A stretch of DNA of 64,000 bases from Isoetes taiwanensis (lineage: Eukaryota > Streptophyta > Lycopodiopsida > Isoetales > Isoetaceae): the NCBI GenBank assembly GCA_021234155.1, contig JAJEKV010000100.1, positions 534,116 to 598,115 of the forward strand, written 5' to 3'. A program made the translations under genes and the position numbers. Below the pieces are notes generated by a model that saw nothing but the letters and a program-made list of their open reading frames with translations, had not been told where the DNA came from and made no database searches. Positions 1 to 64,000 of this stretch are shown one piece after another; the first letter of the stretch is position 1; the number at the start of each line of letters is the position of its first letter.

Positions 1-2367
1 CATCAACAAAAGCCTTATTGTAGGAGACATTCCCGATCACCAACCGCTTGGTATTAATGTTCTCCCATCCGGTCATGCCACTAAACTCCTGGGATGCCTT
101 TATCTCTAGATCATAGCTTAAAAGGTCTTTGGGAGCCTATTATTCAAAGAATAAAGAAAAAGTCAATAACTACAGAATTACCTCTCCCTAGTCAAGCGTA
201 ATCAAGTATAGCAAACTCGGTCCCTTGCAAGTTCTCATGTTTATTTCTCCACCGCTCTTGTTGCACCTAAATGTGTTTACATGGATCTAGAAAAATTATC
301 GAATTTCATTTGAAGGGCAGTCATCTAGTCAACTGAACTCCATTTGTAAGCCAAAATGTATTGGGGGTCTTGGCTGCAAAATCACATGCTCCTCCAAGCT
401 CAAGCTCTTGCAGTAAATTTGTTTGGAAAGCTATTTATGGGAACCAATCCCCAGCCTACAAGTTTGTCGATATGGATCAATCGAGTCGACCTTCCGGTCA
501 CCCATCTATTCAAAGACTTATTGCCCAATTCCTTTCTTTCATCCTAAACCGCCCCAACACCTCTTCTCTAATGAGCAATATCATTAAAGCTTGGAATTCC
601 ATTTCTCAAAGACTTTCAATTCATCTCTCACGATAAACTTCATTGTGATACCCCTATTTTTTGGAATCCTATTTTAGCTGATCATAGATCCCCGCTCGCC
701 ATCAAACATCCCAAAAATCGTAAGAAATGGCATGAGGTCGGGTTTTACTTCATCGAGATCTGCTTGTTGGAGATAGAATTATCTCTTGGACCGCTTTTTA
801 AAACACATTATTAGGGGTACCTCTTCCGATAGAAAGATCTATTCTCTTATCAAGCCTTTTCTTTCTAATCTTTCTCCTAACTCGGAAAGAGACCCGGGTC
901 TTTGAATGATAAATTTGACTATAAAGTGAAAAAATGTGTACACCGCTATAGCCATCGGTCCTTTTGATAGCAAGGCTATAACTAAATGGGGCATTAATCA
1001 TGATCAGCTTAAAGTTCTTTTCAAGAATGTTTGGAATTCTTATTGCTCTCCTAGAATCTCCTATTTCATATGGCTTGTTGCTAATGGCAGTCTTAACAAT
1101 TTATATTCTATGTCTAAGAGATATCCAAATATCGTGGGCCAACCTGTCCTCTAAATTGTAATGTCTTTGAAGATATGATTCATATCTTTTGCTTTGTGAC
1201 AAGTTGTCCGTTTCCGGATTGGATTGCTGAAAAATTTGGTATTTTGTATGATGGTCATTTTTTTTCTTTCATACAAAAATGACAACTTCAAGAACACACA
1301 TTTTCATTGCTCTTTGGAATATTTGGAAAGCTAGAAACCGTGTTTTGTTTGGAAAGAAAAGGCCCTCTATTTTTTGGATTAAAATGAATTTCCAATTTGA
1401 CTTTGAGACTATTGCCACTGCTTATAAAAATAAAAATATTGGAGCTAACATTGATGTGAACCGGGAGAATCATGGCGCTTTTTAGGGGTTATTATAATTT
1501 ATTTGCTTCCAATCTAAATGTGGTGGACTCTAATGCCTTTCTCTCGGATGATTCTAGAATATCTTAACTTTTTGCGTGGAGAAGGAGCCCGGAAATTTGA
1601 TGATGCTTCGCCTTACACACAAGGTTCCAGAGATAAGGTTATGAAGAATGACTTGGCTACCTCCATGGAATCCTTCCTCATGAAGAAAGGGCACATCAGC
1701 TATCTGAAAGACAGTGAAGATCTTTGGGCATCTATATTCTGCAGGGAAGTGGTACAGATCCACTGTCTTTGGGCTTTTCTGGCCATTAATAATTTCATCC
1801 TCACAGAAAGACAGTTGATCAGATACAGAACCATGTACTACAATCATAAACTCCTAGCTGATCTATATGGTTCCCTTCTGATACTTCTGGAGGACAAGGA
1901 TAAATTTCGGCTCTTCTACACAAACAATTGGGGTCCAAACCAGTACTATTTCGGATCCACGGACCAATTCAATGCCTATTTCAATGATATTTTCTTCTCT
2001 GATCACTGATCCTCATGGCCCCAGCCTACTCCTAAATATGCATCTGCTCTTATCTAATCTTCATCTGGTTTGTTTTTGGGAAAGACTGTACTTTTTGCAG
2101 GTGTTTTTGGTGGGTACAGAGCTTCAGTTTCGTCTTTTTGGGGCTTCATCGAACTGTTCATATCCGAGATCTTACTATCTATTGGCACGTTGTTAACATT
2201 CTGTCCTTCTATTTTGTGCTAGAGCTCATAACTATAATATGAAGCTCTATGTTCATCATCTTTTCAAATGTGCTTCTCTATAAAGCACATTCAAGCTATG
2301 TATCTTGAGATTTTATAATTAATGACAAAACCACCTCTTGCTTTCAAAAAAAAAAAAAAAAAAAAAA
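1..2367 (+). mobile_element. LINE (L1-type) 3' fragment, decayed
   Basis: The window opens inside a LINE reverse transcriptase. The first bases read SLIVGDIPDHQPLG...GHATKLLG, matching the stretch after the catalytic domain that usually ends in YLG. Further on come KFVWKAIYGNQSP (about 410-450), a zf-RVT-like block WNSYCSPRISYFIWLVANG (about 1033-1090) and WNIWKARNRVLFGKK (about 1315-1350), the standard order at the C-terminus of plant L1 elements. Several stops and frame changes separate these blocks. A 163-codon open stretch at 1518-2009 follows; I do not recognise it, and it may be part of the LINE 3' region. A 22-base A-tract (2346-2367) looks like the poly(A) tail and fixes the orientation. 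The 5' part lies outside the window, so truncation cannot be judged. Confidence 0.8.
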
Positions 2368-3480
2368 GATGTTAGCATTGCTTGATCTACTCTAGATGCA
2401 CTATGTGTAGGAATCTCCTTCAGTTTGGATTCCACCTCCTTATATTTGGAGTAGTAGTCAAAACATTTCTCCTCTTCTATTTCTTCTAAAATGGTTTCAT
2501 TAGTAACATCAACACTTATAGTATAAGCATTTCCACAATTCATCCATTCTTCTAAAGCAATGCTTGAGGTATCTTCGCTAATGTTTAAATGCTCATAACC
2601 CATTCCATCAACATACGCTTGATCAGCCTCTATCACCATCACCATCACCATCATCAGGTATGTCTTCTATAGAGGAGCTAGGATTGTTATCATTTCCATC
2701 CCCGTCTCTAGATTGGATATGCACTCGAATTTTAATCTCAATATTTCCATTATCAATATGCAAGTAACTCGTAGACAAATCATGTTGGGCTGAAGCTTGC
2801 ATTTACCATAGCCTACCTAGTAATAATAGATAATTAAACCCTCCACATGCCATTCTCAAAATAACATAGTCCACAAAAGAAGGTTACACCTGCAATTAGT
2901 GTTTTTATTCCCGTAAACATTTTCAATGGTTGGACCCTTCTTTGATCCGCCATTCTAACCATAAAATGCACTGTTGCATGCTTAGGCAATTCTAAAATTT
3001 TCCATATAAACTCATGCATAATGTTAACCCTAGATCCTCCAACTATTGTGCAGAATTTACAACTACCTCTTTATGACTCTTTAACGCAGATGTTAATATC
3101 TTGTGACAACTAGGGGTAAGGGTGAGTGAGGGTCTTTGATCTTCTATCTTGTAATATATCATAAGATGACTCATTGGCTAAATTCAAAACTCTCTTATAC
3201 TTTTTATGGACATCTTTATCCTTGCTTTTAGGTGGTTGTATCTCATTTACAATCTCTCTTACCATTTCAAGTTGAGACAATCCCTTGGTTACTTCAAACA
3301 TCTCTTGTGAATCCATCATCATTGGAATTTTCTGGCATCTGTTCCTTAAACAAATTTCCAAACTCGTTACATTCCCTTTTGTTTTTCTCGGAGCCTTCTT
3401 CAAAATTGTTCTTTAGTCGTTCTTCGAAGCACAGTAAGCACAGCATTACAGATACGAATAAATGAACAAACCGGAATGCA
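2368..3480 (-). mobile_element. Ty3-type retroelement relic (gag and aspartic protease region)
   Basis: On the minus strand, 2834-3019 encodes ELPKHATVHFMVRMADQRRV followed by GIKTLIAGVTF. This resembles the retropepsin neighbourhood of plant Ty3 elements (typically ...RMADQTTxxPVGxxxxLxxxVxGxxF). Charged gag-like stretches lie on both sides (about 2320-2650 and 3110-3540). It is a broken fragment with many breaks and no recognisable LTR, clearly old. It abuts the LINE poly(A) tail on the left and a Copia pol relic on the right. Confidence 0.55.
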
Positions 3481-6430
3481 ATGTTTGTCATTGCATCAAA
3501 CTGCTTGCAGCTATTGGCCAAATCTTCTCTCTTATCGGAAAACAACACAATATTGTTTCTTACTGTACCAAGATATCAAAGAATGATCTATAAAGAAACA
3601 TGCACCACTTCTGGAACAAAAAGTGTCAGGGCAACCTCCCAAATCAGCATCAGCATAACCAACCAACTGTGAACCATCAGAACCTATACCTTGACGAGCA
3701 TATGTCAAAGCATAATTTATAGTGCCTTTAAGATAGCGAAGAACTCGTTTAGCTGCATTCCAGTGCTAACGCCCTAGATTAGACATAAATTGTCCCAATG
3801 TGTTAACAACATAACTTATATCTGGCCTCGTAGCATATGCTAAGTACATTAGAGCACCAACAAGACTTGCATATGGATAGTTATCCATATCAAAACGCTC
3901 GGCTTCTGTTTGAGGACACATCTGCTTAGTCAACTTAACATTAGGCCCCAATGGTGTTAACTGAGGTTTAGCATTAGTCATGTCATATTTATCAAGTAAC
4001 TCAGAAATATATTTTGGTTGACTCAATTTTATGCAACCTTCTTGATGTTCTATTTGAAGCCCAAGACAAGATTTGATAGAACCAAGATCAACCATATCAA
4101 ACGCAGCTCCAAGGTTGGCCTTGCACTTATTAAGAAACGGAAGATCATTCGATACTAAAATAGTATCATCAACATAAAGCGCAATGAAAGTGAAGACATC
4201 ACCAACTTTTTATAATAAAGATTTGCATCAGCAGTAGTGGGTAAGTAACCATCAGAAATAAGAAATGCATGCATCTTTTTATACCAAGCACGTGATGCTT
4301 GTTTTAAACCATACAGAGCTTTCCTTAATTTGCAAACCAAATTCGCTTGACCTGTAACCGTATAACCATCAGGTTGTGCCATATAAATATCTTCTGTAAG
4401 ATCTCCATTTAGAAATGTTGTTTTAACATCCATTTGATGAATATAGAGATTATGATTAACTGCAAATGTTAATAAAGCATGCACAGTTGCAAGACGCACT
4501 ACAGGCGAGAATGTTTCATGATAATCAACTCCAGCAATCTGTCAAAAGTACCATCTGCTTTAGTTTTAACTTGAAAAACCCACTTACATTTTATAGCTTT
4601 ACAACCAGAAGGAAGAGGTACTAAATCCCAAGTGCCTTTACTTATCAAAGAATGATATTCAGCATCCATTGCTTGTTGCCAATGTTCACGTTCATCAGAA
4701 TTTAGAGCATCATGAATAGTAGCAGGCTCAGCAACAGACACAAAAGTATAATAATCACACAAAGTAATTGGAGGACGCCGTCGAGTGTCATGAAATTCTT
4801 GTTGAGACATAACTTTAGAGGATTGTGCAGAATTATCTTCAGGTGATATAGTGTAATGATCATCTAGTGAAATAAAATTTTCATGTAACTGATCAGATAA
4901 ATCTTCATACTCTGCAGAATTATCTTCAGGTGATATAGTGTAATGATCATCTAGTGAAATAAAATTTTCATGTAACTGATCAGATAAATCTTCATACTCT
5001 CCTCCAACACTATCAGGTAAATCCGAGATATCAGATAAAGTAAAAGGTTGATGTGACGGTACTTCCTCAATATCACTCTCATTGAAAATATTTGCATCAG
5101 AATACTCACGAAAATTTGATAGAACATCATGATCATGATCATTAGATTGCGAAGGATATCGGATCATAACATTTTCATTAACAACAGTATCTCTATAGCA
5201 GTATAACACAACCTTTCCAGAAACCAAATCAAATAGTCGATAGGCAGGTGCATTATCAGCATAACCTAAAAAGACAACCTTTTGAGCAACTGGCTGTAAC
5301 TTAGTCCGTTCCTTCTTAGGAATATAAGCATAAGCCTGAGATCCAAATACTTCAAAATGTTCAATTGTAGGTTTTTTTCCATGCCATACCTCAAACGGTG
5401 TTAAACCATCAACAGAAGAAGAAGATATACAATTCTGAACATAAACTACTGTACTTGCTGCTTCAGCCCAAAACTTTACATCCAAACCAGAATGAAGTAA
5501 CATACTTCGAACATCATTTAAAACAGTTCTATTTTTACGCTCAGCAATCCCATTACGTTGTGGTGTATGAGGAACTGTATACTCTCACAAAATACCAGCA
5601 TGAGCACAAAAAGAATCAAACTCATTATTTTTGAATTCACCACCATTGTCACTACGGATACTTTTCAAAGTCTTTTCCTTTTGTAATTCCACCATGACTT
5701 TCCATTTGCAAAATGTAGCAAAAACTTCAAGTTTCTTCTTAAGTGCATAGATGAAACAATAACGTGAATAATCATCAATTATCAGTAGAAAATAAATGGC
5801 ACCACCAAGTGACCGTGGTAAAGGCCCACATAGATCCATATGAACCAACTCTAAGATAAATGATGCATGAGGAGCAACATGATTAAAAGGACGACTACAA
5901 GGTTTACCAAGTACACATGCTTCACAAGGCGCTAATACCGCTCTTGAATCCATCGAAAAACCATGCACAACACCATGTTTTTTCATATGCAACAAGACTG
6001 GAAAAGACGCATGACAAAAACGTCCATGCCACAAATCTCCATCAGAATTTCTTACAGTAAGTGCATAAATTAGATCATCTGTGATCTTATACTCATATAG
6101 ATTGTGATGACGTATACCAGTACCAAGAATCAAGCCATCTTTTAAAAGATAACAAAAGAGTTCATCAAAGTAAATATGAATCCCAATATCAGTTAAGCGA
6201 GAAACTGAAAGTAAATGACGATGTAAGACACCACGGAGAAAATGAATCCCTGAACGAGCTTGTAATGGCAAATCACCAATTCCAAGAATTTGTTGGCGAT
6301 TATCATCACCCATATAAACATACTTCAAAACATGCAAAGGATGATAATTTCTAAGCAAAGATTTCTCAAATACCATGTGTTGAGTAGCACCTATGTCAAC
6401 AAAAGTACACAAAATAAATATAAAATCCAA
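3481..6430 (-). mobile_element. Ty1/Copia pol relic (integrase, RT, RNase H)
   Basis: Read on the minus strand, from high to low coordinates, the order is Copia-like. First comes a protease remnant DIGATQHM (about 6390), then the GAG-pre-integrase block DLWHGRFCHASFPVLLHMKK and CEACVLGK zinc region (about 5900-6050). The integrase core follows with MDLCGPLPRSLGG and SDNGGEF (about 5630-5850), then the linker DALNSDEREHWQQAMDAEY, RT blocks MDVKTTFLNGDLTEDIYM and LYGLKQASRAWY (about 4270-4450), and ASLVGALMYLAYATRPDI (about 3830-3880). RNase H remnants run to about 3540. It is broken by several breaks but still close to consensus, so of middling age. No 3' LTR was found. A gag relic in the same orientation sits at 20.3-21.8 kb, beyond the tandem array. 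Confidence 0.9.
4827..5000 (-). repeat. 87-bp tandem duplication inside Copia pol
   Basis: The segment beginning GCAGAATTATCTTCAGGTG occurs at 4827 and again at 4914 with an 87-bp period. That is 29 codons, so on the minus strand it duplicates a peptide containing YEDLSDQLHENFISLDDHY in frame, in the acidic linker between integrase and RT. Confidence 0.9.
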
Positions 6431-8087
6431 AAGTTTTCTTTTCTCTTCTCTCTCTCTCGCTCTTTTTTTTTTTTTTAAGCTATTTTGCTTTAATTAAGCA
6501 ATATTGGAACATTTGTTTCAATAATTGTTTCAATGAGAAAATAAAGCTCAATACAGGATGTGGCCCTGCTTAAAAAGCACGGTACTTGTTTGCAAAAATC
6601 CAAGTTATGGCAAAGGAGAAAAGCCATAAAATATGTTATTTGATAAGAGATGCTTATGGTGAGGCCGATTATGATGAAAAGGGCCAAGTGTGGCTTTGTA
6701 TAAGTGTGGCTTTGTATAAGGTATGCTATATCCATCGCGGTCTAATTTCTAAAATTATTTTTTAAGACCATGTTCCGGCATTTGGATTTGCTTGGAAAAT
6801 GCACATGGCAATCGTGGCCCTAAAGTATGGCGCCCAAATGGCCGCTTCTGTAATCCCCTGATTGTTCACATAGATCCTATGGCCATTCATGATCAGGATG
6901 CTTAGTTATGGCGGTTCTGCTAAGATAGGTATGTCAGGTTCTGCTAAAATAGGTATGCCAGTAGCCGCTTTTGCATGATGTGGAGAAAAAATCGTGGTAA
7001 GCCTTGGGTTTTATACTTTCTATAAACAAAAATAGAAGGTTGTTCTGCCCTGTAAGGATGATTTCGACCTATGCTACAAGGTTTCTGGCATGTTCTGCTC
7101 TAGCTTATGGCAGTAAAAGTGCAGGTGTTTTACCTTAAGCTCATTGGGTTCTTGCCGGTTTATCTAAGTGATGCATTTTCCGGTGGAGGATAAAGTAGCT
7201 TGACAAGTTACTATGATATCAGCTACTTCTATTCAGACCAATGGAGCAGGAAGTCAAATGGTTAAGCAAAGACAACCTACGACTGATGGGAGCGCAAAAA
7301 ACTCAGGTTTTTATGCATAAAATATTTCCTGTCACATGATGTATAGAAATGTAATGCTGTAAAAAGAGCGTGATCCCAATAGTTCTACAGATTACTATGC
7401 CATTCCTTTTTAGGGATAAATTGTTTACTATATTTTACTTGCTCCAATATGAATGCCTTGATCATAAACGTCTGGTCTAATGGTTCAGAACTGTGATGTT
7501 TAAGCAACTACGGCTATAACAAAGTTTAAAATGAAACGCACTAATTTGCTCAAAACGCACTTCAAAAGGAATCTTTGAAAGATTCCCTAAAATCCCCCCA
7601 AAAATGTCCCTTTTTGTGGTATATTTATGACAAGTGTGACAATTTGAAAATTTTAGGCATCATTTTGGAGGGGGGTGCGAACTTAGCTTCCATTCAAAAT
7701 TGTTTGACATCCCTTTTTGGCCCCCCTAGTTTGGTTTGCGAAATAGTAATATTTTCAAAAACTAAACAAAATAGACATTGGAAAAAACACCAAGCACACT
7801 AAAGTGCCAAAAAGGTATTTAATTCAAAGTTTTCCAAATCAGTACAAAACTATGAACAAAACTGTAAAAAATGCAACACATTTTGGCATGCCTCATTGAA
7901 GCAAACATTTTCACATGAAAGTATGCCTCATTGAACAAACTTACACTTTGAAGCGCAAGTTGGAGTCGAAGACGCTTGCTCTTCGTCTTATATACTTGCT
8001 CTTATTTGCTCATCCATCTTGCTATAGACTTATGTATACCACGATGACAATGCGTGGACATAACGTCTTCAAAATAAATTTCTGGGT

Positions 8088-8396
8088 GGTATAGATTTAT
8101 ACCACAATAGGTAGTGCTGTGCGGATATGACATGCCAGAGAGTTCGCATGGTATAAATTTATACCGCAAGTGGACTTGAGCGGTATAAATTTATACCGCA
8201 AGAGGACTCGAGCGGTATAAATTTATACCGCGAGAGCTCTCTCGATTCACTGCGTGAGCTCTCACGGTATAAATTTATACCGTGAGAGCTCCCTCGTTAT
8301 ACCACGAGAGCTCTCTCGGTATAAATTTATACCGCGAGAGCTCTCTCGGTATAAATTTATACCGCAGAAAACCTTCAGCCAACCAATTTATACACA

Positions 8397-8473
<77 letters not shown>

Positions 8474-8562
8474 ATATACACATAATTACATATATATATC
8501 CGACAAGAAAAGAGAACTCTTGCGGTATAAATCTATACGGAGAAACGGTATAAATTTATACC
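8088..8562. repeat. Cluster of 16-bp perfect palindromes
   Basis: The palindrome GGTATAAATTTATACC occurs at 8150, 8182, 8214, 8266, 8318, 8348 and 8547, with variants at 8088 and 8524 and a near copy at 9254. Spacings are 32, 32, 52, 52 and 30 bp. The joints are themselves palindromic (CGCGAGAGCTCTCTC type). All lie inside the 2.26-kb transposon. Confidence 0.9.
8407..8470. repeat. (TA)n microsatellite
   Basis: An uninterrupted TA run of about 64 bp inside the transposon. Shorter TA tracts follow at about 8572-8625. Confidence 0.95.
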
Positions 8563-8585
8563 GAATTGCATATATATATAAGACT

Positions 8586-8622
<37 letters not shown>

Positions 8623-11600
8623 GCAGTCCAGAGATAAAGTATATATCGTGTAAAATCTTTTGGGGTCTTTCTTGCTCGCCAAAGGGTTTGGCAACTGAAA
8701 ACTACTAAAGTAACACACATAAGGGATAATTTTACACACTTGTTCTTAGTTTTTAGTCTAAAAGTTCTAAAACGGTTCTAAATTTTCTGAGCTTGTAATG
8801 CAATGTTAGAGCATAAAGTAGTCGAATCATGTTGTTATTTCTACTTTTTTTCTCTACATACATGCGAACTTCACTCCAGGCAGCTAAAAAATTGCTACTA
8901 AAGGCAAAGAACTCCAAAGTATTATGGTGACACAGGTGTTTGACTAGAAGGAAACCGCATGGTTTATCCAGAGGAGAGCGAGGAGTAGCAACCCCTCAAG
9001 TTTACCTATTTATTTACAAAATATATAGGAAAGGGTAAGGCGCATTTAATACTTCATCGCCAGAGAAATGTGCATGGTGCCCATCGCTACGATGATGTAA
9101 TTGTGATGAATATGCTCAACATTGCTAAGGAGGTTGACTATCTTTTGAGCATCACCATGTTGTAGATTGGTATGTGCGTTCGAAATACATCTCCCAGAAT
9201 AAAAAGGAGGGCATGTAATCACATGGCTTCATTACTTCAACTTTTGTATCCTCGGTATAAATTTATACTTGCATCATCAACTAAAACTTCAAATTTTAAC
9301 TACAAGACATCGTGGATGTATTGATATTTGTAATACTATGTGATGCAAAAACAATGGTTTGTCATTCAAGAAGTTTGTTCAACCTCCTCCCAATGTGTTT
9401 TAGGGTCCATTAGGATGTTCACCAAAATGGTTGTGAAATAACAAATTTCCCCGCTTTCTAAAACAAAATAATATAAAAACTTTCAGGGACAAGGTACAAA
9501 AGCATCTAATTTCTTCATACGAATTTGCCCCATAGTCAATCTTTGAATTTCATTGTAGTTCTTTCCCCCTCTACAATGGGATTTTTTTTTATGTGTGTTT
9601 TTCCTTAATATTAAGTCTTCTTAAAATGTCTGTTTTCACGAGCAGTTTTATAAATCTTTGGACTAAAGGTAATAAAAGGGCCCTTTTTAGAGGGATTTTA
9701 GAATTTTATAAATTTTCAGAAGGAATCTTCCAAACGCACTTCTTAAATAAGTGCGTTTCATTTTAAACCTTGTTCTATATGGGTTTGCTTGAATGAAATA
9801 AATGGGCTGAGTTTTCTAACTGCAGTAGGATGCAGACTGGTTTGTTAACATGGTTGCACAGATAGGCATCCTGCTGGTGTAAGTCTTATGCAGGATAATG
9901 ATTCACTAGTTTGTGTTATCTGATTAATACTACAGACCTATATGTGCTAGGATGCTTGTAGCATGTCTAGGCATCTATTATTTAAAGCAGCCACTGATTT
10001 ATTCTTACGTGCTTGGATGCTTGTAGCACGTCTATGCATATTATGTCTAAAGCAACAAGGTTTGCTGTTGTAGTTTAAAATGATATAAATGTTTGGATAT
10101 GCTATGAAATTGACTATGGTTATCAAGGTTGCCAGCTAGATTTGGGACTAAGAAATTAGTTCTCGTCTAATGGTAATGCTTGAGACCATAATGCTTGAGA
10201 CCAAATGGGAAATTTAAAATATCGTATTCCGGTTTCCTTTTCTTGTTAAATGTCACCTCGGGGCAAAAGGATACAATTGGTGATCAGCGATAAGTCGAGA
10301 GACCCAATGTACCTTTTGGCCCTTTGCACATTTACCATTATCATGCTAATTGTGTATTGATTGGTCGCAGTACGGGTTCTCTCCTCCAATTGTGTTTATT
10401 TTGTTTGTTAGAGTTGGCTTTAGCTTGAAGGATATGGAATATCGAAAAAAGACATGGACAATGGTTTGGAGTCGTCATCCATTGGAATATGGGCTGCAAT
10501 ATTGACGATCTAACGATTCAAAGTGATTTAGTAAGACAACTATTTTAGATTACTGATACACATGGTAAGATCCTTTTGGCTCAAGTGTATCCATGCCAAG
10601 TTCTGGGCATAATGTTCAAATTATGGTACATAGAGTTTATAGTCTATGTAATCCGCATTATAATTCAATTGAATATTGTAGCGTATGAATTACATCTATT
10701 TTATAATGATTCTAATGAGTAAACAATGGTCTTCAAATTATTTAGGCTTTGGGAAAAGAGGTACTAGTCTAGACCCGGCTTGCCCAGTTTTAGATATTAG
10801 GATGATAATACCGCCAAGGGATTGATCGAGGCAGATCTTGGTCTAGCGTTTGCTAGTTCAGCCGGGTTTTTTAGACACTTCATTTCACTAGGGACACCTG
10901 GTGATGCCTCTCTCCCTTTGCTCTAGGTGATTTTGAAGATTAAACATTTTTGGGAGCTTTCCTTTGCATTTAGTATTTGGTCTTTTGTTTAAATAGACTA
11001 AGCTACATGGTTATTTATGTGCGGGTTGCATATGAGGCTATGCAGATTGCTTATGCCGGTATTCTATTCAGTACCACGTTATGAATAATAATTCATCAAG
11101 AACGTGCATTAATGGCGCGATGTCGTTATTACACATATGGCAATTGCTATATTATGCCACTTGGCTAAAATCCTTAATACAAGGATATTAGGATATTGTT
11201 TGTATGCTTATGCACGATGAAAGGGCAATGTCCAATGTTAAATTGGTCATTGCAAAGAGGAAGTTCCTACTACAAATACATATTGCAAAGAATGAAAGGG
11301 TATGTATTTGCATTAATTACATTCTATATATATGGCTAAATAGCTATAGGGTATGGTATTACCCCCATTGTAATGGTGGGGTCTTGCCATCCCTATAATT
11401 ACGATTTTATATCTGTGGGTCATGTTATACTCTACTAAGGTGGTAGGGTTTTTTTATTTAAGCTATTTTGCTTTAATTAAGCAATATTGGAACATTTGTT
11501 TCAATAATTGTTTCAATGAGAAAATAAAGCTCAATACAGATGTGGCCCCGCTTAAAAGCACCTGTACTTGTTTGCAAAAAGCCAAGTTACTGAAAGGAGA

Positions 11601-14600
11601 AAAGCCATAAAATATGTTATTTGATAAGAGATGCTTATGGTGAGGCCGATTGTGATGAAAAGGGCCAAGTGTGGCTTTGTATAAGTGTGGCTTTGTATAA
11701 GGTATGCTATATCCATCGCGGTCTAATTTCTAAAATTATTTTTTAAGACCATGTTCAGGCATTTGGATTTGCTTGGAAAATGCACATGGCAATCGTGGCC
11801 CTAAAGTATGGCGCCCAAATGGCCGCTTCTGTAATCCCCTGATTGTTCACATAGTTCCTATGGCCATTCACGATCAGGATGCTTAGTTATGGCGGTTCTG
11901 CTAAGATAGGTATGCCAGGTTCTGCAAAATTAGGTATGCCAGTAGCCGCTTTTGCATGACGTGGAGAAAAAATCGTGGTAAGCCTTGGGTTTTATACTTT
12001 CTGTAAACAACAATAGAAGGTTGTTCTGCCCTGTAAGGATGATTTCGACCTATGCTACAAGGTTTCTGGCATGTTCTGCTCTAGCTTATGGCAGTAAAAG
12101 TGCAGGTGTTTTACCTTAAGCGGTTGTTCCAGAATCATTGGGTTCTTGCCGGTTTATCTAAGTGATGCATTTTCCGGTGGAGGATAAAGTAGCTTGACAA
12201 GTTACTATGATATCGGCTACTTCTATTCAGACCAATGGAGCAGGAAGTCAAATGGTTAAGCAAAGACAACCTACGACTGATGGGAGCGCAAAAAACTCAG
12301 GTTTTTATGCATAAAATATTTCCTGTCACATGATCTATAGAAATGTAATGCTGTAAAAAGTGCGTGATCCCAATAGTTCTACAGATTACTATGCCATTCC
12401 TTTTTAGGGATAAATTGTTTACTATATTTTACTTGCTCCAATATGAATGGCTTGATCATAAACGTCTGGTCTAAATGGCATGGTTCAGAACTGTGATGTT
12501 TAAGCAACTACGGCTATATGGGTTTGCTTGAATGAAATAAATGGGCTGAGTTTTCTAACTGCAGTAGGATGCAGACTGGTTTGTTAACATGGTTGCATAG
12601 ATAGGCATCCTGCTGGTGTAAGTCTTATGCAGGATAATGATTCACTAGTTTGTGTTATCTGATTAATACTACAGACCTATATGTGCTAGGATGCTTGTAG
12701 CATGTCTAGGCATCTATTATTTAAAGCAGCCACTGATTTATTCTTACGTGCTTGGATGCTTGTAGCACGTCTATGCATATTATGTCTAAAGCAACAAGGT
12801 TTGCTGTTGTAGTTTAAAATGATATAAATGTTTGGATATGCTATGAAATTGACTATGGTTATCAAGGTTGCCAGCTAGATTTGGGACTAAGAAATTAGTT
12901 CTCGTCTAATGGTAATGCTTGAGACCATAATGCTTGAGACCAAATGGGAAATTTAAAATATCGTATTCCAGTTTCCTTTTCTTGTTAAATGTCACCTCAG
13001 GGCAAAAGGATACAATTGGTGATCAGCGATAAGCTGAGAGACCCAATGTACCTTTTGGCCCTTGCACATTTACCATTATCATGCTAATTGTGTATTGATT
13101 GGCTGCAGGTACGGGTTCTCTCCTCCAATTGTGTTTATTTTGCTGTTAGAGTTGGCTTTAGCTTGAAGGATATGGAATATCGAAAAAAGTTTGGAGCTGT
13201 CTGTCCATTGGAATATGGGCTGCAATATTGACGATCTACGTATTCAAAGTGATTTAGTAAGACAACTATTTTAGATTACTGATACACATGGTAAGATCCG
13301 TTTGGCTCAAGTGTATCCATGCCAAGTTCTGGGCATTTTCAAATTATGGTACATAGAGTTTATAGTCTATGTAACTGCACATAATTCGAATTGAATATTG
13401 TAGCAGATGAATTACATCTATTTTATAATGATTCTAATGAGTAAACAATGGTCTTCAAATTATTTAGGCTTTGGGAAAAGAGGTACTAGTCTAGACTGGC
13501 TTGCCCAGTTTAGATATTAGGATGATAATACTGCCAAGGGATTGACTGAGGCAGATGCTGGTCTAGCGTTTGCTAGTTCAGGCCGGGTTTTTTTTAGACA
13601 CTTCATTTCACTAGGGACACCTGGTGATGCCTCTCTCCCTTTGCTCTAGGTGATTTTGAAGATTAAACATTTTTGGGAGCTTTCCTTTGCATTTAGTATT
13701 TGGTCTTTTTGTTTAAATAGACTAAGCTACATGGTTATTTATGTGCAGGTTGCATATGAGGCTATGCAGATTGCTTATGCCAGGGTATTCTATTCAGGTA
13801 CCCTGGTTATGAATAATAATTCATCAAGAACGTGCATTAATGGCAGATGTCGTTATTACACATATGGCAATTGCTATATTATGCCACTTGGCTAAAATCC
13901 TTAATACAAGGATATTAGGATATTGTTTGTATGCTTATGCACGATGAAAGGGCAATGTCCAATGTTAAATTGGCTGTTGCAAAGAGGAAGTTCCTACTAC
14001 AAATACATATTGCAGTAATGAAAGGGTATGTATTTGCATTAATTACATTCTATATATATGGCTAAATAGCTATAGGGTATGGTATTACCCCCATTGTAAT
14101 GGTGGGGTCTTGCCATCCCTATAATTACAGTTTTATATACAGGGGTCATGTTATACTCTACGGAAGGTGGTAGGGTTTTTTTTATTTAAGCTATTTTGCT
14201 TTAATTAAGCAATATTGGAACATTTGTTTCAATAATTGTTTCAATGAGAAAATAAAGCTCAATACAGGATGTGGCCCTGCTTAAAAAGCACGGTACTTGT
14301 TTGCAAAAAGCCAAGTTACGGCAAAGGAGAAAAGCCATAAAATATGTTATTTGATAAGAGATGCTTATGGTGAGGCCGATTGTGATGAAAAGGGCCAAGT
14401 GTGGCTTTGTATAAGTGTGGCTTTGTATAAGGTATGCTATATCCATCGCGGTCTAATTTCTAAAATTATTTTTTAAGACCATGTTCAGGCATTTGGATTT
14501 GCTTGGAAAATGCACATGGCAATCGTGGCCCTAAAGTATGGCGCCCAAATGGCCGCTTCTGTAATCCCCTGATTGTTCACATAGTTCCTATGGCCATTCA

Positions 14601-17600
14601 CGATCAGGATGCTTAGTTATGGCGGTTCTGCTAAGATAGGTATGCCAGGTTCTGCAAAATTAGGTATGCCAGTAGCCGCTTTTGCATGATGTGGAGAAAA
14701 AATCGTGGTAAGCCTTGGGCTTTATACTTTCTGTAAACAACAATAGAAGGTTGTTCTGCCCTGTAAGGATGATTTCGACCTATGCTACAAGGTTTCTGGC
14801 CTGTTCTGCTCTAGCTTATGGCAGTAAAAATGCAGGTGTTTTACCTTAAGCGGTTGTTCCAGAATCATTGGGTTCTTGCCGGTTTATCTAAGTGATGCAT
14901 TTTCCGGTGGAGGATAAAGAAGATTGACAAGTTACTATGATATCGGCCACTTCTATTCAGACCAATGGAGCAGGAAGTCAAATGGTTAAGCAAAGACAAC
15001 CTACGACTGATGGGAGCGCAAAAAACTCAGGTTTTTATGCATAAAATATTTCCTGTCACATGATCTATAGAAATGTAATGCTGTAAAAAGTGCGTGATCC
15101 CAATAGTTCTACAGATTACTATGCCATTCCTTTTTAGGGATAAATTGTTTACTATATTTTACTTGCTCCAATATGAATGGCTTGATCATAAACGTCTGGT
15201 CTAAATGGCATGGTTCAGAACTGTGATGTTTAAGCAACTACGGCTATATGGGTTTGCTTGAATGAAATAAATGGGCTGAGTTTTCTAACTGCAGTAGGAT
15301 GCAGACTGGTTTGTTAACATGGTTGCACAGATAGGCATCCTGCTGGTGTAAGTCTTATGCAGGATAATGATTCACTAGTTTGTGTTATCTGATTAATACT
15401 ACAGACCTATATGTGCTAGGATGCTTGTAGCATGTCTAGGCATCTATTATTTAAAGCAGCCACTGATTTATTCTTACGTGCTTGGATGCTTGTAGCACGT
15501 CTACGCATATTATGTCTAAAGCAACAAGGTTTGCTGTTGTAGTTTAAAATGATATAAATGTTTGGATATGCTATGAAATTGACTATGGTTATCAAGGTTG
15601 CCAGCTAGATTTGGGACTAAGAAATTAGTTCTCGTCTAATGGTAATGCTTGAGACCATAATGCTTGAGACCAAATGGGAAATTTAAAATATCGTATTCCA
15701 GTTTCCTTTTCTTGTTAAATGTCACCTCAGGGCAAAAGGATACAATTGGTGATCAGCGATAAGCTGAGAGACCCAATGTACCTTTTGGCCCTTGCACATT
15801 TACCATTATCATGCTAATTGTGTATTGATTGGCTGTAGGTACGGGTTCTCTCCTCCAATTGTGTTTATTTTGCTGTTAGAGTTGGCTTTAGCTTGAAGGA
15901 TATGAAATATCGAAAAAAGTTTGGAGCTGTCTGTCCATTGGAATATGGGCTGCAATATTGACGATCTACGTATTCAAAGTGATTTAGTAAGACAACTATT
16001 TTAGATTACTGATACACATGGTAAGATCCGTTTGGCTCAAGTGTATCCATGCCAAGTTCTGGGCATTTTCAAATTATGGTACATAGAGTTTATAGTCTAT
16101 GTAACTGCACATAATTCGAATTGAATATTGTAGCAGATGAATTACATCTATTTTATAATGATTCTAATGAGTAAACAATGGTCTTCAAATTATTTAGGCT
16201 TTGGGAAAAGAGGTACTAGTCTAGACTGGCTTGCCCAGTTTAGATATTAGGATGATAATACTGCCAAGGGATTGACTGAGGCAGATGCTGGTCTAGCGTT
16301 TGCTAGTTCAGGCCGGGTTTTTTTTAGACACTTCATTTCACTAGGGACACCTGGTGATGCCTCTCTCCCTTTGCTCTAGGTGATTTTGAAGATTAAACAT
16401 TTTTGGGAGCTTTCCTTTGCATTTAGTATTTGGTCTTTTTGTTTAAATAGACTAAGCTACATGGTTATTTATGTGCAGGTTGCATATGAGGCTATGCAGA
16501 TTGCTTATGCCAGGGTATTCTATTCAGGTACCCTGGTTATGAATAATAATTCATCAAGAACGTGCATTAATGGCAGATGTCGTTATTACACATATGGCAA
16601 TTGCTATATTATGCCACTTGGCTAAAATCCTTAATACAAGGATATTAGGATATTGTTTGTATGCTTATGCATGATGAAAGGGCAATGTCCAATGTTAAAT
16701 TGGCTGTTGCAAAGAGGAAGTTCCTACTACAAATACATATTGCAGTAATGAAAGGGTATGTATTTGCATTAATTACATTCTATATATATGGCTAAATAGC
16801 TATAGGGTATGGTATTACCCCCATTGTAATGGTGGGGTCTTGCCATCCCTATAATTACAGTTTTATATACAGGGGTCATGTTATACTCTACGGAAGGTGG
16901 TAGGGTTTTTTTTATTTAAGCTATTTTGCTTTAATTAAGCAATATTGGAACATTTGTTTCAATAATTGTTTCAATGAGAAAATAAAGCTCAATACAGGAT
17001 GTGGCCCTGCTTAAAAAGCACGGTACTTGTTTGCAAAAAGCCAAGTTACGGTAAAGGAGAAAAGCCATAAAATATGTTATTTGATAAGAGATGCTTATGG
17101 TGAGGCCGATTGTGATGAAAAGGGCCAAGTGTGGCTTTGTATAAGTGTGGCTTTGTATAAGGTATGCTATATCCATCGCGGTCTAATTTCTAAAATTATT
17201 TTTTAAGACCATGTTCAGGCATTTGGATTTGCTTGGAAAATGCACATGGCAATCGTGGCCCTAAAGTATGGCGCCCAAATGACCGCTTCTGTAATCCCCT
17301 GATTGTTCACATAGATCCTATGGCCATTCACGATCAGGATGCTTAGTTATGGCGGTTCTGCTAAGATAGGTATGCCAGGTTCTGCTAAATTAGGTATGCC
17401 AGTAGCCGCTTTTGCATGATGTGGAGAAAAAATCGTGGTAAGCCTTGGGTTTTATACTTTCTGTAAACAACAATAGAAGGTTGTTCTGCCCTGTAAGGAT
17501 GATTTCGACCTATGTTACAAGGTTTCTGGCCTGTTCTGCTCTAGCTTATGGCAGTAAAAGTGCAGGTGTTTTACCTTAAGCGGTTGTTCCAGAATCATTG

Positions 17601-19140
17601 GGTTCTTGCCGGTTTATCTAAGTGATGCATTTTCCGGTGGAGGATAAAGTAGCTTGACAAGTTACTATGATATCGGCTACTTCTATTCAGACCAATGGAG
17701 CAGGAAGTCAAATGGTTACGCAAAGACAACCTACGACTGATGGGAGCGCAAAAAACTCAGGTTTTTATGCATTAAATATTTCCTGTCACATGATGTATAG
17801 AAATGTAATGATGTAAAAAGAGCGTGATTTCAATAGTTCTACAGATTACTATGCCATTCCTTTTTAGGGATAAATTGTTTACTATATTTTACTTGCTCCA
17901 ATATGAATGTCTTGATCATAACGTCTGGTCTAAATGGCATGGTTCAGAACTGTGATGTTTAAGCAACTACGGCTATATGGGTTTGCTTGAATGAAATAAA
18001 TGGGCTGAGTTTTCTAACTGCAGTAGGATGCAGACTGGTTTGTTAACATGGTTGCACAGATAGACATCCTGCTGGTGTAAGTCTTATGCAGGATAATGAT
18101 TCACTAGTTTGTGTTATCTGATTAATACTACAGACCTATATGTGCTAGGATGCTTGTAGCATGTCTAGGCATCTATTATTTAAAGCAGCCACTGATTTAT
18201 TCTTACGTGCTTGGATGCTTGTAGCACGTCTACGCATATTATGTCTAAAGCAACAAGGTTTGATGTTGTAGTTTAAAATGATATAAATGTTTGGATATGC
18301 TATGAAATTGACTATGGTTATCAAGGTTGCCAGCTAGATTTGGGACTAAGAAATTAGTTCTTGTCTAATGGTAATGCTTGAGACCATAATGCTTGAGACC
18401 AAATGGGAAATTTAAAATATCGTATTCCAGTTTCCTTTTCTTGTTAAATGTCACCTCAGGGCAAAAGGATACAATTGGTGACCAGCGATAAGCTGAGAGA
18501 CCCAATGTACCTTTTGGCCCTTGCACATTTACCATTATCATGCTAATTGTGTATTGATTGGCTGCAGGTACGGGTTCTCTCCTCCAATTGTGTTTATTTT
18601 GCTGTTAGAGTTGGCTTTAGCTTGAAGGATGTGGAATATCGAAAAAAGACATGGACAGTGGTTTGGAGCTGTCTGTCCATTGGAATATGGGCTGCAATAT
18701 TGACGATCTACGTATTCAAAGTGATTTAATAAGACAACTATTTTAGATTACTGATACACATGGTAAGATCCTTTTGGCTCAAGTGTATCCATGCCAAGTT
18801 CTGGGCATAATGTTCAAATTATGGTACATAGAGTTTATAGTCTATGTAACTGCACATAATTCGAATTGAATATTGTAGCAGATGAATTACATCTATTTTA
18901 TAATGATTCTAATGAGTAAACAATGGTCTTCAAATTATTTAGGCTTTGGGAAAAGAGGTACTAGTCTAGACTGGCTTGCCCAGTTTAGATATTAGGATGA
19001 TAATACTGCCAAGGGATTGACCGAGGCAGATGTTGGTCTAGTGTTTGCTAGTTCAGGCCGGGTTTTTTTTTTTTTAATAAAACCATAACAATCCTCAAAA
19101 CATAACACACACTCAAAGATAGCTTCATATATTTGAACAT

Positions 19141-19803
19141 TCTAGAATGGGACTCGCATGAAACCAACAAACCGCCCGATACTTAGACTTGCTTCTCATT
19201 CATCTCAGCAGATTTTCTACAATGGTGGATAGTGGGTAGCCGCACACATGCGAACTACCCCCAAAAAATAAAGGAAAAATCCAATTATATCATTTGGACC
19301 CCAATAAAATACAATGCTAATAGAGATTGGGCTAGTGTACCTGCCGAAAGCTTATCACCGGGATTAAAAAACCCCGCCCTTTCGGGTTTTCGAGGAAAAA
19401 CCCTAGTGATAAGCCTTCGGCAAGGGGCTTGGACAAACGCAAGGCATAAAAATCGCTCCCAAAACCCACGAATAGAAAAGCCGAAACAGATGTCGCTCGC
19501 TAACCTGTACCTGCACATCACCAACAAAACAACAAGACAAAACAAACCTCCCAGAGTGGAGGGGCTGATTACGCGCGTGCCACGCGATAAAAATACAAAA
19601 ACAAAGAAGGGGGGGAGGGTGGGTTCAAAGAGAATAAGGTACTGCTGAGAGAGAAGAGGAAGCGCCGATGAGATGTTGATGCAGAATCGCGCCTAAAATA
19701 GCAAACTCCCAACCAGAATGGGCATGCGCCGCCCGCATGCATGCAAAACATACATGCTCGTCCCATTCTAGAATGGCGATCCGATGTCTCGGATCGATGG
19801 GAT
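19141..19803 (+). mobile_element. Helitron2-like non-autonomous element, first of a tandem pair
   Basis: The 5' end is TCTAGAATGGGACTCG (19141-19156). Its partial inverse CGTCCCATTCTAGA (19759-19772) lies near the 3' end but inside it, followed by a hairpin CGATCCGATGTCTCGGATCG (19777-19796) and the end ATGGGAT. An asymmetric inverted repeat with the 3' arm upstream of a terminal stem-loop, plus apparent insertion between two T's (CAT/TATAG across the pair), is the plan described for Helitron2/Helentron elements. There is no Rep-helicase ORF. The next element starts at the very next base, so the two are head to tail. Confidence 0.7.
19342..19422. other. Long hairpin with family-conserved loop
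   Basis: The arms TGCCGAAAGCTTATCAC (19342-19358) and GTGATAAGCCTTCGGCA (19406-19422) pair at 16 of 17 positions. The 47-base loop contains AACCCCGCCCTTTCGGGTTT and matches the loop at 46103-46147 almost base for base, although the stems there have a different sequence. Confidence 0.85.
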
Positions 19804-20164
19804 TCTAGAATGGGACTCGCATGAAACCAACAAACCGCCCGAATACCAAAGGACTTCCTTACAAACTAGGATCGAGGACGAAGGTCACAGGACGAAGGCT
19901 AAAGGCCGGAAAAGGACAACAAGAAAGAAACGCCAAATTGGCCAAACCAAGCAGGGAGAAGCCCCTCCCCTGCCTGGGAAACAAATCAAAGAGAATAAGA
20001 TACTGCTGAGAGAGAAGAGGAAGCGCCGATGAGATGTTGATGCAGAATCGCGCCTAAAATAGCGAACTCCCAACCAAAATGGGCATGCGCCGCCCGCATG
20101 CATGCAAAACATGCATGCTCGTCCCATTCTAGAATGGCGATCCGATGTCTCGGATCGATGGGAT
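19804..20164 (+). mobile_element. Helitron2-like non-autonomous element, second of the pair
   Basis: It has the same 5' terminus TCTAGAATGGGACTCGCATG, 3' inverse arm, hairpin CGATCCGATGTCTCGGATCG (20138-20157) and end ATGGGAT as its neighbour. The interior is shorter and begins with ACCAAAGGACTTCCTTA, a signature also found just inside the second element of the 46-54 kb pair. The last ~200 bp closely match the first element. Confidence 0.7.
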
Positions 20165-20253
20165 TATAGACAATAATAAAGCACACACTTGTTTCTCCTT
20201 TAATTCCAACAAAGATCTCGAAATAAACATACAAATACCACCATCACCACAAC

Positions 20254-20290
<37 letters not shown>

Positions 20291-20297
<7 letters not shown>

Positions 20298-21815
20298 CAC
20301 ACCACCACATCACACTAACACTACTCAATAGTTCTTACTTATTTAGAAGGAACATGATGCACACCTGAATCTATCATCATGTTATCAGTACTCCCTAGAA
20401 CACTTGTATTAGGTGGAACAGAAGGTCCACTAGGCTTGTCCACATCATAACGTTCAACATCACGTGACATGCTAACATAATTAGCTTCAGCAGCCTGCTT
20501 CTCATCATCTTGTCTGTCGTAACATCTTGCAATTGACCAAGCCGACCACAATAATCACATGCATAAGGTTGATAACCGCGTGGCCCTCGACCACGTCCAT
20601 AGCCAACACGACCACTACCACCACCACTACCACGACCACGATCATCATAACCACCACCACTACCACGACCACGACCATACGAATCATATGTTCCACTGTC
20701 ACAGCCACGACCATATCCACGACCACCACCTCCATTATAACCACGAGAAAATTGAAACCTTTAGTAAATTTTTAGTGTTGTTCAGTAAATTTAGAAGAAC
20801 TTTGTCTCTTTCGTGTATCTGCCACCATAGCAACATCTTTTACAATAGGAGGCGCAACAATACGACGCACATGATTCTCTAAGGATTCACAAGCATCTTC
20901 AAAAGAAATATTTTTCTTATTCATTAAGATAGAAATAATAACCCCAAACTCAGAAGATGGAAAAGTTTCTAATAACTGCATAACTAACTCATCTTTTGAT
21001 ATAGGTGCACCAGCTGCAGCTAATTGTTCAATAATCTCTTTGAAACAGTCAATATGTGCTCGAACAGTAATCCACGAATCAAACTAAAGATTTGCTAAAC
21101 TCCTCTTTAAGAAAAGTACTTCTTGTTTCGTTCTTTTATTATAGACCAAATAATTCCAGACCTCACTAGACGTATCAAACTGATCAACATATTAGAAAGT
21201 GATGATTTGCTTGATTTTGTTATTGGTAAAAAGGAGCGTCCGAAGCAACCAGTGCAGGGTAATCAATTGGTCACTTTTGGCAAAGATTTTGATGCGTGGC
21301 TTAAAGAAGAAGAACAGTGGAAAATCAAAGATCGTGCAACACCCATATTAGAAAGTGATGATTTGCTTGATTTTGTTATTGGTAAAAAGGAGCGTCCGAA
21401 GCAACCAGTGCAGGGTAACCAATTGGTCACTTCTGGCAAAGATTTTGATGCGTGGCTTAAAGAAGAAGAACAGTGGAAAATCAAAGATCGTGCAGCACGA
21501 CGTTTATTAGTTCATGGATCGAGCATTCATTAGTTCAATCCATAAACTAATAAACGCTGTGCTGCATGATCTTTGATTTTCCACTGTTCTTCTTCTTTAA
21601 GCCACGCATCAAAATCTTTGCCAGAAGTGACCAATTGATTACCCTGCACTGGTTGCTTGGGACGCTCCTTTTTACCACAAAATCAAGCAAATCATCACTT
21701 TCTAATACACATTTTATTTTTCTTTTCCAACCCGGATATCCAGTACCATTAAAAACATAAATCGTCTTTGCTGACGAATCGCCTTTCACAGTTATTACAT
21801 GCTGCTCTGATACCA
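20291..21815 (-). mobile_element. Copia gag relic with primer-binding site
   Basis: On the minus strand, TGGTATCAGAGC (21804-21815), the usual Copia initiator-methionine tRNA primer site, is followed by a gag start with TGYPGWKRKIKCVLESDDLL (about 21700-21780). Further along are the gag core LLETFPSSEFGVIISILMNK and FEDACESLENHVRR (about 20870-20990), a Gly/Arg-rich stretch (about 20580-20750), a zinc-knuckle remnant around CDYCGRLGQ (about 20545-20575) and a protease remnant MIDSGVHH (about 20355-20380). The relic is broken, with several breaks. It ends next to a 33-base A-tract in its own sense. The protease motif occurs again at the start of the 3.5-6.4 kb pol relic, so the two are not simply one element cut in two. 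Confidence 0.8.
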
Positions 21816-21830
21816 TATTGAAACTAAGCA
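21180..21830. repeat. Inverted and tandem duplication of a gag segment
   Basis: A ~160-bp gag segment encoding LESDDLLDFV occurs once on the minus strand (about 21545-21720) and twice in tandem on the plus strand (about 21190-21500). The fold-back centre is near 21530, where CGTTTATTAGTT meets AACTAATAAACG (21508-21557). Confidence 0.85.
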
Positions 21831-22013
21831 AAAGTATACAAAAGACTAGAACAAAGGAAGTAATCGCAAAGACTCACGCGATGTATTGAATATGAACACT
21901 TATATAAGTACATAGAAAAAGGCATGCCTAAAGGCATGTCCAAATATGAAAAAAGGCATGTCTAAACTTGGAAGAGCTAAGTTTAGATGAAAGCCCAACG
22001 TGGCATCTCAACA
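21816..22013 (-). mobile_element. Copia 5' LTR of the gag relic
   Basis: On the minus strand the LTR starts TGTTGAGATGCCACG (at 22013) and runs to the primer-binding site. It contains a TATA-like TATATAAG (about 21897-21906). Length is about 198 bp. The partner LTR was not found in the window. The LTR points away from LPA2. Confidence 0.6.
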
Positions 22014-22251
22014 CAGAGTTGAGAATCTTGATGGGGATCCCAGGGGCTAGTATTGTACTCGATGGGGAAGATTCATCCCTAATGCCCCTAGAGCAACAAA
22101 CATTGCATGTGGCCACCCCTAATGTCCCGTTCGGGCCAGGGGCGAGGAATCCCGGGCACCAATCCAAAGTATATCTATGTTGAGCCAAGTCAGCTGTATA
22201 GGCCTTGGCGGATGACGGGGCTCGTCATCAGCCACATCCACATCTACAAGG
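22014..22251 (+). promoter_or_regulatory. LPA2 upstream region
   Basis: This 238-bp interval separates the Copia LTR edge from the LPA2 start. It contains no ORF of note and must hold the 5' leader plus at least part of the promoter unless transcription starts within the LTR. No convincing TATA box is visible. A GC-rich patch is at about 22120-22160. Confidence 0.4.
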
Positions 22252-23616
22252 ATGATCTCCTCCCGTCTAATCTTTGGCTTGCCCCTTGTCTGTGCTCCTC
22301 CTAAATCGATCTTTTCCATCTACTCTGTTAAGCCAAGAGCTTCTGATGATAATAAATCCGACGATGCAGCAGCTAGGGTTTCTGAAGATGGAGCCAGCAG
22401 CCTAAAGTCCTCTGTTTCTGGTTTTGGGAAGAATACCAAACGGTATCGTGCAAAAGGCAAAGGCTCTTCAACACTACGACTCCAGCCTTCTGAGAAACCC
22501 CTTCTAGCGGCCCAGCCTAACGAGGGGATAAACAGGTTCGAGAGCATATTTGTCTATGCCTTGGTTGCTCTGTTTGGAGTTATTATCCTGGATGGCATCA
22601 CTCTAGCTGCTACAGGTTTTTTTTTTCCTTTCATTTGTCTTGCATTATGTTAGATAACACATTTGATCAACCTAACAGCTTTCTTGGGGAAAATGGAAAT
22701 TATGGGAACAAGGTTTTGTGGGTTTTTGAGTATCAATGACAGATCCTTCATTATTCATAGTTCCTTTAAGTTTTCAATGCCAAGTTTTTATACCTTAGTC
22801 ATATTCCAGTAGACCTTGCGCCATCCTATCTCGAATGTTTTGCTCCATTGCAGTTCGCATAAACTTTTATGGTTTTGCTAATCTTGCATATTCTATATAT
22901 TTTTATCATCAAATGGTTCTTTGCAGATAGATTAGTAGCTTGGCCACTATTTGAAATCTCATAGGAGGTGCTTTAACATTGTTCTATTCATCAAAGGAAT
23001 TGTCCATGTTAAATTCCTAACCGTTAAAGAAAAAGGTAACAAATGTCTCTGAAATTAAACTGCAACCTATCTTTTGATCAAAAGAAGGTTTCTTGCCTGA
23101 TACAACAAACAAAATCTGATGTGAACCTTCTTTTCTCAGATAGCTTGAAGATCATGATGTCTGAAGAATTCAAGCCTGCACTCATTAGCCATTTTTTTTT
23201 ACAAAACACAAATTCAGGGAAATGCTATTTTTTCTGTTTTATTTATGCCGCCTGCATGTAATGCATCTGGTAATGATATAGGCTTGCATGACTTCCATAA
23301 AAAGTAGAAATAACACAAGCCTTACCATCTGAAGATTGAGAAATGGTGCAGCTAACAGTACTTAGGATACCAATCTTCTGCTCCTGGAACTGAAAGATGC
23401 TCGTAATCTGCAAAATTAATAGCAAGGATATCCTATTTTTATATTTTCTTCGTACTGACAGTCAAATTAATCTTGGTTGCAGGATTTTTGCCACAAGAAT
23501 GGGATGATTTTCTGGTCAAAGTTTTGTATCCCTCATTTACACCCCTTGTAGGTATATTTGTGGCTGGTGCTGCAGCTTATGGGCTTTTCAAGTTCCTTGG
23601 GAGTGGAAACAAATAG
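22252..23616 (+). CDS. LPA2: LPA2, chloroplast photosystem II assembly factor (two exons)
   Basis: Exons 22252-22615 and 23483-23616 (intron 867 bp, GT...AG, phase 1) give 165 residues. LPA2 is a thylakoid membrane protein known to help photosystem II accumulate, at the CP43 step. Residues 1 to about 30 look like a chloroplast transit peptide (Ser/Arg/Val-rich, few acids). Residues 31-95 are polar and basic with KNTKRYRAKGKGSS, as in other LPA2 proteins. Residues about 101-121 (FVYALVALFGVIILDGITLA) form the first membrane segment. GFLPQEWDDFLVKVLYP (122-138) is the family signature, and TPLVGIFVAGAAAYGLFKF forms the second membrane segment. The start is the first ATG after an in-frame TGA at 22213. 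The exon 1 donor is CAG/GTTTTT and the acceptor TTGCAG/GATTTT. Both exons are open, so the gene looks functional. It lies 238 bp from a Copia LTR that points the other way. Confidence 0.87.
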
Positions 23617-26530
23617 AAGTTTTATTTGGTCAAGTATAGGTTACCTACTTCCTCCTTTTCCCATAGTTATTCCTATGAAACAACTTTGGCAATTTGCAAG
23701 AAGGAAAGGGGAGGCATTACATTTGTCAATTCAATCATCATAAAATAAGAGCGTGTTGCCCACTATGTCAAAAGCGTGTGTTCTCACTAATAAGATCTCA
23801 TGGAACCTCAAAAGTTTTAAGGCAAAGTCAAAGGTAGAATGAGATCCAATATGAAAGGAGTGTGGCTTTTAATAGCGCCTTCCACTGTTATATGTAATGG
23901 TTGGGCGTTTTGTGCCCTTCCCTTTCTGAGGATTGGAGTACCTTTTGTCTTTAAAGTGTATGCTCAAGACATGTTCAATATGTCAAAGTAAGTGGATCAC
24001 CATTCTTGCATCTTCTTGAATCATTCTTGTCAAGAATAACAACTCCCCCCTCCAAAACCTGTAGAATCCGGTCTGCCTTACCTTGACATAGTAGAATGGC
24101 ATGGGGTAATCCATTCTTTTTGCCCCCATGATCAAGTTCCAAAATCGATAGCAGAAATCGATAGCAGAAATCAGGTCAAGCCTGCTTGACATTGATCTTC
24201 TAATCCTATTCTTTTAGATATGTTTGTTTTTGCAGGTTTCCAGAATCCACATCTCCCTTATAATTTCTTGTATTTTCATAAACTAATCCCGAAACACAGA
24301 ACCTTAGCTAAATTCTAGAATTTGTGCAGTTGCTAGAGTGAAATTTTTAGTGTTTGTCTCTATTGTGTTACCTTTCTTAGATTTGGTTCTTGCTAGAGTG
24401 GAATCTCTATTGTCTCTATTGAATTACCCTTTTCCTCTTCCATCTCCAAATTAAGTTCTTTCTCAGAGTTTCTCTTACTCGAAAATCCCGGTTGGCTAGT
24501 GAGATTTGGCTTTAAGGGCTAGTATTTCTAATTTGAGTATTATTTCTATTCAATTTCTTAGATTGAGTGTGTGTTACGTATCTCAAATTTCTTTATTTGT
24601 ATCAATATAATTGCATGCAGGAAGGAGTCGAGCAAGGATCATGCATAGGAAGGAGTCGAGCAAGGATCATGCATGGTTCCAAGGTAATGCTTATTTAAGA
24701 TAACTAAATCGTGGTAAGGATGTAATTCCTTTCAAGGATAGGTGTAAGACCTTCAGGGACCTTCATATGCATCTTAGGTATATACTTGTAAGGGTAATGC
24801 AAAACCCAAAGAAGAGAATAAGAAGCACATGTCTAATTCTTGTGTATCATGTTAAAAACTTACCTATGTAACATTATTGTCAAAATTATATCTAGTGTTG
24901 ATATAATCACGCGAAGACGTATGTAAATGTTGTAAATATTGTTAAACCCTACAGTAAATATAATTTTACTATCCGCTTAAATCTTGTGTAAGCTAGTAAG
25001 TACTATAATTTTACTATCGAACTAATCGTTATTGTAAAGTTAATATAGGATTAGGATTTCAAGGTGAGAAGACTCGTGATGCTGCGGACAACATCAATGC
25101 AAGGTGGGGCGAATGCGATGTCCTAGCATAGTATACGGTATAAATACGTATATTATATTACCACGTCACTACTACATACGACATGTACATGGCGAACATA
25201 AAGAACCCATTATATTGCACATGTTATACAACATGTGACTATATTCTATATTGCAACATGGCAATACCCCATATGAGCCATGTGGCCCATTAGACCCTAA
25301 CTCTAAAACGTGGGCATAAAGAGGCAGAAACCCTAAAAGTGCCCTCTTTTCGGATTCCAGCCTCAGGACCATGCATTGCTCAAGCACTCGACTCATTCTG
25401 GCTTCCCAGCAGCAGTGAAGCTCATGTTCCAAATCAGCTCCTTGAAACTCGAGCATCTCAGTGGATATAGACGCCTTCAGAAGATTAGGAGCTAGTCAAG
25501 CACCGGGTGAGTGGCCGATCTGTTAGTCAACGCATGCTTTCCGACAGGCATTAGGCCGAAATTGCATTTGTTATTAGCTTTAGATGACCTCTAGAGCCTA
25601 AGAACCTTAGTCACTAATGAATGAACCTAACCATGTATGTTTAAAGTAGATAGATTAGATCTTGACTCTGTTATTTCAGTTCATTGGATGATATTATATT
25701 GCTCTGTGTGCACCTCTTGTATATTGGGAAGGGGGGTAAGAGACCTAGAACCTTTGTACACAATGTTCCTAGATAGCCTCATTAGTACCCAATAAATGCA
25801 ACCTGTGCATAGGAGCCCGCCTGGCTGTGGGTGGCGGGGTTAGACCGGCTGACAAGGAAGGTTTGTTCGGCTACTGTTGATCCCTCTGATGCATAGCGCG
25901 ACGGCCAGGGAACTTTGTGAGCTAGGCCTAATAGCTTGCTACTGAGTGTGGGCAATGGATGATACGTCGCCTCAGTGGGGTTCAAGTCATGTACGGGCAG
26001 TGGCTCTCTAGCTCGCCTCTATTGGCATAGACCTTCTGGAAGGGAGTGATCCCCGACTACCTCGTCGGGACTAGGAAGATGCAACCTAGGAGTAGTCCCT
26101 CTGACTATGCACCCGGCAGGCTACGGTCACATCCCCAATACTTATCAGTCTATCTGCAAAGTATACACAGGAGGGATAGATGGAGTGGACTACACAACGA
26201 ACATATTCTATGCCAGCAAAATCCATTGTTATGAATTCTATCTGCATTCACTTCTGGAGATCCCAAGCCGTCAGTCGATTCCCATGAGTCTGATTCTTGG
26301 GTAGGATTTTTCCTCTTTGTTGATGCTACTGATGTTGTTGTTTCAGATGTTATATTATGGTGAGTCACCTTTTGAGGTGGATATATATATTCTATGTGAT
26401 GCCATGTGCTTATCGTTTATGCGCTTCTGCAGCTAGGTAGATCCCAAGGGAGGCGGGATGAATGACACGTCTATTCTTCCCCCTTAGATTCTTGCTCACC
26501 ATTAAGAGCCCGATGATAGGTAGATGAACT
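23617..26530. other. Intergenic, no gene recognised
   Basis: It starts with the LPA2 3' region. At 24620-24676 a 27-28 bp unit (GGAAGGAGTCGAGCAAGGAT...) is directly repeated. From about 25690 to 26400 the sequence is less AT-rich and contains ACTACCTCGTCGGGACTAGG; it could be the LTR or leader of an unrecognised retroelement. No conserved protein was seen on either strand. Confidence 0.5.
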
Positions 26531-29500
26531 CGTGTTAACAGGTTTGCGCTAACAGGAGGAATGAACTTCAGTTCTATACGTGCGGGCATTGTATATGAGC
26601 AGGGGAATGTCACTGAGATTTCAAATCTGGAAGGAAAAGATCCAAAATATTTTGCAAGAAGAAGCTTTATGGGAATTGGTTCATACAGGAACTGATATTG
26701 GCAAATTGGAGGTCGAAGAAGAGAAATCAGTTGCAAGCACGCCTAGCGAAGATACTTCTAACATGTTGGAATCAATTGATACAAAAATTATTCGTGCAAA
26801 AGGTACTTTTACTAGTTAAGTTGGACCTAATATTTTACTCAAAGTAAGAAAGCTGAGCCGAAAATAAATATGGGATTATCTAGTGGATAGATATGAGGCG
26901 AAATCTTCTTCCCAACTAGGTATTGTAGAGAAAGAATTGAGATAAATGAAATATGAAGAAACTCAAGATATAGGGGAATTTTTCGAGAACATAGATATCA
27001 TTTTTGCAGATCTGAAAGCAGTAGGAACTGCCATGAGTGAATAAGTATAGATAAATGCTATTGCAAGAGCAATTTCGAGGTATGAAAGTTTATCTGTACT
27101 AGTCTGAAATGTAGAAAAGGATAAAGATCATGCAGAGAAAATGGTGAGAACCGAAATCTTGCAGATGGCAGTCAAAAGAACAAAAAAGAAGTAGGGCCTT
27201 GTTTTTATTGCTATGAAATGGGACCAGTGATGACTTTAAGGTGTGAAACTTCGTAAAGTTGCTATATTTTACCATTTTTTAAAATCTGGATTCGATGTTT
27301 TACTAGGATGCGTACGCTAAAGAACTTCATAAAATCGCCAAAATTTGATAATATTGCATCCCAATTATAGTAAATTCGCCAAATTAATGGACATTTTACA
27401 GTAAAAACCTCAATTTTATGGTAAAACATCCAATTCTACTAAATTCGTTTCTATAAAAATGTTGGAAAAATAGGAAACAATCGCCACCATTTCTATAGTT
27501 TAGAAGCAGCTAGAGGACGATAAAGTCATCACTGAATGGGACATCTCAAATGGAACTATCCCAAACTAGGAAATAAGGATGGTGGATGTTTTACATATGG
27601 TGGAAGGGGACACATAGCTTCTGAGTGACCAATCCCAAAAAGAAGACAAAGGAGTAGGGAAAGAGGAGTTCAAGGGAGTACATACTCTAGAGGAAGAAGT
27701 TATGGATGAAATGGAGTAAATTTGACACAAGAGTATAAAACAGATAAAGGTTTAAATGAAGAGATCACATGTAAATGTCAATAGTATTAAGTTCATGAGA
27801 AAACATGGACTTATAGAATGCGCAGATGGCAAGTGCAGTAACAAGTTTCTGTGTAAAGGATGTATAATTGGAAAAATCACCAGGCTAATTTTTCCAAAGA
27901 CTACCAAAAGAACAAGTGATATATTGGAATTGGTACATGCAGACATTTATGGACCTTTGAATGTAAGAGGACGAACATGTAAAAAATTCTTTACTTCTTT
28001 TATAGATGACTATAGCAGAAGAGGAAAATGCTGTTGCTTACTATCTAAGTTCAAGCTTTGGCTGCGTTAGTGAGGTTGAAAAATAAACAGGAAATTTTTT
28101 GAAATGTTAAGAATAGATAGAGGAGGAAAGTTCTTATCAAAAGAATGTAAAACATACTGTCAAGAAAGGAGAATAAGAAGACATTTGACATGCGTGTACT
28201 CGCGCGAATAGAGTGGGATTGCAAAAAGAAAGAATAGGATTAGAGCAATGCTCAAGCATGCTACTGGACTACCAAATTCACTTTGTGAAAAAGCTTTACA
28301 ACATACAGAACAAATTGACGTCAATTAGCTTGGAGAGGAACGTGCCAGATCAATTGTGGAATAACAGGCATAATGTTCAAGATTATCAAATGCTGAAAGC
28401 ATACGGATGTCTGGGATATGTCCACGTACCAAAAGAAAAACGGAAATAATTAATTGATAGGGCTATACTGGCTTATCTGGTTGGATATAATGAGGAATCC
28501 AAAGCATACAGAATGTATGAGCCAAGCTCACATAAGACAATCATAAGCAGGGGTATACGATTTGATGAGCATACTTTCTATAAAGACAGATTTAGAAAGG
28601 AAGAAATAATCAAGGCTAAACCAGAAGAAGAGAATACCACAATCATAGAAATGGATGAAACAGATAATGAAGTTAACAATGGTCATGAAAATGATACAAA
28701 TTTGCTGGAGGTTGAAAGTATGGAAGATGAGATTGATGTAGACATGGATATAGATACTTCAGAAATGGATTTCAAGCAGACATATATGAGCAAGCAGAGC
28801 AGTCATGTCAACATGCATCCACAGAGATAAAAAGAAAAAAGAAAACAAGAAGTAGAGAAATTGCAAGAGATAATGAAGTTAAATCCGCGAATAGATGGTA
28901 GAGCTACAAATGGAAAAAACATGAGGACAAAAAAGGCACTATCTATTAAGGTTGTATTAGAAGCAGACGTACCAACTATCTTTGAGGAAGCTATTATTAG
29001 TGTAGAGGCAGATAAATGGAAAAAGGCAATGAAGGACGAGTTGCAATCGTTTAAGAATACATGGACTTTTGAAATTGTGAGAAAGCCAAAGATAAGAATA
29101 CAGTCGGCAGTAAATGGACATTTAATTAAAGAGGAAGCAGATGGCTCCAGAAGATACAAGGCAAGATTAGTGGCTAAGGGCTATTCCTAGAAGAAGAGTA
29201 GGTTCTGTAATAATCCAAGCAAGGTGCATTGGTTTGCTACAAAATGCATCCCAAGGTACTTGAGTGGTACTCAAGATTAGGGATTAATATACAAGTCTGA
29301 TAACATAGAAAAGTTAGAATTACATGCATATTCTGATGCAGACTGAGAAGATGATTTAGATAGTAGAAAATCAACCTCGGGATATATTGTAATGCTTGGA
29401 AGAAATGTTATTGCATGGAAAAGTAAGAAACAAAGCTCTCTATCTATGTCTTCTGCAAAAGTTGAGTATGTAGCAGCATCACTTACGTCACGAGAAATAA

Positions 29501-29880
29501 TATGGTTATGAAGACTATTAGATGAAATTGGGATTGCTCAAAAGGAAGCTACCACAGTATGAGCTGCATGACCATGGCTAAAACTCCTGTAGTTCATGAA
29601 AGGACAAAACATATAGAGGTGAATATGCATTTCATTCGAAATATAGTAGAAGATAAAACTTTAGAGTTGAGGTATATTCATACTTCTGATCAAATTGCAG
29701 ATATACTTACAAAAGCTTTACTCATGTCAAAGTTCACTTATCTAAAATCAAAGCTGTTAGTAGGTGATGGAACACAGGACGCATACAAAAGGGAAAATTT
29801 GCAATGAAGGGAAATGATAGAATTGATTATAGTCATGACAAATTTCTAGTATGATGATATAATGTAATGTAATGTATTAG
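26531..29880 (+). mobile_element. Ty1/Copia element, broken
   Basis: On the plus strand the parts appear in Copia order. Gag: FQIWKEKIQNILQEEALWEL (about 26617-26680), with zinc-knuckle regions interrupted at about 27220 by a MITE and resuming at about 27540. Integrase region: CKGCIIGK and LELVHADIYGPL (about 27850-27960). RT start: EADKWKKAMKDELQSFKNTW (about 29000-29065). RNase H: RKSTSGYIVMLGRNVIAW (about 29360-29420). The C-terminal stretch ADILTKAL ends near 29807. It has many breaks, parts are missing and no clear LTR pair is seen, so it is old. Confidence 0.85.
27225..27534. mobile_element. hAT-type MITE, 310 bp
   Basis: Perfect 14-bp terminal inverted repeats CAGTGATGACTTTA (27225-27238) and its inverse (27521-27534) are flanked by the 8-bp direct repeat AATGGGAC (27217-27224 and 27535-27542). 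An 8-bp target duplication with CAGTGATG-type termini is diagnostic of hAT. It has no ORF and sits in the gag region of the Copia relic. A similar left end occurs at about 63349. Confidence 0.92.
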
Positions 29881-31860
29881 TCAAGCTCACTTTGGGCCTT
29901 GAAAGGCCATGGAGCTTCAAAGTACAGATTTAAGCAATTTACAACTGCACTAATAAAGAACGGTGTGAATCTACCGCCTTAAAATATGAACCTAATGTTA
30001 GAGGTGACAACTGAAATAAAGATTTAAAATCCGATGCTTGAATGCCGAACTTGTCTCTTATCTCCTTGTAAGCGGGGCAGCCTGTAAAAACATGATGCTC
30101 ATCCTCAATGCTATCTGACTCACAAACTTTACATAACCTCTCCTCAACCGGGATTTTATACCAACGTCCTGTCTCCATTGCAAGTCTGTGTGAGCTCGTC
30201 CTGTATCTGGCTATGACCTGCTTGAAATATTTTGGCATGTTAGCATTTATATAATCTTGACTCTTATACTCACTGATTGAATTTACACATGATATGTAAT
30301 GTGTTAGCCGGCTGCCCTGAACTGTCCATAAGCGTTCAATGGAAAGCTGCTCGAGCAGTGTCCTTGTGTCTTCCTTATTTTCTGGCCAATTCGTATCAGT
30401 TACCCCCCATTTACTTGCCCAATTCTTCAGATCATGTAACCATCCCTGCTGATCCGTGGACACAAATGCTTGATATGATATGCGATCCGATGCTTGATTC
30501 TTAACCCTGTTGACAAAATTGATTGCCTGAAATAATGCTTCAAGCTCAAGTGGGAACATCCCTGTTTCTGCAAGCATTATTGCATATGGTGTCTGTGCCT
30601 TAATGCCTAACTCCTCTCGTATGAATACTTTCTGCACAGATTCAATCTGTCCCCAAAGCTTAGATGAGATACTTGGCCCCCAAATTGGTGCTCCATAAAG
30701 CAAAACCGGTTGCACTAAGGTCTTATATAAGATCTTTTTGAGCCCCCAATCTGAAAGTGATGCCTTTGAGCATTTTACAAGCATACTATATAGAGCAGAT
30801 TTTCCTCCAGTTACTCTTCTCTTAATACATTCCTTCCAATTATATTTTGCCGAGAAATCTAGCCCCAAGTATTTATAGCTCTCCACTGTTTCTAGTTCTT
30901 GTCCCTGATAGACAAATGCTGGCCTGTCCCTTGTTCCAAAGACCATTATCTTTGATTTTGATGTATTTACTCGCATTGCCTTCTCCTCACAAAAGGACTC
31001 CAAGATGTCCAAGAGATCCTGCAATGCTTTCTTCTTGTTTGCTAACAAGACCACATCATCAGCATACAATAACAATTGTATTAAATGCATACCCAATTTT
31101 GTTCCTGCCAAAGAGCGATCACGCATCCATTCTTCCAATTCTTCTATGAAGAGGCCAAACAAAGTTGGAGACAATGGGCACCCCTGACGCACTCCTATAG
31201 TATTCTTGACTACCGTATCCAAATCACCTGATAATTTGATAAGCACTTCAGCGTATAGCTGTGAAATGGCGCTGCTTATCTCTACTGGAACTCCAATTTG
31301 TGCCATTCTTTCACCTAGTTCTCTTCGTGGGACAGTATCAAATGCCTTGGCAAAATCTATAAATGCAACATATAATACCTTATTTGGCTTTTTAGCTCTC
31401 TCAACGAGCACACGCAATGTCAGAGCATGGTCAAGTGTATTATGCCCTCTTCTAAAACCTGCTTGACAAAAGGAACGCTTGTTATTTACCTCCGCCCATG
31501 TGCTCAATTTGCATTCCAATAGGCTGCCCAATATTTTGGCAAAAACACTCCCAATTAGTATAGTTCTGTAATTGCTTGCATCTTTCTTGTCCCCTGATTT
31601 ATGGATTGGGTGGACACGGTTCATCTTCCAGTTTTCAGGCAATCCTTGTCTGATGCAACCATTTAGCAATCTTGTAAGGGAAGATAACGTCCTCTGCCCT
31701 CCCCATTTGAACAATTCTACACAAAGTCCTTCTAGATCTTGTGCTTTGTTATTTTCCATATCAGCAATAATATCTCCTACCTCTATTTCTGTAAACAAAT
31801 CCGTTTGTGTGGCTGAAACTTGCATGCAACCTGCGCCCTCCTTATTATAGATATCCTTCT
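29881..31860 (-). mobile_element. LINE with long reverse transcriptase ORF, 5' truncated
   Basis: A 628-codon minus-strand ORF (29939-31825) encodes a non-LTR reverse transcriptase. MENNKAQDLEGLCVELFKWG lies near the N-terminus, followed by NWKMNRVHPIHKSGDKKDAS and YRTILIGSVFAKIL. The fingers and palm blocks VAFIDFAKAFDTVPR and VRQGCPLSPTLFGLFIEELE come next, then the catalytic YADDVVLL with two aspartates, and SYKYLGLDFS. At the C-terminus is a zinc-finger-like CKVCESDSIEDEHHVFTGC (C-x2-C...H...C). No apurinic endonuclease domain precedes it, so the copy is 5' truncated. The long open frame suggests a fairly recent insertion. The 3' side (29855-29875, plus strand) has short AATGT repeats that may be its tail. 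It inserted just beyond the end of the Copia relic. Confidence 0.9.
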
Positions 31861-32520
31861 AGCATGCTACAATGATGAATTAAAAAGGGCTAACCAATGG
31901 TCAAATGGTTAAGAGAAAAATCGTCTATGGTATCAGAAAAGTAGTGAAGGGAAAAACCAAGGTGCAAGATCGCATCTATGAAAATAGAATTTTGCCATCT
32001 CGGCCATCTTAGTAGGAGCCGATTTGATGTAAGAAGAGTAAAAGATGATAAGATGGAGCTGGAATTGGGCTTAAGAGGTTGATTGCCATGTTTGCAAAGT
32101 GCTTGTGCTATCAAAATTCAATTGAATTCGTTGTCCATTAAAAGCTACAATGCACTGCATGAACAATGTTTTTAGCTGGACCATTGAGTATTTTGAATAA
32201 TAGTAATTTCAAGGTGCTTGTGGGCTTCTCCTAGGCCGGAAGGTTGCTTCAAATATTGTCGGACACAAAGCGTTGGTTTCTACAAAGTCGTTTTCTTTTA
32301 TGGCTCTAGAGGCCGATGCTTATTCTCTTGCTCTGGCATGTCTTGCCAGTTTGATCCTCTTCATTCTTTTGTGCTTCGTCATTCTTCCAGTTTGCTCTGC
32401 CATTCTTTGCACCGTTTCTTCATCACATCGTTTCTTTTCACATTCTGCTGGCGGCGCCACTTAACAAAGGGAGGAGTGCTACTTATCAAGGGAAGCAGCA
32501 AATATGACAGCAAAGTACGT
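31861..32520. other. Intergenic, no gene recognised
   Basis: Nothing conserved was seen. Open frames at 32218-32559 are short and low in recognisable content. ATGGTATCAGAA (about 31928) resembles a Copia primer site but has no LTR beside it. Confidence 0.4.
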
Positions 32521-32522
32521 AA

Positions 32523-32884
32523 AGGACGGTTGTCCACATTCAGCCGTCCTGTCCAATAGATGCATGACACGTGTCCTTTTTTCAAACACCGAAAGTCGCC
32601 CAAGAATTTTACTCTCGTTTCTTTTTTTTTACGTGACCTAAAAACTATTCTATTCTATTCTGTCACTTTTACCCTCTTTTCTGATTTTCTTACTTGACAT
32701 TCCGTTGTTTTTGTCTGATGCAGGTACACGTGGCGACGTCGGAGTGGTCCAACCGTACCTTTATGTTAATGCAAAGGTCCCCTGGCCTGTTTTCTGCCCG
32801 GTCAAGCAGGCCTCCGCGCTCCGCGCGTCGGCCCGCTTTCCCGGGCAGAAAACAGGCCAGGGGGCCTTTCCCTTATCCGGAAAG
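32523..32884 (+). other. Two-hairpin structured element, copy A
   Basis: Outer arms ACGGTTGTCCAC (32526-32537) and GTGGTCCAACCGT (32744-32756) pair imperfectly. Between them are the G-box palindrome GACACGTGTC (32566-32575), a pyrimidine-rich stretch with repeated TTCTATTCTGT-like units, and ACACGTGGCG. A second hairpin follows with 29-base arms (32773-32801 and 32841-32869, 28 of 29 pair) starting AAAGGTCCCCTGG and ending in CCTTT, with a 39-base GC-rich loop. Immediately after is CTTTCCCTTATCCGGAAAG (32866-32884). It lies about 160 bp upstream of the DUF7722 promoter. Confidence 0.75.
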
Positions 32885-32987
32885 AAAAATGAGATGAATG
32901 AGGGCGAAATTACACCCTCCTATTTTCGTACAAATACAAATTTCCAAAAGTAATGCGCTAATGCGAGGCAAATCTTTGTGGCGTCCA

Positions 32988-33049
32988 TATATGGTATGTC
33001 ATACCATATACCATATACATATACGCGTATAGAATTAGGAGCTTATAAG
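32988..33049 (+). promoter_or_regulatory. Palindrome and TATA box of the interrupted DUF7722 gene
   Basis: A 10-bp-arm hairpin, TATATGGTAT / ATACCATATA (32988-33010), lies 32 bp before CTTATAAG (33042-33049). That TATA-like box is 44 bp from the start codon. The intact paralogue has TTATAAG at 59181, also a short distance from its start. Confidence 0.55.
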
Positions 33050-33325
33050 GCCGTCGTGAGAGTTTTGTGTAGCAGAAATTCCTCCTCCCGCCATGTCTTC
33101 AGACCTTGTAGTCCGCCTTGTGAAGCGCATCCGATCCTTTGATTTCCTAGTAAAGCTTGGCCAATCCGACGAGGAACTTCATTTGCCTTCTAACGGCCAT
33201 TCCGTCCCTCAATGCCCTTACTCTGCCGTTTCCAAGCATCCTTGCCCTTACATTTTCCAAATGCCTCTTCATTACCCTAAATATAGTCTACCACAGTATG
33301 AGGCCATGCCGGAATGGCAGCTTGA

Positions 33326-36300
33326 TCTTAAATATAGAACAATGGAGAAATATTGGATGAATGAAGCCAAACGTGGCTTGTACACAGATATAGGTAAGTA
33401 CCTACAAAAGGACACGTCTCTATACTAGAGGACATGTCTCTTCACGTGACTAGGATTGCCACCTAGGCGTGGTCACATGGCACTTGCCATGTCATCAATC
33501 CTTGATCTATATGATCACTAATATTATATTCTAACACTCCCCCTTGATCAATAGATCAAGAAGGATTGAACTCTCCTCTGGCAAATCTCCCCCTTAATGG
33601 AGAGAATTCAAATGCCCTTCAAATTTGAGAATTCAAACTCTACTTTAGCTTAATAGATCATAATGCTACGAGGATGCCTAGATCATATAAGTTAGGCCTT
33701 CTCCCCCTTGATCTATAGCATCCGAGAAATGCTAAGATCATACAATGGGATCCTCACTATTATGATGACTATTTAAGATTCTAGACACTAGAACACTGTA
33801 CATAATAATTCAGAAGAAATTCGTCCCAACAAACATGGGCCTTCGTCGTGACATGAATTTCCCAAATTTAAATAGAAAAATTGAGAATGCTTGTCCATGT
33901 CGTACCTATGTGCATGGTCACCGAATTTTGTTGCTGAATAGGCATGAAATTTTAGTCTTGTATGTGACGGTTCCACCAGTCTGCGCCATATCTGGGATAT
34001 GTCATCAATTTTTAGGGTTACCTTGCACCGAACTCGTGGCTTCTGCGACGATTTTGGGGCTTCCTTTTCGCCTATCGATTTGAAACTCTCAGACACTAGG
34101 GCTTGCTTGATTGGCATGATTCCGACCTCCCTAATGCGCTCTGAAATGAAATGTCCATTCCCTTCAATCTTCGAATTCTTTAAAACTATTAGCATGACAT
34201 GGGCCGATCTTCGTAGGATTTTTGTTTCTGGCTTGAAATGTCCAGTTCTCCCAATTTGTGGGGTTTTTGAAACTTGATGGTCTGCTCCTCTTGGTTTACC
34301 ATCGCCTACAGGATATGCTGCCTTCAATCTGCCATTTGCCCCAATATCTAGGGCTTCTTCTGCGGCTTCCATCATAGCAAACGCATAGAAAAGGGCCAAG
34401 GTCTGTAGGATGCATGCCAGCACATCTTCCGGGATTCCTTCTAGCATCGACTCTAGCTTCACAGCTTGTACTGGTGCTCTTCTAAGAATCAATTTTCTAA
34501 GATATGTGTCTGTTTCGATTTCTGTTGTAGGATTCGCAAAAATTGCTCCAGCTGGCTGCAAATCCTTTGCCTTAGCATCTTGCAGGAGCTTTTCAGTGTT
34601 CACGATGCTTCTCTGTAGAATCAAATTTTTGATGTGCTCAATTTTTGGGACTTTTGAAACTGCTTGCTCCGCTCCTCTTAATTTAGCATCTCTTCCGGCA
34701 TACGTGGGCTTCAATCTGCCCTGCTTAAGAGTTTCTATAGCTTCTTCTGCCGCTCCACATGACGATGGCATTGAATCTACCTTCATAGGGAACAAATTAG
34801 ATTGGGTATTCATTATTCTTCTGCTGATATAATGTTGGTGTTGGGGCCAATAATTCTGGTTTATTTGCATGCTTAGGGTGAAATCACACTTGTGCCCGCC
34901 CAGGATCTGAAATTTTCATCCGCCAATAAAATTCTTGCGTTTCAAATTCTTGGGCGCCCCCTCTATCACACTCAGGGTGCCCGAGACGCAAGATTTCCTG
35001 GCAGGTGCGGATTCACGAGGCGGGGGTTATCCACGACCAAGATCTTGGGCACCGCCACGTCGAAAACCCGTTTGCGAGAGAAATATCGAAGAAGAAAAAG
35101 ATTAGGGTTCTTCTTGCTTCAACGGATACTTTCGGTTTAGAAAGATTCATCCCGGTAGTTTTACGCGCAGAATGAAGCGGTTGTGAAAAACACTTCGCAA
35201 TGATGCATGGACGATAAAAGTCCAACTATCGAAACCTAAAGATCGAGCTAACCCAGCCCAAAATCAGTAGAAAGCTAACCCAGAACTTGTAGAAAGCTAA
35301 TCCGTAGTGATTTTCAGGAATTTGGGCAATTCTAGAACAGAATCGGAGCTGCAGCATGTCGATTTAGGGTTCTTCGATTTTAGGGTTCTTCAAGCTCCGA
35401 CTGTTTTCATGTATAAAAATCTTTGACGTGGCATGTCATTTTTGGGCGCAAGTCTGATACCGCTATCTTGGCCATCTTCATCCCCTGTCCAAGACATAAA
35501 AAACTCAATCCTGGGCGGGCTATAGTGTGATTTCACCCTTAATTCGATCTCTGCAATGCTTCCAGGATGCTTCCTTTGCCCATAATCAGCGCCAGGATTT
35601 GTTTTGTGAACAGCTATTTCTGCCCAAATTCCATATGGGGCCTGTAAATTTGTCATCACAGATGTATCTGCCTTGATTTGTGCATGGTTTCTCCCTTCCA
35701 AATTCTCTTCTGCAGGTTCGCCTCTGTCTAGAAATCCCACATTATAAAATAATTCTTTTGCTTGTAAGGAGTACCTTTCCACAACGACATCTTTCTCAGT
35801 CTTTTCTTCTTGTGGATCCGTCTGATCATTGCCAGGGATTCTATCTTCAAATTGGGTGCTTTTTGCTCTGTCTTCCGGCAATGGCCTATAATTCAGCATC
35901 TTTAGCAGCGGCCACAGATCCAAAGGGATTCTTAACCCCATCATTTTTCTTATCCCTGTGGGCTTCAGCCGTGTACCCATTAAAGCGAGAGATTTTGCTT
36001 GTAATTTTTCAGCAGCCTCTTCAAGGGCAACAGAATCTTCTGCCACTAGCCTAATCCGGCCTGATGTGGGCATCTCCATCTCTCCTACCTTATCCTCTTG
36101 CCCGCTTATGGCGTCATCGATTTCTAAATGTTCCTTCTCCTGTGGAATTTTCCTCTGAACCAGCATGCTTTCTTCCCTTCTGCATGGTTCATTCTGCTCT
36201 ATAAAAGAATTCTCCAACCAATCTTCTGCTTCCTGCTGCAAATTCTTGCACTCTTCAAGAAGCTGTTCTTCCTCCTTAATAACTTCTTCCAGAAATGAAT

Positions 36301-36644
36301 TCGTTACTAATTCCTCTTCCATAATCAAACAATCTGATTCTTCAAATCCCTTACTTCTATCTGATTGCATTGCTGCATTGCTTGATGTTAAGTCTTCTCC
36401 CAGGATCGATTCAGAGCTCAGGCTCTGATACCATCTTAAATATAGAACAATGGAGAAATATTGGATGAATGAAGCCAAACGTGGCTTGTACACAGATATA
36501 GGTAAGTACCTACAAAAGGACACGTCTCTATACTAGAGGACATGTCTCTTCACGTGACTAGGATTGCCACCTAGGCGTGGTCACATGGCACTTGCCATGT
36601 CATCAATCCTTGATCTATATGATCACTAATATTATATTCTAACA
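33326..36644 (-). mobile_element. Young Copia-type LTR element, non-autonomous, looks whole
   Basis: Two 211-bp LTRs (33326-33536 and 36434-36644) look identical by eye. Each starts TGTTAGAATATAATATTAG on the minus strand. The element is flanked by a 5-bp duplication CTTGA (33321-33325 and 36645-36649). The primer-binding site TGGTATCAGAGC abuts the 5' LTR (36422-36433, minus), and a purine tract AAGGGGGAG precedes the 3' LTR (about 33537-33546). The interior encodes acidic, Glu-rich open frames on the minus strand (35390-36523 and 33788-34870) with no recognisable RT or integrase. It is therefore structurally complete but probably mobilised by another element. Matching LTRs imply a very recent insertion. 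A Harbinger-type MITE is nested at 34876-35538. Confidence 0.92.
34876..35538. mobile_element. Harbinger/Tourist-type MITE, 663 bp
   Basis: Terminal inverted repeats of about 31 bp (28 match) begin GGGTGAAATCACACT and end GCCCGCCCAGGAT. They are flanked by the trinucleotide TTA on both sides (34873-34875 and 35539-35541). A TTA target duplication with GGG-starting ends is characteristic of PIF/Harbinger. It sits between the two open frames of the host LTR element and supplies the 3' end of one of them. Confidence 0.88.
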
Positions 36645-36740
36645 CTTGATCGCTTGCTTGAGGAATATGGCCTCCCTTGCACTGGTTCTTTGCAGGAAAA
36701 GAGGGATTTCGCAATCGGTTCTTTTATTTGGAAGATCTAG

Positions 36741-37516
36741 GCTTCTTTGCGCCTTGTTTGCCTATAATATGGTTGTTTGATGGAGATTTCGGCAAAATAT
36801 AGCGTGCTTCGAGGTGATACTTTGCATAAGTCTGATGTTGTAAATGTTCTGTAAAATTGCTTCTCTATGAAATTCTTTTTAAACCTATCTACTTTCTTCT
36901 GGAATTGTCATGAAGGATTTGAGTATGCTTTACAGAAATCTGAGGTAAAAAGTATAATTGCTACACTATTTTCTTTGTTAATGTTTGGTTATGGCTAAAT
37001 ACAAGGCTTCCAGAAATTACAAGGCCATATCTATGCTTGAGTTTAGACATAAACGGAACCAGAATTACAATCAGCATGTGTTCCATAGTAGCAGGAAATT
37101 AGGAAGGGCCAAACCAGGGTCCCTCATGCATGCGGTGCCTAATGAACATGTTAGGGTCATGTGTTTTTGGGTCCCATGCATAAATGGATGAAACAACAAG
37201 AAGAAAAAGACAAAGATGGAAGTGGACTTGGACAGATATTTATGACTAGTTTATCCGATCAATCGGGCCTACATCATGTTCTACAAGTCCATTGTAGGTA
37301 CTGTCCACCTCGTATAGGGGAATGGCTTTGGAAAAGGGTGACTCAGTTAGGCCGAGGGCTCTTTGACTGGGCCAGAAAATGCCTAGAGGGCCATTGGCCT
37401 AACATGAAGGACGGTAGGCACTTTTCAGCCATACATTTTTGCCACATGGATAGTCGAGATTATCTTTGTTGTCAAATGTGGAGCAGCTTCAGAATGTAGA
37501 CCGGAAAAGACGCCTG
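36741..37516. other. Downstream of DUF7722 gene 1, no gene recognised
   Basis: Probable 3' untranslated region followed by non-coding sequence. Open frames at 36985-37191 and 37161-37499 resemble nothing I know. Confidence 0.4.
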
Positions 37517-37834
37517 GAACCAATCCAGCCCTGTCGTCCAATCGTATCGCGACACGTGTCGCTAATTTTTTCTCTGAAAATCGTGCAGGAACTTTACTCA
37601 CCGTTCTGCCATTTTTTTAACCCGTTTTTCTTATCCTGTATTCTGTTGTTTTCACCTACTGTTCTGCTTTTTGTTGCCACGTGGCGGCACTGGATTGGTT
37701 CAAAGCATCTTTCTCGGTAGGGCAAAGTCCCTCCGGGCTTGATTCCCGAGGGTCAACCCGGCCTACCTGCTTTGCAGATCGGCAGGGTTTCCCATCCGAA
37801 TCAAGCCCGAAGGGACTTTCCCTTATTCAGAAAG
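37517..37834 (+). other. Two-hairpin structured element, copy B
   Basis: Outer arms GAACCAATCCAG (37517-37528) and CTGGATTGGTTC (37690-37701) pair perfectly. Between them lie GACACGTGTC (37551-37560), a pyrimidine-rich stretch with TTCTG units, and GCCACGTGGC (37676-37685). The second hairpin has 22-base arms (37724-37745 and 37798-37819, 21 of 22 pair) starting AAAGTCCCTCCGGGC and ending in ACTTT. CTTTCCCTTATTCAGAAAG (37816-37834) follows. The layout is that of copy A, but both stems differ in sequence. Confidence 0.8.
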
Positions 37835-37991
37835 TGGAGTGACGATGATGACTGATGAGATTCGTAGAAAAAATTATTGCACGTGGTCACAGTAGATTGA
37901 TTTAAAGTTTTAAACGGCTAAAAATGGTTGGGTCGTCCACTACGTTCATGAGATGCACATACATTAGCTGCGTTGGGGAAGTTCCCCGGGA

Positions 37992-38055
37992 GACGGTAGT
38001 CCTACCGTCCCGGATGGACAATTATCCGTCCTACCTGGAATCACGACGGATTCCA
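37992..38055. other. Three consecutive small hairpins
   Basis: GACGGTAG-TC-CTACCGTC (37992-38009), GGATGGACAATTATCCGTCC (38012-38031, two mismatches) and TGGAATC...GATTCCA (38036-38055) follow one another with 2-4 bp gaps. They lie about 160 bp downstream of copy B. Confidence 0.85.
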
Positions 38056-40381
38056 TCCCGCCCATTTTTCACTTATTTCGGATTCTTGCCGCCTTATAGA
38101 AGAGGGGACGGCATTTATAGGCCTATTTTTATGCTATGGCGCCATGATCTTTTTCTCTTCTGGCATTTTGAGCTTTTCTCTCGGTGCTTCCCGGATTTAT
38201 CGAGCATTCTCTATCTGCGGCTCTGTGACTCTGTTGCTTGTTGGATACGGTAGTTTTTTATTGGCTTGCGGATTCATGGCTGGCTGATCATGGTGGACCT
38301 CTGTCAGTAAGTAAAAAATGGATCACATGCATTTAGTATGGTGGTTGGCTGCAGAAATGCCGAGAAAGCTTGTTGTAAGTTCTTTAAAGAAACCCATTTT
38401 TTGCATTCTTAAAACTCCCGCTTTCTACAACCTTTTTACGCCAAAGATTTACATGAAAGAGTAGCCCGTGAAGCATTTTTACATGAGGATCAAAAGCTTT
38501 TTGAGGATTCATCCGGGATTAAAAGGTTATTCAGCAGGAGATCTGGAAGAGAAGATTTTTCTGTAGTTCCTTTTGTTGCCGAGGTAGCTGAAGAACCTGG
38601 TTAGGTAAGTATTGATCACTGCTTTGTGTTAAATGCTTGTTCTCAGTTATGCTATCTTGGTTTGCAGGTTATAGAAACTGCTAAATAGGACGAAGAAAAA
38701 TGTGAGGACGATTCTTGAGCATGGTTTATACGCTTCTACTGCATTATTACGTTTCAGATAAGGGATACACATGCTCCATATTTTTTTAGTTCTTTCTTGA
38801 TCATACAGTGAATGCAGACCAATGTGCATAATATTACAGTCAGTAATAGATATATGTTGCAAGGCAAAGATGCGCTTATGAATCTGTCTACTGGCTAAAT
38901 AAATGCGTTGGGCATGGTTTTAATGATTTAAATGTATCTTCGTGTTGCTATCACAGATTTTAGACCATTCTTACTATGGCATAAAGAGCTTCAACTTTGG
39001 CCTACCTTCCTGGAAAATTTGTTGCAGAAGAATCAGATGCCTTACCATATTTCGAATGGCCAAGTTTGAGTTGCTACAAGAAGCTTTTTTTAGAAGTACA
39101 AGTTTATAGATTTGTATATGATGCAGCACAGTTGAGAAATACAAGTCTTATATGCTTCTTCACTTGAATCTTGAGTTAAAAAATGAATGCAAGAAAGATT
39201 TTCTTTCTTCTTAAGTGCATGTTTTTATCTATTTTGCATTAAGACAAGAAATACAAATTTCTTCTCTGTTCCAACACAACATTTCTCTCTCTGTTTTATC
39301 ACAGAAAGGGGCAGGTGAAAGGCCTCGATGTAAAGCTTAAATTTAAGTTTCCAATTTTAAAAATTTCCGGTTGGGAAAATAATTGTAGGGAGCTTCCGAT
39401 TGGAATTTATAAATTCCGAATGACCTGGAAAGTGTTAGGAAATTTTCCTACTGGGGTGAAAAAGTTTCCCCAACACTGTACATTAGCAATGTTGCTCTAT
39501 GGGCCCCAGTGTTGTTAAAAAACCCCGTTTTTAACCATAGAGTACTTCTTAAAAAACCCCTACGTTTTCTAAACGTTTGCAACCATCGGGGGTTATCAAA
39601 AAATGTAAAAAAAAAAAAAAACCATTATCAATGCCTCGAATGACTTTCATTTAGATTTTCTAGTCTAGCAAACAAGATTTTGGAACTATGAGCGGCCGCA
39701 TGCATGTAGAAACATGCGGAATGCATGTAGAACCAGGGTTCTGGTTTTTTGCTCAATGAAAGAAAGGTTTTTACTGCACCATGCAAACCAGGAAACAGTT
39801 CTTGCGCCAATCCAAAACCAGTCAACCAAGGTAACTTTTCCATTCTTCTTCTTTTACAACTAATTTTATTTCGATTCATTTTTTTCTATATTGCTTCTGA
39901 AGATCTGACTGCCATAAGTGATAAATAGAAGCAGGAAGTGAACCAAAACCGTTCCAAAGGTATAGCTGCTTCAAATAATTCTTTTTTACCTATATTCATT
40001 TCTCTTCTATCTACCTCTAGTATGATAATAAGCTAAATCTTTATGTTAGTTGTTATATTATTAAGTTAACGTATTCTAAGATTTTAAAAACCAAAAATAA
40101 AAAACTTAAAAAAAACTTAAAAAACGTATGCTACCCGTATGGTATGCAAAGTATTTAACAACATTGGGCCCTACTCATCACCTCACCTCATTTTGCACGC
40201 CATCATGATTCCTGTCCATTTTGGAGGACACTTCCGTTTTGCAGCCCACCTCTTAACATGGCACAAATCCAGACCATACAATCTGGAAATAACGTCAGAT
40301 GGGGGGTTGCAAAATGAAAACTAGCCCAATTTGGTTGGTCATGACTTAGAGAACTTAGCAATTCTCTCTATACTTAAAAAA
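38056..40381. other. Intergenic with a palindrome cluster at 39402-39517
   Basis: No gene is recognised. At 39402-39417 is the perfect palindrome GGAATTTATAAATTCC. At 39431-39477 an outer pair AGTGTT/AACACT encloses two adjoining hairpins (AGGAAATTTTCCT and GGGG...CCCC), and CAACACT/AGTGTTG pairs again across 39471-39517. This may be the core of an unrecognised fold-back element. Confidence 0.5.
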
Positions 40382-40632
40382 CAGTTAGGTTCAATTTCAT
40401 CGCGTCCGCCAGTAGCGCCTTGCCATGTGGCGCGTTCCTTATATTAAATGTTAATAAATTTTTGCTTTATGCGTTTACCTGACATTCAGACTTTTTATCT
40501 GACATTCAGGCTTTTTACCCGACATTCTGGCGATGGAATTGAACCTAACTGTCTTCCACGTTGCAACAAAGACCATTTACCTTGCATTCTGGGGCGTTGC
40601 TTCCACGCCAGAGTGCAAGGTAAATGGTCTTT
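40382..40632 (+). other. Two-hairpin structured element, copy C
   Basis: Outer arms of 22 bases (40382-40403 and 40530-40551) pair at 21 positions and begin CAGTTAGGTTCAATT. Between them are TGCCATGTGGCG and three spaced GACATTC units followed by CTTTTT or CTGG. The second hairpin has 25-base arms (40568-40592 and 40608-40632, 24 of 25 pair) starting AAAGACCATTTACC and ending GGTCTTT, with a 15-base loop. Same plan as copies A and B, again with different stems. The right side is cut off by the insertion of a LINE. Confidence 0.8.
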
Positions 40633-41699
40633 TTTTTTTTTTTTTGAAGAACTGTGTCATCAATATATTAAAAGAATGGTAATGTTACAAAGCAAGCGAG
40701 GAGGAAGGAGAACTGCCTCAAAGAGACAGCGATACCTCGACACTCCACAACAAACTCACAAAAGAACTGCAACTCTACTGCTGTACAAACCGACCATCAC
40801 TATCTACAACACCCAAGAAGTCCCGCCAAATGGCAAACTTCCGCTCTACTAATCCCGGGAACACCAGAAAGCTTTGAAATAGCTTGTACCTGAGTCGAGG
40901 AATCGAGAGAGGCCGCAGTCAGCTCAATCCCCGAAGATCCACAACCGCCGCCCGCTTCCAAATCAACCACACCAACCAAGCCACACGACAGATGCAAGGC
41001 TTGCCGCCGCAAGAGCGGCCAAGCACCGTGATACACATGAAACAAAGAATCTGGCGGCTAGTCAATCTCACCAAAATGTAGCCCCGACCCAATCCCAGCG
41101 CACGCAAGTGAGGGCATAAAACCGCATAATGCTCCACAATTCCACGATGAAGGCCACAACAAGAGCAAAGAGGGCTTACACCCGGCCTAAACTGACTCAC
41201 AAGGACATTCACCCTGATACAGCGGTGCACCACCTGCCACATACTAACCTTCGGTGGAGGAAGTGAGCTCCATGTCCACGTCCAAACCGAGCGCCATCGA
41301 GAACCCGGAAGCTGCAGAGACCACTTGCCTAAAGGGGGCAGAGTGTCATGGATAGACAACACCCGGTAACAAGACCGCACAAAACAAGAAGATACAACAT
41401 CCGGATGAACCTTCCAAACCTGCACCACCACATCATCCTGAGAAACTATAGGTATGTGTAGCGGAATACTCCCCGCCACTTGTTCCCAGATAGCCGGGTC
41501 ACTGCCCTTCAGGCGAAAGCGAGCTCGAAAGAACTCCCACGAAGCTAGCTGACCACCCCAATACCAATCCTCCAAGGTGAGCACAGCAGCTCGCCTCTTT
41601 CTTGTATACATACAGCAACGATATAGAATGGTTGTCTCAATGAATGTCAACATATATGCTTTGATAATATGCCCCATGTAATTCTCTCTTTGTTCACAA
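40633..41699 (-). mobile_element. LINE 3' fragment (zf-RVT region), 5' truncated
   Basis: A T-run at 40630-40645 is the poly(A) tail on the minus strand. The 252-codon minus ORF (40919-41677) carries WSSLPPPKVSMWQVVHRCI, then CSCCGLHRGIVEHYAVLCPH (C-x2-C...H...C) and VAWLVWLIWKRAAVVD. This is the zf-RVT order found after the reverse transcriptase of plant LINEs. The catalytic RT is absent, so it is strongly 5' truncated. AAATGGT before the T-run and again at about 41699 may be the target duplication. Confidence 0.8.
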
Positions 41700-41755
41700 A
41701 ATGGTTGTATGGCTGACTGTCAACATATATGCTTTGATAATATGCTCTATGAGGG
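41627..41755. repeat. Direct repeat of ~50 bp
   Basis: TGTCAACATATATGCTTTGA with flanking AATGGTTGT occurs in two copies 74 bp apart, at the truncated 5' edge of the LINE and just beyond it. Confidence 0.85.
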
Positions 41756-44700
41756 TAGCATGTACTAACATATTAGATCATAGATCTATTATTCCAAAAA
41801 TTTACCATTTCAGTAATACCAAGCTTCGGTTCCACACTATTGCAAGGTGCCCCACTTTGATCAATGGGATCACATATATCTCCCTTATCATCTTGGAGCC
41901 TTGTCAAACTTGTTTTGCATTTAAATATAATTAAGTTGTACAGTCCAAGTTTTGCACCACTACTTTCCTTCGTAATTAGAAAAGAAAATCATGTGCTAAA
42001 TTTAACAAATACTTTTTGCAGCAATTATGTTGCCATAAACGCATATGCAGTTGGAAGCAATAATATACAAACCACATCAACTCAATTTTTCTCTTTTACG
42101 ATGGAACTATAGTATACTAATGCTTGATAGCCTCATTTTTGCAAATCACCCATATCTCTAATATATAATTGTAATGAGATTGATAAGGGGGCAGCTTAAA
42201 TGTGGTTATGTTAAAATATTTCTATGTTTGAGGTTGCTTACGTGTAAGCATATGAATATTTAGGAAGAATGGTCGGCTTTCTAGAAGGTACTAGGCAATT
42301 TGTGGAAGGTTCGAGCGTAGGTCCAGAATGTTTTAGATGGCTCTGTGTTTTGATATAAAATGGAGTAGCGGGCGACAGCCGAGGCCGTAGCTGAGTTTGA
42401 TTGCGTTTTGATCGCAGGTTTAGCGCGGGTTTAAAAGATGGCGTTTGCGCAGACTGAAGTTACTATGAGAGTTAGGTTGGGGTTTCAGTCTTAAACTGAA
42501 GCTCGGTTTTTAGTTTCGGCTGGATTCCAGTGCCTAGAAAAAGTCTGAGCTGCAAAAACCACAAAAAAACTAATTTCAATTTTGGCAGGGTCCAGACCAG
42601 TGCCATGGAGCAAAGTTGAGGCTGCAAAAAACACGAGAAGACCACGTAGAGCCATGATGCTCCCTAATAAGCAAGAGGCAATCGATTCTTTTTTAAGGAT
42701 ACTTAGAGCGAAATCGAAACTTTGCTTCTTGTGTTCTGCCAAGCAATCATTGGTAACAATTCGTCAATTGACGTTTGTTAATATCGAATCTATTTGTTAT
42801 CAGAAAGATGTTGCAAAAAAATTCTCCCAACGATAGTGCTACAGTAATTGAATAGCACGCATTGTGACGAGCCTGCCGAGTTGACCCTCCTGGCAACTCG
42901 GGATCTTGTTGTAAAGACTCTTGCTAGGTTGATATGACAAACAATTGATGATGGTGAAGAATTGAATCTTCCTTTTGCACAGTTAAAATGACACACTCAA
43001 AACTCAATGAGCAAATACTTGAGATCTCAATATAATCACACAACATTAACATCCAAAGAAATCCATATTCTCAATAGTTACAGCGTCCATGTTTAATAAC
43101 TCAACCTTAGAAGCTTCTCGCTCATCCATGAGCCACAACCGCGCTGATGCCATCGCCTTGCTCTTTCACTGCACATGCACTCACTGGGGTTAGTCTTCGT
43201 GACTAAGTGGGGATCCCTGGCTGTCTCTGCATGCATGGAAATAATCTGGAAATCTTGGATAAGCACAAACACAGACGGAGAATCCTATGTGAGTACAGTG
43301 CTAAGACAATGACAACATAATCCAAGGAATTACTAAACATAAACATCAGAAGCAAAGAACATATCCAAAATACCAAACCATCATGACACATAGCTCCGGG
43401 ACAATGGGAAGCTCAGCCAACCTACAGGCAGGCCCTGTTAGCAGAGAAATGCCCAGTCAGCTCATATATCGATGCCGAACCCTACCCTTTTGACAGCAGG
43501 CCTATGACCTTACCAACATACCAAGAGCACTATGATCACAATACAAACATGTCGAGGAAGTCACAAGCATATTGATATGAATCCAACGCATATGTACTTC
43601 ATCGGTTACGCCAACACTGCTCCATGCCATAGCCATACTCAAAAGTCTCCATAAGCTTCCTATGACTCTCTTGGCCAACTACTCAATCCCATATCATGCC
43701 TTACCTTCAAAAGTTCCATCTCAATAGCTATAATTCAATCATGAGCTATGGTTTTAATATAAGTCTACTTTCCATAACTAATGGAAAATCTCAAGACCCA
43801 ACACTTTCACTTAAGAATCAATGTAACATAATGACCGCAACTGCATGTAATCCTTGCGACATTATTCTGAATCATAGCTCCATCTTTGGGAGCCAAAACA
43901 ATACAGATGACACAATTCTTGAGCTTCATGCTTAACTTATCGATTAGCTACCCAGATGCTCATATTCTCCTTTACTTCTATCAAGGAGGATCTACTTAAG
44001 CGCCATCTCAGAGGTCAATTTGTCAGGTTCTTTACCACTTTAGAGTCATCAACCCTTATATTTCATACTAATTTAATTAGATTACAATCATTCAAAGTAA
44101 TGCATTTCCTTACTGTTGCAATTCTTGTGATTATTCTGAGCAATTTGTGGCAGTCATCACTGGTTCCATCCACATACAAGGCAACTGGGCCCCATTCCAA
44201 AGGTTTATTCTTTAATTAACTCCTTAGGTTAGCAACAAAATACTAACCAAGAAAATATAGAGAACTCTACCAAACAAATATAAACAATAGAAAAAGAAAC
44301 GTGATTGGTTAGTTCCAAAACTTGTAGTCATCCAGCAAAGAAGGTTCAAGACATGCCAATTCTGTGGATTCAAGCTATCTCGGCACTTTTCAAGTATTTC
44401 AGACCTTTTTTACTTAGAATTAGCCCTTTCAGATATGTTTTCAAATGACTGGTTACCTTCCATAGCCTTATGAGTCTCCAACAGTTTCATAATTTATCAT
44501 ATGCACATGCAAAAATCATGTACAGACTACTCATGGCAGCTCGTAGCACCTCAATTGATCAAAAGCAAAACCCCACCTGAGAATTCCTTCATGCATGGAT
44601 CTCTGAACTTCTTGCAATTGCTTGCGTATCAAAAGATCGTCTTCTAGCTCCAAGAATTAAACTGCAAAAGGACATACATAGTGCAGTCAATTCTGATCTA

Positions 44701-44830
44701 GCAGAATTGACATACATAATGCAGTCAATTCTGAAACTCATACGGATGAGTTTCGGCCTGATCAGATAAATTTCGGAAAGCCTACTTGAAGATCTTTCCA
44801 GTAAAAGAAGAATCACCTAAAAAGGATTTC
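41756..44830. other. Intergenic, no gene recognised
   Basis: No conserved protein was seen. Two imperfect copies of a ~60-bp unit containing CAGTGCC and GCTGCAAAAA lie at about 42518-42640. TTTTGATATAAAATGG (about 42348) could be a promoter within an unidentified LTR. The remainder to 44.8 kb is plain AT-rich sequence. Confidence 0.4.
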
Positions 44831-45700
44831 GGGTCGCTGGGATATGATGCTCCAACGTGCTATGCTTACGATGTTCAAAGGATATATTGGTCAGTTTATG
44901 GAAATATTTCTAGATGACTTCACAGTCTACAGTGATTTAAATGATCATTTGACCAAGCTGCGTTTATGTTTCACAAGATGTCGTGAGTATGGAGTTTCTT
45001 TAAACCCTGAGAGATGTACCTTTCTTGTCAACCAAGGAGTACTAATTGAACACATTGTGTGTAATGAAGGACTACTCACAGATCCAACTAAAATACAAGC
45101 AATAATTAACATGCCTCCACCACAAAATGTTACTCAAGTGAAACGATTTATGGGGAAGGCTAATTATTATACGAAATTCTGCTCTAGATTGGCTGAAATA
45201 CCATCATCTTTGAATGGACTAGTTAGTCCAAAGACGAAATTCGAATGGACAGATACTTGGCAAGAAGCATTTGAGAAAATCAAGTTGTTGATGGCATCAG
45301 CACCTATATTAATCACTCCACATTGGGACAAGAAATTTCATGTCCACGTGGATGCATCCAAATTTGCTATTGGGGCTGTGTTAGCTTAACAGATTGACTC
45401 AAAAGTTGACCAATCAATCCATTATGCTTCTAAGCAACTCAATTCCGTAGAGAGAAATTATAACACAACTGAAAGAGAAGGCCTTGCAATGGTCGTTGCA
45501 ATGCAAAACTTTTGACATTACTTGCTTGGCAATTACTTCACATTTTTTGTAGACCATCAAGCTCTCCTCTATTTGGTTAATAAACCATGTGTTATAGGTA
45601 GAATTACACGTTGGTTGTTAATCTTACAGGAATTCAATTTTAAAATTGTCTTAAAACCTGTTGCCAACTTTAGTTAATGGCAGTAGGATAAAAAAATATG
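44831..45700 (+). mobile_element. Ty3-type retroelement relic (RT and RNase H)
   Basis: The plus strand encodes EIFLDDFTVYSDLNDHLTKL (RT catalytic region, with LDD), then LLTDPTKIQAIINMPPPQNV and VKRFMGKANYYTKF. The RNase H start follows with FHVHVDASKFAIGAVLA (about 45340-45388), then IHYASKQLNSVERNYNTTER and FVDHQALLYLVNKP up to about 45600. These are standard plant Ty3 blocks. It is broken, and gag, protease and the start of RT are missing on the left. The Helitron2-like pair begins about 220 bp downstream. Confidence 0.88.
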
Positions 45701-45921
45701 AACAACAAGAGATAGTTCATGTCAACATGATTACTGTCGGTGATAAAGTTTCTTTGTATGATAGGCCCTATGCCCCTTTTGAACTTGGTTAATGTTACAT
45801 CCCAACGTCCTGGAACTAGGTTGCTAATCTATATGTGGGAATGGCAAGATATAGTGTTTACTAAATCTTTTCAAGTATGACTACAAAAACTTTGCCGAGG
45901 TAAGCATATATTACAACTTAT

Positions 45922-46833
45922 TCTGGGAAAGGACTCGCGAGAGACACAAAACCGGCCGAATAGGCTTGTCATTCATCACAGCAGCAGTATACAATGTATA
46001 AGAAGAGAGAGGGGTAGCCGAACATAGGAACAATATCGGACTACCCCAAAAAAAGAAAATGTGCTAAGGCATGATAAGAGGGCAATGGCGACAAGTTCTC
46101 ATCGGGATAAAAAACCCCGCCCTTTCGGGTTTTCGAGGAAAACCCTAATGAGAAATGGTCGCCACCAACCTCGAATGTGGTGCCTAGAGAACAGAGAAAC
46201 CGGACGAGCGCGAAGGCAAACCGAAGCACGACCCCAAACAACCGCTGAAAACCCCATGTAACAACGAGGATGACGAACGAAACCAAAGAAGACCCCAAAA
46301 GCCGGTGGAAGATAGCGAAATCAGAAGACCAAAAACTCAAAAACACCCGTAAAAAGAGTCGAGAAACAAGCCTAGCCATAAAAAAAGAATCCAAATCAAG
46401 AAAGCCGGAAGAGATAAGGCATAAAAAATCGCATTTAAAAAGAGCGAACAAAAAAAATAGCGCCACCGACAAAGTGGAAAAGCATCACCCAAATGGGTGG
46501 AAAACATGATATATAAAGATGCATCACCCTCAAGGTGGCAATAAACAAAGATCGCCAAAAGCGAGAAAAACACAGGAAAATGCCAAGGAAACAGCAACAA
46601 GGCAAAAGCGACACCCACAAGTGAAAAACCACAAAAAGAGCAAGGACCAATACTAATACAAATGAAAAAGACGTACACGCCCACGCAGTAGGGTGGGAAG
46701 GGGGGGAAGCTACGAGCACGAAGAAAATGCTGCTGTGAGAAGACGCCGATAACCGGCCTGAGAATGGAACTAGCCTAATATAGGGGCTCGTCCTTTCCCA
46801 GAATGGCGATCCGATGGCTCGGATCGATGGGAT
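45922..46833 (+). mobile_element. Helitron2-like non-autonomous element, first of the second tandem pair
   Basis: The 5' end is TCTGGGAAAGGACTCGCGAG (45922). The 3' end has the inverse CGTCCTTTCCCAGA (about 46789-46802), hairpin CGATCCGATGGCTCGGATCG (46807-46826) and ATGGGAT. The interior begins with the same kind of CGAATA...TTCATC sequence as the 19.1-kb element and contains the same hairpin loop. The terminal sequence differs from the 19-kb family (TCTAGAATGGGAC), but within the element both ends match each other. There is no Rep-helicase. Confidence 0.7.
46086..46164. other. Long hairpin with family-conserved loop
   Basis: The arms TGGCGACAAGTTCTCAT (46086-46102) and ATGAGAAATGGTCGCCA (46148-46164) pair at 15 of 17 positions. 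The 45-base loop is nearly identical to that at 19359-19405, while the stem is unrelated in sequence. Confidence 0.85.
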
Positions 46834-48195
46834 TCTGGGAAAGGACTCGCGAGAGACACAAAACCGGCCGACTACCAAAGGACTTCCTTAACTATAAACC
46901 CAGGCGCCGCGAAACCTCCAAGTGTTGAGTAGGGTCGCAAAGGACATTTGTGTGGAAGGAAGAGTGGAGAGAGCGAAGACGACAGCAAGGTGAATCAAAA
47001 TCAAATCGAAATCCAAAGCGCAAGATAGAACTCCAAGTCAAGAATGAGGAGAAGTGCCCCAACCCCTCCTGCGCATCCAGCCAAAGATACCTGCAGAAAA
47101 ACATCGAAGGAGCACTACTAGATCATGACAGGAAGAGGTTGTAGACTAGGTAAAGTGACGGATTAAAAATAAAGCTAGGGCCATATATAGGGTCTGAAAT
47201 ACTAAAGCAAAAGACAATAGTGGACATGATAAAGGAACCAAAAACGTAATGACAATCGGAAGGGACATGATAGAAAAATAAGAACGCCAAGTTGAAATGT
47301 AAAATATAAAAGAACGCCAATAATAGGGGGCGAATGAATGTGCATGACGGCGGCAAGTCGCACAACAACTCAAATCGATGTGAGCGCTTAGTAATGAGGA
47401 AATCAACAATACATGAAAAAGAGAGATAGCATCACCCGAAGGGTGGAGAAAAAGCGTCACCCAGCGGGTGGAAGAAAAACCAGGATAAATACAAATTCGC
47501 GTCCCCATCGGGGGGGAAAGAAACAACGCCACCCACAAAAAATAGTCCAAGAGAAACTCATGTCACAAAATTGCAAAAAACGCAATATCTGGCACATCTA
47601 ATCATAGCGAAATAGCAAATATGATAAATAATAATAGCACAATGCACGATGATATCCCAATACACTGTGAACAAAGAGCTCAACGGTTAGCTAGAAATGT
47701 ATGCCCTGACAAATGATGCATAAGGATAGCATAATGCACAATGCACAATGAACAGCATCACCCGCAGATGGAAATAGCATCACCACCATGGTGGAAAAAA
47801 GCGGCACCCAACGGGTGGATAACAATCATGTAAAAAGAAATATGCATTGCAAAATAATGCCCCGGGGGATTCACCTTTATCACATGAGCATATGCCACCT
47901 GCGTGCTTAAGGTGAGAAGAAACACCCCTATATACGTACGCAAAAGTGTTGGAAAAACACCCCTTCCGTGGAGAAAATACACTAGAATGTCAGTAAGAGG
48001 GGGATTTAAACCCCTAGTATACGTACGAAAACATCGAGAAAAAACCCCCTTCCACACACTCACTAGGTTTATACGGGTCTTCTGTGTGAATCCCCCGGGA
48101 ATAATGCTAGACAATGGTATTTACAACATCACTAAAGATAATAAATAGACATGAATGTCACCATCACGGTGGAAATAAATAGCACCACCCAACAA
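46461..48195. repeat. Dispersed GCATCACCC...GGGTGG mini-hairpins
   Basis: Short units of about 17-20 bases with complementary CACCC/GGGTG ends occur at 46461, 46481, 46521, 47429, 47454, 47499, 47754, 47777, 47801 and 48157. Weaker ones are at 46608, 47526 and 48181. Examples are GCATCACCCGAAGGGTGGAG and GCGGCACCCAACGGGTGGA. The core letters vary in a matched way (CACC.CCAT.GGTGG, TCCCC.ATC.GGGGG). Confidence 0.8.
47861..48099. mobile_element. MITE, 239 bp, 8-bp target duplication
   Basis: Perfect 14-bp terminal inverted repeats CCCGGGGGATTCAC (47861-47874) and GTGAATCCCCCGGG (48086-48099) are flanked by the direct repeat AATAATGC (47853-47860 and 48100-48107). The interior holds two imperfect direct copies of a ~50-bp segment with ACGTACG and AAAACACCCCTTCC / AAAACCCCCTTCC. 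An 8-bp duplication suits hAT, but the CCCGGG ends are unusual for it. Confidence 0.9.
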
Positions 48196-48349
48196 AAAAC
48201 GGTCCATAAAAAAACGCGACATCTAGAGAAGGATAAAGCATCAATGTAAAACCATAAAAAAGAACATCAAGAACACGAAAACTAAAAGTGGCCATTAGAA
48301 TGTGCCCAATATAACAGCTTGCGTATAACTACGTAATACACGCCATGCC

Positions 48350-48592
48350 TAGATAAAGAGAAGCATAAAAAGGAAAAAATGATCAAATATAAACCCATGT
48401 CGGACAACAACGTAGGACACCCCATATCTTTAAATAAAGAGAAGCATAAAAAATGAAAGATAATCCAATATACACCCATGTCGGAAAATCTCAATGCAGT
48501 GCCAAACGCAATATGCATCCTATCTAGATAAAGCCAAATAGCAAATATGCCAAAGATGATAAAGCCAAATAGCAAATACGCCAAAGATATAT
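48350..48592. repeat. Short tandem direct repeats
   Basis: Two copies of a ~75-bp unit (AAAGAGAAGCATAAAAA... CCCATGTCGGA) are followed by two copies of a 31-bp unit (GATAAAGCCAAATAGCAAAT.CGCCAAA). Confidence 0.85.
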
Positions 48593-51500
48593 AATGAGCA
48601 TACCAAATAGAAAAAGATCCGCTACAAGTGAAAAAACCCTCAATAGACAGCTAGAACCGCCAGGTGTGGAGTTGGGTCGCAAAGCACATAGCGGGAGGAG
48701 AAGAAGAGGAGCCAAACGACCGCGGAGCGGCAAGCAAGATCATGTGGAACCCCGAAAGTGGCAGCCGCCGAGGCCCGGCCGCGACGAAAGCGTAATGAGC
48801 ACCATACCGAACGGATTTAAGCCGAAGCAAGAAGATACACCCGCCACCACCTCCAAGCAATCGGATAGGATAAAGGACGTAGAGAGGAAGGAGAGGAGCC
48901 AAAAAAGGGGCTGCCGAGGTGCCGAAGGATAATGACAGGCATGCAAACGGCAAGGCAAGCGAAGCAAAGAAATCGTGATGAGCACCGGCAAGTGGGTCTC
49001 GCTTGAAATGGCAGGGGAGAAAGGGAACCAGTAATCCAAGAGTCCGGGTTCAAGCGAGAGGGAAGCCGCTGACGACGAGAACCAAGAGCTGAGCGAGCCG
49101 TGGAGAAAAAAAAGCGGTTGAAGAAGAAGAGCCGAAAAGCACCCGCTATGGATCGGTATCACCAATGACCTCAAAAAGGGAAGGACATTAGAGAACAAAA
49201 CAATGATAAGAAAAGGACGCCGCCACGATGATGAATCGGCGGAAGCGCCCCGCATGCCAACGAGAACGCAACAAGGCGATGAAAAAAATAAACCACGCAC
49301 GCGCATAATGCACATATGATATGAATGCGTATCACGAACGTATGTCCGCGGATAGTTGAATGTGGCTACGGGCACCGGTCCGTGAATGTGGCTATTATTC
49401 CTTCTGAACCTGGGGCCAATATCTAGAGGGAGATAAGTCAACAAAGGAACCTTTCATCATGGATCCCCAAAAAGAATAAACAATAACAATAAATAAGAAG
49501 GCAGAATAACAAGTAACTGAGATAATAAGGCAAAGAGGAAAAAACGTACGCATAGGAATGTAAAAATGCATAGACATAAAGATCGAACGAAAAACATGGA
49601 GATGTTGAGTAAAATCGCACACCACGTAGCGAGCGCGAGAGGACGAGGGACCGCCAAAGAACCGTGAGTACCTAACCTCAACATGTATACCCCGCGATTG
49701 AGCAAAAAACGGAGGAAACGAGGAAGAATGATAAAAACTATGGGCTAAAAGAACATGAAAAGTCACCACGTCTAATAAAGCAACGTCTCGAAACTTACAC
49801 AATGATTATGTAATATCATATATATAGTGAACAAAGCTATGCACGAAAAAGTAAGCCTACTGCGAACATGACAAAGTGGAGCTAACGAAAACAATGAAGC
49901 TCCCAAATCCATAAAATTGGTACACCGAACAATATCACCCATGTGCAAGAACAGAAAATACAACTTCAGGAAACAACAAATAAGTGCGTGAACAAAGGAA
50001 CCAAATATAGAATATACATATAAGAAATTTAGCCACAAAGGACAAAGAGGTGAATAGCAAATATGATGTATAATGGTAGCACAATGCATAATGATAGCGA
50101 ACTAAAAATGAAGTCCCCGAAAAAGACAACAAAGTTATGCGTTAAGCCCAAGCAGAAATACGAGAAAAGAAGAATGTAAGCCAATGAACAAATCAATAAG
50201 AAAATAACCACAGACAAGAGCCCAACAGCCAGAGAAAATGTAAAACACGGTGCCCAACAAAAAATGTAATACAAAAATGATCGACATAGGCCAAAAGATG
50301 AAATCAACACACAGGGCGTAACATAAATAGGAAAAATAATCCGAATAACACAACAACCGCTTGAATAGTGCGAGCATCAAGATCCAATGGAAAAAGACAA
50401 TGGCAAAAGAGAACATAAAGTTTATAAGATCATGCTACATAAAAAGAAACCACGTGGGCAACTAAGACGAAAAATGTAAAAGGAACATATGAAAAGATAT
50501 AACCACCAAATCAAGAACCCCATTACAACCCAAATAGTATAAATTGAGGGCCTCGAGAGAATTGAAAACATCCGAATAACATGAATGCAAGTCATTAACC
50601 ATATTCATCCCCAGATGTTGCAAAATAAAATACACATGTAAAAAAGCATCTCATGAAAATATGCCAATTATCAATCCATAACCATACTCAAAAAGAATTA
50701 ATGCCGGAAATATGGATAGAAAACAATAGCCTAAAGTAAGTCGATAAAATTGTGGAAAGAAGCAAACCTAGAATGGATACCTCACCGGGACTCAACTTGT
50801 ATAAAATGCGACAAAGAATGTAATTCCCCAAGCCCAAAACAAACATCGCCAAAAAACTCACGCCCCCCATGGCAAGAGCTCGGACTAAGGAAAACATCCC
50901 CTATGGACCAATAAAAGGAGACTTTAAAAGGCCACAAAGGAACTTCCGCTAGAAAAATGGCTCAACAAACTAATTGTCTACATTGAGGATCCGAATTTTG
51001 AAACGAGAACGCCCAACCCCGAAGACCACCAACCTTCTACCAAATTTATAATTAGCAAATATAGCTCATATCCAAACCCAAGGAGCAAACCCAAATGATG
51101 ATAAGATAAACCGCAATTAAATACCTACCAAATGAAAAACGAAGCATAAGTCCGGATGCAAAATTGACAGCGATGACATGCATATAAGAAATTTGGTCCA
51201 AAGAAAACCGGGCATTGATCAAGGCGAAGAACATGTGCATGCATGAAAAAAGACGAAAATGGCAAATGCATACATGATCACAATTCAAGCCGATGAGCCC
51301 GGCCCAAAATCAAACCCCAAATCCATTGATATGAACTTCCGTGAAATAATGGCAATAGGAAGTGGGCAAATGTATCATTTTATTGAAAACTTCAGAAATA
51401 AAAACTCATCCATATAACACCTAGAGAAATAAATGCAGTTCTCAATCGACCTCTTGCTAAAGAAAATGCAAAAATAAGTAAATGTCCTTTATACAATTAA

Positions 51501-51984
51501 CAAGTCACAACAACATGATGCAATATCCAAGAAAACCCGCTATAAATGTAGGATGCAGGTGTATATGTAGACAATATGAAGATATGTGGAAAAATAAAAT
51601 GCATATAGGCAAACATGAGAGCCACTTGGACTCCACGACCGCAAAATGCAAAGAGGCTAGATAGCTGCATGGAGTGGAAGAACTACATTGCAACAGTCAG
51701 AGCTAAAAATGGACTTGGAATTGCAAACCTGATGGTGGAAAGAAGAAAAGCAAATTCTAGACATGATCTAAGTAAACTAAAACTACACATCCAACCGTTC
51801 CCCTCGACATCTGCCGGGAGAGCCGGGGCAAATTAAGAAAAGGAAGAACAAGAAAAGCTAAGGCTAAATGTTGCATCTCACCTCCGCTCTCGCCAAGATG
51901 CCCCACCAAACCGGCCGAAATCCAACCTAACAGAGGAGAATGAAGAAAGGAAGCTCTGATCCGATTCAGAGAAAAACAATGGCG

Positions 51985-52045
51985 TATGCTTAGGCTTAGG
52001 CTGGGGCTGAGGCTTAGGCTTGGCTTAGGCTTAGGCTTAGGTGTA
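51985..52045. repeat. TTAGGC-type microsatellite
   Basis: GGCTTA/TTAGGC units repeat about nine times with interruptions. This is not the usual plant telomere unit. Confidence 0.85.
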
Positions 52046-54134
52046 GTCAACGGCAAAAGAAGCGGGAGCAAGGAAATCCAAGGAAAAAGTGTTTGAACGA
52101 GGAAGCTGGAAATAGGAGAGCAATCATGGACCCGTGTGATGGCGCACGCCCGCCTCTCGTGAGATCGAAGCCAAGAACCGGAAAAGGTCTCGCGACCTTG
52201 TTCCTCACAACCGAGCCGCTATAAAATGGGCTTAACCAAAGAACAATTCAGCAGCCATACTCCCCGCCAATGCTCCAAATGACCACGCCCACGCCAAGAT
52301 GCGGCTCGCACAACTCGGGTGTCCCGCCTGACCAATGGGTTCCAGCTTCTAGAATGTCCGCTTGAAGAACGAAAGAGAGGCAAGACAAAGAGGGGCTGAG
52401 AATGAAAACGTAAAAGAAAACACAGCATGGATCCGCAATCAAAATGGCGGAACCGCCTTGGACATGCAGGATCAAGACAAAGACGAGGATAGGATGGGGA
52501 AAAGAAGGAAACTAAACCGAGAGCATGCGCTAATTAGTGAACACAAATGTAATCCAGCTCTCTCGCATCGCAAATTCTTGAGCCGCAAGACCAATCATAT
52601 AATCCGCCATCGCATGCAAAAGGCCGATTTACGCAACAACAAATAACTAATATAGCACCACGAAGAGGAAACAAAGGAGCATGGCTTGCCAGTTCGCATG
52701 GCTTGCCAATTGAATCGATCACCAACAAACCAATATACCTCAACCAATAGACCCCAGATGCAATTTTGTTGCTCCAAAGTTAACTGCATGTATCAAATTC
52801 AACAGAAAAACCCATACCTTCCAAAATCTTCGGTCGGATGCACATAGCCAGAATGGCCCCTACCACTACATACCGAGAGCATAAAGAAGGAGAGCATAAG
52901 AACCTGCTCAAGAACTTACTGCCACAGATGCCTGCTAAAAAGTTCTCTGGCACCAGCTATAACGCGCCCGAGAAGAAGAAGCCGTGATGTCGCTATAGAT
53001 GAGCCTGAAAATGAGCAAAGTGGGCCAGGTGGACAAAAGAGTGGAGATGGTGATGTGCAGGACAATTGGGTGGAAGAGTGGAGAGAGCGAAGATGGCAGC
53101 AAGGTGAATCAAATCGAAATCCCAAGCTCAAGATAGAACTCGAATTCTAGAATGAGGAGAAGTGCGCTAACCCCTCCCGCGCATCCATCCAGAGATACCT
53201 GTAGAAAAACAAAGGAAGAATCCCAAAATGGAACCCAGAGAAAAAAAAAAGAAAGAATCCAAAATGGATTGATAGTACCATGGCTCGAACCCTCATCCAT
53301 AAGATGATAAACCTACACCCTAACACGTCAACCATCTGGAATCTGTGCAAAAGACAAAAAACAATCGAAGTATTCCACCCAAAAAAACAACCCTAAACCA
53401 GAGATGCATGCGAGAAACATTACACAAGCAATTGCCATGCATAAATCAGCCAAATGCACAAGGCAAGTGTGCTAAGGAAGACCAATCACGCTGTAAAATG
53501 CATAGAAACCGGCAAAGCAAGATGAAAGCGCCTCGGATCGGGGGCTGCCCAAATCTCTATGAATTGCTTCGATCTCGACGAATCCGCCGCATGCAACAAA
53601 ATACCGCAAAAAGAAAGATACCGGTCGCCGCAAACCATTAGTGGCCCCGTGAGGAAATAATCCGCATGCAATGCGGCAAAAACAAAACAATCGATGAGTT
53701 CCATCCGAAAAAAACAATCTGGACTAGATGCATGCAACAAAGTGATGCCTTCAATTGACATGCAAAAAATCAGCCAGCATTCACGAAGAAATTGCGCGAA
53801 GAAAGAAGAGATCACGCTCATATTTTGAATCCTCCGCGTAGCATGCAAAACAAAGAAAGTGCTTGCAAGAAACCATGAGAAAGAGCAAGCCAAAAGGGAA
53901 GGAAAGAAGAAGAGCAATCTAAAAGGGAAGAAAAGAGGAAGAGCAATCTAAAAGGAAAAGAGAGAAAGCAAATCTCCAAAGAGGAGAAAAGAGGATGGAG
54001 CCAAAGGAAGCTACGAGCACGAAGAAAATGCTGCTGTGAGAAGACGCCGATAACCCGCCTGAGAATGGAACTAGCCTAATATAGGGGCTCGTCCTTTCCC
54101 AGAATGGCGATCCGATGGCTCGGATCGATGGGAT

Positions 54135-56530
54135 TCTAACTCCTCTCCCAGGTGGCATGATTAAATTTGGTGCGCAGATAAAAGCATGAAAGTTTACTCT
54201 TATGATCACCTTATGGATGCCATATACCAGATTGGATTTTGGCCTTTCCACAAATTAATCTTGTGCTTTGGACGAGAAAACAATCGTTCTTTCAAATACC
54301 ATTGTTTACACCATAGATTTGACATGGAGCAGGCTAGAACAAGATATCAATTGAAACATCGGATATGGCTGCATCAACGGAGAAATCTTATAACTTCCAA
54401 GCTAGTAAAGCCATCTACTAGCTTACCATTGAAACCATTGGTTGCTGTTACACCTTCAATAAATAAACAATCAAAGCTTAAAATAACACGTTCTTTCTTA
54501 TACTCCACATCTAAAGCTATGTTTCTATATCTGCTCCAGATTCTCAAGAAGTTTCCAATTAAGTTTTCCAGCTACCAAGTTTTTTTATCGCCAAAATTGA
54601 CCCATGGATCTAAACATATACTTCATAAATGGGATTGCTTCCTTTTATTGAGCGTACACCAGTTGAGGTTGTCAAAGAAACATTGGTAGAATTTTTATAA
54701 AATTATGACCCTAAGACATCAACAGGATCCACAATAGCTTCTGGCTCCATTACAATCACTCCACAACTTGTTGAACAAACGTTATCTATTCCGTATTTAC
54801 CATACCAAGCAATTCTCGGCAAAGTAGATCATGAGCAATATGGAGTCAAGAAATCTTCCAATGGGCAATGCCACTTAGAACATTTAGTTCCGCCCTACAG
54901 AGATGTCATCATTCATATTCGAAAGAAGCTCATACTCTAGTCCTCAAAAACCCTCAATATATGCTCTCAAACATTGTTTCGTGCTACAATATTGGCTTAT
55001 CAACAAAAGAAACTTTCTTGGGCTGATATAGTCACCAACAAATTATTCAAGCAGCTTAAAAATGCCACAGAACATAAAATTTCTAGTTTTTGCTATGGTC
55101 CACATTTACAGATGCTAATAGACTTCATTACTTTTCAACAGGATGTTTCAGCATCTTCATCAATACTAAATGGGCAAGGAAGCATTCTTTAGCTTGATCC
55201 TATGCCACACCCCATGGAGATTACAATGCAAACTATTTCTAATAATGCAGATCTCACTTTCTCTACTTCAAATAATTCTCATATGCACAGTAAAATAAAT
55301 CAACTTTATGATGAGATTAATCAAGATCTCAAAAACAAGGATAATGAGATAGTACGATTGCAAACTCGCATCACTTCGTTGGAGCAAAACAATGAAGAGT
55401 TGCAGCAGCAAAATAGAAATTTTGAGCACTGTTATCAAGCAAAACTCACTAATTATGATATTTTATTCACAGAAATATGATGATTTAACTTTGCAACAAG
55501 TTCAACCTCCTCTCAACCTTCACAACTCAATACTGAGAAACAAAAGCAAATATTAAAAGATTGTGTCAAAGTCATCCTGCAACAAGTGCATGATTTGCAA
55601 CAAAAGAATAATGTACTTTCTACAGAACTTGAAGCTAAAACTAAAGCACTTGATGCTACAATGCAACAGGTACATAATCCTTCTCAAGAAACATTCGAGA
55701 CATCCATTGATCCAGTCTCTTAAGTTACATGATTATGACTTTCTGGATTTCGTGCCATTTAAACCTGCAACTACAGATACATGGAGGAGGCGAAAACTTT
55801 TGGACACTACAACATAATTGAATTTTTCACAAGCCCCTCAACACTTGCAAGATTCTGTTTACTTTGATCCTACTTACAACCGAAGAATAGATTGGCAAAC
55901 TGCAGACCTTCAGAACATCAACAACTGGCCTATCATTCCTGGTAACTCATGGAATAGTCCAAAAGAAATTATGCAAAACCTCAGAATTTTTTTTGAAGAG
56001 GCTCAACGCAGTCCCGGTTTCATCATATACAAGCAAGCCCAGTACTGTAAGTTTCTTCATATGGTCTTTGAAGCCAATGCTTCTGCTAAAGGTTTATTGA
56101 TCAATATTAACCTCAATAGATCCTGCAAATCCACCATGAGGGACAGTGCTATCTTCATTAAACTTTCACATTTGCCGTCCAAGTGCATTGAACTCTTTGA
56201 AAGTATGGCCGATGATAACTTTCTCTTTCAAGCTAACTCTGCTTACTTTGACTTTACTAATGCCTTACAGGAACAACGGAAGAAACAAATTTATAACTTT
56301 CACCGCCATTGCAGGAATTACCATCTCCATACTGCTAGGCCTTGTGTGGAGCCTACGCTCCCCACAAAAAATTCGGGGATAGATGATAAGGGGACATAAC
56401 ATGTGAATACTGAAGAACAGGTTGGGAAACAACTTCAAGAGCCTGACGGCGATTCCGAGAATGATGACCCTTATGGGAGTCATTATAAAAGGCGGCATGG
56501 TCAGCACACGCCTACAGATGATTAAATAAT
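54135..56530 (+). mobile_element. Relic of a large retroelement-associated ORF
   Basis: The plus strand carries protein-like stretches in several frames. LAYQQKKLSWADIVTNKLF and SFCYGPHLQMLIDF (about 54990-55140) follow a region with ITITPQLVEQTLSIPYLPYQ. This order resembles the extra ORFs of plant retroelements (SGxxIxI...I...IPxxG...LPYGxxLTxxF). A Gln/Asn-rich coiled coil with IVRLQTRITSLEQNNEELQQ (about 55340-55415) comes next. Then a 193-codon stretch (55818-56399) contains YFDPTYNRRIDWQTADLQNI and SPGFIIYKQAQYCKFLHMVF, which I do not recognise. It is broken. Together with the Ty3 RT relic at 44.8 kb it may be one element split by the Helitron2-like pair, but this is inference. Confidence 0.45.
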
Positions 56531-59170
56531 ATTTGAATATGAATAGGCTTGGCGAAAGCCACATTTAGCCAAATTTATTTTACTTATCTTATGAAGGAAA
56601 GACATAAAAATATAAAATTTACAAAAAACCTAAAAATTATAAAACAAGAAAAATGGCAAAAAAGAGGTGAACGTGGAGAAAAACCGCTTCGAATCTTTGC
56701 CTTCTTTGCTTTTCCTTCCTTCCTTCCTTTCGAATATGTGTTCTCCTCAACGAATTGATGTGCCAGGGTGGATCTGCCACAACTCTTAGAGTATTTAAGG
56801 AGTAACAAAGCAAGAATTGGGTATGTGTGGATGCCGTGAATTTGTGCTATCATTATTGTACGTTGGCTTATGATCAATAGAAATGTCTCCTTTTTGCCAG
56901 TTGAGAGCTTTCATTGTTATTTGTTCCATGTTCATCTCATGAATGCAATGACGAGTTTGTCATCCTTTTCTTCTATGGCATCTTAATCTACATCAAGTCT
57001 GGAGGAACGCAAAGCGGATCAAGCCGCCCATGAGGCAATAGAAACCATCTTCGAAATCACTCTGTCTGGTTGCATTTCTACCCCTGTTTTTTTTGCCATA
57101 CTGACAACCTTGCTTGATATCGGATGACTAAATTAACCACCCTAGCTGATATTGAATGGCCGGATTAACCGTCAAATTTTGGCTGGATTAACCACATCCT
57201 ACATGATGGACTGCCATAATCATCAAATTACAAGAGCCCACATTCTGCGTCGCATTTCATGAAACAATTGAAGAGTTTCTTTTAACTACAATTTGCAGTG
57301 TAAGAAGGCATCACAATATTCCAAGTATAATAATTCCTTTCATGCATATGATGAAATGAGGCACGTGTTGCATATAGGGCTCCACACTTACATTATATTT
57401 GCACCAGCATGTTACCAAGGAATACACTTTTCAGAAGCCTACTTTTAATAATTCTATCATAAACGTGCTTTCCTTCTGACAAATCCTTGGGACAGTTCGG
57501 CTTTTTCAAGTGAAAATTTAATTGCCGATATATTTGAATACCTCCAATTTTGAGGTAAATCATCAAGTTCATTCTAAAAAGCTCACATTAACTCTCCAAC
57601 TTCTGTTCGATCGTAATGTTCTATTTCATTCCACGTAATAATGGATCTTACACCGAACATTTTTTAAAGCATCCATGATTTCCAAAGGTGCTTTGAGTAA
57701 AGAGAACTTGAGTCAACAATGCAGAAGAAAAACCCTTTTTCTTAAGCTTAAGGACATGATGATTTGCAACTGCCTGTTTGCGACGGAACAACAGGTTAAC
57801 TTAATAGTCTCAAAAGGTGAAAAGCTAAGAATATAGGAAGGGAAAAAACTAACAGTTCAAAAATATTTTGTACCTTAATGACCTACAATGAACTAGGAAT
57901 CAAAAGAATATTCATAGCTTCGTACAGAACAACATCAAACAAGATTTGCTCCTTCAGGCAATCCAAAAACTAAAACGTAGAAAATTAAGAGGATAAGTGT
58001 TAGATTATGTATACTCCAGTTCTCATATTTATATGCCTACAACCGTTCATGTTTTTGTTAACAATAAAAAATTACCTGAACATGATAATCCTAGCCATCA
58101 CTTTCAACTTCAATGTCGGGTTAGAACTCTACAGACTAGAACTTTACTAGACTAGAACTTTACTGCAAGCAAATTGCATTGCCCTGCAAAAATTCAACAC
58201 AAATCTTGGACCACAAATGACGCAAGCAAGTTGGTTTTTTGAAAATATGAACTGATCCAACGTCAAAAGGATGTAGTAGAATATCAACTGATGCATGCCT
58301 TGTCACCAATTGAAAGAACCCTGATAAGGCACAATAACCCCTTTTTCTGAATGAGAAAAAAAAAAGTTTGGACAATCTTTTTCCTCTCTAGAAAGTCCTA
58401 GGGCTACCCACACAACAAACATTCCAAAAAGATGTTAAGAAAAACTACTTAACATTGAAGCATTGGCGATTTATAAAAAATACCCATGGACATGTCTAAG
58501 TGTTGTCGTATCTTACATTGCATGACTACCCTACATTCACCTCATTTTTTTATGTCTTAGCACGTCCATGGACCATCCGGTGGCCATGGCTGCATGGAAG
58601 ATGTCATATTGGTCCCATAATATATATTTTTTATTTGTAGGCCTTTGGTTTTTTTCATTATAAAGCTTTAGACATCCAAAGGAGAAGGGTTTCTTGCACG
58701 TTGTATTGGTCCCCTTTTTGCTATTTCATTTACAGGACTTAGGTACCACCTCATTTCTGTCCCATTATGCGTGTTTGTTACTTTTGACTTTCTCATGTTC
58801 GAGGCGGTCCAGATAGACAATGAGGTCTAGAAACATCTATGTTCTCTTATTTTTCTCTCTTGTAATGGGACATGTTTGCTACAATTAAATGACGAACCCA
58901 CTACTCTCCTATACTGAAGAGAAAAGAAAAAAAATATCTTCAATACTATTAATTTATTATATTAAAAAAAGGAAGCTTAATAAAAAGCTTAAAGCTTGGG
59001 ACGATAAAAGCTTTATTCTATTCTACTCTATTCTATTATATGAAAAAGGTATATTAATCCCATTTTTAATAAATTAAATCAAAAGCGAGGTTGTGAGAAC
59101 GTAGGGTAGAATAAGTGGAAGCCGCTAGAATAAGGGCAAAGGTAATACGCGTAAATGTAATTGGCTTTTA
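56531..59170. other. Intergenic, no gene recognised
   Basis: AT-rich sequence without conserved protein. At 57090-57200 GATTAACCA-like units recur (TGGCCGGATTAACCGTC, TGGCTGGATTAACCACA). Short TATTCTATTCTAC runs lie at about 59015-59040. Confidence 0.5.
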
Positions 59171-59180
59171 CAGTGGGTCT

Positions 59181-59187
59181 TTATAAG
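59181..59187 (+). promoter_or_regulatory. TATA box of the intact DUF7722 gene
   Basis: TTATAAG lies 63 bp upstream of the start codon, with a second TTATAA at about 59199. It parallels CTTATAAG upstream of the interrupted paralogue. Confidence 0.6.
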
Positions 59188-59249
59188 CCCCTCCCTTCTT
59201 ATAACCAAAGCACGAAAACGAAAGAAAGAAAAAGAAATATATTTTTACC

Positions 59250-59591
59250 ATGGCTCCGGAGCTCGAGTCGCATCTTGTAGGGCGCCTAGTGAAGCGCATC
59301 CGATCCTTTGATTTTCTTCTAAAGCTTGTTCAATCCGAAGAGGAGCTTCATTTTCCTCCCCCTGCTCATAATTCGGTTCCAGATCATTGCCCTTACTCTG
59401 CCGTTCGCCAGAATCCTTGCCCTTATGTTTTCCAAATGCCTCTTCATTACCCTAAATACAGCCGCGAGCAATATGATGCCATGCCGGAATGGCAGCTTGA
59501 TCGCTTGCTTGAAGAATATGGCCTCCCTTCTTCCGGATCTTTGCAGGAAAAAAGGGATCTTGCCATCGGTTCTTTTGTTTGGAAGATCTAA
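59250..59591 (+). CDS. DUF7722 domain protein, intact single exon
   Basis: 113 residues. The start ACCATGGCT has a strong plant context and aligns with the start of the paralogue at 33093. Residues 1-30 (MAPELESHLVGRLVKRIRSF) are basic and probably helical. CPYVFQMPLHYPKYS and YDAMPEWQLDRLLEEYGLP (about 52-93) and KRDLAIGSFVWKI (the end) are the DUF7722 signature. The function of the family is unknown; there is no signal peptide or membrane segment. It has no introns, like its paralogue. The two proteins agree at most positions, pointing to a duplication younger than most repeats nearby. A ~102-bp tandem repeat lies shortly downstream. Confidence 0.85.
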   Translation: MAPELESHLVGRLVKRIRSFDFLLKLVQSEEELHFPPPAHNSVPDHCPYSAVRQNPCPYVFQMPLHYPKYSREQYDAMPEWQLDRLLEEYGLPSSGSLQEKRDLAIGSFVWKI

Positions 59592-59722
59592 AGCTTTTGG
59601 TGTGTTTTCGCTGCTGTGAGGATTCTTGTTCAGGTTTTGATTCTCTGTACATATTGTTGTGAAGATGTAATTTTTGTGAAGTGGAAGACCGACCGTTTCT
59701 TTGGAAGTATTTGGTGTCATTT

Positions 59723-60035
59723 CTGCTCGGGAGTTGTTACTTGGCGCATGTGATAATATAGTATGCTTTGATTGCAAGATCAGACTTCTTCTATCATGTG
59801 AAGCATGTTCCAGATCTGATATTCTGCTCGGGAGTTGTTACTTGGTGCATGTGATATAATATAGTATGCTTTGATTGCAAGATCAGACTTCTTCTATCAT
59901 GTGAAGCATGTTCCAGATCTGATATTCTGCTCGGGAGTTGTTACTTGGTGCATGTGATATAATATAGTATGCTTTGATTGCAAGATCAGACTTTTTCTAT
60001 CATGTAAAGCATGTTCCAGATCTGATATCGTTAGC
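59723..60035. repeat. ~102-bp tandem repeat, three copies
   Basis: CTGCTCGGGAGTTGTTACTT begins units at 59723, 59824 and 59927. The third ends near 60030. It lies just downstream of the DUF7722 gene, possibly within its transcript. Confidence 0.92.
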
Positions 60036-60284
60036 AAAGTAGTAGATCTTTTTGCGATTTGAATTCATGTAGAGGTTGTCACAGAGCAATTGATCGAATT
60101 TCCTAGTTATCATGGAAGGCAATGGTTTTGTTGGTGTATAAGTTTAGATGGTCACTCGCTCTTGCTCTAAAGTTGGTTAAATTACAGAACTTTATTTTTG
60201 GACGAGTCCTCTATAACCATATGGGCAATTTAACTAATAAATTGTCATTTCAAAATTGGTCCATATGACTTAGTGATTGTCATA

Positions 60285-61528
60285 TATTGGAATTGAGCTC
60301 GCATGAATATTACAAAAATCCATAGATAGGATTCTCATTCATCTCAACAGATTTTCTATAATGATGGATACCGCACACCCACAAACTATCCACGAAAATA
60401 CTAAATATAGGTATGTCCAATTATATTCTTTGGACCCCAAAATACACAACTCGAAAAAAGTTTGACTGGTGTACCTCTACCTTTTCATGTTTTTCAGAAA
60501 AAAGCCTAGTGGTAAGCCTTCGGAAAAGGGCTTTAACAAATGCAAGGTTGAGTAATCGCTCCTATAAAAAACCCACAAACGGGGAACTCAAAACTGCCTG
60601 CCATCCTGTACATGCACATCGCCAATATAAAACATAACGTGAAAGAACAAAGCTCTCAAAGTGGAGGGGCTAATCACATGCCATGCGACAAAACAACCTC
60701 TTCAATGCCTGCCACGCGACAATAATATTAAACAATAAATTAAATGCGCAGTGTTATTGTTTAGTAGCCGCTCGGAGAATGGTTCAAAAGAAAAAAAACA
60801 AGGAATTACTTGGAACAAATTATATATCCTATAGCTTAATACTTATTCGGTTACTAACTTAACATTATATATCAAATGTTAAAGTATTAACAAAGGCTGA
60901 TAAAATATCCGGTCGTTAAACAGAACATCATGGAATCAGGACCAAGCCAAAACATTTTGGAAAGGATTTATTTTTGCTGATTCAATCCGGGATTTCTGAG
61001 ATGACTGCATATATAGCCTAGATATTTTGATTCTTCCTTTTCTTATTTAATAAAAAAGCTTTCCTTGCCAAAAAGGTCCATGACTTGTATAAAAGAATGA
61101 TGATTCTTGGATTTGGATCATTGAATTCCTGCAACCTGAGTTTGTACCTAGCCGTTTGGCTTATATCCAGAACCTGAGATTCTTTTATTCTTGTTGTGAA
61201 GGCAAGATAAAGATTTCTTTCCATTTAATCCTGGTTGGCTGGAAGAGCCTCTCCTAAAGATTGGAGCTGAATCTATTTTCTATCTCTTTTGCTTGCTTTA
61301 CTTGTTTTAGAATTGAGAATATTTGTTGAATCGTATCGGGAAGGGTGAATTTCAAGAATCAACATAAAGTATTCCTGAGAGAGATGAGGAAGCATTGATA
61401 AGAAGTTGATGAAAAACCTTGCAATAAGCCAGCAATTTATAGAAAGAACTAGAGGCCCAAAAATGCATGGGATGCATGCATGCATGCCCATTCTAGAATC
61501 CCAACCCGATGGCTCGAACCAATGGCAG
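60285..61528 (+). mobile_element. Degenerate Helitron2-like element
   Basis: It resembles the 19.1-kb element along its length. It begins near GGAATTGAGCTCGCATGAA, then TTCTCATTCATCTCAACAGA, a stretch with TTTGGACCCCAA, and the remains of the internal hairpin (CTAGTGGTAAGCCTTCGG). It ends with GCCCATTCTAGA, a decayed stem-loop (CCGATGGCTCGAACC) and AATGGCA. It is single rather than tandem, and older than the other two pairs. Confidence 0.6.
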
Positions 61529-64000
61529 TAATGTGTTACTTAATCTTAGTGATCACTAGAATAGAGCTATCAATATATTTCATTTTGGGTTACCTAACCT
61601 TGCACCTTTAATTCCATTTCTTCTAGGATAGTATGCTTACTGAAAGCTTACATGATAGTCATTGAAGTTAGTGACACAAAAATCGTTGTAGATGAATTAC
61701 CATTCTGCAAATGGTTATTATTATTTATCATCTACGAGATAATAGAATAGAGTAAAATAGAATTAAAAAAGAAAAATGATTTTTACGTAATACCACATTG
61801 GAAGTATCCCATATACGAAGATATTATCTTCTTGCCAAGCATGAATATGCCAAACCCATATAGTGATGACGTCAAACATATGGTTTTGGGATTTGCATAA
61901 TTGAGGGGTCAATTTCTTTGGCTTTTGGGGTCAAGGGCACGTGGAGGCGATGGTGCCCATATCTTGGAGGCAATGGCTATATTTCTTCCAGCACAGAGGT
62001 GCAGATAGGGCAGCATGTTAGGTCATGCACATAGCCATTTCATGTGGCTTTGGCAGAGGAAGAGGACAAAGGCCGTTTCATGCAATTTCACGCAGGGCAG
62101 CCGTTGCATTCATGGCAGATGAATTTTAGATTCAAAATGTCCACTCACACAGGCCATTGTTGCCACAAAAAATAATTGGTGCTTACATCAAATTGATCTT
62201 TCTGTAGAAGATGAGGCTTGATTCAATATTGATTTGCATTCCAGATGTTATTTAGTTAAGAACATTCTTGTGTCTTTGTGGGATGGGAATGTCAACATTC
62301 CTGTGTATTCTTGTGCTCTAATTATGATTTCCTTTTTTCGTTTGGATGCATGTAGTGCTTCTCTTCATTTCAGTGCATGGCAGGTCCAGAAACTTCTCAG
62401 AAACATGCACTTGCAGAGAGATGATAATGGTTGTCTCACTTTTGCTTTTTGCTGCTGCTTTGCACACTTTTGCTGCGCACAAACGCTGCTTTTTTACACT
62501 GCTGCGCACTTTTTTTTTTTTGCTGCTGCTTTTGCTGCTGCTGCGCGCGCACAATGCATGCAATGCGTGCATGCGTAAATGCAATGCGTGCATGCATGCG
62601 TAAATGCAATGCATGCGTGCGTACGCAATGCATAAATTTTGAGTTATTCTCTTTCAGCCATACCTAAAGCTCATGTGGCAAATTTCCCCTTTGCTTCTTT
62701 AGTTCCAGTTTATCATATTCACATAGAAGTAGTAAACATGTTTGTGGTGATATGCTATATGACAACCCCTTGTCTTGGCACTCATGCAAATTGTGATATC
62801 TATATTCTTCATGAACTTCGGCATAGTTCCTGGCCGTTTAAGAACACTAAGTGAAAGTGTTGTTGCATTGCTATAAATTCTCAAATGTTGATTGTACGCG
62901 GGTTGGAGTTGTGCTGAAGTCTATTCTATCATTTCTTGTCGAATGGAACAAGGCCCTCAATGCAGACCTATTACGGTTCACATTACTATAGCAGAACTTT
63001 GTTTATTGTATTTTGGATTTTGTCCTACTTACTTGACTACATCATTGATTCCTATACCATGCTCAGGAAATCTTAGGCTTACGTGGAAAAGCCTATTTGC
63101 TTCCATCTTGTTTTTGGGTGGATAACTAGGCTTGTAGAATATGGAATATCATGTGCTTGATTCTGTAAACCAAAGGTCCTAAGTCGTAAAAAAACCATTG
63201 TTATATATAGTGAACTTCATTTCTAGGCAAATGGTAAAACAATTTTATATGAATTTTAACCCCGTGGCCACATGGACCGATGGAAAAAGTAATAATAAAA
63301 CTGACTTGTACCTAAACCTAAACCTAAATTTTAAAATTACCTATATTAGTGATGATTTTAAGGTGTGACACAAATATGTGATGTTCTAACAAATTTAGAA
63401 ATTTGAATGATAGGATGCATAAGCACAAAAAAAAAAGAAAACAAATCACCAATATGGTAAGGTTGCTGATTTTAAAACCTTTTACACCAAACTCGATATT
63501 GCAGATTGCTCATTAGCGCAAATTGCAAGGAGGCCTTGCTTCTACAAAACCTACAATCCACATCACCAATGAGAAAATAAAATAGTAATTTTGATCTCAT
63601 GTAATGTAGTCGTTTGGGTGTCGGAGGGGTTTTGGCTAGAAACGGGCAAGCATTGGCAATCTCGCTCACATCAGCAGCACTGCTTCTCAAGTTCTATATG
63701 GAAACTCTGATCACTCAAGGGTTACCTCTTTACCCAGGTTTCCATATAGATTGGGAGATTTTTTAAATTTATGTTGAATCAGGCAGGAATAGAGAGCAAT
63801 CTTCTCAGCCCTCACGAAATTTAATGCTAGTTTTGATGGAGATTGGGATGCTTTTCAAATATGAATGAATGGGTGCAAAAGCAAAGAGTAATTCATTGAC
63901 ACAACATACATATTGATAATACACTATAACTTTCTTACGATTATTACCGTCATTATACCATAATGATTATTAATGTCATTATATATATATGTCAATAATA
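61529..64000. other. Intergenic, no gene recognised
   Basis: 62510-62635 is a tract of TGCTGC and GCATGC/GCGTGC units (alternating purine-pyrimidine). 63349-63372 (AGTGATGATTTTAAGGTGTG) resembles the left end of the hAT MITE at 27225. 63697-63752 has arms TATATGGAAAC / GGTTTCCATATA around a ~33-base loop. The window ends in a short AT tract. Open frames at 62234-62578 and 62892-63125 show nothing recognisable. Confidence 0.5.

Follow-up and report, generated by a model that had tools for sequence, protein, structure and literature searches.

How can the stem of a repeated hairpin keep pairing while its sequence turns over? This is an open question in the evolution of RNAs and palindromes, and a repeat that carried two such stems and recurred many times in a genome would allow copying of one arm onto the other to be separated from selection for structure by counting: the rate at which pairs change against the background, the G-U steps, and the blocks copied in one event. 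In this article, I discuss such a repeat in a 64,000-nucleotide stretch of the Isoetes taiwanensis assembly (the window), where a preliminary description had placed two successive hairpins at three sites, and where, in copies A, B and C alike, an outer hairpin is indeed followed by a second one. The sample is three or four copies, all within one 8-kb stretch. A, B and a decayed fourth copy, D, form one family, to which C belongs less surely. The family is probably an interspersed mobile element, non-coding and non-autonomous, some 250 to 390 bp long and resident in the nuclear genome of a plant. It comprises two inverted repeats in tandem, the first being the outer hairpin, with G-box-like palindromes and a pyrimidine-rich tract inside it, and the other the second hairpin.

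The copies and their architecture

Copy A, delimited by its strict local alignment with B and by its fold, occupies 32521..32884 on the plus strand, as do all of its parts. Its outer stem is interrupted and visible in the fold only, with a left arm region at approximately 32517..32580 (from fold and sequence, imperfectly paired) that holds AAAGG at 32521 and GACACGTGTC at 32566-32575, and a right arm region at approximately 32726..32767 that holds CACGTG at 32727-32732 and CTTT at 32759-32762. The second hairpin (32773..32869, arms 32773-32819 and 32823-32869) has 42 pairs in the fold, the outermost 29 including one T-G pair, and a motif search places the conserved right end, CTTTCCCTTATCCGGAAAG, at 32866..32884. 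The folding z-score of A is -10.8, and the best flanking match for a target-site duplication is 6 bases only. A DUF7722-like reading frame lies about 200 bp downstream of A (24 bits against a cut-off of 26).

Copy B, also on the plus strand, spans 37488..37838 in the alignment together with its imperfect direct repeats, TTCAGAATGTAGA (37488-37500) and TTCAGAAAGTGGA (37826-37838), which are identical at 11 of 13 bases and constitute a possible target-site duplication, the right repeat overlapping the end conserved between A and B; no clean target-site duplication was found at A or B. The outer stem (37506..37712, arms 37506-37528 and 37690-37712, 23 long with 3 mismatches) has arms that start with AAAG and end with CTTT, as in the second hairpin, and encloses GACACGTGTC at 37551-37560 and CACGTG at 37678-37683. 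The second hairpin (37724..37819, arms 37724-37745 and 37798-37819, 22 long with one C-A mismatch) has a loop of 52 bases and, in the fold, extends to 37709..37834, where CTTTCTCGGTAGGG, 5' of the left arm, pairs with CCCTTATTCAGAAAG, 3' of the right arm, so that CCCTTATTCAGAAAG can be read as the foot of this stem. The folding z-score of B is -6.4.

Copy C, again on the plus strand, has an outer stem at 40381..40552 (arms 40381-40403 and 40530-40552, 23 long, 1 mismatch) that encloses CATGTG at 40424-40429 and GACATTC at 40481, 40501 and 40521, and a second hairpin at 40568..40632 (arms 40568-40592 and 40608-40632, 25 long, one T-G pair), with a folding z-score of -10.9. On the right, C is interrupted by a LINE on the minus strand (zf-RVT match in 40919-41719), for which a target-site duplication was sought and none convincing was found. 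The poly-T after the second hairpin was rejected as part of the module, since it reads as the tail of this LINE. Of the arm lengths given in the preliminary description for the second hairpins of A, B and C (29, 22 and 25, with one mismatch each), an inverted-repeat search returned those of B and C, and in A the 29-bp stem is contained in the longer arms that it found.

Copy D is found around B but on the minus strand, which amends the earlier statement of a single orientation, correct for A, B and C. A match to a profile of A and B locates its right half at 37295..37448 (lower end approximate), which carries CATGTGG, the outer right arm, the ATGTTA spacer, the left arm of the second hairpin, part of the loop and a trace of the right flank, the right arm of the second hairpin being missing. 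The profile matches D at 37448-37354 with E=2.6e-4 (best on the reversed window, E=0.39), and none of 1000 randomised copies attained the score of this half against either A or B, while 97 of 1000 did so against C. The probable left half, at 37841..37965 on the other side of B, has CACGTG at 37880-37885 and ranks first among 1568 window pieces against the left parts of A and B; of 2000 randomised copies, 4, 9 and 2 attained its score against B under three scorings and 21, 817 and 67 its score against A, the comparison with A not being significant under strict scoring, and the A/B profile did not list this half at E up to 10. A three-way alignment of A, B and D was left out of all counts because it misplaced the left half of D, and matches to D by a profile derived from it are circular. 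B probably sits inside the older D.

Kinship of the copies

The arms of the second hairpins had been said to differ completely between copies, a description that does not hold for A and B, which agree at about 60% of positions across the module, its arms and loop among them. Beyond AAAG, their left arms share 10 of 18 bases (p=0.005), against 8 of 18 for both A/C and B/C (p=0.057 each). The strict local alignment of A with B scores 91 against a mean of 21.3 (sd 2.7) in 200 randomised copies, none of which reached it, the two are also alignable in loops and right end, and a search of the window for CTTTCCCTTATYCRGAAAG that tolerated up to 3 mismatches gave just two occurrences. C is the weaker relative, and its membership is less sure than that of A, B and D: under strict alignment its score was reached by 11 of 200 randomised copies for A/C and 102 of 200 for B/C, and under loose alignment by 0 and 76 of 200, respectively. 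The A/B profile recovers C in order at E=0.043, which 0 of 3000 randomised copies matched, and the left part of C ranks third among the 1568 window pieces. A covariance model of the second hairpins of A and B, run on the window, recovers only A, B, their reverse strands and, weakly, D (E=1.7), with C absent from its matches at E up to 10.

The hairpins themselves stand out from the background. Inverted repeats as strong as the second hairpins of A and B and both stems of C appeared in 0 of 30 windows randomised by shuffling in 1-kb pieces, at a strength cut below which the outer stems of A and B fall; seven pass it in the real window when AT-rich repeats at 8.0-8.7 kb are left aside, four of them in the modules and three in a duplicated stretch at 21.2-21.7 kb. 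Because the copies are interspersed, lie in both orientations and probably include B nested in D, the family looks mobile. The window also holds reverse transcriptases of both LTR and LINE type, together with DUF7722 reading frames, gene content that would fit plant nuclear DNA.

Covariation in the stems

It had further been proposed that stems change in sequence yet stay paired in each of the three copies. For the second hairpins of A and B this is borne out, and compensatory changes there exceed those of independent drift. In the fair count, in which the pairs of one copy are taken regardless of the fold of the other and read in exactly aligned columns, 32 of the 42 pairs of A are still paired in B (21 the same, 10 changed on both sides and 1 on one side, with 9 broken and 1 in a gap), and the 38 pairs of B read in A give 21 the same, 11 changed on both sides, 2 on one side and 4 broken, while 5000 runs of independent drift of A kept a mean of 21.2 pairs (maximum 33) with a mean of 3.1 double changes (maximum 11). 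Placing a single alignment gap for structure raises the count to 36 of 42 kept with 12 double changes, sliding the partner by 1-3 columns lowers it to between 9 and 22 of 42, and allowing one-column shifts gives 42 of 42, drift then yielding a mean of 33.0 and a maximum of 42. For A, B and C together, RNAalifold gives 79 predicted pairs, of which 31 include a change on both sides that preserves pairing.

Counts overstate covariation when pairs are chosen as formed by both copies or when the structure comes from the same alignment. Among pairs formed by both copies, 13 double changes among 15 changed pairs (0 of 100,000 permutations) and 36 of 38 pairs kept, against at most 28, are thus overstated by the choice of pairs.

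In the outer stems covariation is less clear. Read in exact columns, A's 44 pairs keep 24 in B and B's 25 keep 14 in A; B's 25 keep 18 in C and C's 23 keep 15 in B; and C's 23 keep 10 in A. The proposal is weaker for these stems and for C, and D, a decayed copy that has lost its stems, shows that not every copy retains them.

As for rate, 15 of 38 shared pairs (one added) changed between A and B, as did 123 of the 298 other columns (p=0.86), and 19 are not identical over all 42 pairs of A's second hairpin, so the pairs of the second hairpin appear to turn over at about the rate of the unpaired columns. Transversions make up 10 of the 13 double changes there; the ratio of transitions to transversions among A/B double changes is 3:15 against 58:65 (p=0.02), or 3:10 for the second hairpin alone (p=0.14), an excess not repeated in A/C (11:6) or B/C (9:9), where the counts are liable to overstate. 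G-T pairs account for 8 of the 200 outer and second-hairpin pairs in A, B and C. When B was given random new arms anchored by AAAG and CTTT, the trials averaged 23 same and 20 double; the observed values were 28 and 15, and the highest number of same pairs in any of the 60 trials was also 28. Since unrelated anchored arms also yield double changes, one-step replacement of an arm is possible.

Arm copying or selection for structure

Arm copying and selection for structure had been put forward at the outset, and these are the right candidates. The interpretation that I favour, tentatively and with confidence short of even, is a foldback-like, non-autonomous element with two hairpins, in whose active lineage the stems undergo concerted evolution through copying from arm to arm. 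In such a lineage the stems, and chiefly the second hairpin, would keep almost complete pairing although their sequence drifts at roughly the background pace. Most likely, whatever alters one arm would be copied onto the other by intra-strand template switching or by repair of an extruded or single-stranded hairpin; this copying may be timed around replication or mobilisation, and copies left in place would decay, as D has. Unbiased arm copying would let pairs change as fast as unpaired columns, matching the equality observed. Both the copying process and any tie to mobilisation are inferred, and it is unlikely that the very act of mobilisation or replication renews one arm on the template of the other, with stems evolving in concert at a neutral rate; if true, a nuclear repeat would be a natural record of hairpin-templated copying.

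Selection for structure is possible, though doubtful. The RNA or single-stranded DNA of the element would have to fold into two hairpins for mobilisation or processing, broken pairs would be removed while compensated pairs survive in active copies, and arm copying would be unneeded. The strong folding of A, B and C, their common stem order and the excess of paired changes in the second hairpin all agree with this, and D, its stems lost, would be no more than a dead copy. However, pairs of the second hairpin apparently evolve at the rate of other columns, and an RNA selected for structure is expected to show more G-U pairs and transitions, whereas G-T pairs are few here and the A/B double changes are mostly transversions, an excess absent in A/C and B/C.

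It is rather improbable that these are separate inverted duplications or MITE-like elements of an ordinary kind. On this reading A and B would be old members of a single family, with inverted repeats that vary between subfamilies, possibly by whole-arm replacement, and C would be unrelated, with only the plan in common. The random-arm control, which comes near the observed counts, points this way, as do the imperfect direct repeat around B, the poor strict alignment of C with A and B and the absence of C from the covariance-model matches, but the A/B profile does find C in order, the left part of C ranks high, and two tandem stems that vary between relatives would be unusual for MITEs. Hairpin-RNA loci (MIRNA-like or siRNA), derived from a repeat and kept as inverted duplications for small-RNA use, are very improbable: the domestication of plant transposable elements into MIRNA genes is the topic of PMC3086885, the second hairpins of A and B are long and near-perfect, A lies just upstream of the DUF7722-like frame and there is sub-threshold resemblance to miRNA precursor models, but Rfam gives 0 matches at gathering scores, and the sub-threshold matches are spread over unrelated families and fall on both strands of A, as for any hairpin.

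Comparison with known systems

Several identities were rejected. An Rfam family, known MIRNAs included, has no gathering-score match in the window; ARAGORN, which seeks whole tRNAs, finds none there that would indicate a tRNA-derived element; and a Helitron ends in a short-loop 3' hairpin followed by CTRR, whereas the second hairpins of A and B, the two copies read for this, are followed by CCCTTATYCRGAAAG without CTRR, the loop of B being 52 bases. CTTTCCCTTATYCRGAAAG has 0 matches in IMG/VR, and a text search of the literature for the motif strings gave no paper on this element, judging by titles and the starts of abstracts.

MITEs and foldback elements are short non-coding repeats with inverted repeats and nested insertions, and the plant members resemble the present family in these respects. 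However, a MITE family typically shares one TIR sequence, whereas here two tandem stems differ between copies, without a clean target-site duplication, and the left arms of the second hairpins share 10, 8 and 8 of 18 bases beyond AAAG. The outer stem and the second hairpin are each inverted repeats, while the ends of the module as a whole are arms of different stems with an AAAG-like start alone in common. In parvovirus-type terminal hairpins one arm can template the other, a likeness of working only, as the modules do not lie at the end of a molecule, and no replication gene was found beside them.

Mitochondrial double-hairpin elements are much shorter than the present module. The elements described in PMC2800124 are likewise small, dispersed, made of hairpins, some of them double, and considered mobile, but in those of sponges the stems are conserved while the loops vary, the reverse of the pattern here; a mitochondrial identity was rejected, the LTR and LINE reverse transcriptases and DUF7722 frames of the window suggesting a plant-nuclear type. 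A further comparison is with template switching, which makes and mends hairpin stems and is described, with a mention of hairpin-primed replication, in PMC8794818: the likeness lies in perfect stems and multi-base compensatory changes produced by copying arm from arm, and the difference in that those cases are histories of rRNA and microRNA genes. Template-switched hairpin stems are thus already known, and an interspersed plant repeat with two such long stems would appear to be a differing case.

A repeated double hairpin

Two hairpins in succession, an outer one and a second one whose arms run from AAAG to CTTT, are present at each of three places, A (32521-32884), B (37488-37838) and C (40381-40632), all on the plus strand, and single-strand folding finds them far better folded than their dinucleotide shuffles (z of -10.8, -6.4 and -10.9). 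With the inverted-repeat score cut at a value passed by the second hairpins of A and B and by both stems of C, 30 windows randomised in 1-kb pieces held no inverted repeat above it and the real window seven, a count that excludes AT-rich repeats at 8.0-8.7 kb and comprises four in the modules and three in duplicated sequence at 21.2-21.7 kb. The AAAG start and CTTT end also occur in the outer stem of B, and in the fold of B base pairs join the conserved CCCTTATTCAGAAAG to CTTTCTCGGTAGGG, which precedes the second hairpin, so that CCCTTATTCAGAAAG extends that hairpin's stem. As for other repeats, 21188-21707 contains a 156-bp segment twice in tandem and then a third time in inverted orientation (95-98% identity), 8088-8625 is a dense palindromic array of GGTATAAATTTATACC / GAGAGCTCTC adjoining long AT runs, and 9775-19070 holds a tandem unit of about 2.73 kb in copies 96-98% identical, a piece of which recurs at 6465-7518.

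Alignment of A with B spans the whole module at about 60% identity in aligned columns, stems, loop and right end all included; its strict score of 91 compares with a mean of 21.3 (sd 2.7) for 200 randomised copies, all of which fell short of it. In the left arm of the second hairpin, A and B share 10 of the 18 bases that follow AAAG (p=0.005); A and C share 8 of 18, as do B and C (p=0.057 each). The preliminary description was thus largely right in its observation, which exceeds chance, and wrong in its strongest wording, that the arms differ completely, since A and B align through their stems. Sequence comparison points to C as a weaker relative of these two: its strict pairwise scores are unremarkable (equalled by 11 of 200 randomised copies for A/C and 102 of 200 for B/C), its loose scores were reached by 0 and 76 of 200, and a covariance model of the A/B second hairpin did not report it in the window. 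A profile of A and B finds C with its parts in order (E=0.043, a score reached by 0 of 3000 randomised copies), and of 1568 window pieces compared with the left parts of A and B, its own left part scores third best.

A decayed copy around B

The minus strand carries a further, fourth copy, D, whose right half lies on one side of B and whose probable left half lies on the other. Its right half, from 37448 down to about 37295, matches the A/B profile at E=2.6e-4, versus 0.39 for the best match on the reversed window, and its score was reached by 0 of 1000 randomised copies against A, 0 of 1000 against B and 97 of 1000 against C. It has kept the ATGTTA spacer, the left arm of the second hairpin, some of the loop and a remnant of the right flank, and lacks that hairpin's right arm. 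When 1568 window pieces, without the plus-strand ones at A and B themselves, were compared with the A and B left halves, the probable left half of D, from about 37965 down to 37841 beyond B, came first; under three scorings its score was reached by 4, 9 and 2 of 2000 randomised copies against B and by 21, 817 and 67 of 2000 against A, and the A/B profile did not list it in the window at E up to 10. The arrangement is most simply read as an insertion of B into D, the latter being older and of opposite orientation. An imperfect direct repeat flanking B is only a candidate target-site duplication, because its right member overlaps sequence conserved between A and B.

Between A and B lies an LTR retrotransposon (33325-36646) with identical 214-bp LTRs (33325-33538 and 36433-36646), two long minus-strand reading frames and, adjoining the right-hand LTR, a primer site of tRNA-Met type; a Pfam scan of 33788-34915, only part of those frames, gave no match. 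It sits within a DUF7722-like gene that resumes on both sides, and is probably a recent insertion. A second DUF7722 reading frame, at 59205-59591 (E=4.4e-23), has 83% and 88% DNA identity to the interrupted copy's two pieces, located near 33 and 36.6 kb. The 12 kb at 44001-56000 show a strong A-over-T skew on the plus strand (0.23 to 0.43 in 4-kb steps) and include an RT/RNase H fragment at 44805-45389.

How the stems might stay paired

Stem arms change together, at least in the second hairpin. In the fair count, every pair that one copy forms in its own fold is looked up in the other copy at the aligned columns. Of A's 42 second-hairpin pairs, B has 21 the same, 10 changed on both sides, 1 altered on a single side but still able to pair, 9 broken and 1 at a gap; B's 38 pairs read in A give 21 same, 11 double, 2 one-sided and 4 broken. 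When A drifts independently at 41% (5000 runs), it keeps a mean of 21.2 pairs (maximum 33) with 3.1 double changes (maximum 11). Setting the one alignment gap for structure raises the pairs kept to 36 of 42 (12 double); if the partners are displaced by 1 to 3 columns, 9 to 22 of 42 remain; allowing each pair a one-column shift keeps 42 of 42 and discriminates poorly, drift then giving a mean of 33.0 and a maximum of 42. A count over the 38 pairs formed by both copies (23 same, 13 double, 2 single) presupposes pairing and appears stronger than warranted. In the outer stem, read at exact columns, the pairs kept are 24 of A's 44 in B and 18 of 44 in C (with 13 gaps), 14 of B's 25 in A and 18 of 25 in C, and 15 of C's 23 in B and 10 of 23 in A. 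The idea of stems that change yet stay paired is supported for the second hairpin of A and B, and more weakly for the outer stem.

My first choice of mechanism is that copying from arm to arm would uphold the pairing. Unbiased copying predicts that a pair changes at about the rate of one unpaired site, since mutations arise in both arms and half of them are copied; between A and B, 15 of 38 shared second-hairpin pairs changed (39%) versus 123 of the 298 remaining columns (41%, p=0.86), and with the gap set for structure 19 of all 42 A pairs (45%) are non-identical in B. Selection for the folded form is the either/or alternative, and if strong it should have slowed the stems relative to other columns. 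Ten of the 13 A/B double changes in this hairpin are transversions, which could not have gone via a single G-U step, and G-T pairs are scarce (8 of 200 across A, B and C), so that rate, transversions and few G-T pairs together weakly favour arm copying over selection; weakly, because double changes show no transversion excess in A/C or B/C (transitions to transversions 11:6 and 9:9), because the background need not be neutral, and because of a control in which B was given random new arms. That control gave on average 23 same and 20 double against the observed 28 and 15, with 28 same the maximum of 60 trials, so that whole arms may have been replaced in one step. The stems of D have decayed, so pairing is not maintained in every resident copy, and its upkeep seems tied to the active lineage.

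Nature of the element

Most likely, the modules are a short non-coding mobile element of the plant nuclear genome, with two tandem stems and G-box-like palindromes; a nuclear genome is indicated because the window holds LTR-type and LINE-type reverse transcriptases and DUF7722 reading frames. The superfamily is not assignable because no transposase was seen in the modules, no clean target-site duplication flanks them (B has an imperfect 11 of 13 bases and A a best direct match of 6), and plant genomes and repeat libraries lay outside the search. Template switching, according to PMC8794818, makes and mends hairpin stems, and dispersed hairpin repeats occur in mitochondria, as PMC2800124 reports; the sponge mitochondrial repeats portrayed there have conserved stems and variable loops, the opposite of the present modules.
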